DNA of 64,000 nt from Sphingomonas xanthus (GTDB lineage Bacteria > Pseudomonadota > Alphaproteobacteria > Sphingomonadales > Sphingomonadaceae): NCBI RefSeq assembly GCF_007998985.1, contig NZ_CP041659.1, forward strand, positions 1 to 64,000. The letters run 5' to 3'. Made by a program: the position numbers and the translations under genes. The notes below the pieces were generated by a model. That model saw only the letters and a program-made list of their open reading frames with translations. It was not told the DNA's origin and ran no database searches. This document shows, in pieces, positions 1 through 64,000 of this stretch. Positions within the stretch are counted from its first letter, which is position 1, and every line of letters starts with the position of its first letter.

Positions 1-672
1 GCGGTGGCGGATCAGCCGAGCCTGAGCGTGGCGGCTGCGTCGGGCGACGAGGATAGCGCGATCGCGCTGTCGATCAGTTCGGCGCTGACCGACACCGACG
101 GCTCGGAGACGCTGTCGATCAAGATCAGCGGCGTGCCGACGGGAGCGGTGCTGTCGGCGGGGACCAACAATGGCGACGGCAGCTGGACGCTGACCCCGGC
201 CCAGCTTGCGGGCCTGACGATCACGCCGCCGGCCAACAGCGATGCCGACTTCACGCTGACGGTGGAGGCGACCTCGACCGAGGCCAATGGTGGGGACACG
301 GCAACCAACAGCGACACCATCCTGGTGACGGTCAATGCGGTGGCGGATCAGCCGAGCCTGAGCGTGGCGGCTGCGTCGGGCGACGAGGATAGCGCGATCG
401 CGCTGTCGATCAGTTCGGCGCTGACCGACACCGACGGCTCGGAGACGCTGTCGATCAAGATCAGCGGCGTGCCGACGGGAGCGGTGCTGTCGGCGGGGAC
501 CAACAATGGCGACGGCAGCTGGACGCTGACCCCGGCCCAGCTTGCGGGCCTGACGATCACGCCGCCGGCCAACAGCGATGCCGACTTCACGCTGACGGTG
601 GAGGCGACCTCGACCGAGGCCAATGGTGGGGACACGGCAACCAACAGCGACACCATCCTGGTGACGGTCAAT
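1..672. repeat. two identical tandem 336-bp coding repeats
   Basis: Bases 1-336 and 337-672 match base for base by eye. Each encodes 112 residues of the adhesin. A third unit begins at 673 with the same first ten bases and then diverges. Identity at synonymous sites points to recent duplication or gene conversion, and the array probably continues left of the window. Confidence 0.93.
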
Positions 673-2925
673 GCGGTGGCGGACGAAAACGCCGTGAACG
701 ACCTATTGGTGGTGTCTTCCGGGACAACGGCGACTTTCTCGACCAACGTCCTTACCGGCAATGATGCGACGCCCATGCAAGTCGTGTCCGTGTCGGGAGC
801 TGCGGTCACTGCGGGTGCGCTCATTTTCAATATCTCCACCCAGACGTTCACCTACAGTTCCACGACAGGGGTGGGGGCTGGCGCTTTGTCCTTCACCTAT
901 ACCCTCGCCGATGGGACTTCGGCGCAAGTCACCTTTGCGGTCGTTAATGCCAATCCTGGTTTCGACCTGGTGATGCAAGGATATGGCCCAGGAACATATC
1001 AAGGCTCTTACCTCGATGCACGTGGGGGACCGGATGACCTGATTGGCGGCGCGGCGCCGGACTATCTCGTGGGCGGCTCCGGGGTAGACACTCTGATAGG
1101 CGGCGCTGGAGCTGACATCCTGCGCGGCGGGGCGGATGACGATACGCTCGACGGCCAAGGCGACGCCGGTCAGTTGGATCTCATCGACCTTTCGGATGCA
1201 ACAGGCGCCATCACCTTCACGCTCGGTGCCGACGGAAACGGATCATACACCGGATCGAGCGTCGGGCTGGGTACGGACACATACTCCAACATGGAAGGTG
1301 TCATTGGCGGCAGATTCAATGATGTTCTTAACGGTAATGCAGCCGACAACGAGTTACGGGGGGGCGCTGGCAACGACACGTTGAATGGCCATGCCGGCGA
1401 CGACATTCTGCAAGGCGATGCGGGCAACGATACGCTCACTGGCGGCCTTGGGAACGACAGGTTCGTACTGAGCCTCGGCGGGATTGATATTATCACCGAC
1501 TACAACAATGTGGTTGGAAACTCCGACACCATCGACCTTACACAAATCATCAGTGTCGCTACCGGGACTGACATCGTGGCAGGCGGTTACGTTCGTGTCA
1601 CGACCACCGGCCTTGTCCAGGTAGATGCAGACGGCGGTGGCTCCTGGGTAACGGTAGCAACCAGCAATATCACCGCGGCCACGGGTTTGATTTCTATCGC
1701 CTACTTGGCCGGTGGCGTATCAACAGTCATTACGATCGGACCCGTTGCTCCGCCGATTGCGCTCGATCTCGACGGAGATGGCCAGATCAGCTTCCTCACC
1801 CTCGGTGCGGGTGCGGTCTTCGATTATGGAGGTGGTCTCGTCGCGACAGCGTGGGTCGCCGGCAATGACGGTCTGCTCGTTCGTGATGCCGATGGAGACG
1901 GCAAGATCAGTGCAGACGAGATTGTGTTCGCAACAGATGGAAGCGATCTCGAAGGTTTGGCTCGCTTCGATACCAATGGCGACGGGCAGCTTTCTGGCGC
2001 TGACGCCGATTTCGGCCTGTTTGGAGTCTGGCAGGACGCCAACGGCAATGGTCAGGTCGACGCTGGTGAACTTCAATCGCTAGCTGCGCATGACATCATC
2101 AGCATTGCACTTAGCTCCGATAGGCAGAGCTATTCGGCCGCAGACGGTGACGTGACGGTCGTGGGTACCGGCAACTTCACTCGCTCGGATGGATCTACCG
2201 GCGTCTTGGCCGATGCCGTGTTCGCTACCGGGGGAAAGGTGTCTGACGCCGATACGAGGTTAGCCACTGGAGCGCAGGGCAACGCCGTGATGGCCGCCGC
2301 AGCTGCAGCCATCGGGCTAGCCGTGGATTCCACAAGCACAAACTGGATCGAAGAAAAGATACTAGCTCCGGCCGATGGGGAATCCGGCGAGGCTTCATCC
2401 GGGAACGCCGCCACCGCTACGTCAGATGCGGCGACCGCCTCGGGAGCGAGTGAAGCTCCATTGTATGATCCCGAGGTCACGCTGACGGCAGTTCAAGCGG
2501 CAAGTCGTGTCGACGCAATTGCGCGTCAATCTCTTGATCATGCGCCCGAATCTCGAACCAGCGAGTATGCGGAATCAACTGCAATGCCGCAAAATTCAGA
2601 GGGAGCAGCCATTCCCACGGCCTTGCCGATGGTAGCCCTTCCATCTGCAGACATGCTGAGCGGGATTGTTGCAGATGGGAAGTCGGTCGATTCAGTCACC
2701 TCATCCGACGTCAAAGCCCTGATTGCCGACCTTCTAGGCTCAAGCGCGACATCGGCCGTGGACGCATTGCTTGAAGCGGCTCTTCCGTCTTCTGCCGAGG
2801 TAAGCGGATGGAGCATGGGGACGGACCTGAACGCATCCTGGTTTGTAGGAGCGGGTGATTTCGCGTCCACGCAGACCCAACTGCTGCAGATGGAGATCAG
2901 CCCCGACATGATACCCACGATTTAA
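1..2925 (+). CDS. RTX/Ig-like repeat adhesin, C-terminal part (5' end outside window)
   Basis: The reading frame is open from the first base, so the start lies upstream. Order of parts: two identical 112-residue Ig/cadherin-like repeats (nt 1-672); another beta-rich segment; glycine- and aspartate-rich RTX nonapeptides of the GGxGxDxLx type at about nt 1021-1470; four DxDxDG/DxNxDG calcium-loop motifs at about nt 1758-2070; and a 280-residue Ala/Ser-rich tail. RTX repeats near the C-terminus are a family hallmark of proteins exported by type I secretion and folded by calcium outside the cell. The repeats suggest a BapA/VCBS-like surface adhesin. No type I exporter is in the window; it may lie upstream. 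The next gene downstream is a decayed one on the other strand. Ligand and total length cannot be told. Confidence 0.85.
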   Translation, partial: AVADQPSLSVAAASGDEDSAIALSISSALTDTDGSETLSIKISGVPTGAVLSAGTNNGDGSWTLTPAQLAGLTITPPANSDADFTLTVEATSTEANGGDTATNSDTILVTVNAVADQPSLSVAAASGDEDSAIALSISSALTDTDGSETLSIKISGVPTGAVLSAGTNNGDGSWTLTPAQLAGLTITPPANSDADFTLTVEATSTEANGGDTATNSDTILVTVNAVADENAVNDLLVVSSGTTATFSTNVLTGNDATPMQVVSVSGAAVTAGALIFNISTQTFTYSSTTGVGAGALSFTYTLADGTSAQVTFAVVNANPGFDLVMQGYGPGTYQGSYLDARGGPDDLIGGAAPDYLVGGSGVDTLIGGAGADILRGGADDDTLDGQGDAGQLDLIDLSDATGAITFTLGADGNGSYTGSSVGLGTDTYSNMEGVIGGRFNDVLNGNAADNELRGGAGNDTLNGHAGDDILQGDAGNDTLTGGLGNDRFVLSLGGIDIITDYNNVVGNSDTIDLTQIISVATGTDIVAGGYVRVTTTGLVQVDADGGGSWVTVATSNITAATGLISIAYLAGGVSTVITIGPVAPPIALDLDGDGQISFLTLGAGAVFDYGGGLVATAWVAGNDGLLVRDADGDGKISADEIVFATDGSDLEGLARFDTNGDGQLSGADADFGLFGVWQDANGNGQVDAGELQSLAAHDIISIALSSDRQSYSAADGDVTVVGTGNFTRSDGSTGVLADAVFATGGKVSDADTRLATGAQGNAVMAAAAAAIGLAVDSTSTNWIEEKILAPADGESGEASSGNAATATSDAATASGASEAPLYDPEVTLTAVQAASRVDAIARQSLDHAPESRTSEYAESTAMPQNSEGAAIPTALPMVALPSADMLSGIVADGKSVDSVTSSDVKALIADLLGSSATSAVDALLEAALPSSAEVSGWSMGTDLNASWFVGAGDFASTQTQLLQMEISPDMIPTI

Positions 2926-2936
2926 TAGCGGGTGGC

Positions 2937-3251
2937 CTATGGTGGTAAAACCAACCCTGGCCATATCGGGAAAGGCGCCACCGGTTTCAACCACAACAGC
3001 ACCGGCGGGGCGTAGGGAAAGGGATACTCATCCCGCTCTGCATAGACTTCTGCAATTGGGCCGCTAGCGCCGCGCCAATAGCCACTGAAGTCGGTCGCAA
3101 TGGCATCGACCTATATCCGAAGCCCGATGGGGCCCACTCCCATCACGGCAGGGATTAGCCAAGCCATGATTAGGGCAGGTCGTCGAATGATAAACTGCAC
3201 CAAACCCTCTACTCCGAATAGGGCGAAACTGCCCGCTGCGAGCTCGTCCAA
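2937..3251 (-). pseudogene. remnant of a GT87/DUF2029-like membrane glycosyltransferase
   Basis: On the minus strand one frame reads as protein from 3251 to the stop at 2937, broken only by a TAG at 3111-3113. The upstream half is hydrophobic (ALIMAWLIPAVMGVGPIGL). The half after the stop contains TDFSGYW and YPFPYAPPVLLW, which resemble the first luminal region of GT87/DUF2029 polyprenol-dependent glycosyltransferases (DFxxYW, then a YPPxxLL stretch). Full family members are about 400 residues, so this is a short N-terminal scrap with a premature stop. It lies downstream of the PAP2 gene on the same strand. The family call rests on motif recall only. The other 70 bases of the 2926-3306 gap show nothing. 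Confidence 0.4.
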
Positions 3252-3306
3252 TCAAACGCGTCTTGCGTTGCGCTTCCCTCTTGAGATTCTCGTGTCTGCG
3301 GTGGGC

Positions 3307-4377
3307 TTAAGAGCCGAACTTGGGACTTTCCCGGTGGAATTCCGCCGGCGCAACCACTGCTGTTGCAGCGTTTCCTTGAGCAAACTCATCGCGGATCTCG
3401 CGGCCTTCATTTGCCAGGGAAGCTATTGGTGCGGCTGCTTTCCAGCACAGAATTGCAACGATCACAGCGACGGGGGCATCAACAGCATAGTGGAAGCCGC
3501 TGTGAACTGAGCCGATGATGATAACCAGCAGATAAGCTAGCGCGGGAAAAAACCAGCGCGTTCCCTTGGCCAGCAGGCAGTAAAGAGTGCAGGCGGCGAT
3601 GTGCATCGACGGCATGGCGGAAATACCCGCGCCTTGATAGGCCGCGCCGGAAGTCATGCTGTCGTCGAGGTAGGCGGGGCCAATCACGAAATGGGAGTCG
3701 GGGCCAGCGGTTTGCAGCAGGGCCAGCTTCAATTCTGCGAAGCGGTGTTCCAGGCCGTTATACTCGGTGAAGATCGGGCCGGCTGCGCTAAACGAGTAGG
3801 CCAAGGCAAAACCGCCGATGAACCAAGTCAACAGCGCGGCGGTGAAGTATCTCGTAGCAACGCGCGGCGATGCGTACAGCGCCACGAATGCCTTCGTATA
3901 GGCCAACAGAGTAAACCATGCGGTTGCATAGAGGAAGGCAATTGCCTCGGTTGCCAGTGGTCCGAGCAGCGCGTGGGTCAGGCGCCACGGATCGGTGCGG
4001 AAGATCGCAGAGTCCATTTCCGCGAACAGCAAGTCAAAGCGAAACCCGGCCAGCGGGAAGATTGCTGACTTTGCGGCTGTATAACCGGACAGGAACAGCG
4101 GCATGATGAGCGCGGGAACTGCGAGCATAGGCAGGCGCGGCTTGAGGTTGCCCCATGCCTTCCGCAGTGGATAATCGGCGCGGACAAGCGCCATCTTCGC
4201 CACGTCTATAAAAACGAATGTCAGAGCGGCGGTGAGACAGGCGGCGCAACTCGCCAGCACGTAATTATCAACTAATGGCAAGAATGAGGGGCCGCCAAGC
4301 AGATAGGTCGCGCTAGCCGCTGACAGCATCGTCACGGTGAGAAGCGCCGGTAAGGCCAGCGTTAGCCCTGTTTTCAA
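3307..4377 (-). CDS. PAP2 superfamily membrane phosphatase (inositolphosphotransferase-like)
   Basis: 356-residue polytopic membrane protein. Hydrophobic segments begin with the first (about residues 5-27) and recur to about residue 320. Near the C-terminus SAMPSMHIA followed by GSVHSGFHYAVDAP matches the C2 and C3 parts of the PAP2 phosphatase signature, with both active-site histidines present. The long N-terminal membrane part resembles the Aur1/Ipt1-like PAP2 branch rather than short PgpB enzymes. Probable role: removing or transferring a phosphate or phospho-head group on a lipid at the outer face of the inner membrane. The glycosyltransferase remnant just downstream suggests a former two-gene lipid or glycan unit. 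Substrate unknown. Confidence 0.8.
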   Translation of the reverse strand: MKTGLTLALPALLTVTMLSAASATYLLGGPSFLPLVDNYVLASCAACLTAALTFVFIDVAKMALVRADYPLRKAWGNLKPRLPMLAVPALIMPLFLSGYTAAKSAIFPLAGFRFDLLFAEMDSAIFRTDPWRLTHALLGPLATEAIAFLYATAWFTLLAYTKAFVALYASPRVATRYFTAALLTWFIGGFALAYSFSAAGPIFTEYNGLEHRFAELKLALLQTAGPDSHFVIGPAYLDDSMTSGAAYQGAGISAMPSMHIAACTLYCLLAKGTRWFFPALAYLLVIIIGSVHSGFHYAVDAPVAVIVAILCWKAAAPIASLANEGREIRDEFAQGNAATAVVAPAEFHRESPKFGS

Positions 4378-4540
4378 ACAACCCCCTCACTCGGCACAGC
4401 TAAAATTAACATAGTTTAGATGCCGAACAAGTGTTGGGCGGGTCTCTCTTGTTATGGCCCGTCAGGACGCGCCTGCCCCGAGTTGCTTTGCGCGAGCCCG
4501 CTTGCGTAGGCCTGTTAGTCAAGCAATAGCAGCGCAACCG

Positions 4541-5062
4541 ATGCCGCTTCTGTTTCGCCATCCCGACACGCCACCAGGCGCGCTCCGTCAGGTCGAGGCG
4601 GACCTAGTGCGAACTGGACAGGGCGCGATTGCGACGTTTCGGCTCATTGGAGATATCGCCAAGGTCAAGCGGCCTACTCCGGTCACGCCAGCTCGCGCTG
4701 ACGATTTATGGTGCACCACCTGCTTTGAGCTGTTCATCGCCGGCGAAGGGCAGGCCTACCGCGAGTATAATTTCAGTCCCTCCGGGCAATGGGCAGCCTA
4801 TTGCTTTACCGCATATCGTGAGGGCATGGCCCAGGCTGATGCCGCCGTCGCGATCGAAAATTCCCGCTCGGCGACCATGTTCGAGCAGGCCGTTACGATC
4901 CGGGCCGACATTCCCAATCCCGCCTGGGTAGGGTTGACGGCGGTCGTCGAGGAAGACGACGGCATCATTCGTTACTGGTCGACGGGCTTTGCGCCCGGCA
5001 AGCCGGACTTTCATGCGCCAGAAGTGCGCAACCTGTTGCTGGATGGAGTGGACGCGCAATGA
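4541..5062 (+). CDS. DOMON-like domain protein
   Basis: 173 residues from ATG 4541. An earlier in-frame ATG at 4454 would add 29 Arg/Ala-rich residues that do not resemble the domain, so the later start is preferred although neither has a strong Shine-Dalgarno site. The pattern LWCTTCFELFIAGEG, then YNFSPSGQWAAYCF, is typical of the DOMON-like proteins found beside DUF1343 genes in sphingomonads. DOMON folds bind haem or sugars in characterised proteins; no ligand can be assigned here. No signal peptide is seen. The stop overlaps the start of the muramidase gene by 4 bases (ATGA), which indicates translational coupling and perhaps a shared role in cell-wall sugar use. Confidence 0.75.
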   Translation: MPLLFRHPDTPPGALRQVEADLVRTGQGAIATFRLIGDIAKVKRPTPVTPARADDLWCTTCFELFIAGEGQAYREYNFSPSGQWAAYCFTAYREGMAQADAAVAIENSRSATMFEQAVTIRADIPNPAWVGLTAVVEEDDGIIRYWSTGFAPGKPDFHAPEVRNLLLDGVDAQ

Positions 5063-6264
5063 TTTTCGGGGTCGAACGGCTGCTATCGGAACCGGAACTC
5101 CGCCGCCCACTGGAAGGAAAGCGGGTTGCATTGCTCGCGCATCCCGCCTCGGTGACCCGGGATCTGACGCACAGCCTCGATGCGCTTTCGAAGATTGACG
5201 GCATCCAGCTGAGTGCAGCCTTTGGTCCCCAGCATGGCCTGCGCGGGGACAAGCAGGACAATATGATCGAAAGCCCGGACTTTACCGATCCGGTGCACCA
5301 GATCCCGGTGTTCAGCCTCTATGGTGAGGTGCGCCGTCCAACCGACCAGATGATGTCCACATTCGACGTTGTGCTGGTTGATCTCCAGGACCTTGGCTGC
5401 CGCATCTACACGTTCATCACCACCTTGCTCTACGTCCTTGAGGCGGCGGCCGAACATGGGAAGAGCGTATGGGTGCTCGACCGGCCTAACCCCGCGGGCC
5501 GTCCGGTTGAGGGGCTGACGCTGCGGGATGGCTGGGAAAGCTTTGTCGGTGCGGGCCCGATCCCGATGCGCCACGGGCTGACGCTCGGCGAGCTCGGCAA
5601 ATGGTTCGTCGATCATTTCAAGCTCGACGTCGATTATCGGGTCATCGCGATGGAGGGCTATCGACCAGAGGAGGGGCCCGGTTTCGGGTGGCCAGGGGAC
5701 CGGTTGTGGATCAATCCGTCGCCTAATGCGCCCAACCTCAACATGGCCAGATGCTATGCCGGGACGGTGATGCTCGAGGGCGCGACGCTGAGCGAGGGGA
5801 GGGGGACTACCCGCCCACTCGAGTTGTTCGGCGCGCCGGACATCGAGGCACGGTCGATCATTCGGATCATGCAAGACACCGCGCCGCAGTGGCTCGATGG
5901 CTGTGTGCTGCGCGATATCTGGTTCGAACCGACTTTCCACAAACATGTCGGTCAGCTCTGCAGCGGGGTCCACATCCACGCCGAGGGGGACGCTTATAAT
6001 CCCCAGGCATTCAAGCCATGGCGGGTGCAAGGACTCGGCTTCAAGGCGATCCGCAAACTCTTCCCCGAATATAGTCTGTGGCGCGGCGAGGAATTCGCCT
6101 ATGAATATACCAAGGGCATGCTGGCGATCGACGTCATCAACGGATCGCCTCTCTTGCGCGAATGGGTTGATGATGAGGGCAGCGAGCCGGGCGATCTCGA
6201 CGCGATCACAATGCCCGACGAGGCAGCCTGGCTCGAGGAGCGGAAACCATATTTGATTTACTGA
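5059..6264 (+). CDS. exo-beta-N-acetylmuramidase NamZ-like protein (DUF1343, GH171)
   Basis: 401 residues, full length for DUF1343. Family landmarks are visible: GVERLL near the N-terminus, ALLAHPASV, FGPQHGLRGDKQDNM (residues about 54-68), VVLVDLQDLGCRIYTF, VLDRPNPAGR, LSEGRGTTRPLELFGAP. Characterised NamZ proteins remove N-acetylmuramic acid from the non-reducing end of peptidoglycan fragments during cell-wall recycling. Many NamZ proteins are exported, but this N-terminus has no obvious signal peptide. The gene overlaps the DOMON-like gene by 4 bases and is followed directly by an HExxH protein gene, so the three are probably one transcript. The family call is secure; the reaction is inferred from the family. 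Confidence 0.88.
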   Translation: MIFGVERLLSEPELRRPLEGKRVALLAHPASVTRDLTHSLDALSKIDGIQLSAAFGPQHGLRGDKQDNMIESPDFTDPVHQIPVFSLYGEVRRPTDQMMSTFDVVLVDLQDLGCRIYTFITTLLYVLEAAAEHGKSVWVLDRPNPAGRPVEGLTLRDGWESFVGAGPIPMRHGLTLGELGKWFVDHFKLDVDYRVIAMEGYRPEEGPGFGWPGDRLWINPSPNAPNLNMARCYAGTVMLEGATLSEGRGTTRPLELFGAPDIEARSIIRIMQDTAPQWLDGCVLRDIWFEPTFHKHVGQLCSGVHIHAEGDAYNPQAFKPWRVQGLGFKAIRKLFPEYSLWRGEEFAYEYTKGMLAIDVINGSPLLREWVDDEGSEPGDLDAITMPDEAAWLEERKPYLIY

Positions 6265-6290
6265 TCGCATCGGCAATCGCCACTTCACCG

Positions 6291-7196
6291 GTGGCGCATT
6301 CCGCTTGCCAGATGAGCCAGGCGGACAGTGGCTGGATCAACGGGGCGCTGGCGAACTGGAAGACTGCCGAGCGTGAGTTGCTCGACCTGGATCCGGTGCC
6401 TGTGCCCACAGTCGTTACTGCCGACGAGCGCTGTCAGTACGACGGCCGCGGCGGCAAGCTTCCACTGAAATGGGCCGGGCGTCCGCATGGCGGCAAAATC
6501 CAACTTCCCGATGGCGGCGAAGTGCCGGTAGCGGTGATGAGCTTTGCCAGCGCGACCAAGGCCGGGGAGCCATTCTTCGTGATGACCCTGCCGTCGATCT
6601 GGCGCGCGGGAGGCGTAACGAGTCCGCTGGGCTTGGAAGCATTGATGGACGGCGTACTGTTGCACGAGATCATGCACACCCGCCAGATCGAAAAGGCCGG
6701 TTCCCAGCTCGTCGCCCTCGAAAAGGCGCTTGGTAGCGACATCAACGATGACGCGCTTCAGGAGAAGTTCTCCGGTAATCCCGCTTATGTAGCGGCTTGG
6801 ACCGCCGAGAATGATCGGCTCTACCAGGCGCTGCTGGAACCCGACCAGGTAGCGGCGAAGCAGCAGTTTCGTGAAGGATTGGCAATGATGTCGGAGCGGC
6901 GGCGGAAATTCCTGTCTGGCTCCAACGCTGCCTGGGCTGACGCTGATCGCCTGTTTCTTGCGATGGAAGGAATGGGCCAGTGGCTGATCTATCGCTGGGA
7001 CAACCGCGCTATGCCCCATGCGACGCCGACGGCGGCGACCCTCGAGCCGGTCCGGCGCACGCGGAAATGGTGGACACAGGACGAGGGACTGGCACTGTTC
7101 CTGCTACTCGACCGCTTTCTGCCCGATTGGCGCGGGGACCAGACCGCTTCCGATCCCATGCGCCTGGATGCTTTGCTTGCAGCAGCAGCGCGCTAG
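6291..7196 (+). CDS. hypothetical protein with HExxH zinc-protease motif
   Basis: 301 residues from GTG 6291, the first conventional start. The frame stays open upstream and reads DLLIASAIATSPVAHSA, which looks like a signal-peptide core, so the true start may be near 6249-6261, overlapping the NamZ stop; only ATA and CTG are available there. HEIMH at residues 125-129 fits the zincin HExxH motif (two zinc-binding histidines and a catalytic glutamate). A third zinc ligand is not obvious, though the ENDRLYQALLE stretch about 50 residues later offers glutamates. Family not recognised. Coupling to NamZ suggests a secreted cell-envelope hydrolase; this is inference. Confidence 0.65.
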   Translation: MAHSACQMSQADSGWINGALANWKTAERELLDLDPVPVPTVVTADERCQYDGRGGKLPLKWAGRPHGGKIQLPDGGEVPVAVMSFASATKAGEPFFVMTLPSIWRAGGVTSPLGLEALMDGVLLHEIMHTRQIEKAGSQLVALEKALGSDINDDALQEKFSGNPAYVAAWTAENDRLYQALLEPDQVAAKQQFREGLAMMSERRRKFLSGSNAAWADADRLFLAMEGMGQWLIYRWDNRAMPHATPTAATLEPVRRTRKWWTQDEGLALFLLLDRFLPDWRGDQTASDPMRLDALLAAAAR

Positions 7197-7504
7197 CGCT
7201 TCACGCTTAAATTGCTCAACGCATAGTCCGGTCGCATCGCGTTCACGGCCAACAGCGCGCCGTAACTCAAATTGAGACTTGGCACGGACCGGGCCCAGGC
7301 CTCGGACAAATAAAGGATGTTCGGGAGAGAGAAGAGGGGCCCTAACGCCGGACAAGCGGGTCGAAGACGTGGGCGGCAGGGCGGATGATGTGGGACCGAG
7401 CGAGAATTTGCCGGTTAGGATGCGTGGTCAAAAGAACGCACAGCTTGGCTTAGGTAATGAAAAGAAATGACTTTTGGGTAGCCGTTGTCCCGGGCGGGCG
7501 AGGG

Positions 7505-7609
7505 TTAGGCGCGAAAGAAGTCCGCGCCGCCGGTTGCCAGATAGGCGTTGACGCCGAAGAAACCGAGGACCATCGCCCAATCCAGCACCGTATTGAGGAC
7601 TTCGCGCAT
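7505..7609 (-). CDS. candidate 34-residue single-span membrane protein
   Basis: ATG at 7609 to TAA at 7505. An AAGGG element lies about 7 bases before the ATG. The peptide starts MREVLNTVLDWAMVLGFF, continues through a short apolar stretch and ends DFFRA, consistent with one small membrane helix. It sits alone between two plus-strand operons. No family recognised. Codon composition fits the neighbours, but an ORF this short can arise by chance in GC-rich DNA. Confidence 0.4.
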   Translation of the reverse strand: MREVLNTVLDWAMVLGFFGVNAYLATGGADFFRA

Positions 7610-7687
7610 TTCAGGGCCCTTGCTGCGTAGCGTGAAAGCCCTCGTCGCACCCTTATCCCTTCGAACCCCACAATATTTCTGGTTTAC

Positions 7688-7702
7688 CCGGGTTTAACCC
7701 GG
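7688..7702. promoter_or_regulatory. inverted repeat upstream of the GT2 gene
   Basis: CCGGGTT-T-AACCCGG, two perfect 7-base arms with a 1-base centre, about 85 bases before the GT2 start. Size and place fit a dimeric repressor or activator site; which protein binds is unknown. Confidence 0.4.
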
Positions 7703-7786
7703 TTTGGAGAATGCGGGTTCATCCTTAACAGCTTTTAAAGACATGCCGGTTAGTCTGAGGCCGGCCAGTTCGGAGTGTCACCTTAA

Positions 7787-9241
7787 ATGTCGAATGACGA
7801 AGCTTGGGCCAACGTGGAAGTCGGCCGCGAGTTCGATACTCCTGCTGCCGAACCTGCGAGCGGCAATCTTGTCGGTGCTCATCCAAAACAAAATGTCAGG
7901 TCGGCGTCGGGGCAATCCCGGCGCTACTACATCCCAGTCCGCGCGAAATTCCTGATCGCATTGGCGCTGGCGGGCAGTTGGCTGCTGTTCTCCGTCATCG
8001 TTTCGAGGCCGTGGTACGAGGAGTTGGGTGCCGTCACCCATCCGCTGTTTGCCCTCATTTGCCTGACATTCATTGCTTATGTGCCCGGGTTCATGAACGC
8101 GTTTCTGGTCGTCTCGCTCTTGCTCGACCGGCGTCCGCCTAGGGTACAACTCGATCATTATCCCGGCCTGACCGTGCTGGTAGCCGCCTATCAGGAAGAG
8201 CGGACAATCATCCACACGCTCGCTAGCCTGGCCAAGGAGAATTATCCGGGCGAGATAGAGGTCCTTGTCCTTAACGACGGATCGACCGACAAGACCGTGG
8301 AAGCAGCGGAGCGCGGCCGAACCGGTTTGCATTTCAAACCAAATGTCACGGTCAAGATCCTCGATTTCAAGGAAAATCGGGGCAAGGCAGCGGTGCTCAA
8401 CGATGGTCTTGCTGCCGCCTCACACGATCTCATTGTCACCGTCGACGCCGATACGAGACTGCGTGCTGATAGCCTGACAAAGCTTGTTGAGCGCCTATCG
8501 AACGACCCGCCCAATACGGTTGCGGTCGCTGGAGCCATATTGGTTGGCAATTCGCGGGCTACGCTGATGGCGGGCCTACAGGAGTGGGACTATTTCCACG
8601 GCATTGCCGCCGTGAAGCGCATGCAGTCCATGTATCACGGTACGCTGGTCGCCCAGGGGGCGTTCTCCATATATCGGAAGGGCGCCTTGGTCGAAGTAGG
8701 GGGCTGGGCCGACTGCATTGGCGAAGACATCGTGCTCACCTGGGCCTTGCTGAGCAAGGGATGGCGAACCGGCTACGCAGAAGATGCCGTGGCCTTCACA
8801 AGCGCTCCGACCAGTTATCGCGTCTTCGCTCTCCAACGCAAAAGATGGGCCCGCGGACTTGTCGAGGCGCTCGCCAGACACGAACCGTTGCTGTTCAAGC
8901 GGCGGCTGACCACCATGTTCATCTGGTGGAACCTGCTGTTCCTGCCGATGGACGTGGTTTTCACATTTGTGTTCCTGCCAGGCGTCATCGCCGCCTTTTT
9001 CGGCTACTTCTGGATCGCGGGGCCGATGACGCTGCTCACCTTGCCGCTCGCACTCATGTGGAATCTCGTGATCTTTCGCATCCAGCAGCGAATGTTCCAT
9101 GGCCAGGGGCTCAAGGTTCGCCGACATTGGGGAGCGCTCGTCGTCTACATCGTCGGCTATGCCGCGCTGATGCAGCCTGTCTCGCTCTGGGGTTACTCCT
9201 CCGAATTGATCGGTCGCCAAAAAAAGTGGGGCACGAAATGA
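7787..9241 (+). CDS. processive GT2 family polysaccharide synthase, membrane-bound
   Basis: 484 residues. An about 50-residue polar N-terminus is followed by two membrane helices (about 52-72 and 84-110), a cytoplasmic GT-A domain (about 125-360) and three or four C-terminal membrane helices. Catalytic signatures of processive GT2 enzymes are all present: LVLNDGSTD (first Asp), VTVDADTRL (DxD), CIGEDIVL (TED-like general base region) and LQRKRWARG (QxxRW). The layout matches PgaC/IcaA and cellulose/hyaluronan synthase-like enzymes that make and extrude a polymer from a UDP-sugar. No PilZ domain is fused. The stop overlaps the start of a barrel protein gene (ATGA), so synthesis and export across the outer membrane are probably coupled. 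The sugar cannot be told. Confidence 0.85.
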   Translation: MSNDEAWANVEVGREFDTPAAEPASGNLVGAHPKQNVRSASGQSRRYYIPVRAKFLIALALAGSWLLFSVIVSRPWYEELGAVTHPLFALICLTFIAYVPGFMNAFLVVSLLLDRRPPRVQLDHYPGLTVLVAAYQEERTIIHTLASLAKENYPGEIEVLVLNDGSTDKTVEAAERGRTGLHFKPNVTVKILDFKENRGKAAVLNDGLAAASHDLIVTVDADTRLRADSLTKLVERLSNDPPNTVAVAGAILVGNSRATLMAGLQEWDYFHGIAAVKRMQSMYHGTLVAQGAFSIYRKGALVEVGGWADCIGEDIVLTWALLSKGWRTGYAEDAVAFTSAPTSYRVFALQRKRWARGLVEALARHEPLLFKRRLTTMFIWWNLLFLPMDVVFTFVFLPGVIAAFFGYFWIAGPMTLLTLPLALMWNLVIFRIQQRMFHGQGLKVRRHWGALVVYIVGYAALMQPVSLWGYSSELIGRQKKWGTK

Positions 9242-10152
9242 TGTTGAGAGCCGCCGTTGCTGTGCTCGCCTGTGTTGCATTCGCTGCGCCGTCTTATGCG
9301 CAGAACGCGAAACTGAGACACTCGATAGGGACCGACATTAGCTTTTCGAGTGATGCCGAAGGCACCGAGGTAGTGCGTCTGGGGGTTAACGCTGACTGGC
9401 GCTTTAGGAGCAGTGACGATTATCTGGGCGTTCGTCTTGAGCGCAATTTCTACCGCGTCTCTGAAGGCGAACGGGACAGCGACAGGCGCCTATACCTGCG
9501 CGTGGCGAAGCCAGTTGGAAACTGGAAAGCCAACGCCACTGTCGGCACCGATGGAGATACAATTCTGGGAGCCGCAACGGTTGTTGACGAGAGCCCGCTG
9601 CGCAAGGAATTCTTTGTAGAGCGAGACAAGGTCGAAACCCGTCAGGGAGTCTCCAGGCCGATCTATCATACATTTGCTGGGGCGGCCGTAGACGTGCCGG
9701 TTGACGAAACCACCCAGGTAACGCTGGTCGGCGGGGTTCAGGCCTTCACGGGCGAGAATGTTCGTCTGCATGCGCGGGGTAACTTCATAAAGGTCGTGAA
9801 ATCCGATTGGGGCCTTAGCCTTCAATTGCGCAGCCGCTATTTCCACAACAGCGAGCCCCGGGAATACGACTATTACTCTCCAAAGTGGTATGCCGAGGTC
9901 ATCCCGGTAATCCAGATGCGCCGTTTCCGCGGCGGTTGGCGTTATGTTGCGGCGGCGGGTTTCGGCGTCCAGCGCGACAGCGACAGCGCTTGGCGGCAAT
10001 CGCGCTACCTCAACCTGCGCGTTAGCAGTCCGCAAAACCGCCAAGGATGGGTCGGCAAGGCGGAACTGACATACACCAACCTCCCGGTTACAAGTGCAGC
10101 AGAGCGCTATAGCTATGTGAGGGTAATGGGGGGGCTGGCACGCAATTTTTAG
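9238..10152 (+). CDS. outer-membrane beta-barrel protein, putative polysaccharide exporter
   Basis: 304 residues from ATG 9238; a second ATG follows at 9241. A clear signal peptide ends PSYAQ (about residues 1-21). The mature part is made of alternating polar/apolar strands with frequent aromatic ends and finishes in GLARNF, a C-terminal phenylalanine as in Bam-inserted barrels. No periplasmic TPR domain of the PgaA/BcsC type is present, so it is not a standard exporter of either class. Coupling to the GT2 gene suggests it is the outer-membrane exit or an anchor for that polymer. Family not recognised; the function is inferred from context. Confidence 0.65.
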   Translation: MMLRAAVAVLACVAFAAPSYAQNAKLRHSIGTDISFSSDAEGTEVVRLGVNADWRFRSSDDYLGVRLERNFYRVSEGERDSDRRLYLRVAKPVGNWKANATVGTDGDTILGAATVVDESPLRKEFFVERDKVETRQGVSRPIYHTFAGAAVDVPVDETTQVTLVGGVQAFTGENVRLHARGNFIKVVKSDWGLSLQLRSRYFHNSEPREYDYYSPKWYAEVIPVIQMRRFRGGWRYVAAAGFGVQRDSDSAWRQSRYLNLRVSSPQNRQGWVGKAELTYTNLPVTSAAERYSYVRVMGGLARNF

Positions 10153-10217
10153 TGCGCGTCCGCGTTTGAAGAAGCTGCTCGGATCGATGTTGCGTGCGTT
10201 ACCTCCGCATTGACCGA

Positions 10218-10652
10218 TCAATCCTCGAGGTCGAAGCCAAGCTGCGATCGGACCGGCGCCATCGACATCAACCGCTTCAGATTGGACGAGCAGGTCGGGG
10301 TTAGCTGAACATAGACCCCAAAGTCGGTCACACGGCGCACAACCAGTGACTCGTCCTCGAGGGCCTTCACCCAGCGAGAACATCTCTGGATCGGCTGACA
10401 GATAAAGGTTGCGAGTTCTGCAAGGGTAACGTCCTCCTCCAGGAATTCGCGATGAAACAGCGCCATCACGATCTCCCATGGAATATTGTCAAAAATTCCC
10501 TTGTCGAAAATCCGCCGGCGCAGCCAGGCGGACAGCTGCTGGGCGCGTACCAACCGCAGGATCGGATCGTTTTCCTGGTGAACCAAGAGGTGCAGACCGC
10601 TGTCGCGTGGTGATGTGATCGGCTCCTCTGGTTCGATTGCTCGATGCTTCAT
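10218..10652 (-). CDS. winged-helix DNA-binding protein
   Basis: 144 residues. The middle and C-terminal parts (about 60-125) have the helix pattern and wing of a MarR/GntR-size winged helix: VTLAELATFICQPIQRCSRW as helix-turn-helix, followed by VKALEDESLVVRRVTDFG as the last helix and wing. It is convergent with the barrel gene and divergent from a second winged-helix gene, with two palindromes in the shared 153-base gap. Likely an autoregulated controller of the neighbouring polysaccharide or adhesion genes; this is inference. No effector-binding domain is visible. Confidence 0.6.
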   Translation of the reverse strand: MKHRAIEPEEPITSPRDSGLHLLVHQENDPILRLVRAQQLSAWLRRRIFDKGIFDNIPWEIVMALFHREFLEEDVTLAELATFICQPIQRCSRWVKALEDESLVVRRVTDFGVYVQLTPTCSSNLKRLMSMAPVRSQLGFDLED

Positions 10653-10722
10653 TCCAACACCCCAAGCTCACCCTGTGACCGGCTAATACTGAGCAAAGTC
10701 AATCTGTTCGGGTAGGCGTAAG

Positions 10723-10739
10723 ATGCTCAAAATGAGCAT
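10723..10739. promoter_or_regulatory. palindrome between divergent regulators (site 1)
   Basis: ATGCTC-AAAAT-GAGCAT, two perfect 6-base arms, 71 bases from one regulator start and 67 from the other. Place and symmetry fit an operator. Confidence 0.5.
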
Positions 10740-10745
10740 TTCTTG

Positions 10746-10765
10746 CACTATTACTTACAATAGTG
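10746..10765. promoter_or_regulatory. palindrome between divergent regulators (site 2)
   Basis: CACTATT-ACTTAC-AATAGTG, two perfect 7-base arms, 41 bases before the plus-strand regulator start, inside an AT-rich patch that is likely the promoter. The sequence differs from site 1, so two different proteins may bind. Confidence 0.5.
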
Positions 10766-10805
10766 TAAATAGGCAATTGTTCAATATTAGAAGGATAGCT
10801 ACCTA

Positions 10806-11303
10806 TTGCCCCTAAATGTGGACCAGAATGTTCTCGACACAAAAGGCCGTGTTCTCTTTGTCCGAGTTTCGTCAATGACGCTTCGGATGATGGAATACTG
10901 GCGACGCAAGTTGCCCGATTACGAGACTACAGTTGTCCTCATGGCGATTATATCCATAGGTGCCGGCCGCATTGCAGACGCCCCCGTCGCGGACGCACTC
11001 AAGGACTTGAACAACAAGTTGCCCACCGACCAACTCGCAAAATGCAATTTCTCTTCAGTTGCAGCAGCGACCAACCTCGACCGGCAGACAGTCAAGCGCA
11101 AAGTGGACCGCCTTGTTGAGCTAGGCCTGGTTGAAAGAGTCGATAGGGATAACGTCCGGGTAGAGCCCTCGGTCGGACAAAGGCCATTCGTCGGCGAGCT
11201 GGCTACTGCCCATGCAAATGCAATCTGCTCGACAACCAATACGCTGATCCGCGATGGAATTCTGCGCCTGACCACTCAACAATTCAGAGCGAGCGCTGCG
11301 TAG
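10806..11303 (+). CDS. winged-helix transcriptional regulator
   Basis: 165 residues from TTG 10806, chosen because AGAAGGA stands about 10 bases upstream; the first ATG (10875) has no such site. The central segment FSSVAAATNLDRQTVKRKVDRLVELGLVERV (as two abutting parts) is a helix-turn-helix with recognition helix and wing, as in MarR-like proteins. N-terminal helices probably make the dimer. Divergent from the 10218-10652 regulator, with which it shares size and domain type; the two may be old paralogues. Target genes unknown, but GT2, PilZ and TpsB genes flank the pair. Confidence 0.65.
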   Translation: MPLNVDQNVLDTKGRVLFVRVSSMTLRMMEYWRRKLPDYETTVVLMAIISIGAGRIADAPVADALKDLNNKLPTDQLAKCNFSSVAAATNLDRQTVKRKVDRLVELGLVERVDRDNVRVEPSVGQRPFVGELATAHANAICSTTNTLIRDGILRLTTQQFRASAA

Positions 11304-11369
11304 GCAGGCTGACCAATCATGCGGGCTGTTCAAAATTACGGTGGCGGCGCCCTGTTGGGGCAAGGGTCG

Positions 11370-11642
11370 TTAAGCCAGGCTGGTATCCACGGGTTCCGTG
11401 AAGATGCCGCCAGCTTCCTGGCCTAGAGCCCATTTGATCTGGCCCACGTGGGGCTCGCCATGGTCTCCGACGATCGTCACACGATCTCCGGGGAGCAAAG
11501 GCTCCCTGCAGGAAATGCGAAATCCGCCATTCGAGAGGTCAAGGATCTCCGCATCCCATTCCACTCCGTGTTGATCTATGATTTTTGCGGCTTTGTGCAG
11601 TTCGACGCGAGGCATGCGGCGCTCAGGAAATTCAGTGCTCAT
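11370..11642 (-). CDS. single-domain PilZ protein (cyclic-di-GMP receptor-like)
   Basis: 90 residues, just one PilZ domain. An RRMPR motif near the N-terminus fits RxxxR, and ILDLSNGGFRI fits (D/N)xSxxG, the two elements that hold cyclic-di-GMP in known PilZ domains. GAAGGGG stands just before the ATG. The gene lies between the winged-helix pair and the TpsB gene and is separate from both. Likely a small adaptor that reads cyclic-di-GMP; the partner is unknown. Confidence 0.82.
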   Translation of the reverse strand: MSTEFPERRMPRVELHKAAKIIDQHGVEWDAEILDLSNGGFRISCREPLLPGDRVTIVGDHGEPHVGQIKWALGQEAGGIFTEPVDTSLA

Positions 11643-11748
11643 CGTGCCCCTTCTCGTCCCTAGAAACTCATTTTGAATCGGTCCGAGCAGCCGTTCGTAA
11701 TCAGGATTGGATATTAACCTTTGTTACTGTGTTTTGCAAAGACATTCA

Positions 11749-13410
11749 TCAGAATATTCTTGACAGCGAGATGAACGCTCGGGGGCCTTTTTGCTCCCGG
11801 CTAGAGGCAATCGGTATTCCTGCCTCCGCAGACACCATCATGTTCAGCAACTTGAACCGGGTACCGACGCCTGCGCCCGTTATCGCGCCATCAGGCGCAA
11901 CCTCATGCCTTTCGCGAATGCGATCAGTTACGCCGGCCTCCAGGTAGCCGAAAAGGTCGACATTGCTGAAAGGAGAGGGGACGCCGGCTAACCGGTATGC
12001 CACCTCCCACATTGCTCCAACGCCATGGTCTCCAGAGGCCACATTGTAGTCGAAAGCCCTGCCAATCCGGCCGCCACCGAGAGCGAATTCTTCGGCTGCC
12101 AATAGTGGGGCGGTGGCCAGCTGACCCGACAATTCCAGGCGGGTGGTAATTTTTGGGCTGATCGCAGTCACCAGCTGCATGTCGAGCAAGGCCTTTGCGA
12201 ACCGTGCGCCAGCGCCCGGCCTCGACGCGAGCGGATCGCCGTTTGTCGTGGCGTCGCCAAGGTCGAGGCCCTTCACGAGGTCGAGCCGTGCCAGGAAATA
12301 AACAGGGCCGCGGCGAATATATTCCAACCCTGTACGCATGGTTTGCACGCGGTCGCGAATATTGGTTACGCCATCTCTGTGTTCCCGGCTGAACCCATCG
12401 GTAAGAGCAAGGCTCGCTATCAATGTTTCCTTGTTCGTGGTGCGCAGGGCATAGGAAAGGTCGGCGCGGATCTGCCGTGACCGCCCCAATTGGTCGGGGC
12501 CGTCCAGTTCCTGTCGTTGCCGTGAGGCCGACGCCCGGCCCCCAACGCGTACACCGTTCCAGCCTACGGGGATGCTCGCCTTGAGTTGCGCATAACCGAA
12601 TTGAAACCGGTCCGAAGGGATCCCAAACACATCAACCTGGAATTGGTCGCCGGGGGTCAGAAGAGAATTCGCGACGCCTGACGAATAAAGCCGTGCCCTT
12701 GCCCCGGGGATCGTTCCTCGATTGTCGCCAAAAAGGAATCCGCTGTACCGTTGGCCAGCGGCCTTGATCGTCAGGCGTTGGCGAGCTGGATCCTCCAGAA
12801 AGCGCGCAACCTGGACATCTTCTATCGTGATACCCGGAATATCCCTGACTAGGCCAAGGACGCGATTGAGGGTCGCGGTCTTGAGCGGCCGTTCCGATTT
12901 CAGTCTCTCGACCAGCCGTAACACCGCCGCCTTTGAGGGGGCAGGTGCTTCAACCGTCACATCCGCGACATAGCTTTCGACAACTCTGATAGTCAGGATG
13001 CCAGACTGCACCGATTGCTGTGGGATGACCGCGTAGGAGAGATGATAACCCGCCTCGTGGTAAATTGCCGTGATGGCATCTGCTATTTGAGCAAGCTCTT
13101 CCGGGCCAACCGTCGTAGCTAGTTTCGGCTCAAAGGCCGACGCCAGCCGCCTAGGCTCAAACTGGGTCGCGCCAGTGATGTTAACGGCGCTGAGGACAAA
13201 GGTCTCTGATATCCCGACCGAGCTAGTGCGGGACATGTTTACGGCCCGCGATTGAGCGGGCCCCGCCTCACGTTTTTCGTCGGACAAGACAGGGATGGTG
13301 CGTTCGATCGAGGCTGGGTCGGCCTGCGCTTGGGCCTGCCCGGCCAGGAGCGTCCCGCCTAACAGGACCGCGATCTTCGCCCACAGATGATGAATCTCTA
13401 CCCTGCTCAT
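11749..13410 (-). CDS. TpsB outer-membrane transporter (ShlB/FhaC/HecB family), two-partner secretion
   Basis: 553 residues. Signal peptide about 1-29 (ends AQAQA), a POTRA domain at about 70-146 (FVLSAVNITGATQF to LTIRVVE), a second POTRA-like part to about 225, then a 16-strand-type barrel ending in SLSRIF with a terminal phenylalanine. GRIGRAFDY is in the place of the VRGY-type L6 motif of Omp85/TpsB barrels. TpsB proteins export one large TpsA exoprotein. No TpsA gene is beside it; the adhesin at the left edge is RTX-type and should not be a TpsB client. Divergent from the FecR-domain gene, 119 bases between them. Confidence 0.85.
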   Translation of the reverse strand: MSRVEIHHLWAKIAVLLGGTLLAGQAQAQADPASIERTIPVLSDEKREAGPAQSRAVNMSRTSSVGISETFVLSAVNITGATQFEPRRLASAFEPKLATTVGPEELAQIADAITAIYHEAGYHLSYAVIPQQSVQSGILTIRVVESYVADVTVEAPAPSKAAVLRLVERLKSERPLKTATLNRVLGLVRDIPGITIEDVQVARFLEDPARQRLTIKAAGQRYSGFLFGDNRGTIPGARARLYSSGVANSLLTPGDQFQVDVFGIPSDRFQFGYAQLKASIPVGWNGVRVGGRASASRQRQELDGPDQLGRSRQIRADLSYALRTTNKETLIASLALTDGFSREHRDGVTNIRDRVQTMRTGLEYIRRGPVYFLARLDLVKGLDLGDATTNGDPLASRPGAGARFAKALLDMQLVTAISPKITTRLELSGQLATAPLLAAEEFALGGGRIGRAFDYNVASGDHGVGAMWEVAYRLAGVPSPFSNVDLFGYLEAGVTDRIRERHEVAPDGAITGAGVGTRFKLLNMMVSAEAGIPIASSREQKGPRAFISLSRIF

Positions 13411-13529
13411 ATGCCTGAACTTTGCTTTTCGCCGTTTGAAATGCAGGGAAAAATACGCCGATGTGGTTAAGGAAGAGAAAACCAGGCTTCGTCACGACCC
13501 GTTAGTGCAAAAGCGGATAATCGGGTTGA

Positions 13530-14615
13530 ATGACACAGAACCTGCTCAGCCATATCCGCCATCTGCTAGCGCTGGCTTGCCTCCTCATCGCGGCGCCATC
13601 GTTCGCGAGTGCAACGCAAAGCTGGAAGGTGGCGCAGGCGACAGGTCAGGTCCAAGTCCTGAGACAAGGCCTTCAGCCTGCGTCATTGACGGTCAATGCA
13701 ACGCTCAAGTCCGGGGAAACCTTGCTTACCGGTCGAGATGGCCGGGCTATGCTGACCAAGGGTGAGGACTACATCGTGGTTTCGCCGGGCAGCCGCCTGG
13801 TCGTTCCCAACGAGCCCGAAGCCAACGGCTTCACTCGGCTCATCCAGATGTTGGGAACGTCGATTTACAAGGTGAAGACCTCCGGCCAGCCCCGCTTCAA
13901 AGTCGACACTCCAATGCTCGCGGCAGTGGTGAAGGGAACCACCTTCTCGATAGTCGTCGACGAAAAGCGCAACGCGGTCCAGGTTACCGAAGGTGTTGTC
14001 GAGGTAAGCAGCCTGGACGGCAAAAGTGTTCGCCGGGTCGAGGGCGGCAAGATTGTCGTTATCGACGCTGACCGGCCAACTGAAATTTTTGAAGTTTCCG
14101 ACCTAAGCGCAACGGCTTCCAGCCCGGACTCGATCAAGTTGGACACTCAAATCCAGTCGCCAACCGCAGATGTTTTGAAGCTCACCGATGGGCTGGTCAA
14201 AGAGGCCTCGGCTATTGTGAGCAGCATTGGGACGCCGAGTGATTTAGTAGCAAGCGTCGCCACCTTTGGAGGCCTGGCAGGGGCTCCGCTGGCGATTGTC
14301 GCTCCAGTGGTTGCCAATTTGCCTGCACTTCCGACGGACGGCGTTTTGCCGTCTGTCCCGGCAGTGCCGTCGGTGCCCGCCTTGCCTTCCGTAGAAATCC
14401 CTTCGGTCCCGATCGTTCCTTCTGTGCCGTCGGTGCCGTCTGTCCCGCAGCTGCCTGCTGCTCCCGCCATCCCTTCGGTCCCGAGCGTGCCGTCCGTGCC
14501 ATCCGTTCCGACGGTGCCTTCCGTGCCGACTGTGCCATCTGTCCCGAGCGTGCCCTCGGTGCCTAGCGTGCCGTCAGTACCGCTGCCACCACCGCCGCCC
14601 ATCCTGGGTGGCTAA
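13530..14615 (+). CDS. FecR-domain periplasmic protein with proline-rich repeat tail
   Basis: 361 residues. Signal peptide about 1-27 (ends FASA). A FecR domain (about 30-190) has the features WKVAQATGQVQVLR, LKSGETLLTGRDGRAML, FKVDTPMLAAVVKGTTF and VTEGVVEV. The last 100 residues are a low-complexity run of Ser-Val-Pro units (with Thr/Ala/Leu variants) ending in PLPPPPPILGG, which could span the peptidoglycan. FecR domains of this sort occur next to CHASE2 signalling proteins, as here: the EAL gene starts 15 bases later. Probably a periplasmic sensor or scaffold feeding the CHASE2 domain; this is an inference from neighbourhood. Confidence 0.8.
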   Translation: MTQNLLSHIRHLLALACLLIAAPSFASATQSWKVAQATGQVQVLRQGLQPASLTVNATLKSGETLLTGRDGRAMLTKGEDYIVVSPGSRLVVPNEPEANGFTRLIQMLGTSIYKVKTSGQPRFKVDTPMLAAVVKGTTFSIVVDEKRNAVQVTEGVVEVSSLDGKSVRRVEGGKIVVIDADRPTEIFEVSDLSATASSPDSIKLDTQIQSPTADVLKLTDGLVKEASAIVSSIGTPSDLVASVATFGGLAGAPLAIVAPVVANLPALPTDGVLPSVPAVPSVPALPSVEIPSVPIVPSVPSVPSVPQLPAAPAIPSVPSVPSVPSVPTVPSVPTVPSVPSVPSVPSVPSVPLPPPPPILGG

Positions 14616-14630
14616 GGGCCGGAAGGCGGC

Positions 14631-16946
14631 ATGATCCGAACACTCTCAAAGTTGGGGAAAAGCCAACGCTTCTTAGCTCCGGTCGCAATCGCGGCCGGAG
14701 CGCTTTTATTGTGGTTCGCATCCTTGCTGGCGCCGTTGGAAGAAACACTCTCCGATACGCGGGCCATGATCGATAGCCGTCCACCAACCGGCGAGATCGT
14801 TGTTGTCGAGATCGATGCAAAGAGCCTGAGTGAGTTTCAACAGTGGCCATTGCCACGGCGGCATTATGCTCGGCTCGTCGACCGGCTGTCCAAGGTTGGT
14901 GCCCGCGTTGTGGCCTTCGATGTCGATTTCAGCGCAAATTCGGGGGCTGATGACGAGGTCTTTGCCAAAGCGATTGCTCGCGCCGGCAATGTCGTGCTGC
15001 CGATTTTCGATCAGCCTGCCTCAAGCGGCGCGAACGCTGAATATCTGACGAGCCGCCCCATCGCTGAGCTTGGATCTGCCTGGGTCGCTTCTGTACTCAT
15101 TAACCCGGCCCACGACGGAACGGTGCGGAGCTATCCTGCCGCGACCTTCATCAATCGTTCCGTTCAACCGTCGTTGGCGACAATCGTGGCGGAACGCTCA
15201 GGATTGAAGGATCAAAGCTTTCATCCCGACTGGTCCATCGAGCTCGCTTCTATCCCGAGATATTCTCTCGTCGATGTCATGGAAGGGCGCGTCGATCCGG
15301 CCCGCTTCCGGGGCAAGCGGGTCATCGTCGGCGGTACCGCTATTGAGCTAGGGGATCGCTATTCGATCCCGCGACACGGCATCGTTCCCGGCGTCTACAT
15401 TCACGCAGTTGCCGCCGAGTCCTTGCTTTCAGATCGGGCGATCGTGGCCAGTGGCGACTTTATCACCATCTTGGGAACGCTGGTAATTGCGCTGCTCCTC
15501 GCCCCGGGTGCGCGTCGTGGACGTCGCGTTTGGCTGATCAAGTGGGCAGGGGCGCTGGTTGTCATACTGTCAGCTCCGGTCATTCTTGAACATTTTTGGC
15601 CTTATTCACTCGCGACTGCGCCCTGGATCACGACCCTGCTGATGGGCGCCGCGGTCTGGACCTTTTACGAGCATCGCGAGCAATTGCGGCAACGCTCGCG
15701 GACGGACCTGGAAAGCCATCTCCCGAACAGGGCAGCGCTTGAAGAGACTTTGTCCCAGATCGAGGGTTCGCGAACGCTGATCGTGGCGAAGATCGAGCGC
15801 TTCGGGACGTTGCGGGACAGCACCGGCCTCCAGGTGGTGAATGAAGCAGTGGTGGAGACAGCGCGCAGGATCGCCGAGTTCTCCAATGCACAAATCTTTC
15901 GGATTTCGCCGGACATGCTGGCATGGGTCGACGGGGAGGAATTGGAGACGCTCGAAGACCGGCTGCTGGAGCTCGACCTAGTCTTTCGCAAGGCGGTAGA
16001 AACTAGTGACGGAATCGTCGATGTCGGGTTGGCCTATGGCTTCGACCATTGCCTGGACGAGGCGATTGTCGCGCAGATAGAACGGGCGATTTCCGCCGTC
16101 GGTTCAGCCCGGGACGAAGGAAAGAAATTCTCGGCCTATCTTGGCCCTCGGCCGGTGCTTCGCCGCCAGGTCTCACTTGCCACTGATTTGCGGGAAGCTA
16201 TCCGCGACGACAGGATCGAACTGGCCTATCAGCCGAAGTTCTCGCTGCGATCGAACGCAATAGAGAGTTCGGAGGCTCTTGTACGATGGACCGGCCTCGA
16301 CGGGGCCCGGATATCGCCAGATTCATTCATCCCGCTCGCCGAAGACATGGGGATCATCACCGAGATCACCAGTTTCGTTGTCGAGAGGGCATTGTCGGAT
16401 TTGAAGGCCTGGGAAGCACATGGCGTGCACATGGCGACGGCTTTGAACGTTTCGGCGTGCGATCTTGCTCGCCCGGATTTCGCTGATTCTATCGAGCAGG
16501 TTATCCAAGCTGCAGGCATCGACCCGTCAAGAATTACGCTCGAGGTTACCGAAGGCGGACTAATTAGGTCGCCTCAGTTGGCAGTTGCGACCCTCGGGCG
16601 CCTGCGTCAATTCGGCGTGAAATTATCCATCGATGACTATGGCACGGGACGCTCGACCTTGTCCTACCTGAGCCAGTTGCCCGTCCATGAACTGAAGATC
16701 GACCGAAGCTTTGTGTCCACGATTGCGACTGACTCGCCGTCAGCGATCCTGGTCAAATCCACAATTTCGATGGCTCATGAACTCGGATTGTCGGTGGTTG
16801 CAGAAGGTGTCGAAGATAGTGCGACGCTTAGCCTTTTGCGGGAGTGGTCTTGCGACACTGTGCAAGGGTATCTGATCGGCAAGCCGGGGACGGCTGCGGA
16901 GCTGTTAGCCAAGGCAATGGCGATCGAGGAACTTCGCGTAGCCTGA
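14631..16946 (+). CDS. CHASE2 - degenerate GGDEF - EAL protein, cyclic-di-GMP phosphodiesterase
   Basis: 771 residues; GGAAGG lies just before the ATG. An N-terminal helix, a periplasmic CHASE2 sensor (about 35-280) and three membrane helices (about 283-350) are followed by a GGDEF-like domain (about 355-500) and an EAL domain (about 520-765). The GGDEF active-site loop is lost, with no recognisable GG(D/E)EF. The EAL domain keeps its catalytic set: EALVRW, NVSA, LEVTEG, SIDDYGTG, LKIDRSF, VAEGVE and VQGYLIG, so hydrolysis of cyclic-di-GMP is expected. It lies behind the FecR gene and before a tandem PilZ gene, making a sensor-enzyme-receptor line. The signal sensed is unknown. Confidence 0.9.
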   Translation: MIRTLSKLGKSQRFLAPVAIAAGALLLWFASLLAPLEETLSDTRAMIDSRPPTGEIVVVEIDAKSLSEFQQWPLPRRHYARLVDRLSKVGARVVAFDVDFSANSGADDEVFAKAIARAGNVVLPIFDQPASSGANAEYLTSRPIAELGSAWVASVLINPAHDGTVRSYPAATFINRSVQPSLATIVAERSGLKDQSFHPDWSIELASIPRYSLVDVMEGRVDPARFRGKRVIVGGTAIELGDRYSIPRHGIVPGVYIHAVAAESLLSDRAIVASGDFITILGTLVIALLLAPGARRGRRVWLIKWAGALVVILSAPVILEHFWPYSLATAPWITTLLMGAAVWTFYEHREQLRQRSRTDLESHLPNRAALEETLSQIEGSRTLIVAKIERFGTLRDSTGLQVVNEAVVETARRIAEFSNAQIFRISPDMLAWVDGEELETLEDRLLELDLVFRKAVETSDGIVDVGLAYGFDHCLDEAIVAQIERAISAVGSARDEGKKFSAYLGPRPVLRRQVSLATDLREAIRDDRIELAYQPKFSLRSNAIESSEALVRWTGLDGARISPDSFIPLAEDMGIITEITSFVVERALSDLKAWEAHGVHMATALNVSACDLARPDFADSIEQVIQAAGIDPSRITLEVTEGGLIRSPQLAVATLGRLRQFGVKLSIDDYGTGRSTLSYLSQLPVHELKIDRSFVSTIATDSPSAILVKSTISMAHELGLSVVAEGVEDSATLSLLREWSCDTVQGYLIGKPGTAAELLAKAMAIEELRVA

Positions 16947-17164
16947 CTGTCCGGTTGCGCGGCCCAACCACTCTGCCGGTTTACGTCGCAACTCTGGACT
17001 GGCTGCATTCCCAATCGCCCGCTGGTCGCCCCGTGAAACTATTTGTTCACCATGTTTCGAAACTTGCCATTTAGCCATTCATGATAGTTTTTACAGGTGA
17101 CTAACCATGCGATCCCCTCGTTAATTCTCGCTACCGGCGACGTCCGGACGGGCGGGGTTGTCGC

Positions 17165-17776
17165 ATGATGCAGAACGCAAGCCCAGCTGAGCGTCGAAGG
17201 CTTAACGCCCAAATGAACGCCGTAAACGATCGAGAACCGCGCCGTACAACCGAACTCACGGGGTTCGCAGTTCTCGAGAGCGGCGCGACCATCGAGATCA
17301 CCGTTCTCGACTTGTCATACGACGGCTGCAAGATCGTGACCCCAGCGGCGCTGTTGCCCGGATTGAAGCTCAAGCTGTCTATTCTCGGCGTACATGGCGC
17401 GCTGGATGCCGCAGTGCGGTGGTCCAGAAACGGCTTTGCCGGACTGAGGTTTAATCCTGATGATGAGCCCGAAGCTGGTCCAGTCCAGACCCCGCGGGAG
17501 TTCGAGCGGGTAAAGCTCGATGCAACGATCGCACTGCGCCGGCCAGGACGCCAAGTTTATGCGGTCCGCCTGTTCGATCTGGCGCCAAGTGGCTGCAAGG
17601 TGGAATTCGTAGAGCGACCCAAGGAGGGCGAGACGCTTTGGGTAAAATTTGACTCCTTGGAGGCCATCGAAGCGACGGTTCGCTGGGTTGATGGCTTTTA
17701 TGGCGGCGTGCAGTTTACCCGACCAATCTACTCCGCGGTATTCCAGATGCTCGTTACGCGGCTCACGAAAAGCTGA
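17165..17776 (+). CDS. tandem PilZ-domain protein
   Basis: 203 residues with two PilZ domains (about 22-100 and 110-195). First: REPRR, then VLDLSYDGCKI. Second: REFERVKL, then LFDLAPSGCKVEF. The first has the RxxxR and DxSxxG elements; the second keeps DxxxxG but its arginine motif is weaker, so it may bind less well or serve in dimer formation. No other domain or membrane segment. It follows the EAL phosphodiesterase by 218 bases with no gene between. Likely cytoplasmic reader of cyclic-di-GMP for the surface genes around it. Confidence 0.8.
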   Translation: MMQNASPAERRRLNAQMNAVNDREPRRTTELTGFAVLESGATIEITVLDLSYDGCKIVTPAALLPGLKLKLSILGVHGALDAAVRWSRNGFAGLRFNPDDEPEAGPVQTPREFERVKLDATIALRRPGRQVYAVRLFDLAPSGCKVEFVERPKEGETLWVKFDSLEAIEATVRWVDGFYGGVQFTRPIYSAVFQMLVTRLTKS

Positions 17777-17830
17777 ACGGGAACAATGCGCCTGTCGGGG
17801 CGTGCCTTTAAGGGCTTAAGGCAGGCGCAC

Positions 17831-17956
17831 ATGTCGTTTTCAAGAATGTCGTTGGACTGCCTGGTTCGCCAGTCATCCGAAGCCTTCGGCGTAACTCCCG
17901 AAATAGTTTCAAAGCAAAATGTGATGCGGGGCAAGTCCCGCATCGAATGCCCTTAA
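17831..17956 (+). CDS. candidate 41-residue ORF resembling the start of a DnaA-type DNA-binding domain
   Basis: ATG 17831 to TAA 17954-17956; an AAGGCAGG element lies about 8 bases upstream. The piece SSEAFGVTPEIVSKQNVMRG recalls the first helices of the DnaA domain IV fold (AFGVTPEDLLS-like), which occurs in small stand-alone sphingomonad proteins, but it ends before the recognition helix. It may be a truncated gene or chance. The upstream bases can pair (GCGCCTG at 17787 with CAGGCGC at about 17823), which would hide the ribosome site. Confidence 0.25.
   Translation: MSFSRMSLDCLVRQSSEAFGVTPEIVSKQNVMRGKSRIECP
17923..17944. promoter_or_regulatory. 8-bp stem inverted repeat before the LuxR gene
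   Basis: GATGCGGG-GCAAGT-CCCGCATC, perfect arms. No T-run follows on either strand, so it is more likely an operator or RNA structure than an intrinsic terminator. It lies about 220 bases before the LuxR-type gene. Confidence 0.4.
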
Positions 17957-18163
17957 TAGTGGCAGTTTTCCGGCGTTATTTTGACTGCGCCGATGATGCG
18001 AGGAATCGTTACGCTTCGTGCGTCTCGACAGCGGGCTTTTGCATTATTCCCGCCAAATTGAAAATTCAATTATCTTGGTATACAGGAAGTTAACGAAGTT
18101 TGCGTTCGCCCAGGCTTGGCCCTCTCCAGAGCCGCTTGGGGACGGGGAGGACCACCTTCTGCA

Positions 18164-18832
18164 ATGCCACGAGTCGAGAAATCGCATCGCGGAGGCGACA
18201 CAGGGTTCATGTTGTCGAGCCAGGCTGTCGATTCTGGCTCTGCGAATATCGTGCTTCCTCCACCATCACGAGAGCTGTTGAAGTCAGCACTAGCCGCTTG
18301 GGCGGCCCTCGATGACCGGGGGAGGATGATCGTTACCCGATCGGGTAGCCTAGTCGCCATTACGGACGCCGCACGCCAAATGTTGGAGGAGTCGAGAACG
18401 CTCGGAATCCGGGGCGATCGGCTGCACTCGGCAAGTTCGTCACGATTAAGAATTCTGGCAGAATTGCTCGAGGTTGATCCGGACCAGGTGCGAACGTGCC
18501 TGATCGATGACCGGGAAAATGGACATCTAGTGTGTCGTTCGGTGGCGCTACCCGACTGCGGTGACAAGGGCCTAGTGTTCGTGGAGATCGTTGCCGCCCA
18601 GCCGGATGTCAAAGCGCACTGGGTCGATTTTCGCGTTTCGCACGGCATGACAGATTGTGAAAACGAGGTCTTGGCAAGTCTGATGAGCGGGGAATGCCCC
18701 CTGGAGATCGCTGAGCACATGGGTAGCTCCGTCAATACGGTGCGTACTCACATCAGGCATATTTACGAGAAGGTCGGCGTAAGCAACGTGCAGGAACTGC
18801 ATCGTAAGCTCGCAGCCTATCGCTTAGGTTAG
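18164..18832 (+). CDS. LuxR-type helix-turn-helix regulator, likely controller of the amyloid operon
   Basis: 222 residues from ATG 18164, which has GGGGAGG about 13 bases upstream; starts at TTG 18116 or ATG 18209 are possible. The N-terminal 150 residues look PAS-like (MIVTRSGSLVAITDAARQML) and lack a phospho-acceptor receiver. The C-terminal about 65 residues are a LuxR/GerE domain: MTDCENEVLASLMSGECPLE, EIAEHMGSSVNTVRTHIRHI and YEKVGVSNVQELHRKL. It stands alone 242 bases before the Fap-like operon, with a 20-base palindrome in the gap. By position it resembles CsgD, the LuxR-family activator of curli, but that is an analogy. Confidence 0.75.
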   Translation: MPRVEKSHRGGDTGFMLSSQAVDSGSANIVLPPPSRELLKSALAAWAALDDRGRMIVTRSGSLVAITDAARQMLEESRTLGIRGDRLHSASSSRLRILAELLEVDPDQVRTCLIDDRENGHLVCRSVALPDCGDKGLVFVEIVAAQPDVKAHWVDFRVSHGMTDCENEVLASLMSGECPLEIAEHMGSSVNTVRTHIRHIYEKVGVSNVQELHRKLAAYRLG

Positions 18833-18984
18833 ACGGCTACATCAGCAGGCTCATTGAGCGGCTCGAAAACGATAATCTGCTCTCGTTCACCCGCACCCAG
18901 GCAAATCTTCAGCCCCGACAGAAACGGGCGCGTCCTTCTGAGGCGGCCCCACCGTTTCCTCAGCAAAACACAATCCAGATTATA

Positions 18985-19004
18985 AATCATCAATGTTGAT
19001 GATT
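18985..19004. promoter_or_regulatory. 20-bp palindrome upstream of the amyloid operon
   Basis: AATCATCAATGTTGATGATT: perfect 9-base arms around TG. It lies 70 bases before the first operon gene in an AT-rich patch (TTATAAAT just left of it). A two-fold site of this length suits a LuxR-type dimer. The rest of the 18833-19074 gap holds a minus-strand 53-codon frame (18829-18990) without a ribosome site, judged doubtful. Confidence 0.55.
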
Positions 19005-19074
19005 ACACATGCCATGCCAGGGGGTTAACTTTCGATAGTACCGCAATTTTTAGCGATGGGGGCGCTCTCGAGCC

Positions 19075-19530
19075 ATGTCCAGTTTCCTCGGCACCGCGCC
19101 GCTGGCCTCGCTCGTTTTCGTAGCATCCAGGGCTCTTGCCGCTCCGACAGGAGAGCCTCCTCCGGGTTCGCTGATTTATTTGCGAGAAGTCCCTGCGCGG
19201 CCGGCCCACCTTCCGGGTCATCCAGCCGTTCCGCACTCGGTGGAGCTAGGGGCGAACGGCGTGGTCGGTCAATCGATCAGCGGTTCAATCAGAAGACTTA
19301 CAGACTCTGAAGCTGACACCATCGTTGGCGCTTTCTCACGCTCTTCGCTGATCAATCCGGAAGCATCCATTGCGACGCCCGTCCTGGGCGGCTGGGGTGA
19401 CCGGCAAGTGGCGACCGCTCTGTCCGGCCAACCCGCAGGCGGTCCAATTGCCAACGCTATGGGCCAGATGACCAGCTCGATTGCTAGCGCCACTTCGACC
19501 TTGTCGAACGCGCTTGGAGACCGGCCATGA
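19075..19530 (+). CDS. small secreted protein, first gene of the Fap-like operon
   Basis: 151 residues with a signal-peptide-like start (about 1-22, ends SRALA) and a proline-rich mature N-terminus. The rest is Ser/Ala/Gly-rich with QVATALSGQPAGGPIANAMG near the end. No family recognised, and no GVNxAAG amyloid repeat. It overlaps the next gene by 4 bases (ATGA). By place it corresponds to FapA, the first and least understood Fap protein in Pseudomonas, proposed to act in the periplasm as a chaperone or regulator of fibre make-up. Equivalence is positional only. Confidence 0.6.
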   Translation: MSSFLGTAPLASLVFVASRALAAPTGEPPPGSLIYLREVPARPAHLPGHPAVPHSVELGANGVVGQSISGSIRRLTDSEADTIVGAFSRSSLINPEASIATPVLGGWGDRQVATALSGQPAGGPIANAMGQMTSSIASATSTLSNALGDRP

Positions 19531-20117
19531 TGCGTGCGTCGCGAACCTTCGCCTGGTCGGCGATGCTGGTCCTGTTGCCTGCGGTAGCGCTGGCCCAGGC
19601 AAGCGAGGAGGTCGTCCTGACTTCGACCACCGCGAACAGCCAGGGCCGCATCGCTGTCAATGTCGCAAGCGGTAACGGCAACCAGCAGGCCTCCAGCGCA
19701 GTGATCGCGGTAGGAACGACGGGCATCGGGTCCAATGGCGTCGACCAGCATAGCAGTAGTCGCAACAGCCTCACCGGGCCCACCCACGCTGAAATCCAGG
19801 CCGGTGCGCTGTCCGGTCTGCAGGGCATGATCAGCATCAACGTCGCGGCTGGAAATGACAATCAAGAGGCGAACCTTGCCGTTGTCGCGCTGGCGCTTGG
19901 GGGTTCCGCACTCACCAACACCATGCTCTCACAGACGCGGGCCGAAGCGCCTCAAAAGGTGGGGCAAGATGCCCCCAGCCGCGGCGCAGATAGTGCCATG
20001 CTTTCGCCGGATGCGCTGACCGGCAGCCACGGCCTCATTCAGATCAACCTGGTTGCGGGGGAACGCAATTCCTCCGCCAACACCTTCGCCCTCAACGTGT
20101 CGGGCGGGGGAAATTAA
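19527..20117 (+). CDS. FapB-like minor amyloid subunit
   Basis: 196 residues; signal peptide about 1-23 (ends VALAQ). Three imperfect repeats are visible: GRIAVNVASGNGNQQASS (residues 40-57), GMISINVAAGNDNQEANLAV (100-119) and GLIQINLVAGERNSSAN (169-185), separated by linkers of 40-50 residues. The core xIxVNxAxGxxNxQxN has the regular Asn/Gln/Gly pattern of Fap-type functional amyloids (FapB and FapC). It lies immediately before a longer protein with the same repeats, as fapB precedes fapC. Probably the nucleator or minor fibre subunit. No cysteines are seen in the mature part. Confidence 0.7.
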   Translation: MMRASRTFAWSAMLVLLPAVALAQASEEVVLTSTTANSQGRIAVNVASGNGNQQASSAVIAVGTTGIGSNGVDQHSSSRNSLTGPTHAEIQAGALSGLQGMISINVAAGNDNQEANLAVVALALGGSALTNTMLSQTRAEAPQKVGQDAPSRGADSAMLSPDALTGSHGLIQINLVAGERNSSANTFALNVSGGGN

Positions 20118-20144
20118 CACGGAGGAGTAGGAAAGGAACTAAGG

Positions 20145-20993
20145 ATGAAAAGGTTACTTCTTGCGACCGTTGCTGCATCGAGCCTGGCCATTGCCAGTCC
20201 GGCTGTAGCCCAGTCCGATGGACGCACCGACACGATTGATGCCGATGTTGAATATAGCAACGACATCGACGTCGAGATCGAGATCGTCTCGGACTTCGAC
20301 AAATATGTTAATCTGGTGGGCACGGTGGACCTTCGCGGCCTCATCCGAGCCGACTCAGCTGCCGTCGCTATCAATGACGTCAAGCAATGGCAGCAGGACC
20401 AGATCATCGAAGACAATGAAGTCAACGTGGTCGAAACGTTCGATGTCGCGGGCAGCGGCAATCTCGGCGTGAACCTTGCTGCTGGCATCTACAATCAGCA
20501 GATGAATTCCGCCGCGCTGGCAATCTCCGATGCCAACTCGGGCGAGGACGACAACCGCGCCGGTGGCTGGGCTGAAGCTGCGACGATCTCGCTGCAACAT
20601 CTGACCGACACTGAATATCAGACGCTCTATCAGTTGGATGATGATCGCCTGGTTGTTCAAGGCGGGACTGTCACTGGCGCCGGCAATATCGGTGTCAACG
20701 CGACGGCTGGAGCCTTCAACCAGCAGTCCAACCTGATGACGATGGCGGTGGCCACGGACTCCGTCCTTGCGGAGGCAAACGCCGCGTTGGTCCAGTTGAG
20801 CCAAGGCAACACCAGCTATGACATCACTGGTCCGCATCGTGTTGGATCTCTGACGTTGACCGGTGCCTCCGGCAACATCGGCGTGAACATGTCAGCTGGC
20901 GTTGGCAACCAGCAGGTCAACTCCCTCACCATGGCTGTCGGCAGCGGCAACGGTGGTGGTGGCGGCGGCGGTGGAGGCGGCGACGACATCTAG
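20145..20993 (+). CDS. FapC-like major amyloid subunit
   Basis: 282 residues; signal peptide about 1-23 (ends AVAQS). Three strong repeats: GNLGVNLAAGIYNQQMNSAA (from residue 105), GNIGVNATAGAFNQQSNLMT (from 180) and GNIGVNMSAGVGNQQVNSLT (from 243), each followed by alternating apolar residues. The linkers are acidic. The C-terminus is a ten-glycine run then DDI. The CxxC seen near the C-terminus of Pseudomonas FapC is absent. GGAGG and GGAAAGG elements lie before the ATG, fitting high expression, and a strong hairpin follows the stop. Likely the bulk fibre protein, exported through the FapF-like barrel. Recognition is by repeat pattern and gene order. Confidence 0.75.
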   Translation: MKRLLLATVAASSLAIASPAVAQSDGRTDTIDADVEYSNDIDVEIEIVSDFDKYVNLVGTVDLRGLIRADSAAVAINDVKQWQQDQIIEDNEVNVVETFDVAGSGNLGVNLAAGIYNQQMNSAALAISDANSGEDDNRAGGWAEAATISLQHLTDTEYQTLYQLDDDRLVVQGGTVTGAGNIGVNATAGAFNQQSNLMTMAVATDSVLAEANAALVQLSQGNTSYDITGPHRVGSLTLTGASGNIGVNMSAGVGNQQVNSLTMAVGSGNGGGGGGGGGGDDI

Positions 20994-21015
20994 TCTTGCC
21001 ACTTCGCACCGGAAG

Positions 21016-21035
21016 GGGGGCTCAACTGAGCCCCC
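21016..21035 (+). terminator. intrinsic terminator/attenuator inside the amyloid operon
   Basis: GGGGGCTCA-AC-TGAGCCCCC followed by TTT, a 9-bp perfect stem 23 bases after the major-subunit stop. The T-run is short, so partial termination is likely; this would give more fibre-subunit mRNA than export-machinery mRNA. It could also protect the upstream mRNA from 3' decay. Confidence 0.7.
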
Positions 21036-21086
21036 TTTCACCGCCGAAAGACTTGAGGCCACGATAGCGCCGTTGAGGATCTCCCA

Positions 21087-21812
21087 GTGACTTCTGCTTG
21101 CCTTCGTACCCACTTCGTGACGCTCACCGTCTGCGCGCTGGCGATGGCGGGCTGCGCGACGAGCAGTCCATCGCCGCCGGCGATCTGGATGGCGCAGGTG
21201 TCGCAAGGAGCACCCGTGGTCGACGTCGGCGTGAAAAGTTGGAAGGCGCTAAAGTTCACCAACCTCGTCAGGCAACAGACGGACTTCAGTTGCGGCGCGG
21301 CGGCCATGGCAACGGTTTTCAACTTTGGCTTTGGCCATAAGACCACCGAGCGCCAAATCCTCGTCAACATGCTGAAGGTCGCGGATCCTGAGGTGGTACG
21401 GGAAAAGGGTTTCTCGCTTCTCGACATGAAAAACTACGCGAAGCAGATCGGCTATGCGGCCGAGGGCTACGAAGTAGACTACGAGGCACTGACCAATCTC
21501 AAGGTCCCCGGCATCGCGCTAATCAACCTCAACGGGTACAAACATTTCGTGGTCATCAGGAAAGCTGACGCGCACTATGTGCACGTCGGGGACCCCGCGC
21601 TCGGCAATCGAACCATGAAGCGCGAAGACTTTCTCGCTGCCTGGAACAAGGTAGTGTTTGTCATGGTCGGAGAAGGCCTCCTGGCCGACAGCGCTCTCCT
21701 CAATCCAAAGCCGCCGCTATCCGCCCGAAGACTGTTTGAGAGTCGCTCTCCGGTCTTCAATGCCGACCTCGCTGATTTCGGCTTTGGCCCATCATTTAAC
21801 TTCGGTTTGTAG
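21087..21812 (+). CDS. FapD-like C39-family cysteine peptidase, lipoprotein
   Basis: 241 residues from GTG 21087, with GAGG 9 bases upstream. ALAMAGC (Cys 22) is a lipobox, so it is probably a lipoprotein. The peptidase C39 signature is complete: QQTDFSCGAAAMATVF with Cys 69 and the oxyanion glutamine before it, YKHFVVI with His 153 and HVGDPALG with Asp 169. C39 peptidases cut after double-glycine leaders in bacteriocin exporters. FapD of Pseudomonas is a periplasmic protein of this family needed for fibre export. Place between the subunit genes and the barrel gene supports the FapD call. The natural substrate is unknown. Confidence 0.78.
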   Translation: MTSACLRTHFVTLTVCALAMAGCATSSPSPPAIWMAQVSQGAPVVDVGVKSWKALKFTNLVRQQTDFSCGAAAMATVFNFGFGHKTTERQILVNMLKVADPEVVREKGFSLLDMKNYAKQIGYAAEGYEVDYEALTNLKVPGIALINLNGYKHFVVIRKADAHYVHVGDPALGNRTMKREDFLAAWNKVVFVMVGEGLLADSALLNPKPPLSARRLFESRSPVFNADLADFGFGPSFNFGL

Positions 21813-21824
21813 AAAGCCAGGAAC

Positions 21825-22679
21825 ATGGCGCTTCATCCAAACATCCGCACAACCAACCACAGGTTGCAGCTGTCCCCCCGTGCAGTGTGGGCGTTGCTCT
21901 TGGGGTCTATGCTGACACCAATGAGCGTCGTCCACGCTGCACTCCCGGATACGGGCCTTCAACAGACGGCCACGCCACTTTCTGACGACAGATTGTCCGA
22001 AATCCGCGGGAAGTTCATCACCGCGGAATCCGTCTCATACTTCGGTGTGCAAATGGCGAGCAGCTGGCAGGGCGCAGATGGCATCACGACCAATGCAACG
22101 CTGCTCTTTGCCGTGGACTTCGCTGCCGGCGCAGGGTCGCAAGGCGTGCCAATCCTCATGATCAACTGGAGCCGGGATGGCGACCCGGCCATGGATCTTG
22201 ATGCATTCGCCTCTGCTGCCAGCGGGGGATACGTCGTCCTATCCGGAGGACAGGTGGTTGTCCCCACGAATTCCCTCAATGGTGTCAGCGGTGTCGTCCA
22301 ATCCAACGTGATTGCAGGAACTGACAACCAGGTCCGCAATGGCATGTCGATTGCCGTCGTCCCCAAGGATCAAATTCCGGGATTGCTGGCAGCGGGCCTC
22401 CAGCCTGCGAGCGGATCGACGACCGTGACCCTCGATGACGGATCAACAATCGATTTTTCCGTCGCCAACAATGGAGTGGGCCTGGCGCTGACCCGGAACG
22501 GGAATTCGGTCGCGCAGGGCGTTGACGGGACGCTTGGTCGAGCTGCCCAGAACATAGTTCTGAATAGCAATCTCAACCGCATCGAGAACAACATGACCAT
22601 GATGATCGGTGTCGACACGCTGCAGCAAATCGACACCATTCGGTTCCAGGAAGCACTTTGGTCGATCAAGGGGATCTGA
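21825..22679 (+). CDS. FapE-like secreted protein of the amyloid operon
   Basis: 284 residues; the signal peptide is long, with a hydrophobic core at about 20-38 and a likely cut near VVHA-ALP. The mature part contains two amyloid-like segments, GVVQSNVIAGTDNQVRNGMS and AQNIVLNSNLNRIENNMTMM, which share the xxxNxxAGxxNxxxN spacing with the subunits but less regularly. AGGA lies before the ATG. FapE in Pseudomonas is a minor fibre component between fapD and fapF; order and content agree. No catalytic motif. Confidence 0.6.
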   Translation: MALHPNIRTTNHRLQLSPRAVWALLLGSMLTPMSVVHAALPDTGLQQTATPLSDDRLSEIRGKFITAESVSYFGVQMASSWQGADGITTNATLLFAVDFAAGAGSQGVPILMINWSRDGDPAMDLDAFASAASGGYVVLSGGQVVVPTNSLNGVSGVVQSNVIAGTDNQVRNGMSIAVVPKDQIPGLLAAGLQPASGSTTVTLDDGSTIDFSVANNGVGLALTRNGNSVAQGVDGTLGRAAQNIVLNSNLNRIENNMTMMIGVDTLQQIDTIRFQEALWSIKGI

Positions 22680-22682
22680 AGG

Positions 22683-23315
22683 ATGGCGCACGATTACAAG
22701 GCAGGCAGGAAACCGCGGCAGTTTTATAAACGGGCTTGGAATGGGGTCTTGTTGGTCTCAGTCGTCGCCATGGCCAGTCAGGCGTCCGCGGGCACCAAGA
22801 ATGGTCGTTTCGCGATCGAAGGGATCGGCGGAGCTCCGTGCCGGCAGTTCGTAGCTGAGAGCAAGGCCAAATCCACCGTGTTCCACCGAATGGTTGGATA
22901 CACCGAAGGATATCTGACGGCCTCAAATGTCTACGAGCCCAATACCTTTGATCTGTCGCCCTGGCATGACACTGCCAGCCTGCTCATTGCCTTGGACCGG
23001 CATTGCCAGAAAAACCCGAATGATTTGCTGGCGACAAGCATCCAGAAAATCGCAGCTGCTCTTTACCCGACGAGACTGTCTTCGGAATCGCCGCGCATAA
23101 CCATAACAGATGGGAAGCAAAGCATGCGGGTCTATGTTGCCGTGTTGCAGCAGGCGCAGAACAAGTTGAAGGCACGTGGCCTGTACGGGGGACCCGCCGA
23201 TGGAAAGTATAGCCCTGAGGTAAAAGCGGCCTTGATGAAATATCAACAGTCGGCGAAACTCAACCCAACCGGATTGCCTGATCCGTTAACTCTGTGGGGA
23301 CTGTTCAAATCCTGA
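22683..23315 (+). CDS. peptidoglycan-binding-domain protein inserted in the Fap-like operon
   Basis: 210 residues. A membrane/signal segment (about 20-38, ends QASAG) is followed by an all-helical part with two cysteines (APCRQF and DRHCQK), resembling small periplasmic HdeA/Rap1a-like proteins, and a C-terminal peptidoglycan-binding type 1 fold: VLQQAQNKLKARGLYGG, then YSPEVKAALMKYQQ and GLPDPLTLWGLF. It starts 3 bases after the FapE-like stop. Pseudomonas fap operons (fapA-F) have no such member, so this may be a lineage-specific part that fixes the secretion apparatus to the cell wall. Inference from domain and place. Confidence 0.65.
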   Translation: MAHDYKAGRKPRQFYKRAWNGVLLVSVVAMASQASAGTKNGRFAIEGIGGAPCRQFVAESKAKSTVFHRMVGYTEGYLTASNVYEPNTFDLSPWHDTASLLIALDRHCQKNPNDLLATSIQKIAAALYPTRLSSESPRITITDGKQSMRVYVAVLQQAQNKLKARGLYGGPADGKYSPEVKAALMKYQQSAKLNPTGLPDPLTLWGLFKS

Positions 23316-23344
23316 CGGATTGGGACAAATCGAAGGGGGCGTAC

Positions 23345-24622
23345 ATGAGAATATCGACACTTCCAGCGTTTGTTTTCGCTGCCGCGGCTGGCGTAACCAG
23401 CCTTCCGGCCAGTGCGATAGCGGTCCAGACGGCCGACGAGTTCGCGGTGCTGCGCTCGGAAATAGAACAACTCAAGGCACGGGAAGCCGAAGCCTTGAGC
23501 AAGGTCGAGGCGCTGGAGCGACGGCTCAATGCCCTGGAGGCTTCCCGGATAAGCGATCTGCAAGCGGCCAGCATTATGGGGAGAGGCTTGCAAGGGACGC
23601 CTTCCTCAAATTCTTCCACCGAACCCGGCCTCGCAGCCAACACGGAAAGCGATGACAGAAAGTCGCCCGCGCCTACGGCTGCGGCAGAGGATGTTGCTCG
23701 ACAGCAGCACCGGAGCTTTTCCGATCGCTTCGCCGTGGAGATCGGAACGACCTACTCGCACTTTGATAGCGCGCGCATCAACCTCAACGGCTTTCTGGCA
23801 CTGGATGCGATCTTCCTGGGCAAGATCAGTATCGACCAACTCCGCGCCGATATCCTGACGTTCGATGCAACGGCCCGATACGGGCTCAACGACCGGCTGC
23901 AGTTCGACGTCAACGTTCCCTACCTTTATCGCCATTCGAACTTCCAATCAGGAGGGGCTGGCGGCGCCGCGACCTCATTGACCGAGGAGAATGTAACCGG
24001 CCACGGCCTGGGGGACATCAATTTTGGTGTCAGCTATCGCCTAATTCGCGAAACACCGAACCGGCCTGACATAGTTCTCAATGCGCGAGTAAAAGCACCT
24101 ACTGGGCGCCACCCTTATGGTGTGGAACTTGTCGAAGTTGAGGGGAGCGAAGGCAATCTGTTCGTTCCCGCGCGCCTGCCGACCGGGTCCGGCCTTTGGG
24201 GAGCATCCATCGGGATATCAGCTCTCAAGACAATCGATCCGCTCGTGGTTTTTGGAAGCGCGACTTTCTTCAAGCAATTTGCTCGGAGTTTCTCCGACGT
24301 AGACGAAGCGGAAGGGAAGCAGCCTGGCCGCGTGCGCCTCGGCGATGCATTTCAATGGGGCGCGGGGGTTGCCTACGCCCTTAATGATTATTCGAGCCTC
24401 TCGACGTCATTCACTCAGCGTTGGATACGCCGCTCAAAGGTCAGGCTGGACGGAGAGGACTACGAAACCATCGTAGGAAGCCAAGGAAACGTCGGCATCG
24501 TAAATCTCGGTGGGACTTTCTCGCTTAATCGCTTTGTCTCGCTCGTGGCGACGGTTGGCATTGGCGTGACTGAAGATGCTCCAGATCTTTCCCTGGGTCT
24601 AAGAGTCCCCATTCGTTTCTGA
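23345..24622 (+). CDS. FapF-like trimeric outer-membrane amyloid exporter
   Basis: 425 residues from ATG 23345, preceded by AAGGGGG. Signal peptide about 1-23. A heptad-like helix follows (about 30-68: FAVLRSEIEQLKAREAE, VEALERRLNALEAS), then a linker and a beta-barrel (about 125-425) ending in GLRVPIRF with a terminal phenylalanine. An N-terminal coiled coil, a plug region and a barrel that secretes fibre subunits is the known build of FapF. The barrel also resembles generic transporter/porin families, but the helix plus the operon makes FapF the best reading. It is the last gene; no plus-strand terminator was seen after it. Confidence 0.75.
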   Translation: MRISTLPAFVFAAAAGVTSLPASAIAVQTADEFAVLRSEIEQLKAREAEALSKVEALERRLNALEASRISDLQAASIMGRGLQGTPSSNSSTEPGLAANTESDDRKSPAPTAAAEDVARQQHRSFSDRFAVEIGTTYSHFDSARINLNGFLALDAIFLGKISIDQLRADILTFDATARYGLNDRLQFDVNVPYLYRHSNFQSGGAGGAATSLTEENVTGHGLGDINFGVSYRLIRETPNRPDIVLNARVKAPTGRHPYGVELVEVEGSEGNLFVPARLPTGSGLWGASIGISALKTIDPLVVFGSATFFKQFARSFSDVDEAEGKQPGRVRLGDAFQWGAGVAYALNDYSSLSTSFTQRWIRRSKVRLDGEDYETIVGSQGNVGIVNLGGTFSLNRFVSLVATVGIGVTEDAPDLSLGLRVPIRF

Positions 24623-24782
24623 CCCGGGTTCCAGCGCCATCGGTACTTCTCGTCGCGTGAGACGCTCAGGTCCATCACGGTTTGTGTTGCCATAGCCAAG
24701 ATCGTCAGCGCCGCAGCGCCCGCGGACCCATCTGGTCACATTGGTTCGCTAGGCAGCCAATCTACGTGTGCAAACAAACGAA

Positions 24783-24810
24783 AACGGCGGCTCCAAATGG
24801 AGCCGCCGTT
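24783..24810 (-). terminator. intrinsic terminator of the autotransporter gene
   Basis: 12-bp perfect stem AACGGCGGCTCC / GGAGCCGCCGTT with a 4-base loop. Read on the minus strand it is followed by TTTTCGTTTG, so it ends the autotransporter transcript, whose stop is at 24828. The 205-base gap has no other feature. Confidence 0.85.
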
Positions 24811-24827
24811 CCCGTACTGACCTAGAC

Positions 24828-27800
24828 TTAGCCCCGTTCCGGTTCCGGCGGCGGCGGCGGCGGCGGCGGGGGAGGAGGCGGAGGCGGACATGCATCCGTC
24901 GCCAGGATCACCGAGCCGTCAGGGCAGGTTTGGGTTGCCGGCGGAGGCGGCGGGGGCGGAGGCGGCGGCGGAGGAGGGGGAGCCGCTTCCGCAAGCCGGC
25001 CACCTAGACGCCAGCCAGCCCGAAGACCGAAGCCCTTCTTGTCGCCAAAGTCGCCCCAGGCAGCCAGGATCGGTCCGGGGCCGTTGTTACCCCCGAGGCC
25101 GCCCTCGATGCGGAACCAAGTTCCCTTGCCGCCTGCATCCACGTCGTAGAAGTTGGCACCATCATAGACGACAACGTCACGGCCGCTGTCGCTGAACTCG
25201 TGATACACCGTGGCGTCGAGGTACGGCGCAATGCCGCCACCGAACACCGCACGAGCACCAGCCCGACCGCGTGTCGATTTCAACCGTTGGATGTCATAGC
25301 TGAAGCCGAAGGCATCGATATCATCAACCTTGGTCCGAACATGGCTGACGCCGACATTCAGATCGAAGGTTGTCGCTCCGGGCGTACCAAAGCGATAGCC
25401 GACGGAGCCATCGATACCGGTTGCACGGATGTCAAAGTCGACGTCATCGAAGGCGCCGTCATCAAACTCCGCGTTATACCGATCGTGCTTGGCCAGGAAT
25501 TCGCCATGGAAACCGGTCTGACCGCCAAATTGGCCGTAGACGCCCACGTTCCATCCTTTGGCCCGCAGCCCGACACCAGTGGTGTCGTTGCCGTCAGCCC
25601 GCGCACGAGCAAAGCCGCCCGTCAGGCCAACGCGCCCACTGTCGAAGCCGTAATCAACGCCGAGCTGGATCCCAAGGCGCTTGGTTTCAAGGCGATTGTT
25701 CACCTCGAACGAAACGTCGTCGAGAACATACTCCGTGTTCTTGTCGCCGAACTTGTCGCGGCTCCAATAGACGTCGCCCCAGAAGCTCGCGCCGACCGTG
25801 GTCGCCGGCTTACGGGTTTCAGCGATCACCTCATCCGCGCTCTGGTACCAGAGCGAAGTGGCGAAAGCGGGGACGACAATCGGATCGAATGCAGATGCAT
25901 TCGGTGCCGAGATGAGGAAGAAGTCCCCTCCCTGCTGCGAGAGACTATAGTCGATCAAGGGGCTGGTGTTCCCGGTGACGGTTCCCAGCGTGAAGGCCCC
26001 AGCTGATGCGCTGGTTGCATCCACGACGAGAACGCCACCCAAGTTGATCAGGCCGGCCGCCTGCGACTCTGCATCGATCCTTGTCGATCCACTGGCTGCG
26101 CCGTTGATCACCAGGCGGTCCGCAGTGGTATCATTGAAGTCGACAAGCAGCGCTGCGTTCCCTGAACCAGCATAGCTGCTGTTGATCGTCAGGATATCGC
26201 CTACTGCGCCATCTTGCAGATCAATTGTTCCGCTGTTGGCGAAACTTGTCTGCCCCGTGATGGTCGTTGCGCCCTCATCGGCAATGATCGTGCCAGTGTT
26301 GGTGAAAACTGCAGCGGGAACGGTGAGCGTTCCGGCAGCAAGATCCATCGTGCCGCTGTTGCTAAGCGAGGTGAAGCCAGCAAGGCTCGCCGATCCACTG
26401 GTATCGATGAAACCCGAATTGGCGAACGCACCTGCGCCGGTGAGCGTAAAGGTGTTGAGATTGATCCGCCCGCTTTGGGTGAAGGTCTCAATGCCCGCCA
26501 AGGTCGCATTGCCGGTCAGGTTCATGATACCTGTGCCGGTGTTGGCCAAAGTATCCGTGCCCGCACCCATATCCAAGGTGCCAGCCAGGTTGAACGTACC
26601 GGTGTTGGTCAGAACGGTATTCCCGCCGTCCAACAGCAGCCCTGCCGCGGCATTAAGCGTTCCGGCATTGGTCATGGTCTCAAGACCAGTCAATGTCGTG
26701 CCCGCCAACACGTTGGCCGTGCCGCCCGAAGCAACAGTGACCGCGTCTGTTCCCAGCCCGAAGTCGATTGCGCCGCTGAGGTTGGTGGTCCCGCCGGCAC
26801 TGGTTGCCAGCGTGTCGTTGCCGGCGCCGAAGTCGGAACCGGTCTGGACGCTCAGCGTGCCCGCGTTGGTGACGGTGTCGTTGCCATCGGACAATTCGAG
26901 AATGCCGATCATCGTCGCGCCGGCATTGTTGTTGATGGTTGCGGTAGTCGTTCCGTCGGTCAGTACGGCAGTTTCACCGGTAAGACCGATGGTGCCGCTG
27001 TTGTTGATGGTTACCGTGGAACCGCCGGTCGCATAGACGCCGTAGTTGCCGGTGACCGAGCGGCCCGCAGAGACGTTGATGACCTTCGCGCCCGCGGTGT
27101 CGACTTCGATACCATCGTCGCTTCCGACGACATTGCCGCCGGCGACATTGACGGTGATCGCACCCGAGTCCGAGACGGCATGGACGCCGTCCGAGCTACC
27201 ACCGGAGATATTCCCGTTGACCGTGATCGTCTGGTTGCCGGTGGTCGTGAACGTTTCGATACCATTGCCGCCCGGAGCGGTAATGACGCCGCCACTGGTC
27301 ACCGAGAGCGGTCCACTGGTTGCCTCGGCATAAATGCCGTTGCCGCTGGTGGTGTTGATCGCGCCGGAATAATTGACGGTGACACCGCCTGTACCAGTGG
27401 TGCTGGCATCGATGCCATTGCCAGTCGAGAAGATCGCGCCGTTACCGTTAACCGTCAGCGCTGCAGCTGAACTGGCGTTGTTGATATCGGCCCGAATACC
27501 GATGTCGGTCAGACGGTCGGTTGCAGAACCAATCGCACCATTGTTGGTTACGGTGAGCGCGCCCAGGCCCGAATGGTCAGCGCTGATGCCAACATCGAGC
27601 GTATCTGGCGAACTAACGGCACTGCCGATCGCGGCATTGTTTGTGACCGTCAGCGAACCGAGGGTCGTCGCATCCGACTGCTGTGCAACGATGCCTACAT
27701 CGTCTGCACGAATTGTCGTTCCTGTAGCAGTGGTGACAAGCACGTTGCCCGCAGTGCCCGAATGGAATGCGCCAATGCCATATGATGCGCTGCCTGCGCC

Positions 27801-28313
27801 GCCGGCGGTGACATTGCCACCAACGTTAGCCGTCAGGTTTCCGGTGCCATCGTGATTCAATATGAGGCCGTCGGCAAAGCCGCCGCCGAGATTGGCGATA
27901 GAACCGGTGCCGCTGTAGGTGACATTCGTCGCCCCGGTTCCAGTGATATTGAGCGCGGCGATACCGCCGACAGTGGGCGTATTACCCGGGTTTACCTGGA
28001 TCGTGCCGTTATTCACGACGTCGAGGGAGCCAGTCCCCGCCAAGGTGTTCGTAAAGGCAAGGCCGTAGCCATCCACCACGGCGCCGGTTGAAACTGTTCC
28101 GGTGAAGTTCGAGGTCGACGTATCCACCTGGTATTCCCGGTCGCTGGCAGGCGTGCCGCCAGCGTTGGTGGTATTAGTCGTCGTGGTAGTTCCGCAGGTA
28201 ACAGTGGTCGCCGTTACTACGCACTGCGCTTGGGCTGGAGATGCTGCTAGCATCGTCATGCCGAAGCCCAAGGCCGCGGTGCCCAGAAGGCGGGTTCGAG
28301 TTGTTCGGATCAT
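24828..28313 (-). CDS. autotransporter adhesin-like protein with proline-rich tail after the barrel
   Basis: 1161 residues from ATG 28313 (AGGGGAG about 10 bases upstream); a start 37 codons earlier lacks a signal peptide. Signal peptide about 1-30 (ends AQAQ). The passenger (to about residue 800) is Thr/Gly/Asn-rich, with repeats of the kinds TNAGTLN and GNGI/GDNTV, typical of right-handed beta-helices. A barrel of the autotransporter type follows (about 820-1100: GASFWGDVYWSRDKFG to GFGLRAGWRLGG). Unusually the chain runs on for about 55 residues: a proline run, TCPDGSVILATDACP, a second proline run and EPERG. Classical autotransporters end at the barrel with phenylalanine. Upstream of the start lie 280 bases without a gene. 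Confidence 0.82.
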   Translation of the reverse strand: MIRTTRTRLLGTAALGFGMTMLAASPAQAQCVVTATTVTCGTTTTTNTTNAGGTPASDREYQVDTSTSNFTGTVSTGAVVDGYGLAFTNTLAGTGSLDVVNNGTIQVNPGNTPTVGGIAALNITGTGATNVTYSGTGSIANLGGGFADGLILNHDGTGNLTANVGGNVTAGGAGSASYGIGAFHSGTAGNVLVTTATGTTIRADDVGIVAQQSDATTLGSLTVTNNAAIGSAVSSPDTLDVGISADHSGLGALTVTNNGAIGSATDRLTDIGIRADINNASSAAALTVNGNGAIFSTGNGIDASTTGTGGVTVNYSGAINTTSGNGIYAEATSGPLSVTSGGVITAPGGNGIETFTTTGNQTITVNGNISGGSSDGVHAVSDSGAITVNVAGGNVVGSDDGIEVDTAGAKVINVSAGRSVTGNYGVYATGGSTVTINNSGTIGLTGETAVLTDGTTTATINNNAGATMIGILELSDGNDTVTNAGTLSVQTGSDFGAGNDTLATSAGGTTNLSGAIDFGLGTDAVTVASGGTANVLAGTTLTGLETMTNAGTLNAAAGLLLDGGNTVLTNTGTFNLAGTLDMGAGTDTLANTGTGIMNLTGNATLAGIETFTQSGRINLNTFTLTGAGAFANSGFIDTSGSASLAGFTSLSNSGTMDLAAGTLTVPAAVFTNTGTIIADEGATTITGQTSFANSGTIDLQDGAVGDILTINSSYAGSGNAALLVDFNDTTADRLVINGAASGSTRIDAESQAAGLINLGGVLVVDATSASAGAFTLGTVTGNTSPLIDYSLSQQGGDFFLISAPNASAFDPIVVPAFATSLWYQSADEVIAETRKPATTVGASFWGDVYWSRDKFGDKNTEYVLDDVSFEVNNRLETKRLGIQLGVDYGFDSGRVGLTGGFARARADGNDTTGVGLRAKGWNVGVYGQFGGQTGFHGEFLAKHDRYNAEFDDGAFDDVDFDIRATGIDGSVGYRFGTPGATTFDLNVGVSHVRTKVDDIDAFGFSYDIQRLKSTRGRAGARAVFGGGIAPYLDATVYHEFSDSGRDVVVYDGANFYDVDAGGKGTWFRIEGGLGGNNGPGPILAAWGDFGDKKGFGLRAGWRLGGRLAEAAPPPPPPPPPPPPPPATQTCPDGSVILATDACPPPPPPPPPPPPPPEPERG

Positions 28314-28593
28314 GCTTGGAAGCTCCCCTAATATTGCAACACTGAGCGCGTCGCACAGGTCAATTGGGAACGTCGGCCAGACTACACTGTTCCCGGCCGA
28401 GATTCTTTTTGCCGAGGGTGTCACTGTTCGGCAACACCTAGGTTTCCGTAGGGGAATTCAGGCAATCGACGAGGCGAATTCGTGCCGGGTTTGAGCTTCA
28501 GGCCGCCGTAAAGTGAGGTGCCGAGGGTCGCTCTCCGGCGCTCGGTTCCCGAATGCCTCGCTGTCCCGGGGAGCCCGAGGCGGCGCTGCGTGC

Positions 28594-29346
28594 CTAACCT
28601 TGGAATGAGGGTCCTTCGGGCTCGCGAGCAAGTAGCACATCCTCGTCCGGGCAATCGCCGCAAAGCCTGTTGGCCGGCACGGCGACGTCGAGCCTCTTGG
28701 GGTAGGGGAGATTGAGATTGGCCATGATCTCGATGAACTCTTCCATGGTCCGCCCCGCCCCAAGTCGTGGGTTTCTCTCCCGCTCCTGAGCGACCGAGCT
28801 GACGTGACGATGCTGATAGTCGTGAGCCGGGTAGACGAGGGTATCGCCGGGCAGGGTGAACAGCTTGTCGTGGATCGAGCGATACAGAGTTGCGGCGTCG
28901 CCCCCTTGGAAATCGGTCCTGCCACATCCATCGATCAGCAACGCATCGCCCGTGAACGCCCGCGAAATGCCGGGCAGTTCGACCATATAGCTGTGATGCG
29001 TCTCAGTGTGGCCGGGAGTGAAAAGCGCATCAAACCTCAGGCTGCCAACTTCCAGCGGGGCAACCTCGCTAACGCCCACGTCCGCGCAGGGTAAGGCGTC
29101 CATCTCGGGGTAGGCAATCTTGCTGCCGGTCAGGCTTCGCAGCCGGCACGCCGAGGTAATGTGGTCCGCATGGATGTGCGTATCCAGAGTATAAGCCAGG
29201 GAAAGGTCGAGTTCCTGGAGCGCCGCCAGGTCGCGGTCGACCATCTCGATAACCGGATCGAGGAGCACAGCCTGTCTCGTATCCGGGCACCCAAAGACAT
29301 AGGTGTAGGTCGAAGACTCAGGTTCATAGAGCTGATGAAAAATCAT
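28594..29346 (-). CDS. metallo-beta-lactamase-fold persulfide dioxygenase-like protein (ETHE1/Blh type)
   Basis: 250 residues, the usual size for ETHE1-like enzymes. THIHADH at residues 56-62 is the metal motif of the fold; FTPGHTETHHSYMV gives the next histidine, FTGDALLIDGCGRTDFQGGD carries the bridging aspartate with the GRTDFQ signature of persulfide dioxygenases, and YPAHDY the last histidine. Family members oxidise glutathione persulfide to sulfite with a single iron. The neighbours on the same strand (SulP, DUF442 and YeeE-like genes) are the usual company of sulfide-detoxifying operons. The 280-base gap before SulP contains no gene and may hold a separate promoter. Confidence 0.85.
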   Translation of the reverse strand: MIFHQLYEPESSTYTYVFGCPDTRQAVLLDPVIEMVDRDLAALQELDLSLAYTLDTHIHADHITSACRLRSLTGSKIAYPEMDALPCADVGVSEVAPLEVGSLRFDALFTPGHTETHHSYMVELPGISRAFTGDALLIDGCGRTDFQGGDAATLYRSIHDKLFTLPGDTLVYPAHDYQHRHVSSVAQERERNPRLGAGRTMEEFIEIMANLNLPYPKRLDVAVPANRLCGDCPDEDVLLAREPEGPSFQG

Positions 29347-29626
29347 AGCGAGGCTCTCTCATTGGCTAACGTAAACGGTGACCGCGGGTAGCGCTAAATC
29401 TGACTTGCTCCCCGGCGCAGCAGCCGCTGCTCATTAGGAACGCTAGGCAACACGCGCGAACCTCAGCGCAGGTTCCCAGTCGAGCCGAGCGTCACCATGT
29501 TTTCAAAGGCAGGCGAGAGATCGACGGATGCGATCGAGGGCAGGCGGCCATAACGACTGGAGCGAAGCCTTGGACCGCCAGTTTGTCAGATGCTTGCCGG
29601 CCGTGTTCACGCAGCGATCGTGAAAT

Positions 29627-31366
29627 CTAGCGTTTGTCACCCTCGTGGAAGCTTGGCGCCGCGAGCTCCTGATACGCATCGTGCTGAGACAGGAAAATCT
29701 TCCCGGAAAGTTCATCAAGCAGGTCTGAACGCGCCAGTCGATCCAGGACGGGTCCCTTTACTTCGGACAGGTGAAGCAAAACGCCTCCATCGCTAAGCCT
29801 GTGGTTGATGGCTTCGAGGCTCTCAAGCGCCGAGGCGTCGATCTCATTTACGGCAGAGCACATCAGGATCAGATGCTTCAGTTCAGGACGTTCAGCGACG
29901 ATTTCCAGGACTTTCTCTTCAAGCCATCTGGCATTGACGAAGGTCAGGCTTTCATCGACTCGCAGCGTCAGGAGGGTAGGGACTGTTTCGACCTCATGCC
30001 GGAGGACGTTGCGAAAATGCTCAGTCCGCGGCACCCGTCCGACAATTGCTGCATGAGGGCGCGACGCGCGCCAAAGGTAAAGCGCAAGCGACACGACAAC
30101 CCCGGTCACAACTCCGGCTTCCACACCGAAGAATAGCGTGATGAGGATGGTGCTCGCCATCGCCGCGAAATCGTTGCGCGAATAGCGCCATACCTCCCTC
30201 AGCTGGCTCAAATTCACCAGGCTGAGGACCGCGACGATAATCGTCGCTGCGAGCACGGCTACAGGCAGGAAGAAAAGCGCGGGCGTTAAGAACAATGCTG
30301 CGGCCGCAATGCCAATGGCCGTGTAAGCACCTGCTGCGGGCGTTTCCGCGCCGGCATCAAAGTTCACGACCGATCGGGCAAAGCCTCCCGTGACAGGATA
30401 ACCTCCCGTGAAAGCCGACGCGATATTCGATGCGCCAAGGCCGACAAGTTCCTGACTGGGCTCGATCCGCTGGCGGCGCTTAGCCGCAAGAGTTTGCGCA
30501 ACCGACACGGATTCGACGAACCCGATAACGCTGATTAGCAGTGCAGGGACAAATAACGCCGACCAAAGCCCGGGATCGAACAAGGGCGCGCCAATGGGAG
30601 GCAGTCCCGTCGGAATTGCCCCGACAATCGGCACGCCATGTTTGTCCAAGGCCAGCACCGCGACGGTCAGTGTCGAAAGCAATACGACCAACACCGGCGC
30701 CGTCCGGGTAAGAATTTCGGCGGTGCGAGTTGCCGCGCCTATCCGCACCAGGATTGGCTTCAATCCTTTGCGCACCCAAAACAGAAAGCCGAGCGATAGG
30801 ACGCCGATGGCGATCGTGGGCAAATTCGCCTGCCCGATGGTCTCGGACATGGTTCGGATCATTTCCGGGAGTGTTTCGCCCGACGCCTTAATGCCCAGGA
30901 TATGCTTGAGCTGGCTGACGGCAATAAGAATACCAGACGCCGTAATGAAACCCGCAATCACTGGATGCGAGAGTAAATTTGCTAGAAATCCCAGCCTCAG
31001 GATACCCATCACGGTCAGGATGAGTCCCGAGATCAGAGCCAAGATCAGCGCGGCAGCGACATATTCCGGCGATCCTTGTACTGCGACGCCCCCCGCTGCC
31101 GTCGCGGTCATTAGCGAAATTACTGCGACTGGCCCTACGGCAAGAGCCCGGCTTGTCCCGAATACAGCATAAGCCAGGAGAGGAGCGATTGATGCGTAGA
31201 GCCCCACCTGTGGAGGAAGACCAGCCAGGAGCGCGTAAGCTAGTGACTGGGGAATGAGCATGACCGTTACGATCATCGCCGCAACGACATCGTTCGTCAG
31301 CGTTCCCCGGTCGTAGGTTCGGGCCCAAGTTAGAATCGGCAGGTATCGCGTCATCCGGTCCGCCAC
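29627..31366 (-). CDS. SulP-family anion transporter with STAS domain
   Basis: 579 residues from GTG 31366, chosen for the GAGGGA element 7 bases before it; ATG 31354 is the alternative. About twelve membrane segments carry SulP features: MLIPQSLAYALLAGLPPQVG in the first helices, GPVAVISLMTA, and GYPVTGGFARSVVNFDAGA in the later transmembrane part. The C-terminal cytoplasmic STAS domain (about 440-560) has DASALESLEAI at the loop typical of anti-sigma antagonist folds. SulP proteins move sulfate, bicarbonate or other anions; in this operon, export of sulfite or sulfate made from persulfide is plausible. It starts 11 bases after the DUF442 gene. Confidence 0.88.
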   Translation of the reverse strand: MADRMTRYLPILTWARTYDRGTLTNDVVAAMIVTVMLIPQSLAYALLAGLPPQVGLYASIAPLLAYAVFGTSRALAVGPVAVISLMTATAAGGVAVQGSPEYVAAALILALISGLILTVMGILRLGFLANLLSHPVIAGFITASGILIAVSQLKHILGIKASGETLPEMIRTMSETIGQANLPTIAIGVLSLGFLFWVRKGLKPILVRIGAATRTAEILTRTAPVLVVLLSTLTVAVLALDKHGVPIVGAIPTGLPPIGAPLFDPGLWSALFVPALLISVIGFVESVSVAQTLAAKRRQRIEPSQELVGLGASNIASAFTGGYPVTGGFARSVVNFDAGAETPAAGAYTAIGIAAAALFLTPALFFLPVAVLAATIIVAVLSLVNLSQLREVWRYSRNDFAAMASTILITLFFGVEAGVVTGVVVSLALYLWRASRPHAAIVGRVPRTEHFRNVLRHEVETVPTLLTLRVDESLTFVNARWLEEKVLEIVAERPELKHLILMCSAVNEIDASALESLEAINHRLSDGGVLLHLSEVKGPVLDRLARSDLLDELSGKIFLSQHDAYQELAAPSFHEGDKR

Positions 31367-31377
31367 GGGCCTGTCCC

Positions 31378-31704
31378 TCAGCTGCGCTTGGTCATCTGGA
31401 ACAGGCTGGAGGCTCGCCCCCCGGATTTGCAATAGGCAACGACTGGCCCGCCGGCTTGTTTAACTGCCTCGGCGAACGCGCGCGCATTGGCCTCTGTCGC
31501 GCTACCGGGAACAATCGGGATATGTACATAGAACAAGCCATGGCGTTCGGCTTGGGCGGCAATCTCATCGGAAGTTGGCTGATCGGGAGCCTCCCCGTCA
31601 GGCCGGTTGTTGATAATGCCCTTGAACCCGGCCCGGGCGATCTCTTCTACCTCGTGCGGCAGAATTTGCGGGCGGACGAATACATCCTCGCTGAGCTTGG
31701 TCAT
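31378..31704 (-). CDS. DUF442/TIGR01244 sulfur transferase-like protein
   Basis: 108 residues from ATG 31704, with AAGGGAGT 12 bases upstream. MTKLSEDVFVRPQIL, FKGIINNRPDGEAPDQPTS and the C-terminal PVVAYCKSGGRAS fit the DUF442 family, the N-terminal part of the fused Blh protein in other alphaproteobacteria. The CKSGGR loop is a cysteine-arginine loop of phosphatase/rhodanese type, with Cys as the likely sulfur carrier. Here the Blh-like functions are split: this gene and the MBL gene are separate and parted by SulP. The start overlaps the preceding gene by 4 bases. Confidence 0.82.
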   Translation of the reverse strand: MTKLSEDVFVRPQILPHEVEEIARAGFKGIINNRPDGEAPDQPTSDEIAAQAERHGLFYVHIPIVPGSATEANARAFAEAVKQAGGPVVAYCKSGGRASSLFQMTKRS

Positions 31705-32129
31705 CGGCACTGATTTACTCCCTTGAAACTTAGTTTGTGGACGATCATTCCGGCCAACATTGCGGCAACGAACAGCCACGGCTGCCACATGCCGAGAACC
31801 AGGCCCGAAATGGCGGGGCCGGGACAAAGGCCAACCAGACCCCATCCCGTGCCAAAGATCGTGGCACCGGTCAGCAACTGCCAATCGATCCGGCGGCTCT
31901 CGGGAACAACGAAACGATCAGCCAAGACTGGATGGGCCATCCAGCGTTTGACCAAATAGGCCACGGCCGACGCTACGACGGCCGCTCCCATGACGATCGC
32001 CAAAGTCGGATCCCAGCTTCCGAAAATGTCCAGGAAAGCTTGGACGCGAGCCGGATTGATCATGTCCGAGATTGCTAGGCCCGCTCCAAACAGCAGGCCT
32101 GTAAATAGGGCAGCAAGAGTGGATCGCAC
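31701..32129 (-). CDS. DUF6691/YeeE-type half transporter for reduced sulfur (second half)
   Basis: 142 residues from GTG 32129, supported by GGAGG 8 bases upstream; an ATG at 32150 has no such site and would overlap the gene before. Four or five membrane helices. LLFGAGLAISDMINPARVQAF and VGLCPGPAISGLVLG match the second half of YeeE/YedE transporters, where a conserved cysteine passes thiosulfate along the pore. It lies 4 bases behind the first-half gene, so the two proteins probably pair to form one transporter. Confidence 0.82.
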   Translation of the reverse strand: MRSTLAALFTGLLFGAGLAISDMINPARVQAFLDIFGSWDPTLAIVMGAAVVASAVAYLVKRWMAHPVLADRFVVPESRRIDWQLLTGATIFGTGWGLVGLCPGPAISGLVLGMWQPWLFVAAMLAGMIVHKLSFKGVNQCR

Positions 32130-32133
32130 GTCA

Positions 32134-32562
32134 TCAACCTCCAACGACATGCCGCATGACGGACAGGGTAGCGATTGCGGCGACCATAAAGGTGGCCGTT
32201 GCCGCAAAAGATCGCGGGGAAAGCCTGGCCATCCCGCAAACGCCGTGGCCGCTAGTGCAACCGTTGCCCAACCGGGTTCCGAAGCCGACCAACAGGCCGG
32301 CGATCACCAGAAGCGGGACCGAGGAAGTTACTCCAATCTCCGGCGTCCGAACGAAAGTCGCGACGAGCGCCGTGCCCAGCACCAGTCCAAGGATAAAGGC
32401 ACTCGCCTGCGCCCGTGGAGTGCCGCCCGTTCCAATGCGTGTTGCAGAAGCAACCATTCCACTGACCCCGGCAATTCGGCCGGTAAGGAGAAGGAACAGC
32501 GCCGCCGCGCTGCCGATCAATAGCCCTCCGGCCGCAGCAGCCACAGGCGATAATGGTTCCAT
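32134..32562 (-). CDS. YeeE/YedE-type half transporter for reduced sulfur (first half)
   Basis: 142 residues; AGGAG 9 bases before ATG 32562. Four or five membrane helices with GRIAGVSGM and LVGFGTRLGNGCTSGHGVCG, the cysteine-bearing pore motif of the YeeE/YedE family. First gene of the sulfur operon. No BigR-like repressor gene is next to it, unlike many such operons; the 168 bases upstream show no clear palindrome. Confidence 0.85.
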   Translation of the reverse strand: MEPLSPVAAAAGGLLIGSAAALFLLLTGRIAGVSGMVASATRIGTGGTPRAQASAFILGLVLGTALVATFVRTPEIGVTSSVPLLVIAGLLVGFGTRLGNGCTSGHGVCGMARLSPRSFAATATFMVAAIATLSVMRHVVGG

Positions 32563-32730
32563 TGATCTAAGCTCCTAAACCTAGGTCGGGGTCCCTGCGA
32601 AAGAGCTGCCGAGACAGTCACACCTTGCCGTTCACTGGGGCCTAAACGCGCGTGGCATCCAGTGGCTGCATGATAATGTGCCTGCACGGGGAGGGGCCGC
32701 GCAGCTAGGTGGGGGGTTCCTTGGGTGGGG

Positions 32731-33909
32731 CTAATTGGCTCGACTTAGTGAGCGCATGGCCTTTTCCAGGCCATCAAGCGTGAGCGCAAACATTCGCTCA
32801 TTCATCAACATCTTCAAGATCGAGGTTGAAGCGCTGTGCCCCCAATATTGTTCGGGAGTGGGGTTGATCCAGGCTGCGGCAGGGTAGGCGTCCGTCAGTC
32901 GCTTAAGCCACACCGCCCCAGCTTCCTCGTTGAAATGTTCGATCGAGCCGCCGGCATGGGTGATTTCGTATGGCGACATGGCCGCATCGCCGACGATCAC
33001 CAGCTTATGGTCGCGGCCGAACTTGTGAATGATGTCGTGCGTCGGGGTCTTTTCGACATGGCGGCGGCGGTTGTCCTTCCACACGCCCTCGTAAATGCAG
33101 TTGTGGAAATAATAGTGTTCGAGATGCTTAAACTCGCTCCGGCAGGCTGAGAACAGTTCCTCGGCAACCCTGACATGGCCGTCCATCGACCCGCCGATGT
33201 CGAGGAATAACAGCAATTTCACCGCATTGTGCCGTTCCGGGCGCAGCCGGACATCGAGCCAACCGCGGCGCGCGGTACCTTCGATCGTGCCTTCAAGGTC
33301 GAGTTCTTCGGCCGCGCCCTCACGAGCAAAACGGCGGAGTCGCCGCAGCGCGACCTTGATGTTGCGGGTGCCCAGCTCACGGTCGCCATCGAGGTCCTGG
33401 AATTCGCGCTTTTCCCACACCTTGATCGCCCGGCCGTGGCGTCCTGGGCCACCAATCCGCACGCCCTCGGGATTGTAGCCACCATGGCCAAAGGGCGATG
33501 TCCCGCCCGTGCCGATCCACTTGTTTCCGCCTTGGTGCCGGCCTTTCTGTTCTGCGAGCCGGTCCTTGAGCGCCTGCATGATCTCGTCCCAGCTCCCCAG
33601 GCTCTTGATGGCTTCCATCTGCTCGGGAGTGAGATAAGCCTCGGCTACCTGCCGCAGCCATTCTTCGGGTATGTCCGCGCGAACATCTTCGCCGCTCGTG
33701 AGGTGGCCTTTGAATACTTCACCAAAGACGCGGTCGAAACGGTCGAGCTGCGTTTCGTCATGCACAAAGGTCGCACGTGCGAGGTAATAGAATTGCTCGG
33801 GCTCGGCTGCGATAACCTCGGCATCAAGCGCCTCGAGCAGGAGCAAATGCTCCTTGAGGGAAGCCGGAATCCCGCCGCGCCGAAGCGCCTCAACGAAGCT
33901 GATGAACAT
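32731..33909 (-). CDS. CoxE-like VWA-domain protein
   Basis: 392 residues. The C-terminal half (from about 225) is a von Willebrand A fold: LFLDIGGSMDG gives the DxGxS metal motif (Asp 237, Gly 239, Ser 241). The N-terminal half (PEEWLRQVAEAYLTPEQMEA and IGTGGTSPFGHGGYNPEG) matches the CoxE/DUF-type partner of MoxR ATPases. Such pairs act as assembly or metal-insertion chaperones. The MoxR ATPase is 2.7 kb away on the same strand, with a chemoreceptor on the opposite strand and metC in between. Client protein unknown. Confidence 0.82.
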   Translation of the reverse strand: MFISFVEALRRGGIPASLKEHLLLLEALDAEVIAAEPEQFYYLARATFVHDETQLDRFDRVFGEVFKGHLTSGEDVRADIPEEWLRQVAEAYLTPEQMEAIKSLGSWDEIMQALKDRLAEQKGRHQGGNKWIGTGGTSPFGHGGYNPEGVRIGGPGRHGRAIKVWEKREFQDLDGDRELGTRNIKVALRRLRRFAREGAAEELDLEGTIEGTARRGWLDVRLRPERHNAVKLLLFLDIGGSMDGHVRVAEELFSACRSEFKHLEHYYFHNCIYEGVWKDNRRRHVEKTPTHDIIHKFGRDHKLVIVGDAAMSPYEITHAGGSIEHFNEEAGAVWLKRLTDAYPAAAWINPTPEQYWGHSASTSILKMLMNERMFALTLDGLEKAMRSLSRAN

Positions 33910-34021
33910 GGGCCCGCCTTAGCCTAGCGAAAGGAATGGCGCCACGGGAGCCATAGTTAACCCCGCTTTAGCGATTGGCGATTAAGCCAAGCTCGCATTC
34001 ACAAGTGGGGATCAGGGTCAC

Positions 34022-35419
34022 ATGGCCACGCTCGGCATTGAGGAAGTTACCGAAAACGCGATCCGCGCAGTGGCGCGAGACTGTGGGTCGTTGTCGATCG
34101 AGTGCAGCGACGTCGCAGGCTACGTCGAAGGCGTCGCCGAGCGGATCGGTGAGCATTTGAAGGTTCTCGACACCCTCGAGGACGTGACGACCCGGCTGCT
34201 CGCCGACCAGGCGCGGGTTAGCGATTCAACCGACGAAGCGCGGCTGCTGTCCGAACAGGCGAAGGCCAAGCTGGAAGCTGGCCGTGAGGCAATCGACGGA
34301 ACGATCCAAGGGTTCAAAGGGCTGACGGAACTGGTCGTTCAGCTGGGCGAACGGATGGCCGGTTTTGCCTCGGCGATGAACCAGGTGCAGACCGTATCCT
34401 CGACCATCGAAGCGATTGCCCGCAAGACGAATATGCTGGCTCTGAACGCCACCATCGAAGCGGCGCGGGCCGGCGATGCCGGTCGCAGCTTCGCGGTGGT
34501 TGCCGCTGAAGTGAAGAAATTGGCGCACGATACCCGTGCCGCAACCAGTCAGATCGCCTCGACCATCGGTGAGCTGACCCGCGAGGCGAGCGCCGTGACA
34601 TCGGAAATCAAGACCGGCGTCGAACGCAGCCGAGCGGCGCAGTCGGGCTTTGGACAGATTAGCGACACGGTCAAGGAAGTGACCGAGATCGTGTCCATGG
34701 TCGATCGCCAGACAGAGGGCATCGCTCATTCGACCAGCCTCATTCAGACCAGCGTTGACCGGGTAAAGGCGGGACTAAGCGACTTCGCCGGCGACGCGCG
34801 CGACAATGGCGGGCAATTGATCAAGGCGCAGAAGCGTTTGAGCCATCTCGAAATGCTGTCGAATAACATGCTCGACACGCTCGCTAACTCGGGCGCGGAG
34901 ATTGACGATACGCCGATGATTCTGCTTGCCCAGGATGCCATGCGCGCAATCACCGCCGTGGTGGAGCAGGGGATCGACCGGGGGGAGATTACGCTCGAGC
35001 AGGTTCTCGATCGCGAATATGTGCTGATCGAGGGTACCAATCCCCCGCAGTATAACAATGGGTTCGCCAATTTTGCCGACACGCACGTTCGGCCGCTGCT
35101 CGACCGGTTCAAGGCTCGTGACGTCCGGATAATCGGCTCGGCGATCACCAACTTGGACGGCTATCTGCCGACCCACCTTAGCGAACGCTGCCTCACACCT
35201 GGCCCGGATCCGGTCTGGAACGACGAACATTGCCGCAACCGCCGGATCTTCATGGACGAAACCACTCGCAAGGCCTGCGAAAGCGACAAGCCGGCGATGC
35301 TGGCAACCTACCGGATGGAGCTTGGCGACAAATATTTCCCGGTGAAGAACGTCTTCGTGCCGCTCTCGTTTAAGGGACGCCGCTGGGGCAATTTCGAACT
35401 CGCCTATCGCGACGAATAA
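34022..35419 (+). CDS. soluble methyl-accepting chemotaxis protein
   Basis: 465 residues with no membrane helix. Coiled-coil signalling domain at about 90-265 with the hairpin tip [20 protein letters not shown] and [15 protein letters not shown]. The last 170 residues are a globular domain ([66 protein letters not shown]) like the C-terminal PAS-like sensor of other cytoplasmic alphaproteobacterial receptors. Sensor behind signaller, and no membrane part, implies an internal cue such as redox or energy state. No other che genes are in the window. The gene sits between the CoxE-like and metC genes on the opposite strand. Confidence 0.85.
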
Positions 35420-35425
35420 GAGCGA

Positions 35426-36598
35426 TCAGGCGCTGGCAGCTTTGGCAAGCGCCTGATCCAGGTCATCGATAAGATCGGCTGGGTCCTCAAGGCCGATGTT
35501 CAGCCGGACGAGCAGGGGGCCTAGCTCTGGCGTCGGCCTCTTCAGATCGCTGTAGCAGATGGCGATGCTGTGGGCGCCGCCCCAGCTGTAGCCGATCGTG
35601 AAAAGCTGGAGACTATCGACAAAGGTCTCGACCTGGCGGCGGGTCCAATTCCCGAAAATTATAGAAAAAAGTCCGGCCGATCCGGACCAGTCACGCTTCC
35701 AGATCTCATGACCCGGGCAGTCGGAAAATGCGGGGTGGAGCAGGGCAGTGACCTCGTCGCGCTGGTCGAGCCAGCGCGCGACGGTCATCGTCGACTGTTC
35801 GAAATGCCTGAGCCGGACATCGAGCGTTTTCAGCCCGCGAAGGACCGCCGAACAGTCGTCGGGCGACACGCCCATTCCCGTGAGGCGCTGGGCCAGCCGC
35901 AGCTTGCGATCGAGCCGATCATCATTTGTGGAGACCGAGCCGAGCAAAAGGTCACTGTGCCCGCCGGCATATTTGGTCAGTGCCTGGATGCTGATGTCTG
36001 CCCCGGCGCCAAAAGCGTCGAACAGGAGCCCGGCGCCGTAGCTGTTATCGATTGCGACCGTGACGCCTCGTGCCTTGGCAGCTGCGCAAATGGCGGCGAT
36101 ATCCTGCACTTCCATCGTGATTGAGCCGGGACTCTCGGTCCAGATCAAGCGCGTATTATCGCGGATCAACTCGGAAATTCCGGCGCCTACCAACGGGTTA
36201 TAGCGTTCGACCTCGATCCCAAAACCGCGGAGCATGACGAATGCCAGCTCGGTGTTCGGCCCGTATGCGCTTTCGGTGACCAGCACATGATCGCCGGCAC
36301 GGCAGAGGGCCAGGTAAACAAGGGTGATCGCGGAGAGGCCGCTGGGGAGTATGAGGCAATGTTCGGCGCCCTCGATTGCCCCGATTTGCAACGCCAGTTC
36401 ACGTGTGGTCGGGGTGCCGTAAAGGCCGTAGCGGTATTGATTGACGTCGTTTACGTCGAGGATGTCCGCGACGCTGTCGAAGGCAATCGTCGACCCGCGA
36501 TAGGTTGGTGCGGCGAGTGACCTGAAATCAGTCGAAGCTTGCCGATCCGGGTGGATCAGCCGGGTCGCGAGCCGCTTCCTGTTCGGCCCTTCTTCCAT
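35426..36598 (-). CDS. metC: cystathionine beta-lyase (MetC), PLP-dependent
   Basis: 390 residues, full length for the Cys/Met metabolism PLP family. YGTPTTRELALQIGAIEGAE is the subunit-contact and phosphate-binding region; LPSGLSAIT binds the cofactor phosphate; AIDNSYGAG provides the pyridine-nitrogen Asp; IQALTKYAGGHSDLLLG carries Lys 209, the Schiff-base lysine. WGGAHSIAI is typical of the beta-lyase subgroup rather than gamma-synthase. Reaction: cystathionine to homocysteine, pyruvate and ammonia. The ATG directly follows the MoxR stop (no gap), so the two are co-transcribed, though no functional link is evident. Confidence 0.85.
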   Translation of the reverse strand: MEEGPNRKRLATRLIHPDRQASTDFRSLAAPTYRGSTIAFDSVADILDVNDVNQYRYGLYGTPTTRELALQIGAIEGAEHCLILPSGLSAITLVYLALCRAGDHVLVTESAYGPNTELAFVMLRGFGIEVERYNPLVGAGISELIRDNTRLIWTESPGSITMEVQDIAAICAAAKARGVTVAIDNSYGAGLLFDAFGAGADISIQALTKYAGGHSDLLLGSVSTNDDRLDRKLRLAQRLTGMGVSPDDCSAVLRGLKTLDVRLRHFEQSTMTVARWLDQRDEVTALLHPAFSDCPGHEIWKRDWSGSAGLFSIIFGNWTRRQVETFVDSLQLFTIGYSWGGAHSIAICYSDLKRPTPELGPLLVRLNIGLEDPADLIDDLDQALAKAASA

Positions 36599-37450
36599 TT
36601 AGACCTTCCGGCGGGCCATGAAGGCAAGTCGTTCGAACAGCATCACGTCTTGCTCATTCTTGAGCAGCGCGCCGTGCAATGGCGGGATCGCCTTGGTCGG
36701 GTCGCGTTCCCGCAGTACCTCGAGCGGCATGTCTTCGTGAAGCAGCAGCTTCAGCCAGTCGAGCAGCTCGCTGGTTGACGGCTTCTTCTTGATCCCGGGA
36801 ACCTCGCGCACCTCGTAGAAAAGGTCGAGCGCGCGGCTGACCAGCATCTGCTGGATTCCGGGAAAATGGACCTCGACGATCTGCGCCATCGTGTCGCGAT
36901 CGGGGAAACGAATGTAGTGAAAGAAGCAGCGGCGCAAAAAGGCGTCGGGCAACTCTTTTTCGTTGTTGGAGGTGATTACCACGACCGGTCGATCGACCGC
37001 CTTCACCGTCTCCCCGGTCTCGTAGACGTGGAACTCCATCCGATCGAGTTCCTGGAGGAGGTCGTTGGGAAATTCGATGTCCGCCTTGTCGATCTCGTCG
37101 ATCAGCAGGACCGGAAGCTTGGGCGAGGTGAAAGCGTCCCACAGCTTCCCGCGCTTGATGTAGTTACGAATGTCATGAACCCGCTCGTCGCCAAGCTGGC
37201 CGTCGCGAAGGCGGGCAACGGCGTCATATTCATAAAGGCCCTGCACCGCGCGGGTGGTCGACTTGATGTGCCATTCGATGAGCGGCGCTTCGAGCGCGGC
37301 GGCTATCTCATGCGCGAGTACCGTCTTGCCGGTTCCAGGTTCGCCCTTGACGAGAAGAGGTCGGCGCAGCTGCACTGCGGCATTGACCGCGACCTTGAGG
37401 TCCTCGGTCGCGACATATTCGGAAGTACCTTCGAAACGCTTGGTGGCCAT
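36599..37450 (-). CDS. MoxR-family AAA+ ATPase
   Basis: 283 residues. Walker A GEPGTGKT (36-43), Walker B LLIDEID (115-121), sensor 1 TSNNEKELPDAF, arginine finger RRCFFHYI and sensor 2 region are present in MoxR order. Works with a VWA protein as a chaperone for metalloenzyme maturation in known systems; the CoxE-like protein at 32731-33909 is the likely partner. Followed without gap by metC. Confidence 0.88.
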   Translation of the reverse strand: MATKRFEGTSEYVATEDLKVAVNAAVQLRRPLLVKGEPGTGKTVLAHEIAAALEAPLIEWHIKSTTRAVQGLYEYDAVARLRDGQLGDERVHDIRNYIKRGKLWDAFTSPKLPVLLIDEIDKADIEFPNDLLQELDRMEFHVYETGETVKAVDRPVVVITSNNEKELPDAFLRRCFFHYIRFPDRDTMAQIVEVHFPGIQQMLVSRALDLFYEVREVPGIKKKPSTSELLDWLKLLLHEDMPLEVLRERDPTKAIPPLHGALLKNEQDVMLFERLAFMARRKV

Positions 37451-37491
37451 GGGCCAAGCCTATTGGCTACACCCGCCGGATTGGCAAGCGC

Positions 37492-38163
37492 CTAGCTGTC
37501 GCCGCGAGCCTGTGCGCGCGCTTCAAGAAGATCGAACAACCCGCGGTTTTGCAGCAGTAATTGCTCGCCGCCAAAGCCAAGTGCACGTTCACTTGCAGGT
37601 CCGTCGGTACCCGCATTGATCACGCGGATGATTGAATCCGGATCGGGCAGGGTCATAGCGGGCTTCAGCATGCCGACGCGATCGGCAACGCGATCAAGCA
37701 ATGTGCGAATCGCGGGCCAGTCTGCCATCAGGGCGGTCGCGGCGCCGAGGGCGCAGCCGCGTCGCTCCGACTTTGCGAGCGTTTCTATCGCGTGACGCTG
37801 CGATACCAATGTCGCTTCGGTCTCCGAGGCTCCAGGGGTCGAGGGCAGTGGGCCGACCGCAGCGGTCAAGCGGACGATATACAGCCGTTCCCGCTCATAA
37901 GCGTCGGAGGCTTCGCGGAGCCAGTCACGCACAGGACCGGAAGGGCAGTGGGCCAAGGCCAGTTCGACCAGCCCAGGGTGGCGGCCGTAAAGCGAACAAA
38001 AGAGGTGGACGGCATCCGCTAGGTCGCGGCCACAGTTCGGGCCCCGCGCATGCGTCAACGCCTGGCGCCAGGGATGACCATCGCAGCCGTCCGTGTGCAC
38101 ACGCGCGAGTTGCGCATCCGCTGCGCTTTGCGCTGGGCGACCGACTGCCCCATTAATCGCCAT
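37492..38163 (-). CDS. hypothetical protein
   Basis: 223 residues from ATG 38163, which has GAGGAG 9 bases upstream; a TTG seven codons earlier lies inside that element's upstream side and is less likely. Mostly helical, with Cys/His in the N-terminal third (VHTDGCDGHPW, GPNCGRDLADAVHLFCSLYG), then LYIVRLTAAVGPLPSTPGAS and RRGCALGAATALMADWPAI. Resembles uncharacterised sphingomonad proteins of similar length; no catalytic motif recognised. It ends 41 bases before the MoxR gene on the same strand and may be its first operon partner. Confidence 0.6.
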   Translation of the reverse strand: MAINGAVGRPAQSAADAQLARVHTDGCDGHPWRQALTHARGPNCGRDLADAVHLFCSLYGRHPGLVELALAHCPSGPVRDWLREASDAYERERLYIVRLTAAVGPLPSTPGASETEATLVSQRHAIETLAKSERRGCALGAATALMADWPAIRTLLDRVADRVGMLKPAMTLPDPDSIIRVINAGTDGPASERALGFGGEQLLLQNRGLFDLLEARAQARGDS

Positions 38164-38285
38164 CCGATTGGTCTCCTCACTCAATACCTAGGGTCCTGGC
38201 GAGGAACCTAGGCGGCGCTTCTAACCCAAGGGCGTAAAGACAGGGTTTAGGCGGTCGAAACCTTTTGGTGAGGCAGGTTAAAAAA

Positions 38286-38322
38286 TGGCTCGAAACGGGA
38301 CAGAATCGCGCGTTTCGAGCCA
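38286..38322 (-). terminator. intrinsic terminator after the PspC gene
   Basis: 12-bp perfect stem TGGCTCGAAACG / CGTTTCGAGCCA with a 13-base loop. On the minus strand TTTTT follows directly, so it ends the PspC transcript, whose stop is 24 bases earlier. Plus-strand context has no T-run. The rest of 38164-38345 is empty. Confidence 0.85.
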
Positions 38323-38345
38323 AAATCTGGGGATAAGTGGCGGCT

Positions 38346-38657
38346 TCAGGCAGCCATCGACAAATTTTTGTCAGGAGCCGTTGCAGGAACAGCGGGTGCA
38401 ACATCACGCTCGACCAGTTCCAGGTTCGCGGCTGGAACAGGAACCAGCTCGTCCTTGGCGATCCAGCGGGTAGCGGCAACGATCACCCCGAGACCGAGGT
38501 AAAGCCCGATGCTGGCCATCGGCATCCAAAACAGAGGGGCGATAAAGGCCAACCGCAGCCAATTGGCGTTAATGCCGAAATCCTGGCCCAGCGCCTCGCA
38601 GATCCCGAGAATGGTATCGTTACGAAGCGGAAGGGGGGTAGCAGCGTTGGCAGTCAT
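38346..38657 (-). CDS. PspC-domain small membrane protein
   Basis: 103 residues from ATG 38657, with GGAGC 7 bases upstream. PspC core: DTILGICEALGQDFGINANW, RLAFIAPLFW, then a hydrophobic helix SIGLYLGLGVIVAATRW and a 30-residue Pro/Ala/Glu tail. PspC proteins sense envelope stress with PspA/PspB in enterobacteria; no other psp gene is here, so this is probably an independent small member. A strong terminator follows it. Confidence 0.82.
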   Translation of the reverse strand: MTANAATPLPLRNDTILGICEALGQDFGINANWLRLAFIAPLFWMPMASIGLYLGLGVIVAATRWIAKDELVPVPAANLELVERDVAPAVPATAPDKNLSMAA

Positions 38658-38867
38658 GAAAAGCTCCTTCGGGTCTTGTTGCCATTCACTTTGCAATCGC
38701 CATGCCAATCGGCGGCAACCGGGGAACTTGCATGTGGCTGTTGCATCGCAACATTTCAATAAGAAACTGATGAACGCGCATTTCCTACCGACCAATGGTG
38801 AAATTTCCCATGAACAGGCATGAACGTGCGATCCAAGGCGCACCGCTGCCGATCAAAGGACCAACGG

Positions 38868-39356
38868 ATGAGTGACACGACCTTCGACCTCACACCTCCG
38901 ACCGAGGAGCAGATGACGCATTTGATCGCAGGCCTGGATGAACAGGAGCGGCGGGTATTGCTGGAACATGGCACAGAGGCGCCCTTTTGCGGGACATTCC
39001 TCAACGAGAAGCGGGAAGGGGTGTTCACTTGCCGCCTTTGCGGCCTGCCCCTGTTCGGCGGCGGGACCAAGTTCGAAAGCGGCACCGGCTGGCCCAGCTT
39101 CACCGCGCCGTTTGCGGACGGGCACCTCAGCTATATCCGTGACACCAGCTATGGAATGGTCCGGACCGAAATCGTCTGCGCCCGCTGCGGTGCGCACCAG
39201 GGCCATGTGTTCGACGACGGACCGCCGCCGACTGGGCAGCGCTACTGCATCAACTCGGTCAGCCTTGCTTTCACGCCGAAGGGCGAACCGCTTCCCGACA
39301 GGCTAGGACGTGGGGAGCCCGAGGGAATGGCCGTGGGAGATCGTCCGGGCGCCTGA
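38868..39356 (+). CDS. msrB: peptide-methionine (R)-S-oxide reductase
   Basis: 162 residues from ATG 38868, with AAAGGA 8 bases upstream; an in-frame ATG 16 codons earlier has none. Family landmarks: FCGTFLNEKREGVFTCRLCG, GTGWPSFTAP, EIVCARCGAHQGHVFDDG and GQRYCINSVSL. Two CxxC pairs bind structural zinc, and the Cys of RYCIN is catalytic. The usual second cysteine early in the chain is replaced by the FCGTF cysteine as candidate resolver. Repairs oxidised methionine in proteins. No signal peptide, so cytoplasmic. Stand-alone gene. Confidence 0.9.
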   Translation: MSDTTFDLTPPTEEQMTHLIAGLDEQERRVLLEHGTEAPFCGTFLNEKREGVFTCRLCGLPLFGGGTKFESGTGWPSFTAPFADGHLSYIRDTSYGMVRTEIVCARCGAHQGHVFDDGPPPTGQRYCINSVSLAFTPKGEPLPDRLGRGEPEGMAVGDRPGA

Positions 39357-39527
39357 TGGCAAATTGAACGGCGCAAACCGGGCATGGGCGCCGCGGCCTC
39401 CTTCCAGGGTTCGATCGACGTGAAATCGCGCCGGCAGTCGTGACTAGCGACCGGGAGGCTGGGGTGTTACGCTCGTCGGGCATCTCAGCATCCGCCTGCT
39501 GCTTTGTTCGATCAAGCCGGGGGTCCA

Positions 39528-41816
39528 ATGTCGACAAGTGCCAAGCCGTTGTCCGAAGACCTTCAATTATCGCCGATCCTGCAAGCGCTGGCCGCATCGA
39601 ACGCCACCGCGGTGGGAGAGAATTATTTTCCGGTGACGGTGAGAACATTGGCCAAGGTGCTCGGCGTGCGCTGGGTCTTGATCTCGACATTGCATCCTGC
39701 CGATCCGGGCATCGTGCGCACCGTCGCCGCCTGGGACAATGGTCCAACCGCGAATTTCCAATATGAGTTGAACGGTACCCCTTGCGCGAACCTCGTTACT
39801 CAAGGTGCCTGCGTTTACCCTGACGCGATCCAGGACCGGTTTCCTGAGGATCAGATGCTCCAGGACATGGGAGCGGAAAGCTATGTCGGCACACCGCTGC
39901 GTTCGGCCGCCGGAGACGTGATCGGGCTATTGGTTGCGCTAGACGAAAAGCCGATCACGGATCCCGACCATAAACGGCATATCATTGAACTGTTTGCAGG
40001 CCGCGCAGCGGCGGAGATCGAACGCCTGAGAACCTCATCGCTCAATGAGCGGCTCGGTCGCATCGTCGAAAATTCGGTCAGCGAAGTCTATATCTTCAAT
40101 GGGGATACGTACCGCTTCGAACTCGTCAATCTCGGCGCACGCGAAAATCTGGGCTATTCGATCGAGGAACTCGGCTACCTTACGCCGTGGGACTTGAAGC
40201 CCTACTACACCGAAGCCGAGTTCAAGAGCTTCGTGGAGCCTCTGAAAATCGGCCAATCGCCCACGCTAACCTTCGAAACCGTTCACCAGAGAAAAGACGG
40301 TTCGTGCTACGATGTGTCGGTCCAGCTGCAATTCTTCGGCGGCGTCGACAATGTGTTTTACGCCTCGATCACGGACATTACCGACCGCAAGCGAGCAGAG
40401 GAGGCGCGCGCCCATCTCGCTGCAATCGTATCATCCTCGGAAGAAGCCATCCTTTCCAAGGGTCTAGACGGGATCATTCGCAGCTGGAACCAGGGCGCCG
40501 AGAAGATTTTCGGCTACTCCGCCTTCGAGGCAATCGGTCAATCGATCAATCTGATCATCCCTCCCGACCGGCGATCGGAAGAAGAAGATATTCGCAGCCG
40601 CTTGCGGCAAGGCGAAGTGTTCAGCAATTACGAAACCGTCCGCGTCCGGAAAGACGGTCAAGCGGTCGATGTGTCGGTGACGATATCACCTATTCTCGAC
40701 TCCAGTGGAAAGATCGTTGGCGCATCGAGCATCGCCCACGACGTCAGCGAGCGAAAAAAGGCGGAGGTCCGCGAACGGCTTTTGATGGGCGAGGTCAATC
40801 ATCGCGCCAAAAACCTGCTGTCATTGGTCCAGGTCATCGCCCGGCAAACTGCGGCGACCGATCCGGTGTCCTTCACCAAGCGGTTCGAAGAACGGATCCT
40901 GGCCTTGTCCGCGAGCCACGATGTCCTCGTTCATAATGCTTGGCAGGAGGTGCCGCTGGATGAATTGATCCGGTCTCAGCTGGGTCATTTCGAGGAAGCC
41001 ATCGGCACGCGCATCAACCTGTCGGGAGAGCCGATCAAGATTACAGCCAATGCTGCGCAGGCAATCGCCATGGCGTTGCACGAGTTGGCGACCAATGCCG
41101 CAAAATATGGCGCTCTTTCAAATGAGCAGGGCACCGTCGACATTGGCTGGCGGGTCGATCACCGCGCGGACGCCGGCGAATGTTTCATCCTCACCTGGGC
41201 AGAAAGCGGCGGGCCAAAGACAAGTGCGCCCACCAAAAAGGGTTTCGGGTCAAAGGTCATCGAGCGCATACTCCGCTCACGGCTGGCCGGCGAAATCGAA
41301 CTGCGTTGGGAGCCGTCAGGGCTGACGTTCCAATTGTCTTGCCCATGCGACACGGTGCTCGGCAATGATCCGGCGCCCTCAACCTGGTCTGTCGCCCGGC
41401 CTAATGCCGCGCCGGACGCTGACGAAGAACTCCAAAAGATCCTGGTGGTGGAAGACGAAACGCTAATCGCGTTGGAAATTTCGGAAAGCCTGCGCGAGGC
41501 GGGATTTGCCGTGATCGGGCCGGCATCGACCGTGCAGCAAGCCATCGACCTCTTGAACAGCTTGCACTGCCATGCCGCGATCCTCGACATCAATCTGGGA
41601 AATGAGACCTCCGCGCCCATTGCCGCGACGTTGTCAGGCCAGGGGCGGCCCTTCCTCACCGTCTCGAGCTGCGACGCTAGCGACCGGCCAGCCCCCTATG
41701 CAGGCTCTCCGCACCTGTCCAAGCCTGTCCGGCCTAGCGAACTGATCGATGCAATCAGCAAGCTGATCGGAGACGACGATGTTCGACCGTCGGCAGGGCG
41801 TAGACGCAGTGCCTAA
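39528..41816 (+). CDS. HWE-family hybrid histidine kinase: GAF-PAS-PAS-HWE kinase-receiver
   Basis: 762 residues from ATG 39528 (GGGGG 5 bases before). A GAF-like domain (about 15-175), PAS (about 190-300), PAS (about 305-415; [20 protein letters not shown]) then an HWE kinase: phospho-acceptor in [14 protein letters not shown] (His about 424), [16 protein letters not shown] for the N box and a WAE-type motif [10 protein letters not shown]-terminal receiver (about 640-755) has VVEDETLIA and AILDINLGN (Asp about 685). No membrane segment, so it senses an intracellular or diffusible cue; no chromophore cysteine is visible. Its end overlaps dodecin tail-to-tail by 4 bases. HWE kinases often steer general stress or light responses in this class. 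Confidence 0.88.
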
Positions 41817-42022
41817 CCGGAGACGGTGAAGCCAATCTTCACCGTCACTTGATAGTGGGCAATCTGGCCGCCTTCGACATGGCCGCGGGTGTCAGTGACT
41901 TCGAACCATCGAATATTATCAATGGTGGCCGAAGCCCGCTTGATCGCGACCTGAATCGCGTCCTCGATGCTGTCGGGCGAGGAGCCTACCAACTCGACGA
42001 CCTTGTAGACGTGATTGCTCAT
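41813..42022 (-). CDS. dodecin (flavin-binding)
   Basis: 69 residues from ATG 42022, GGGAGGA 7 bases upstream. [40 protein letters not shown] and [14 protein letters not shown] are the full dodecin fold with the Trp (NIRWFEV) that stacks on the flavin. Dodecins form hollow 12-mers that store or buffer FMN or riboflavin. It stands between a sensor kinase and a KaiC-like gene but on the other strand. Flavin handling near a light/redox signalling group may matter; this is inference. Confidence 0.92.
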
Positions 42023-42207
42023 ATTGGCGTCCTCCCGGATGGTCAGTCTCCCAGCATACGCCAGTTCAGCACAGGGTGACAATTGAAGGTCCGGTTTTGC
42101 TATCCGGACCTAGGGCTGAGCGCCTTGCTGCATCACCTCCCCGACGAATAGTTCGGGAGCGTAATGGCGATTACGGAGTTAAGCTCGGACAGGAGCGAAA
42201 GGCACCC

Positions 42208-43701
42208 ATGATCGAAAAGGCAAAAGCAGGCGCCAAGGCGGAACTGGGCGTTCAAGGATTGGACGATATCACGGTAGGGGGTTTGTCCCGCGGCCGGCTG
42301 TTCTTGCTCGAAGGCAGCCCAGGTACGGGTAAGACCACGATCGCCACGCAGTTTCTCATGGCCGGAGCCAGAAATGGCGAACGGGCCCTGTACATCACCT
42401 TGTCAGAGACGGAGGACGAACTCAGGGCCTCGGCATTGTCACACGGGTGGTCATTGGAGGGAATCGACCTTTTTGAACTCGTGCCTCCCGAAAGTCTTCT
42501 CGACGAAGACCAGCAGCAGAGCTTGCTTTATTCCTCCGATCTCGAACTCGGCGAGACAACTCGGCGTATTTTCCAGTCATTCGAGCAAGTTAAGCCGGAA
42601 CGGGTCGTGCTGGACAGCCTTTCGGAGATCCGGTTGCTGGCACAGTCATCGCTGCGTTACCGGCGACAGATCCTGGCCCTGAAGCATTATTTTGCCCGAA
42701 GCGGCGCGACAGTCCTTTTGCTCGATGACCTGTCCAGCGAGGCCAACGACCGCACGATGCATAGCGTCGCCCATGGGGTCATTCGCCTGGAGGAGCTAGC
42801 GCCCGAATATGGCGGCGAACGGCGCCGGCTGAGGGTCGTGAAGTACAGGGGGCAGCGCTATCGCGGCGGCAATCACGATTTCGTGATCGAGACAGGCGGC
42901 GTTCGTGTCTTCCCACGGCTCGTCTCCGCCGAACATCGCCAGGATTTCAAACGGGAGGTCCTGAAGAGCCAGTCTCCCCAACTCAACTCCCTGCTTGGAG
43001 GCGGCATCGAGCGCGGGTCGAGCGTGCTCATTCTAGGGCCGGCTGGCACCGGGAAATCCTTGCTGGCAATCAGCTTCATTGTCGGAGCATCCAAGCGCGG
43101 TGAACGGGCCGCGATGTTCGTGTTCGACGAAGAGATTGGACTGCTTTTTGAGCGAGCATTGGGGCTCGGGATCGACTTGCAGGCAATGGTCGACAGCGAC
43201 CTTTTGACCATCGAACAGGTCGATGCGGCCCAACTGACGCCTGGCGAATTTTCCGAACGGGTCCGCCGCTGCGTAGAGGAGAAAGGTGCACGAACGGTCG
43301 TGCTCGATAGCCTCAATGGCTACCAGGCCGCGATGCCGGAGGAAAAATCCCTCGTGCTTCATATGCACGAGCTGCTGCAATATCTGAACCGGTGCGGCGT
43401 CTCGACCTTCCTTACCGTCGCGCAGCACGGACTGGTCGGGGACATGAAGGCCCCCGTCGACGTCACTTATCTCGCTGACACGGTTATTTTGCTGCGCTAT
43501 TTCGAGGCGCGGGGTCGGGTTCGCCGGGCGATGTCGGTAATCAAGAAGCGGACGAGCGCGCATGAGGACACGATCCGGGAGTATAGGATCGATGAGAACG
43601 GTATTTCCCTTGGCGAGCCGCTTATGAGCTTCCAAGGGGTGCTTCGGGGCGTGCCCGAATTGGTCGACGACGGTGCAGTTCTCCCGAACGTTCCGACATG
43701 A
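42208..43701 (+). CDS. KaiC-like double RecA-fold ATPase
   Basis: 497 residues from ATG 42208 (AAAGG 6 bases and AGGAG 14 bases upstream); an earlier in-frame ATG at 42076 would add 44 residues that match nothing. Two KaiC domains in tandem. First: EGSPGTGKTT (about 35-44), LSETEDEL, VVLDSLSEI. Second: LGPAGTGKSL (about 276-285), VFDEEIGLLFERA, TVVLDSLNGY. Cyanobacterial KaiC is the clock ATPase/kinase; non-cyanobacterial homologues without KaiA or KaiB, as here, are linked to stress and signal transduction with histidine kinases. The stop overlaps the next kinase gene by 4 bases, so they are co-translated. Confidence 0.88.
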   Translation: MIEKAKAGAKAELGVQGLDDITVGGLSRGRLFLLEGSPGTGKTTIATQFLMAGARNGERALYITLSETEDELRASALSHGWSLEGIDLFELVPPESLLDEDQQQSLLYSSDLELGETTRRIFQSFEQVKPERVVLDSLSEIRLLAQSSLRYRRQILALKHYFARSGATVLLLDDLSSEANDRTMHSVAHGVIRLEELAPEYGGERRRLRVVKYRGQRYRGGNHDFVIETGGVRVFPRLVSAEHRQDFKREVLKSQSPQLNSLLGGGIERGSSVLILGPAGTGKSLLAISFIVGASKRGERAAMFVFDEEIGLLFERALGLGIDLQAMVDSDLLTIEQVDAAQLTPGEFSERVRRCVEEKGARTVVLDSLNGYQAAMPEEKSLVLHMHELLQYLNRCGVSTFLTVAQHGLVGDMKAPVDVTYLADTVILLRYFEARGRVRRAMSVIKKRTSAHEDTIREYRIDENGISLGEPLMSFQGVLRGVPELVDDGAVLPNVPT

Positions 43702-45362
43702 CGCTGAAATCATCGGAGCGCGCTGCAATTCTCGCGCCGCAAGGCCGCGACGCAGGAATTGCTTCGGCAATTTTGCGTGAAGCGAATGTCGAGACGAAAA
43801 TCGTCGCGGACCTGGGTGAGCTTATTGCCACGCTAGACGAAGGCGCAGGCTTTGCCGTCCTCACCGAAGAGGCGCTGGAGGGGCTATCACTGGTTAGCCT
43901 GTCCGAGTGGATCGAAGGGCAAGAGGAGTGGTCGGACTTTCCCTTCGTCCTGCTGACCAAGCGGGGCGGCGGGCTCGAGCGCAATCCAGCAGCCGCCCGC
44001 TACCTGGAGCTGCTCGGAAATGCCACATTTCTTGAGCGCCCATTTCACCCGACGACGCTGGTCAGCCTTGCCCAGGCCGCCGTCCGCGGTCGCCGCCGTC
44101 AGTATGAAGCAAGAAGCCGACTTGCTGAACTCCAGCATCTCGCGGCCGATCTCGAACTCCGGGTCAAGCAACGTACTGCCGCTCATGAAACGGCAATGGC
44201 GCAGCTGCACGAAGTCCAGAAGATTGAGACGCTCGGGCAGTTAACGGGCGGGGTTGCGCACGACTTCAACAACTTGCTGACGCCCATAACCGGCGCCCTG
44301 GACATCGTGCATAAGCAATATGCTCAATCGGATCCGCGCGCGGCTCGGCTGCTCGGAAACGCGCTGAAGGCTGCAGACCGTGCAAGGATCCTGGTTCAGC
44401 GCCTGCTCGGTTTCGCCCGCCGACAGGCATTGCAGACCCAGCCAACAAACATCGTGCGATTAATCAATGGCATGCGAGACCTTATCGCCAGTTCGGTCGG
44501 GCCAACGGTCGAAATCAAGCTTAAGCATGATCCCGAAGTTCCCCATGCAAGTGTCGATCCGAACCAGCTGGAGCTGGCGATCCTGAATTTGTGCGTCAAT
44601 GCACGTGACGCGATGCCGGACGGCGGGCAGCTCTCGATCATTACGCGCAAGGTAGTGGTGCATCCTGGCGAGGTGCCGCTGGTAAGGCCCGGTGATTATG
44701 TCGTGCTCTCCGTAACCGACGACGGTTGCGGGATGTCCGAGGCCACGCTCGGTCGGGCTATTGAGCCATTTTATTCCACTAAGGAGATTGGGCGGGGGAC
44801 CGGGCTGGGATTGTCCATGGTGCATGGCCTTGCCGCGCAGCTAGGTGGGGGGTTCTTCATTCGCAGTGAACTAGGAGAGGGGACGACAGTCGAGCTCTAT
44901 CTGCCGACCTCGGCGCAGGACGCATCCGATGCCGACCAATTCGCCACTGCAGACCCGAGGTCCAGCCTCGAACAGCTATCAATCCTTCTCGTCGATGACG
45001 AAGAATTGGTTCGCTTTGCAACTGCCGAGCTAATCCGCGACCTCGGTCATGAGGTGACCGATCTGGGGAGCGGATTTGAAGCGCTCGACTATCTCCGCGC
45101 CGGACACCAGGTCGATGTCGTGATCACCGACTATAAGATGCCGAGAATGGACGGGAAGGAACTGGCTCGGCGGATCGTGGAAATCGATCCATCGATACCA
45201 GTGCTGATCATCACCGGGTACACCGGGATCAGCAATCAGGAACTCAACCTGCCCCAACTCGCAAAGCCGTTTGGCCAGGCTGAGATCGCGGCGGCACTGA
45301 CCCAGCTTCTTACAGATGGGGACAATGTCGTCCGGCTTATCCCGAAAAAATCGGGAGCCTGA
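43698..45362 (+). CDS. hybrid histidine kinase with C-terminal receiver, partner of the KaiC-like protein
   Basis: 554 residues. N-terminal 140 residues look like a degenerate receiver (AAILAPQGRDAGIASAIL, FPFVLLTKRGGG, FLERPFHP) without the phospho-Asp. A coiled coil (about 140-175) is followed by a HisKA domain with GGVAHDFNNLLTPI (His about 187), then a HATPase with NLCVNARDAMPDGG, DDGCGM and GTGLGLSMV. A C-terminal receiver (about 430-545) has LLVDDEELVR and VITDYKMPRMDG (Asp about 476). Soluble. It overlaps the KaiC-like gene by 4 bases; a KaiC-kinase complex is plausible. Convergent with rpoD, 3 bases between stops. Confidence 0.9.
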   Translation: MTLKSSERAAILAPQGRDAGIASAILREANVETKIVADLGELIATLDEGAGFAVLTEEALEGLSLVSLSEWIEGQEEWSDFPFVLLTKRGGGLERNPAAARYLELLGNATFLERPFHPTTLVSLAQAAVRGRRRQYEARSRLAELQHLAADLELRVKQRTAAHETAMAQLHEVQKIETLGQLTGGVAHDFNNLLTPITGALDIVHKQYAQSDPRAARLLGNALKAADRARILVQRLLGFARRQALQTQPTNIVRLINGMRDLIASSVGPTVEIKLKHDPEVPHASVDPNQLELAILNLCVNARDAMPDGGQLSIITRKVVVHPGEVPLVRPGDYVVLSVTDDGCGMSEATLGRAIEPFYSTKEIGRGTGLGLSMVHGLAAQLGGGFFIRSELGEGTTVELYLPTSAQDASDADQFATADPRSSLEQLSILLVDDEELVRFATAELIRDLGHEVTDLGSGFEALDYLRAGHQVDVVITDYKMPRMDGKELARRIVEIDPSIPVLIITGYTGISNQELNLPQLAKPFGQAEIAAALTQLLTDGDNVVRLIPKKSGA

Positions 45363-45365
45363 TCC

Positions 45366-47387
<2,022 letters not shown>

Positions 47388-47399
47388 TCTCGCGCCCGC

Positions 47400-49235
47400 T
47401 TACTCATTGCTGGCAAGAGACGCCAGCCTGTCGTTGTATCTTGCCTTAGCCTGAAACAACCGCTGCTGCTCCACAAAGGCTTCTTCGCTAAACGTTTCGC
47501 CCAGGCGACGGGTCGCCTCGGCTAGCGCGACATCGATCTCCAGGCGGGCGCTTGCCAATTCCAAGGCAGCCGCCAGGTCGCTGGATGCAACCGCTGGATC
47601 GCTGTTTGCCCGTGTGAAAGAAAAGGCCATCGCACCGCGCCGAACATCCAGGCCCGCCGCATCGTTGGCCAATATGGTGGCAAGCCCCTCTCGATCAAGG
47701 GACTCGGCGCTCATTGCCAGTTCGACCAGCCGATCGCGCAGCGCTGCTGACTTGCTGTCAGCGAGGGAAAGGTGGGCCAATTCCTCTACATGGTCGTGGA
47801 GCGCTTCGGGATAAAGCAGGAAGCCCTGAAGGAGTGCGCGGGCCACCGGAGGCTCGACCCCGGTCTTGGCGAGGCTGCGGGTGGCGTCGAGGGTAGGCGG
47901 GGCAGGCGGCTGAAACCGCCCGCCCTTCTTTGTCCATTCGCGCCGAGGGTAAAGCGAGCGCGCTTCCCGCTGCGGGCGAACCAGCTCGTCGAATCGCCGG
48001 AGCCACTCGTCCCGGTAGAGCTGACGAACCGAGGGGTCAGCAATCGCCTGCGTGTGGTCGAGCAAACGGGCCTTAAGTCCGGCACGGGCCTCCGGCGTGT
48101 CGAGCGGCGCGGCCTCGACCTCATGGCGCCAAAGCCGGTCGACCAACGGCACCGGTTCGCCAAGTAAGGCTTCCACCGCGGCGTGTCCGCCTGCTCGCAC
48201 AAGGTCGTCGGGGTCCTGGCCCGCGGGTAAAGCGACAAAGCGCAACGTGCGGTCGGGGCCCAGGTGCGGAAGAGCGCGAAGCGCTGCTCGGATTGCCGCC
48301 TTCTGACCGGCAGAGTCGCCATCGAAACAGCAAATTGGAGCAGGATCGAGCCGCCACATCCGCTCCAGCTGTGCCTCGGTGACCGCGGTGCCGTTGGGTG
48401 CGACCACCTCGGTGATTCCGGCGCGGTCGAGGGCAATTACGTCCATATAGCCTTCGACGACGAGCAGTCGGTGCGCCTGGCGAGAGGCGGGTCCGGCGCG
48501 GTCGATATTATAGAGGGTTCGCCCCTTGTCGAAGAGCGGCGTGTCGGGGCTATTGAGATATTTGGGTTCGCCGGGACCGAGAATTCGGCCGCCGAATGCG
48601 ATGACCCGGCCGCGCTGGTCGCGAATCGGGATCATCACCCGGCCGCGGAACCGGTCGTAGGTTGGCTTGTCGGCCTCCTCGGGCCGGATCAGCATGCCGG
48701 TGTCAACCAGCTTGTCTTCGCCGACCCCGCTTAGCGCTGCCTTGAGCTTCCCGCGCGAATCGGGGGCAAAGCCAATACCGAACCTCTCGATCGCCTTGGC
48801 GTCGATGCCACGGTTGGCGAGGTAAGAGCGCGCTTCTGCCCCGTCGATGCCGGCCAACTGTTCGGCAAACCAGCGCTGGGCAGCGGCCATGACATCGTGA
48901 AGGCCGGCGGCGCGTTCGGCCTTTTCCCTGTCGCGGGGATCGGCAGCGGGGACGTCGATCCCGGCCTTCCCCGCCAACTCCTTGACCGCGTCCATGAAGG
49001 GAAGGCCACGATGATCGGTAAGGAAACGGATGGCGTCGCCATGTGCCCCGCAGCCGAAGCAGTGATAGAAGCCCTTCTCGTCGTTGACGGTGAAGCTGGG
49101 CGTCTTTTCATTGTGAAAGGGGCAGCAGGCTTTGAACTCGCGCCCAGCCTTCATCAGCTTGACCGACGGCGCGATGATCGCGCTCAAGGTCGTACGGGCA
49201 CGCAGTTCGTCCAGCCAGGCTGGCGACAGGCTCAC
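47400..49235 (-). CDS. dnaG: DNA primase
   Basis: 611 residues. N-terminal CHC2 zinc ribbon (about 35-70: ACCPFHNEKTPSFTVN, GFYHCFGCGAHGDAI), catalytic TOPRIM core with LLVVEGYMDVIALDRAG and CFDGDSAGQKAAIRA, then a divergent helicase-binding C-terminal domain (about 450-611). Makes RNA primers at the replication fork. The stop of yqeY overlaps the start by 4 bases. Confidence 0.96.
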   Translation of the reverse strand: MSLSPAWLDELRARTTLSAIIAPSVKLMKAGREFKACCPFHNEKTPSFTVNDEKGFYHCFGCGAHGDAIRFLTDHRGLPFMDAVKELAGKAGIDVPAADPRDREKAERAAGLHDVMAAAQRWFAEQLAGIDGAEARSYLANRGIDAKAIERFGIGFAPDSRGKLKAALSGVGEDKLVDTGMLIRPEEADKPTYDRFRGRVMIPIRDQRGRVIAFGGRILGPGEPKYLNSPDTPLFDKGRTLYNIDRAGPASRQAHRLLVVEGYMDVIALDRAGITEVVAPNGTAVTEAQLERMWRLDPAPICCFDGDSAGQKAAIRAALRALPHLGPDRTLRFVALPAGQDPDDLVRAGGHAAVEALLGEPVPLVDRLWRHEVEAAPLDTPEARAGLKARLLDHTQAIADPSVRQLYRDEWLRRFDELVRPQREARSLYPRREWTKKGGRFQPPAPPTLDATRSLAKTGVEPPVARALLQGFLLYPEALHDHVEELAHLSLADSKSAALRDRLVELAMSAESLDREGLATILANDAAGLDVRRGAMAFSFTRANSDPAVASSDLAAALELASARLEIDVALAEATRRLGETFSEEAFVEQQRLFQAKARYNDRLASLASNE

Positions 49236-49687
49236 CCGGCGAGCGCCGCCTTGACCAGCGCACTGGCGCGGGCCGGCTCAATCTGGGTGCCAAGGCGCGA
49301 TTTCACCTCGGTCATGACGCGCCCCATGTCCTTCATCGATGAAGCGCCCACTTCGGCAATGATCGCCTGGATTTCAGCGCTCGCCTGGGCTTCCGACAGC
49401 TGCGCAGGCAGGAACCGCTCGATCACCCTGATCTCGGCTTCCTCCTTGGCGGCCAGCTCCTCCCGGCCGCCCTTGCGATAAAGTTCGACCGATTCGCGGC
49501 GCTGCTTGATCATTTTCTGCAGCACTTCGGTGACCATCGCGTCGTCGTCGGGAGCCTGGCTGGAGGTTCGCAACTCGATGTCGCGATTCTTGATCGCTGA
49601 CTGGATGAGACGGATCGTTGTTGTCGAGTCTTTGTCGCCGCCCTTCATGGCGCCGACCAGTGCAGCTTTGATGTCGTCGCGAATCAT
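49232..49687 (-). CDS. GatB/YqeY-domain protein
   Basis: 151 residues, entire YqeY fold. MIRDDIKAALVGAMKGGDKD, STTTIRLIQSAIKNRDIELR, VLQKMIKQRRESVELYRKGG and GRVMTEVKSRLGTQ match the family. Related to the tail domain of the GatB amidotransferase subunit, but its stand-alone role is unknown. First gene of the yqeY-dnaG-rpoD block and divergent from carA, 147 bases between starts. Confidence 0.92.
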   Translation of the reverse strand: MIRDDIKAALVGAMKGGDKDSTTTIRLIQSAIKNRDIELRTSSQAPDDDAMVTEVLQKMIKQRRESVELYRKGGREELAAKEEAEIRVIERFLPAQLSEAQASAEIQAIIAEVGASSMKDMGRVMTEVKSRLGTQIEPARASALVKAALAG

Positions 49688-49834
49688 GCGCGTCTCGTCT
49701 CGTCCCAGCGGAAAAGGCCAGTCCTAACGGGGAAATGACTGCATTTACAGCCGTTGACGAGTCCGTCGAAGCAGCGTAGCGGCCATGGCTTAGCAACATC
49801 GCCGCAAAACCGAACGGAAAGGCACGTCCCGCCG

Positions 49835-51004
49835 ATGGCCGAAGCACATCTCGCGCGCACCCAACAACCCGAGGGGGCGACGGGAGTCATCGTCTTCGCC
49901 GATGGGCGGACTATCTGGGGCAGGGGTTTTGGCAGCGAAGGACAAGTGGTCGGCGAGCTTTGCTTCCACACCGCCATGACTGGCTACCAGGAAGTCATGA
50001 CCGACCCGTCCTTCGCGCGGCAGGTGATCGTCTTCACCTTCCCCCACATCGGCAATGTCGGCGCCAACGAAGAAGATGTTGAAGCCGGGGAGGCGCACGC
50101 GCTGGGCTGCCTGGTACGAGAGGCGGTGACCGTCCCTTCGAATTTTCGCAGTCAGCAAGCATTTCCCGAGTGGATGGCGTCGACCGGACGGATCGGCATC
50201 AGCGGCGTAGATACAAGGGCCTTAACCCGGCTGGTCCGCCGCGAGGGCCCGCCGACCATCGCGATTGCCCATAATCACCAGGGCCGGTTCGACCTCGACG
50301 CGCTCCAGCAGATGGCGGCCGAGTGGCCGGGGCTGGAAGGCATGGATCTCGCCAAGGAGGTCAGCCGGGATCATCAGGAAGCATGGAGTGGCGGGGGCTG
50401 GGAACTCGGCGCGGGCTATCGGATGGGCGGCGACGAGGCATCGCGGCCACATGTCGTCGCCATAGACTACGGCGCCAAGCGAAACATTTTCCGCAACCTT
50501 GTCGAAGCCGGCGCGCGGGTAACGGTGCTGCCGGCAGCGGCCTCGTTCGAAGAGATCATGGCGCACGACCCCGATGGGTTCTTCCTGTCGAACGGACCGG
50601 GTGATCCGGCGGCAACCGGGGAATATGCGGTCCCCGTGATCCGGCAGATGCTCGACAGTGGAAAGCCGCTGTTCGGCATCTGCCTTGGGCATCAGATGCT
50701 AGCCCTGGCTGTCGGCGGCAGGACCACTAAGATGTTTCAGGGCCACCGCGGCGCCAATCACCCGGTCAAACGGCTCGAAGACGGCGCAGTCGAGATCACC
50801 AGCATGAACCATGGCTTCGCAGTCGAGCGGCAGGGCCTGCCGAACAACATCCGCGAAACCCATGTCAGTCTATTTGATGACAGCAATTGTGGGATCGAAC
50901 TGACCGACCGCCCAGCGTTCAGCGTCCAGTACCATCCCGAGGCCAGCCCGGGGCCGCAGGACAGCTTCTATCTATTCGAGAAGTTTGTCGGAATGATGCG
51001 GTGA
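49835..51004 (+). CDS. carA: carbamoyl-phosphate synthase small subunit (glutaminase)
   Basis: 389 residues from ATG 49835; an in-frame ATG 27 codons earlier gives a tail absent from the family. N-terminal CarA domain (GELCFHTAMTGYQEVMTDPS, FTFPHIGNVGANEEDVE, ISGVDTRALTRLVR) and a class I glutaminase (about 205-389): SNGPGDPAA, GICLGHQML with Cys about 283, and VQYHPEASPGPQDS with the His-Glu pair. Supplies ammonia from glutamine to CarB for pyrimidine and arginine synthesis. A small lipoprotein gene is set between it and carB. Confidence 0.96.
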   Translation: MAEAHLARTQQPEGATGVIVFADGRTIWGRGFGSEGQVVGELCFHTAMTGYQEVMTDPSFARQVIVFTFPHIGNVGANEEDVEAGEAHALGCLVREAVTVPSNFRSQQAFPEWMASTGRIGISGVDTRALTRLVRREGPPTIAIAHNHQGRFDLDALQQMAAEWPGLEGMDLAKEVSRDHQEAWSGGGWELGAGYRMGGDEASRPHVVAIDYGAKRNIFRNLVEAGARVTVLPAAASFEEIMAHDPDGFFLSNGPGDPAATGEYAVPVIRQMLDSGKPLFGICLGHQMLALAVGGRTTKMFQGHRGANHPVKRLEDGAVEITSMNHGFAVERQGLPNNIRETHVSLFDDSNCGIELTDRPAFSVQYHPEASPGPQDSFYLFEKFVGMMR

Positions 51005-51276
51005 GGCGGCTAGCTGCCACTGCCATGACTGCGCTTGTACTGTCCGCCTGCGCCACGCCGCGCATGCACAGCGTCAACGAACTCAATGCCGCCGGTCTGG
51101 CCTGCGGCCTAACCTATGGTGAACTCATCCAGGATGAGGAGGCAAAAAAGCTGCTGATCCTGTTTCGGGTCCAGCCTAGCCCCGACAAGCGCCGCTGCGT
51201 CCAGGACTGGGCGCGCAAAAACCACCTGAAGCTCGTCGTAATCGACGGCATCCAGTTTCCCGAGCAAGGACCATAA
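51001..51276 (+). CDS. small lipoprotein encoded between carA and carB
   Basis: 91 residues from GTG 51001, overlapping the carA stop by 4 bases (GTGA); its own stop shares one base with the carB start (TAATG). LVLSACATP is a lipobox (lipidated Cys about 17). The mature 75 residues hold two more cysteines ([18 protein letters not shown]) and a short alpha/beta pattern ending in [11 protein letters not shown]. No family recognised. Coupled to both neighbours, so expressed with them, but an outer-membrane lipoprotein has no clear tie to carbamoyl phosphate. Confidence 0.7.
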
Positions 51277-54200
51277 TGCCCCGCCGCACCGATATCAGCT
51301 CCATCCTCATCATCGGCGCCGGTCCGATCGTCATCGGCCAGGCCGCCGAGTTCGACTATTCGGGAAGCCAGGCAGTCAAGGCCCTGAAAGCCGAGGGCTA
51401 TCGCGTCATCGTCGTCAATTCGAACCCGGCGACGATCATGACCGATCCCGAATTGGCGGATGCCACCTACATCGAGCCGATCACGCCTGAGATCGTCGAG
51501 CGGATCATCGAGAAGGAAAAGCCCGACGCGCTGTTGCCGACGATGGGCGGGCAGACCGCGCTGAACACCGCGCTGACGCTCAACAAGAACGGGGTTCTGG
51601 AAAAGCATGGCGTCCAACTGATCGGCGCGCAGGCCGAGGCGATCGACAAGGCCGAGGACCGGCAGAAATTCCGTGAGGCGATGGACCGGATCGGACTTGA
51701 ATCGGCGCGTAGCGGAATCGCACATAATCTCGAAGACGCGTTGAAAGTCCTTGAAACGACAGGACTTCCCTCGATCATTCGGCCAAGCTTCACACTTGGC
51801 GGGACTGGTGGCGGGGTCGCCTACAACCGGGAGGAATTCGAAGCGATCGTCAAGTCGGGGCTAGACGCCTCGCCGACTACCGAGGTGCTGATCGAGGAGA
51901 GCCTGCTCGGTTGGAAGGAATTTGAAATGGAAGTCGTGCGCGATCGCGCCGACAACGCCATCATCGTCTGCTCGATCGAAAATGTCGATCCGATGGGCGT
52001 CCACACCGGCGACAGCATCACCGTAGCCCCTGCGCTGACGCTGACTGACAAGGAATATCAGCGGATGCGCACCGCCTCGATCGCGGTGCTTCGTGAAATC
52101 GGTGTGGAAACGGGCGGTTCCAACGTCCAGTTCGCGGTCAATCCGAAGGACGGGCGAATGATCGTCATCGAGATGAACCCGCGCGTTTCGCGGTCCTCGG
52201 CGCTGGCGTCAAAGGCCACCGGTTTCCCAATTGCCAAGGTCGCGGCCAAGCTTGCGGTCGGCTATACCCTCGACGAGATCGCTAACGACATAACCGGCGG
52301 TGCCACTCCGGCCTCATTCGAGCCGACAATCGATTACGTCGTGACCAAGATCCCGCGCTTCGCCTTCGAAAAGTTCAAGGGATCGCAACCGCTGCTTTCC
52401 ACCGCCATGAAGTCGGTGGGCGAGGTAATGGCGATCGGGCGCAGCTTTGCGGAAAGCTTGCAGAAGGCATTGCGTGGACTTGAGACGGGTCTGTGCGGCC
52501 TCGACCGGATGCGCGACCTGGAGCATGCCGCCCCTGAGGACATCGAGAATGCGCTGGCTCGCGCAACGCCCGACCGTCTGCTGGTCGCGGCCGAAGCGCT
52601 CCGCCAGGGTTTCTCGATCGAGCGCATTCACGAAATCGCCGGTTTTGATCCCTGGTTTCTCGGACGCCTCGCTGAAATCGTGGCGGCCGAAGAGCAGGTA
52701 CGCGACAAGGGCATCCCTCACGATGCTGCGGAAATGCGCCGGCTGAAGGCCATGGGCTTCTCCGATGCCCGGCTTGCCCAGCTGGCACTGCGTTCGGCTC
52801 ATGTCGAACGGGAGATGAGCGAGGCCGCCGCACGCGGGTCAGGCATTGTCCATGACGCACTGCGCGGTCTTACCGGCGGAATAACCGAGGCAGAGGTCCG
52901 CAAGGCCCGCCTTAAGCTCGGTGTGCGCCCGGTATTCAAGCGGATCGACAGCTGCGCCGCAGAATTCGATGCCGCGACGCCATATCTATATTCGACCTAC
53001 GAGGCGCCGCTATTCGGCGAGGCCGAGGACGAGGCCGAGATTTCCGATCGGAAGAAGGTGGTGATCCTCGGCGGCGGTCCCAACCGCATCGGCCAGGGCA
53101 TCGAATTCGATTATTGTTGCTGCCATGCCAGCTTCGCCCTCAAGGACGCAGGGCTCGAAACCATCATGGTCAATTGCAATCCGGAAACGGTATCGACTGA
53201 TCCCGAAACATCGGACCGCCTCTATTTCGAGCCGTTGACCGGCGAGGACGTGCTGGAGATCGTCCACCGTGAGGCGGAAAAGGGGACGCTGGTAGGCGTC
53301 ATCGTCCAGCTCGGCGGACAAACACCGCTCAAACTCGCTGCCGAGCTGCAGGCTGAGGGCATTCCGATCCTCGGCACCTCTCCCGACAGTATCGACCTTG
53401 CCGAAGACCGTGAGCGCTTTGCCAAGCTCGTCGACCAGCTCGGTCTCAAACAGCCTGCCAACGGCCTTGCGCGAAGCCGCGACGAAGCGATGGCGGTCGC
53501 CGAGCGCATTGGTTATCCGGTGCTCCTCCGCCCAAGCTATGTGCTCGGTGGGCGGGCGATGGAGGTGGTGGATGGGCCGGAACAGCTCGACCATTACATC
53601 GCGACCGCGGTGCAGGTGTCGGGCTCCTCTCCCGTGCTGATCGATCGCTATCTACGCGACGCTATCGAGGTGGACGTGGATGCCATCAGCGACGGAACCG
53701 ATGTCGTGGTCGCAGGCGTGCTCCAGCATATCGAGGAAGCGGGCGTCCATTCGGGCGACAGCGCCTGCTCGATCCCTCCCTACAGCTTGCCAGCCGACGT
53801 CGTGGCAGAAATCGAACGGCAGACCGAGGCACTGGCCCTAGCGCTGAAGGTCAGGGGTCTGATGAATGTCCAATATGCAGTGAAGGACCGGGAAGTCTAT
53901 TTGATCGAGGTGAACCCACGCGCCAGCCGCACCGTGCCATTCGTTGCCAAGGCTATTGGCCGGCCGATCGCCAAGATAGCTGCGCAGGTCATGGCAGGCG
54001 AACCGCTGGCCTCGTTCGAGCCGATCAACCGAGACATCAAGCATATCGCCATCAAGGAAAGCGTATTTCCCTTTGCGCGCTTCCCCGGGACCGACCCGGT
54101 GCTCTCACCGGAAATGAAGAGCACCGGTGAAGTCATGGGAATCGATAGCAATTTTAACATCGCTTTTGCGAAGTCGCAGCTTGGCGGCGGGGTCCTGTTA

Positions 54201-54608
54201 CCCAATGAGGGAACGGTATTTGTGTCGGTCAAGGATACCGACAAGCAGCATATCACCGCGGCCGCGGCGAAGATGGTGGAGCTGGGGTTCAAACTGATCG
54301 CGACTGGTGGGACGGCTGACCACATCGCCGAGCAAGGCCTGCCCGTCGAACGGGTCAACAAGGTGGCCCAGGGGCGACCGCACATCGTTGACCGGATCGT
54401 TGATGGCGACGTCCAGCTGGTGTTTAACACCACCGAGGGCTGGCAGTCGCTGAAGGACAGTCAGGCGATTCGCGAGGCGGCGCTGAAAAACAAGGTGCCT
54501 TACTTTACGACCGCGCCCGCCAGTCTCGCAACGGCCAACGCGATCGAGGCTCTTCGCGGCCACGCGCTTGAAGTCCGCTCGCTCCAAGCCTATTATTCGG
54601 CATCCTGA
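51276..54608 (+). CDS. carB: carbamoyl-phosphate synthase large subunit
   Basis: 1110 residues with the full internal duplication. First half: [52 protein letters not shown]. Second half: [63 protein letters not shown]-terminal MGS-like allosteric domain (about 965-1095: [31 protein letters not shown]). Makes carbamoyl phosphate from bicarbonate, ammonia and two ATP. Starts on the last base of the lipoprotein gene stop codon. Confidence 0.97.
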
Positions 54609-54694
54609 CTGGATTTCTTTACAGTTCGTCCGCGACCGCGCCGCCCTTCCAAGAACCGGCGCCCGGGCAGCTTTTGGCAAAGGGGTGAGTGAAC

Positions 54695-55168
54695 ATGGCA
54701 AGCGACAAGGTCCCGATGCTGGCCGAAGGCCACCGGCAGCTGACCGAAGAGGTAAAGCGGCTGAAGCTTGAGCGACCGGAGATTATCGACGCAATCGAAG
54801 AGGCTCGCGCTCACGGGGACCTTTCCGAGAACGCCGAATATCATGCCGCGAAAGAGCGGCAGGGTCATATCGAGGCTTCGATCGCGGAGATGGAAGACCG
54901 GCTGAGCCGCGCTCTCGTCATCGACCCAACGACATTGTCGGGGGACAAGGTGGTGTTTGGCGCCACGGTCACGCTGCTCGACGAAGAGGACAAGGAAGTC
55001 CGCTATCAGTTGGTCGGCCAGCAGGAAGCCGATGCTCGAGTGGGGCGCATCAGTTACAATTCGCCGCTGGGACGCGCGCTTATTGGCCGTCAGAAAGGTG
55101 AGGAGGTCGAAGTTTCGACCCCCGCCGGTGACCGCTATTACAAGATTGCCAAGATCGAGTTCATCTGA
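54695..55168 (+). CDS. greA: transcription elongation factor GreA
   Basis: 157 residues from ATG 54695 with AAGGGG about 12 bases upstream, the usual GreA length; a GTG two codons earlier is possible. N-terminal coiled coil with the acidic tip [20 protein letters not shown] (Asp and Glu that reach the polymerase active centre) and the C-terminal FKBP-like domain: [45 protein letters not shown]. Rescues backtracked RNA polymerase. Its stop shares a base with the rhomboid gene start (TGATG). Confidence 0.95.
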
Positions 55169-55791
55169 TGTTGCGCCTGAAGAGCGCGACGGTGGGCATC
55201 GGGCTGGTTACGCTGGCCACCTCGCTGCTCGCGCTCTTCGGGGGGCTCGGACTATTCGTCACCAGCTTCGGCTTTATCCCGGCACGGCTTTCGGGCCTCA
55301 TCCACTGGCCTGACGCCCTTCCTGCCTGGATCACGCCTCTCTCGTCGGCGCTGATTCACGGGGGCTGGACCCACCTCATCGTCAACATGGCGATGCTGCT
55401 GTTCATCGGCGCCCATGTCGAGCGGATCATCGGTGGAGCGGGGCTCCTGATGGCCTATGTCGTCGGTGCCCTCGTAGCCGCGCTGTCCCAATATGCAGTC
55501 GACCCATCGAGTCCGGTGCCCATGGTGGGCGCAAGCGGGGCTATCAGCGCGCTATTCGGTCTCTACGCATTGTTTTACGGTCGCCAGAAGCGGCTGCTTT
55601 CCAGCGCCGTGCTCAATCGCGCAATGCATGTCGCCTGGTTACTCGCGACCTGGATCGTGCTGCAGTGGATGGCGGGCATGATCGCCGGCGCAGAAGGCGT
55701 CATGCTTGCGACCCCCGCCCATATTGGCGGATTCATCGCCGGGCTACTACTTCACCGGCCGCTGCTGATGTGGCGGTACCGCAAAGCCTAG
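55168..55791 (+). CDS. rhomboid-family intramembrane serine protease
   Basis: 207 residues with six membrane helices. Catalytic elements: LIHGGWTHLIVNM (Asn of the oxyanion site), VGASGAISALFG with Ser about 123, and ATPAHIGGFIAGLL with His about 184. Cuts membrane-spanning proteins near the outer face; substrate unknown. Translationally coupled to greA, with no obvious link. It ends tail-to-tail with DUF4170, overlapping by 4 bases. Confidence 0.9.
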   Translation: MLRLKSATVGIGLVTLATSLLALFGGLGLFVTSFGFIPARLSGLIHWPDALPAWITPLSSALIHGGWTHLIVNMAMLLFIGAHVERIIGGAGLLMAYVVGALVAALSQYAVDPSSPVPMVGASGAISALFGLYALFYGRQKRLLSSAVLNRAMHVAWLLATWIVLQWMAGMIAGAEGVMLATPAHIGGFIAGLLLHRPLLMWRYRKA

Positions 55792-56024
55792 TCTTTGGGG
55801 CGCGCGATACCGTCTGCATCGGGCTCGAGCAGTCGGTGCAGGTGCACCACCACATATTTGATTTCCGCGTCGTCCACTGTTCGCTGGGCTGCGCCCCGCC
55901 AAGCCTCCTCCGCGGTTGCATAGCTGTCGAACAGGCCGACAAGGTCAATCTTGTCGAGATCGGTGAATTCCAGGCCCTGCGGATCCTTGACCCGCCCGCC
56001 GAAGACGAGGTGAAGCTTGCTCAT
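55788..56024 (-). CDS. DUF4170 protein
   Basis: 78 residues. KLHLVFGGRVKDPQGLEFTD, DLVGLFDSYATAEEAWRGAA and IKYVVVHLHRLLEPD match DUF4170, a small cytoplasmic family common in alphaproteobacteria, without known function. Last gene of a five-gene minus-strand group of small proteins (55788-57738). Confidence 0.82.
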   Translation of the reverse strand: MSKLHLVFGGRVKDPQGLEFTDLDKIDLVGLFDSYATAEEAWRGAAQRTVDDAEIKYVVVHLHRLLEPDADGIARPKD

Positions 56025-56035
56025 GGCAAGCGCCG

Positions 56036-56488
56036 CTAGCCCTTGTTTCGCACCGCGTCCAGCGCTGCCTTGCCCGACGTGCGCGCCGCCTCACCGATCC
56101 CATCAACGAGCGACTGTACGGCTGACGAGCCGGCATCCTTAGTAATGTTCAGTTCGGTCAGCTTTTCGCGGCCCGCTTCCTTGGCTGCGCTTGCTGCAAC
56201 CTTGGCGCTGTCGGCGATGCGTCGACCGGTGGATCCGAGTAGCTTCTGCTCAGCTTCGGTCTTTGGCAGGATCGCGGCAATCAGCGCGCCGAGCGCAAGG
56301 CCGCCGCCCAAGGCGAGGAGAGGGGCTTGTCCAATCCCGTCGCCAGCCTTCCGGCGGGCCTGGGCGGCCCGTTCCCGGGCGCTGTCATATGCATCGATGG
56401 CGCGTTCGCGCGCGCCCTCGATTGCTTCTCCGGCCCGATCGCGGATCGAGGCGTGTGTTTCGTTAGGGGCTTGTTCGTTGTTGTTCAT
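56036..56488 (-). CDS. hypothetical coiled, single-span membrane protein
   Basis: 150 residues: an Ala/Arg/Glu-rich helix (about 12-50: IRDRAGEAIEGARERAIDAY), one membrane segment (about 56-72, LLALGGGLALGALIAAIL) and a second amphipathic helix with KVAASAAKEAGREKL. Layout recalls YqjD/ElaB-like (DUF883) ribosome- or membrane-tethering proteins, but similarity is of type only. Its start overlaps the DUF3618 stop by 4 bases. Confidence 0.65.
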   Translation of the reverse strand: MNNNEQAPNETHASIRDRAGEAIEGARERAIDAYDSARERAAQARRKAGDGIGQAPLLALGGGLALGALIAAILPKTEAEQKLLGSTGRRIADSAKVAASAAKEAGREKLTELNITKDAGSSAVQSLVDGIGEAARTSGKAALDAVRNKG

Positions 56489-56913
56489 TGCGCTTTCTCC
56501 GGTTTGGTCGCGCTTGCGGCCTTGGCGCGCGCGCGGCGGCGCGGCGCCGGCAAGCCGCCAGCTTCAGGTTCAGACGACAACGTTGCAGGCTTGGCCTTGG
56601 GTTCCTTCTTGGTCGGCTGCTTGGATGACGTCATGGCGTCAACCAATCGGCTTGCCGCATCCTTGATCGGTTGCCGGGCCAGGAACATCGTCAGCGCGGC
56701 CATTGCGCCGCCGACCGCAACCGGACGCTTTTTTACCGCGTCGACCGCGTCTTCGGCCAAGTCCGCGCCCTTGACCTTGGCGGTTTCCCAAAGGTCACTC
56801 ATGATCCTTTGAGGGTTGAGAGCGTCGGTGAGGTCGCCGATGGTCTCGATCAGCTGGGCCTTGGCGCGGCTGACTTCAGCTTCCGCAAGCTCGACTTTAT
56901 GTTCCTTAATCAC
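56485..56913 (-). CDS. DUF3618 protein
   Basis: 142 residues from GTG 56913. ELAEAEVSRAKAQLIETIGD then LTDALNPQRIMSDLW and a membrane segment (PVAVGGAMAALTMFLARQPI) are the DUF3618 pattern; the C-terminal 45 residues are Lys/Pro/Ala-rich. The GTG lies inside the end of the holin-X gene (8-base overlap), so coupling is likely. Function unknown; always found beside holin-X-like genes in related bacteria. Confidence 0.75.
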   Translation of the reverse strand: MIKEHKVELAEAEVSRAKAQLIETIGDLTDALNPQRIMSDLWETAKVKGADLAEDAVDAVKKRPVAVGGAMAALTMFLARQPIKDAASRLVDAMTSSKQPTKKEPKAKPATLSSEPEAGGLPAPRRRARAKAASATKPEKAQ

Positions 56914-57247
56914 CGATTGCCTCGATCTTTCGCTTGGCGAGATAGGCAAGCAGCGCGGCAATCCCCAATAGCGTCACTGTGACAATTAGTCCGCCGAGCA
57001 GCGGCCCGAGCAGGGCTGCCAGTGCAAGGACGAGCGTAACGCTAAGCGCGATAAGCGCTGCCGTCGCGATAATCAGTGCGGCGATGCCTAGTGCAAGGGG
57101 AGGGCGATAGGCCTGTGCCCTTTCCGCCATCTTGGCCTTGACCAGCTCCAGCTCGGCCTGTGCGTAACCGCGGCCGTCATCGACCAGCCGCTCGAGCAGT
57201 TCGCTCAGCGGAACATCCTCCTCGGCCTTGCCCCCGTGCGATGCCAT
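56906..57247 (-). CDS. phage holin family protein (holin-X/DUF1469)
   Basis: 113 residues: an N-terminal helix (LSELLERLVDDGRGYAQAEL, ELVKAKMAERAQAYR) then two close membrane helices (about 52-75 and 80-104). This is the DUF1469/holin-X layout. Despite the name these are chromosomal envelope proteins; no phage genes are nearby. It opens 5 bases after the upstream gene on the same strand. Confidence 0.8.
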   Translation of the reverse strand: MASHGGKAEEDVPLSELLERLVDDGRGYAQAELELVKAKMAERAQAYRPPLALGIAALIIATAALIALSVTLVLALAALLGPLLGGLIVTVTLLGIAALLAYLAKRKIEAIGD

Positions 57248-57252
57248 GGCCG

Positions 57253-57738
57253 TCAGCTGGACTTTTTGTCCTGGTCGAACCCGGACTTGACCAGCCGGAC
57301 AAGCGCGAAACCGACAATCGCAGCGCCGGCGAGCGCAACGCCCGGGCTCTTGCGCACGAATTCCCGGCTGTCGTCGATCAGTTCGTCGGCATCTTTCGCG
57401 GCCAATTTGTTGGCAGCTTCCTCGATCGCGCTCGCGGCCCGGCGGGCGTAATCGCCATATTCCGCGCCCAATCGTTCATCGAGGCCGTCGGCTGTGTCCC
57501 CAACCAGCTTGGAGACATTCGCCAGCGCCTCGCTCGACCGCTCGAGTCCCTGGCTGACGAAACCCCGGGCCTTGTCTGCGGCCTGGCCGGAGAGCTTCTC
57601 GCTCCCCGAGCGAAGTTTTTCGATTGCTCGGTCTTTTGAAGTCGGTTCGCGCACGATGAGAGCCTCCTCGGTATCGGTTGCGGACGCGCCAGCGATGACG
57701 GTGTCGGTGCCTTCGGGAAGCTCATTTGGATTGGCCAT
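57253..57738 (-). CDS. hypothetical DUF883-like helical protein, first of the group
   Basis: 161 residues: polar start, a long amphipathic helix (about 35-125; EKLRSGSEKLSGQAADKARG, DYARRAASAIEEAANKLAAK) and one membrane helix near the C-terminus (VALAGAAIVGFALVRLVKSG), then Asp/Lys. AGGAGGAG lies before the ATG. The build matches membrane-anchored YqjD-like proteins. Head of the five-gene unit; the 147 bases to eno hold both promoters. Confidence 0.65.
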   Translation of the reverse strand: MANPNELPEGTDTVIAGASATDTEEALIVREPTSKDRAIEKLRSGSEKLSGQAADKARGFVSQGLERSSEALANVSKLVGDTADGLDERLGAEYGDYARRAASAIEEAANKLAAKDADELIDDSREFVRKSPGVALAGAAIVGFALVRLVKSGFDQDKKSS

Positions 57739-57840
57739 GCTTTATCTCCTCCTTTTCGGATTCAACCCGGGACCCCCGCCCATCGTTCCGGCGACGGATT
57801 TGCTGCCGACAAGTTGCACCCTTTGCCGCGCGCCGTATAG

Positions 57841-59175
<1,335 letters not shown>

Positions 59176-59199
59176 ACCCCAAAAAAATTCTGTGAATCA

Positions 59200-59216
59200 A
59201 AGGCATGAAATGCCTT
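59200..59216 (+). promoter_or_regulatory. small hairpin between eno and the FtsB-like gene
   Basis: AAGGCAT-GAA-ATGCCTT, perfect 7-bp stem, no T-run. An alternative fold pairs CATGAA (59204-59209) with TTCATG farther on (about 59219-59224), flanked by GAATCA/TGATTC, so two exclusive structures are possible just before the next start. May be a weak terminator or an mRNA control element. Confidence 0.35.
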
Positions 59217-59250
59217 GCCTTCATGGCGTCTTTCTGATTCTGTGAAGGAG

Positions 59251-59565
59251 ATGACGGGGAAGCCGAACAGCGTTGGATTGATCCGCCGGGCCGCTTGGCC
59301 TGCGCTGGCGCTGATCGTCGTCGGCAGCTTCGCCGGTCATGCCGTCGCCGGACCGAATGGTCTCTTCGCCTGGCGCGGCTATTCCCAACAGCTTGAAATG
59401 CGAAAGGCCGAGCTTGCGCAGCTGGAGGCCGAGCGTGACCGGTTACGTCACCGCTCGACACTGCTTGACCCGCGCAAGGCCGATCCCGACCTCGCCGATG
59501 AGATGGTCCGCAAGGATTTGGGCCTCGTTCGCGCCGATGAAGTCGTCGTTCCTCTCGAAGACTGA
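59251..59565 (+). CDS. septum formation initiator family protein (FtsB/DivIC-like)
   Basis: 104 residues from ATG 59251; GAAGGAG abuts this ATG, which is too close, so GTG 59242 or TTG 59215 stay possible. One membrane helix (about 14-33, WPALALIVVGSFAGHAVAG), then YSQQLEMRKAELAQLEAERD, a periplasmic coiled coil, and DPDLADEMVRKDLGLVRADE, the end motif of FtsB-like proteins. FtsB joins FtsL and FtsQ in the divisome. Between eno and pdhA, the common alphaproteobacterial place. Confidence 0.85.
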   Translation: MTGKPNSVGLIRRAAWPALALIVVGSFAGHAVAGPNGLFAWRGYSQQLEMRKAELAQLEAERDRLRHRSTLLDPRKADPDLADEMVRKDLGLVRADEVVVPLED

Positions 59566-59645
59566 GGCGAACCGACGCTACGGCATTGCCCTTTCGGGCC
59601 TGTGGCTCCTATAGCGCGCGCAAACGAACGACAGTGGAGAGGTCC

Positions 59646-60701
59646 GTGGCGAAAACCGCCCGCAAGAGTGCTGCCCCCGCCGCAGCGCCCGGCAAACCTA
59701 ATCGGGAGCGTCCCGGCGAGCCGGAGCGCTACAAGGCGTCGAAGGACGAGCTGCTCGATTTTTACAAGCAGATGCTCCTCATCCGCCGCTTCGAGGAGCG
59801 GGCGGGCCAGCTTTACGGACTCGGGCTGATCGGTGGCTTCTGCCACCTCTACATCGGCCAGGAAGCGGTAGCAGTCGGACTTCAAAGCGCGATGAAGGTC
59901 GGGCGCGACAGCGTCATCACCGGCTATCGCGACCATGGCCACATGCTGGCTTATGGCATCGACCCCAACGTCATCATGGCCGAGCTGACCGGCCGCGCCG
60001 CCGGCATTTCCAAGGGCAAGGGCGGTTCGATGCACATGTTCAGCGTCGAGCATGGCTTTTACGGCGGCCATGGCATCGTCGGTGCGCAGGTCGCCTTGGG
60101 CACGGGCCTTGCCTTCAAGCATCAATATTCGGGCGATGGCGGCACCTGCCTTGCCTATTTCGGTGACGGCGCTGCCAACCAGGGCCAGGTCTACGAGAGC
60201 TTCAACATGGCGAAGCTGTGGGACCTCCCGGTCATCTACGCCATCGAGAACAACAAGTATGCGATGGGCACCGCGGTCGAGAGGTCGGCTTCGGAGCCTG
60301 ACTTCTACAAGCGTGGCGAGAGCTTCCGTATCCCCGGCATCCAGGTCGATGGCATGGATGTGTTGGCTGTCCGCGGCGCGGCCGAGGAAGCGATGAAATG
60401 GACCCAGGCAGGGAAGGGGCCGATCATTCTCGAACTCCTTACCTATCGGTATCGCGGACATTCGATGTCGGACCCGGCCAAGTATCGCACGAAAGAAGAA
60501 GTCCAGGATTATCGCGAGCATCGCGACCCGATCGACCTTGCCGCCGCCGAATTAGGAAAGCTTGGCGTCAAAGAGGACGAGCTCAAGGCGATCGACAAGG
60601 AAATCAAGGATATCGTCGTCGCTTCTGCGAAGTTTGCTGAAGAAGCGCCGGAGCCGGATCCGGCCGAACTGTACACCGATGTTCTGGTGGAGAGCTATTG
60701 A
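59646..60701 (+). CDS. pdhA: pyruvate dehydrogenase E1 component, alpha subunit
   Basis: 351 residues from GTG 59646, with GGAG 6 bases upstream; no ATG is closer. Ala/Lys/Pro-rich first 35 residues, then the E1-alpha fold: [43 protein letters not shown], and the thiamine-diphosphate motif [20 protein letters not shown] with [25 protein letters not shown] carries the phospho-site-type loop. Decarboxylates pyruvate with PdhB. The stop shares a base with pdhB (TGATG). Confidence 0.95.
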
Positions 60702-62059
60702 TGTCCGTCGAACTGAAGATGCCCGCCCTCTCCCCGACGATGGAGGAAGGCACGCTGGCCAAATGGCTGGTGAAGGAAGGCGATGAAGTGTCGTCGGGCG
60801 ACATCCTGGCCGAGATCGAAACCGACAAGGCGACGATGGAGTTCGAGGCAGTCGACGAAGGGACCATCTCCAAGATCCTGGTCGCAGAAGGCACCGACGG
60901 CGTGAAGGTTGGAACGGTCATCGCCCTCATGGGCGGCGATGGCGCCGCCTCGGTCGATCCGGAGCCCAATGCGGAGCCGGCGGCTCCGCAGCCCGCGCCC
61001 AGGACCGATGATCCGGCGCCAAAGCCGGTCGTCAAGGCGCCAACCATGGCCGCAACCGACGTCCCCGAGGGAACCGAGATGAAGCCGACCACGGTTCGCG
61101 AAGCGCTGCGCGACGCGATGGCCGAAGAAATGCGCCGGGACGAGCGGGTGTTCGTGATGGGCGAAGAGGTCGCGCAGTACCAGGGCGCTTACAAGGTAAC
61201 CCAGGGCTTGCTCGACGAGTTCGGACCCAAGCGTGTCGTAGATACGCCAATCACCGAATATGGCTTTGCTGGTCTCGGGTCAGGCGCAGCCATGGGCGGA
61301 CTGAAGCCCGTGATCGAATTCATGACCTTCAACTTCGCGATGCAGGCGATCGACCACATCATCAATTCGGCGGCCAAGACCAATTATATGTCGGGCGGCC
61401 AGATGCGTTGCCCGATCGTGTTCCGTGGCCCTAACGGCGCGGCCAGCCGGGTTGGCGCCCAGCACAGCCAGAATTACGGTCCCTGGTACGCATCCGTCCC
61501 GGGGCTGGTGGTAATTGCTCCGTATGACAGTGCTGACGCCAAGGGCCTGCTGAAAGCCGCGATTCGAAGCGAAGACCCAGTGGTCTTCCTCGAAAACGAA
61601 TTGCTCTACGGCCAGAGCTTCGGCGTTCCGATGGTCGAGGACTATGTCTTGCCGATCGGCAAGGCGCGCATCATGCGGGAGGGAAGTGACGTCACGCTGG
61701 TCAGCTATTCGATCGGTGTTGGCGTCGCGCTGGACGCTGCCGACCAGCTGGCAGGTGAGGGGATCGAGGCCGAGGTTATCGATCTTCGCACCTTGCGACC
61801 GCTCGACAAGGAGGCGGTGTTGACGTCGCTCGCCAAGACAAATCGGCTCGTAGTGGTCGAGGAAGGCTGGCCGACCTGCTCGATCGCGAGCGAGATCATG
61901 GCGATCTGCATGGAAGAAGGCTTTGACGATCTCGATGCGCCGGTGCTTCGGGTGACCGACGTCGACGTGCCGCTGCCTTATGCGGCGAACCTTGAAAAGA
62001 TGGCGATCATTCGCGCCGATGACGTCGTGAAGGCGGCCAAGGCGGTCTGCTATCGATAA
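60701..62059 (+). CDS. pdhB: pyruvate dehydrogenase E1 beta subunit with N-terminal lipoyl domain
   Basis: 452 residues. Lipoyl domain (about 1-80) with the attachment lysine in [10 protein letters not shown], a Pro/Ala-rich linker (about 88-115), then E1-beta: [91 protein letters not shown]. The lipoyl fusion to E1-beta is a known trait of alphaproteobacterial PDH. The E2 gene (pdhC) is not in the window. Confidence 0.95.
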
Positions 62060-62072
62060 GCCGGGCGCGCCG

Positions 62073-62690
62073 ATGCGCGACCGTGACCTGGTTCGCCTGC
62101 ATTGGCCGGTCGAGCTTCGGCCCGCTTTCGATGCGCTGTTCGATATCGATGATGCGCTTCGTAGCGTCGTGACTTCGTCGACCCAGCCCGCCCTCGGGGC
62201 GATCAGGTTGGCCTGGTGGCGTGAAGCCCTTGAACAGCTCGACCATCGTGGTCCGCCGCCGGAACCCCGGTTGCAATCAGTGGCGGCGGTGCTCTTGCCG
62301 CGCGGTATTCGTGGCGAAGAGTTGGGCATGCTTGAAGACAGCTGGCTCGCCATGCTTGATGAGGAGCTTGATCCGGACCGGATAGGTGAGGGTGGGGCGA
62401 TGCTATTCGCTCTGGCAGCAAGACTGTTGGAAGTTGATGACCCGAAGCTGGCTTGGGCAGGGCGGCTATATGGAGTGGCGAGGGCGAGGCGCCTGTCACT
62501 GGCATTGAACCGCGCAGATGCAGTTGATGTGTTGAGAGGCCATCGTTTTCCGCGACGAATTCGACCGTTGACGTCATTGGCGCGCCTCGCTGCGCGCGAC
62601 CTGAGATATGGCCATGGAACGGAACCCGAAGCGACTCCGGGTCGAGCTGGGGCAATCCTGCTGCACCGGCTGTCTGGAAGGGTTGCTTAA
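62073..62690 (+). CDS. short squalene/phytoene synthase-like protein
   Basis: 205 residues, well below the 280-350 of full enzymes. LGAIRLAWWREALEQLD matches the IRxxWWREAL signature of the family, and the start (RDLVRLHWPVELRPAFDALF) fits the N-terminal helices. The second aspartate-rich motif (DxxxD) that binds the substrate diphosphate is not visible, so catalysis is doubtful; it resembles the NDUFAF6-like non-catalytic branch linked to complex I assembly. 13 bases after pdhB, perhaps in its transcript. Confidence 0.65.
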   Translation: MRDRDLVRLHWPVELRPAFDALFDIDDALRSVVTSSTQPALGAIRLAWWREALEQLDHRGPPPEPRLQSVAAVLLPRGIRGEELGMLEDSWLAMLDEELDPDRIGEGGAMLFALAARLLEVDDPKLAWAGRLYGVARARRLSLALNRADAVDVLRGHRFPRRIRPLTSLARLAARDLRYGHGTEPEATPGRAGAILLHRLSGRVA

Positions 62691-62768
62691 ACGGGCACCT
62701 TGTTTTGAGCGCCTTCTCACTCTCGCCGCTAGCCGAATGGAGCGCCGACGTGAGTTGCTTTGTATGGG

Positions 62769-63470
62769 CTAAACTGAACGGTATCCCGATTTCTCGTAGA
62801 TCTCGCTGATGCGCTCACCGTCCCAGCGATAGGTCAGATGCCTCTCCTGGATGCAGTCTGCCAGGCAGCGCGGACGGAATACGCCTACGCAGGTGCCGCC
62901 GGGCGCGCGGACGCTGTCGTAAATGACACCATTCGAACCTTCGTTGCGGAGCCGGGCTCCCAGTTTCTGGCCGGCAGAATAATCAGCCGGATCCAGAATC
63001 TCCGGGTAGGTGCCTTGGCAGCTCCGAAGATTATGAAGGTCGCAGGTAACCGTCGCAACATAGACGCGCTGGTCGATCTCAATCGGTGCCTCGTCCGTGG
63101 CCGCAAGGAACACTTCGCGATGGTACTTTGTCTCGGCAATTGCGGTGTCGAGTTCCGTGGCGGCGTAATAGACGCCGTAAGTCCCGTCGGTGAAGCGCGA
63201 CCCGCTCGGGTTGAGGTGAGTGAAGGCCGCCATAACCGGGGTCGTGCTCGGGCCCGCCACCCGGTCTTCAGGCGCAACTAGCTGAAGCTGACCGATCTGC
63301 TCGCGGACGCGGTCATTGGTAAGGCCTTCAACTTCGTAGAGTGCGTCGAGGTCTTCGACGCTTGCGATGTCGTCGAAGATCGAACGGGGCGGGAAGATGG
63401 TGGGAATGATGCGATAGACGCGCCATCCCGTCACCGCCACCGGTGGCTCGTAGCACTCCAGGCTGACCAT
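62769..63470 (-). CDS. RES-domain toxin (NAD+-degrading), of a type II toxin-antitoxin pair
   Basis: 233 residues. RES-family features: GWRVYRIIPTIFPP (Arg), SRFTDGTYGVYYAATELDTA (Arg, Tyr), AIAETKYHRE (Glu) and GSNGVIYDSVRAPGGTC (Ser in the S-x-G-V-x-Y element) with GVFRP at the end. Known RES toxins break down NAD+ and are held inactive by their Xre-type partner. Its ATG directly follows the antitoxin stop codon (TAG then ATG), so the two are co-translated. Longer than the 150-residue core RES domain by an N-terminal helical part. Confidence 0.88.
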   Translation of the reverse strand: MVSLECYEPPVAVTGWRVYRIIPTIFPPRSIFDDIASVEDLDALYEVEGLTNDRVREQIGQLQLVAPEDRVAGPSTTPVMAAFTHLNPSGSRFTDGTYGVYYAATELDTAIAETKYHREVFLAATDEAPIEIDQRVYVATVTCDLHNLRSCQGTYPEILDPADYSAGQKLGARLRNEGSNGVIYDSVRAPGGTCVGVFRPRCLADCIQERHLTYRWDGERISEIYEKSGYRSV

Positions 63471-63866
63471 CTAGCCGCGCTGAGCGTCGAGATACTGGCG
63501 AACAACATAGAGGTCGCTCACGTTGCCGGACGTCATGCGGTCGAGCGCCGACTGGCCGTTGAACAGCGGCGCCTTGTTGGGCTTGCGCATCCAGCCGTTC
63601 GCCCGCGCCGGGATCGGGAGCAGGATATTGATCGCCTTGAAGATGCCGAAAACGTAGGAGATGCGCTCCAGCGTATCGCGGCTGATCTTAGAGACATTAC
63701 CAGCCTTCCAGCTTTGAAGCGTGGAACGGCTTTTCAGGCCCAGGATCGCCATCTGCTCAACTTCCGAAAGCTCCCACTGCTTGGCGATGTTGAAGAATCC
63801 GCGCAGCGCCGGCCCGCCAAGGTGGTTAGTCGAACTCGCCCGATCGAGGTGAAGTGCTTCGGCCAT
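63471..63866 (-). CDS. Xre/MbcA/ParS-family antitoxin of the RES toxin
   Basis: 131 residues from ATG 63866 (GGAG 9 bases upstream). N-terminal Xre-like helix-turn-helix (about 25-75: SEVEQMAILGLKSRSTLQSW, ISRDTLERISYVFGIFKAIN) and a C-terminal toxin-binding domain with NKAPLFNGQSALDRMTSGNV (the MbcA/ParS DUF2384 core) and LYVVRQYLDAQRG. Binds the RES toxin and, by family precedent, its own promoter; a matching palindrome lies 47 bases upstream. Confidence 0.88.
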   Translation of the reverse strand: MAEALHLDRASSTNHLGGPALRGFFNIAKQWELSEVEQMAILGLKSRSTLQSWKAGNVSKISRDTLERISYVFGIFKAINILLPIPARANGWMRKPNKAPLFNGQSALDRMTSGNVSDLYVVRQYLDAQRG

Positions 63867-63889
63867 TGGCAATCTCCGAGTATTTACGG

Positions 63890-63918
63890 AATATAGGCAA
63901 AACACCCTCTCATGTCTA
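63890..63918 (-). promoter_or_regulatory. promoter of the RES-Xre operon
   Basis: Read on the minus strand: -35 TAGACA (63918-63913), 17-base spacer, -10 TATATT (63895-63890), 24 bases before the ATG. One mismatch in each box from the sigma-70 consensus; spacing is ideal. Confidence 0.6.
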
Positions 63919-63929
63919 GATTATAGACA
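63913..63929. promoter_or_regulatory. palindromic operator overlapping the -35 box of the RES-Xre operon
   Basis: TGTCTA-GATTA-TAGACA, perfect 6-base arms. One arm is the -35 element itself, so a bound Xre dimer would block polymerase. The remaining 71 bases to the window end show nothing recognised. Confidence 0.6.
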
Positions 63930-64000
63930 AACGGACTAAAACGCGTGGCTGCTTGCTCTGCCGCGGAAGGGAGCCCTGAGAACCAGCTTGGCTGCATGAC

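Follow-up and report, generated by a model that had tools for sequence, protein, structure and literature searches.

Curli (csgBAC/csgDEFG) are secreted functional amyloids; their genes include one for a regulator of the LuxR family, CsgD, and dedicated helpers assist them in the periplasm. In Pseudomonas, the operon for Fap (functional amyloid in Pseudomonas) contains no regulator gene, according to the accessible text of two papers (PMC6173800, PMC3684753); the former gives the absence of fapA as the most common variant of the operon, describes the roles of FapA and FapD as less clear, and asks, in its Perspective, how Fap is regulated. RpoN and LuxI/LuxR in P. fluorescens are discussed in another paper (PMC8202526), the accessible part of which names no fap-linked regulator. 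Fap in sphingomonads, or in an alphaproteobacterium, is not a new finding: the system was named in Erythrobacter, Porphyrobacter, and Novosphingobium in 2018 (PMC6173800, accessible text).

Here we analyze a 64,000-nucleotide stretch of the Sphingomonas xanthus genome (hereafter, the window), which carries, with an estimated probability of about 0.87, a sphingomonad-lineage operon for amyloid formation by the Fap nucleation-and-secretion pathway (Table 1); this estimate pertains to the identity of the operon and its general mechanism only, and the proposals on the regulator, FapX, and the hairpin made below are outside it. The operon represents a known system with lineage-specific parts, gene X and the linked regulator, that are described nowhere in the literature searched (running text of open-access journal papers). 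The terms LuxR, peptidoglycan, HdeA, hairpin, and terminator do not occur in the accessible text of PMC6173800, PMC3792158, and PMC3684753.

Table 1 Features of the fap locus (window coordinates; values are E values of the profile matches)
Feature	Coordinates	Strand	Comment
One-component regulator, PAS-like N-domain and LuxR/GerE helix-turn-helix	18116-18832	+	Pfam GerE 2.8e-9
20-bp palindrome, candidate operator	18985-19004	.	9-bp arms, 2-bp spacer; luxR-fapA gap
Complete Fap operon (by homology)	19075-24622	+	seven tightly spaced genes downstream of the LuxR gene
fapA homologue	19075-19530	+	no Cys; N-terminus signal-peptide-like by eye
fapB, putative nucleator	19527-20117	+	NCBIfam FapB 1.2e-21; two exact Fap repeats
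fapC, major fibre subunit, Gly-rich C-terminus	20145-20993	+	NCBIfam FapC 1.2e-25; three Fap repeats
12-pair hairpin, proposed attenuator or mRNA stabiliser	21012-21039	+	between fapC and fapD
fapD, C39-type Cys protease, possible lipoprotein	21087-21812	+	NCBIfam FapD 8.4e-64
fapE, minor subunit	21825-22679	+	NCBIfam FapE 1.3e-16; one Fap repeat
Gene X ('fapX', our label)	22683-23315	+	signal peptide (by eye), HdeA/YmgD/Rap1a-like helical domain, PG_binding_1 domain
fapF, outer-membrane secretion barrel, N-terminal helical (coiled-coil) region	23345-24622	+	alternative GTG start 23294

Identity of the operon

Homology shows that FapA to FapF are all encoded, with open frames and in the canonical order, gene X being placed before F (A-B-C-D-E-X-F); gene B overlaps gene A. 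The NCBIfam profiles for FapB, FapC, FapD, FapE, and FapF match the window genes in order, with scores, relative to the curated cut-offs, of 77.2/190, 90.8/195, 214.9/330, 60.5/250, and 397.6/700 bits, respectively. None of the window proteins reaches the equivalog cut-off of these narrowly calibrated models, and hence we do not claim the narrow equivalog names FapB to FapF. The FapF match extends over residues 31-442 (5.7e-119). The original prediction of a Fap operon is borne out by these ordered matches along with those to experimental structures, namely, of the barrel to the FapF crystal structure (PDB 5o65, 1.5e-85) and of FapC to the cryo-EM structure of FapC (PDB 9nqd, 3.6e-10); the check that it proposed, profile comparison of the barrel with FapF and of the repeat proteins with the Fap repeats, returned matches in both cases.

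The original prediction counted two or three repeat proteins. The counts of the published minimal Fap repeat, G-x4-N-x3-G-x6-N, in FapC, FapB, and FapE (Table 1) were compared with 2000 shuffles and were reached in 0, 1, and 23 of these, respectively; a third copy in FapB ends in Ser instead of Asn. The full Cys-His-Asp set predicted for the C39 peptidase is present as well, C69, H153, and D169 being conserved in 20/20 aligned copies of FapD, including that from the window, and the Cys at residue 23 of FapD could belong to a lipobox. The A protein has no Pfam or NCBIfam match. In the 22 non-alphaproteobacterial fap loci, profiles constructed from alphaproteobacterial sequences alone detect B, D, E, and F throughout, C in 21 loci, and A in 16 (E 1.6e-14 to 2.4e-5).

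Arguably, with every NCBIfam Fap score below the cut-off, and with the FilB and FilC profiles also matching D and F (1.1e-31 and 6.2e-22), the operon might not be true Fap but rather a diverged FapD/FapF-like export module, Fil-like or unnamed, of the kind found in many alphaproteobacteria and serving other substrates; distant FapF-like proteins are indeed present in 37 of the 396 genomes of the order, with a C39 FapD-like neighbour in all 14 of the distant loci that were read. We regard this as highly improbable given that, for F, the Fap profile yields 397.6 bits compared to 78.5 for the Fil profile, that FapB, FapC, and FapE are all present and contain Fap repeats, and that, in the FapF tree, the 42 canonical rows, the window among them, are split from the 14 distant rows with 100/100 support. 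In this tree, 19 rows from Sphingomonadales group as a single (starred) clade. The predicted alphaproteobacterial, sphingomonad origin of the operon is correct; the nearest named fap locus is that of Sphingomonas edaphi (L015).

The absence of a C-terminal CxxC and the ten-glycine tail of FapC had been taken as signs of diverged subunits. Both features are real: there is no Cys anywhere in the window B, C, and E proteins, and FapC has the ten-Gly tail. However, among proteins assigned as FapC, a C-terminal CxxC is present in 5/17 from outside the Alphaproteobacteria (0/19 alphaproteobacterial ones, and none in the window), and FapC of P. putida F1 also lacks it (PMC3684753, accessible text). 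The absence of the motif and the glycine-rich tail are a common variation and no mark of divergence. The reading of the tail as a C39 cleavage site was dropped because FapC of S. edaphi has no such tail. A mobile-element location of the operon was considered and set aside, with no match to X at E 1e-10 among 72,556 plasmid records.

From the homology of its components, we infer that the window operon directs the formation of extracellular amyloid fibres. By analogy with the work on Pseudomonas, all Fap proteins would be exported by Sec, FapD would process the subunits in the periplasm, and trimers of FapF would secrete FapB, FapC, and FapE; FapB would then nucleate FapC fibres, and the fibres would hold cells together in the biofilm.

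Linked regulator and candidate regulatory elements

The LuxR-type gene was correctly predicted to lie in front of the operon. As for its start, the ATG at 18164 given originally is one of several possible ones; the frame is open from the TTG at 18116, and the true start may be later. GerE is matched in 15/15 linked regulators, with no Pfam PAS match at E 0.1 in any of the 15. In the AF2 model (mean pLDDT 82.5), the best full-length PDB matches are VqmA and EL222; PAS domains match, and so do AHL receptors. The topology of the model, together with the matches to VqmA, EL222, and PAS domains, suggests a PAS-like N-domain. A one-component regulator of this type would probably sense a small ligand, redox state, or light and activate the operon accordingly.

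Among the 17 testable Sphingomonadales loci, 15 have the LuxR gene upstream of the fap operon; linked LuxR genes were detected at 0/22 non-alphaproteobacterial fap loci, using a profile with 16 LuxR training rows. These rows include the LuxR-like gene of L125, a locus from another alphaproteobacterial order; this gene, recruited by profile, is larger, lies on the opposite strand some 3 kb away from the operon, and was left out of the count of linked regulators.

The palindrome in the luxR-fapA gap might be an operator; of 500 mononucleotide-shuffled versions of this gap, one reaches it. A conserved operator was rejected, given that the half-site occurs in 0/14 related gaps between luxR and fapA; different palindromes are present in some of these gaps. 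The sigma-70 promoter scan was uninformative (0 sites in 17780-24830 versus a shuffle mean of 2.3). Genes for CHASE2-EAL and PilZ proteins are located upstream of the window operon. Two further candidates were discarded: riboswitch control (14000-30000 contains no Rfam match that reaches the gathering score) and a c-di-GMP link (no GGDEF/EAL-type ORF of >200 aa flanking the 19 alphaproteobacterial loci, by a crude motif pattern over short flanks).

A strong hairpin is present 3' of fapC in 30/42 fap loci, regardless of class: by the strict stem definition, in 12/20 alphaproteobacterial loci, including the window, and in 18/22 others, with shuffle means of 0.8 and 0.7, respectively (20 rounds). 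The chances are roughly even that this hairpin keeps the subunit mRNA in excess over that of the secretion genes, which would offer a testable explanation for the production of more subunit than secretion machinery from a single operon.

Gene X

The original prediction of seven tight genes in the fapA-F order holds with respect to the spacing and the order of A to F, but one of the seven, X, is not a fap gene. Its helical domain contains two conserved cysteines, C53 and C108, and in the AF2 model (mean pLDDT 91.7), fold comparison suggests that this domain is HdeA/YmgD/Rap1a-like. Pfam PF06411 (HdeA/HdeB; cut-off 22 bits) has no match to the window X at E ≤1, the similarity being weak across the X family and absent for the window copy; we therefore speak of an HdeA-like fold and not of the HdeA family. 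A sequence-only comparison of the X profile with the PDB produced 24 chains at E ≤10, the best of them peptidoglycan-binding domains, with no HdeA or YmgD. X is absent from fap loci of other classes (0/22), and co-occurrence with fap, counted in the 396 genomes without discarding any X match, is (18, 1, 13, 364), Fisher p 6e-22, uncorrected for relatedness.

FapX would be periplasmic, with the C-terminal domain expected to anchor it to peptidoglycan, and its HdeA-like domain is probably disulfide-bonded. This domain could, with somewhat less than even odds, prevent aggregation of unfolded FapB and FapC; that it instead positions FapD and the coiled coil of FapF at the cell wall seems somewhat improbable. 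Tentatively, and with considerable doubt, we propose that alphaproteobacterial Fap has in FapX a seventh, dedicated biogenesis factor. It would be an HdeA-like chaperone, disulfide-bonded and tethered to peptidoglycan, that retains unfolded amyloid subunits in the periplasm and passes them on to FapF; functionally, it would be a counterpart of the curli factors CsgC/CsgE, with the PAS-type regulator in the part of CsgD.

Two other readings of X have to be weighed against the chaperone. X might be a structural tether that fixes the FapF trimer, via its periplasmic coiled coil, to peptidoglycan, in keeping with the PG_binding_1 domain, which scores over the cut-off in the window protein (1.3e-12) and is matched in 80/81 members of the X alignment, and with the location of X, which is adjacent to fapF in each of the 19 fap loci containing it; we consider this somewhat improbable, as a tether leaves the conserved two-cysteine helical domain unexplained. 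Alternatively, X could be a passenger of the operon, binding peptidoglycan in the periplasm without a role in amyloid export, as might be expected from its homologues in 13 of the 396 genomes that lack canonical fap and, in the four such loci read, sit beside other genes. We find this unlikely considering that X is kept between fapE and fapF, on the same strand, in 18/19 canonical Sphingomonadales loci and in L125, and that the fapF frame opens inside X in several loci. The Pseudomonas papers leave open how Fap subunits stay soluble in the periplasm and what switches fap on; with its extra, putatively periplasmic gene beside fapF and its linked regulator, the sphingomonad lineage offers a genetic handle on both.

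Comparison with known systems

The putative Fil pilus system (FilB, FilC) shares with the window a C39 protein and a FapF-like barrel, although its profiles match far more weakly than those of Fap. Compared to HdeA/HdeB, YmgD, and Rap1a, small periplasmic proteins, X additionally contains a peptidoglycan-binding domain. The window Fap is comparable to curli as a predicted secreted amyloid with a LuxR-type regulator gene and putative periplasmic helpers. The proteins of the two are unrelated; the window regulator matches the CsgD model (NCBIfam PRK10100) over the HTH only, with 27.8 bits against a cut-off of 250. The Fap loci of Erythrobacter, Porphyrobacter, and Novosphingobium have the same gene order as the window; the accessible text of PMC6173800 on these loci mentions neither X, nor a regulator, nor the genus Sphingomonas. 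Pseudomonas fapABCDEF resembles the window in all six genes and their order, the repeat motif, the C39 triad, and the barrel with its N-terminal helical region; the Halopseudomonas and Pseudomonas loci L016 and L019 also have a hairpin after fapC. In contrast to Pseudomonas fap, the window has gene X in addition, located between fapE and fapF, a linked PAS-like/LuxR-type gene in front of the operon, and a FapC without CxxC.

Gene content and identity of the fap operon

As originally predicted, the region consists of a LuxR-type gene followed by seven closely spaced genes, all on the + strand. Pfam matches comprise a GerE helix-turn-helix, a C39 peptidase, PG_binding_1 in the sixth gene (gene X), and a generic barrel in the seventh. 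The Fap profile check suggested by the original prediction produced NCBIfam matches, in gene order, to FapB (1.2e-21), FapC (1.2e-25), FapD (8.4e-64), FapE (1.3e-16), and FapF (5.7e-119), all scoring below the equivalog cut-offs of those models. The seventh gene additionally matches FapF crystal structures (E 1.5e-85); for the third, a match to the cryo-EM FapC structure was obtained (E 3.6e-10). Copies of the minimal Fap repeat, as defined in the available text of PMC3792158, number three in FapC, two in FapB, and one in FapE, counts equalled by 0, 1, and 23 of 2000 shuffles, respectively. The FapD protease triad is present in all 20 aligned alphaproteobacterial copies, including that of the window.

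Profiles made from alphaproteobacterial copies only were run on 22 fap loci outside the class, namely 4 named gammaproteobacterial loci (L016-L019) and 18 from a search of 398 Pseudomonadota genomes (21 matches at E 1e-45, minus 3 alphaproteobacterial ones); they recovered FapB, D, E, and F in 22/22 loci, FapC in 21/22, and FapA in 16/22. The Gly-rich FapC tail and the lack of a C-terminal CxxC, previously taken as marks of diverged subunits, turned out to be ordinary Fap variation: CxxC ends 5 of the 17 proteins assigned as FapC outside the class (5 of the 22 loci having no protein so assigned) and none of the 19 from Alphaproteobacteria, while some proteins of either set have a Gly-rich tail. 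P. putida F1 FapC likewise lacks CxxC (PMC3684753, available text).

Window features and their positions
Feature	Position	Strand	Description
CHASE2-EAL, then PilZ protein genes	14631-17776		just upstream of operon
Hairpin	21012-21039		12-pair stem in fapC-fapD gap
Stem-loop	24783-24810		13-bp arms, between fapF and autotransporter-like gene
Autotransporter-like gene (by eye)	24828-28424	-	1198 aa, long proline-rich tail

Distribution and phylogeny of FapF

FapF-like matches at E 1e-20 or better were detected in 56 of 396 Sphingomonadales genomes and fell into two groups: 19 genomes had canonical matches, with E values no higher than 2.1e-117, and 37 had distant ones, with E values of at least 5.3e-40. 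No match lay between the groups. An earlier profile search, whose draw included 36 congeners, found canonical FapF in none of them and a distant copy in one; a later draw included two congeners with canonical FapF, so that canonical Fap carriage in the genus is patchy. Among 385 genomes drawn from Alphaproteobacteria, 13 match FapF at 1e-20 and 4 are canonical by score. These are the window, two further members of its family, and G542, a genome that also carries a distant copy and is the source of L125, a fap locus with X from another order.

The FapF tree (56 rows) separates 42 canonical from 14 distant rows at support 100/100, and 19 Sphingomonadales rows, window included, form one starred clade (100/99). 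In this tree, flagged by the program for several long branches, L125 FapF groups next to an outside-class row (89/83), away from the Sphingomonadales clade.

A second alphaproteobacterial module, FapF-like plus C39 FapD-like, was observed at 14 loci (L100-L109, L126-L129), its FapF rows forming one side of the 100/100 branch. At several of these loci there are also genes for a secreted-looking protein of 120-160 aa and for a large protein rich in Asn. Four of the loci show a weak FapE-like match, and two (L101, L105) each have three Fap-repeat proteins adjoining fapD. Aquificaceae metagenome genomes (L020, L021) encode FapD/FapF-like pairs, with F ~28-32% identical in the best segment.

Hairpin after fapC

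When the 70 nt past each stop codon were folded against dinucleotide shuffles, z was below -2 after fapC in 14/19 alphaproteobacterial and 11/17 other loci (omitting 5 without assigned FapC), versus 3/140 after B, D, E, and X. Under a strict stem rule (110 nt scanned, FapC being the repeat gene directly upstream of fapD), a stem follows fapC in 12/20 alphaproteobacterial loci, window included, and 18/22 others, whereas 20 rounds of shuffling averaged 0.8 and 0.7 such loci and yielded at most 2 and 3, respectively. The rule applied as a control after A, B, D, E, and X gave 0-4 stems per set, exceeding their own shuffles for B in Alphaproteobacteria (4/19) and E elsewhere (4/22); after fapF, the site of the expected terminator, stems numbered 2/20 and 9/22. 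Because the controls are partly coding sequence, the fapC contrast is partly due to the wide non-coding gap. The entire 93-nt gap of the window folds at z -1.84 only.

Neighbouring genes and unusual fap loci

A crude motif scan revealed no GGDEF/EAL-type genes near related alphaproteobacterial fap loci. Outside the class, L142 has a GGDEF-motif protein gene (8463-9389) between fapE and fapF, which suggests c-di-GMP control within a fap operon. In L132 (2537-12067), a single fapF is preceded by two successive B-C-D-E sets. Relatives of X occur away from fap loci in L110-L113, in L112 and L113 divergently from secreted-looking ~455 aa proteins that are alike by eye. The autotransporter-like protein produced no Pfam match at 0.001.

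Comparison with known Fap systems

No description of X, the linked regulator, or the fapC-fapD hairpin was found in the literature under the terms searched, including the available text of PMC6173800, PMC3792158, and PMC3684753. In the part available, PMC3792158 (2013) confined Fap to Beta-, Gamma-, and Deltaproteobacteria; the organism group is nevertheless already known for Fap, because PMC6173800 (2018), in its available text, names three sphingomonad genera. In the model outlined there and in the available part of PMC3684753, subunits undergo Sec export, FapD acts in the periplasm, the FapF trimer exports, and FapB nucleates FapC. Fap biogenesis in the window would follow the same route, to which X, the LuxR-type regulator, and the hairpin are proposed as added steps from their position, conservation, and fold.
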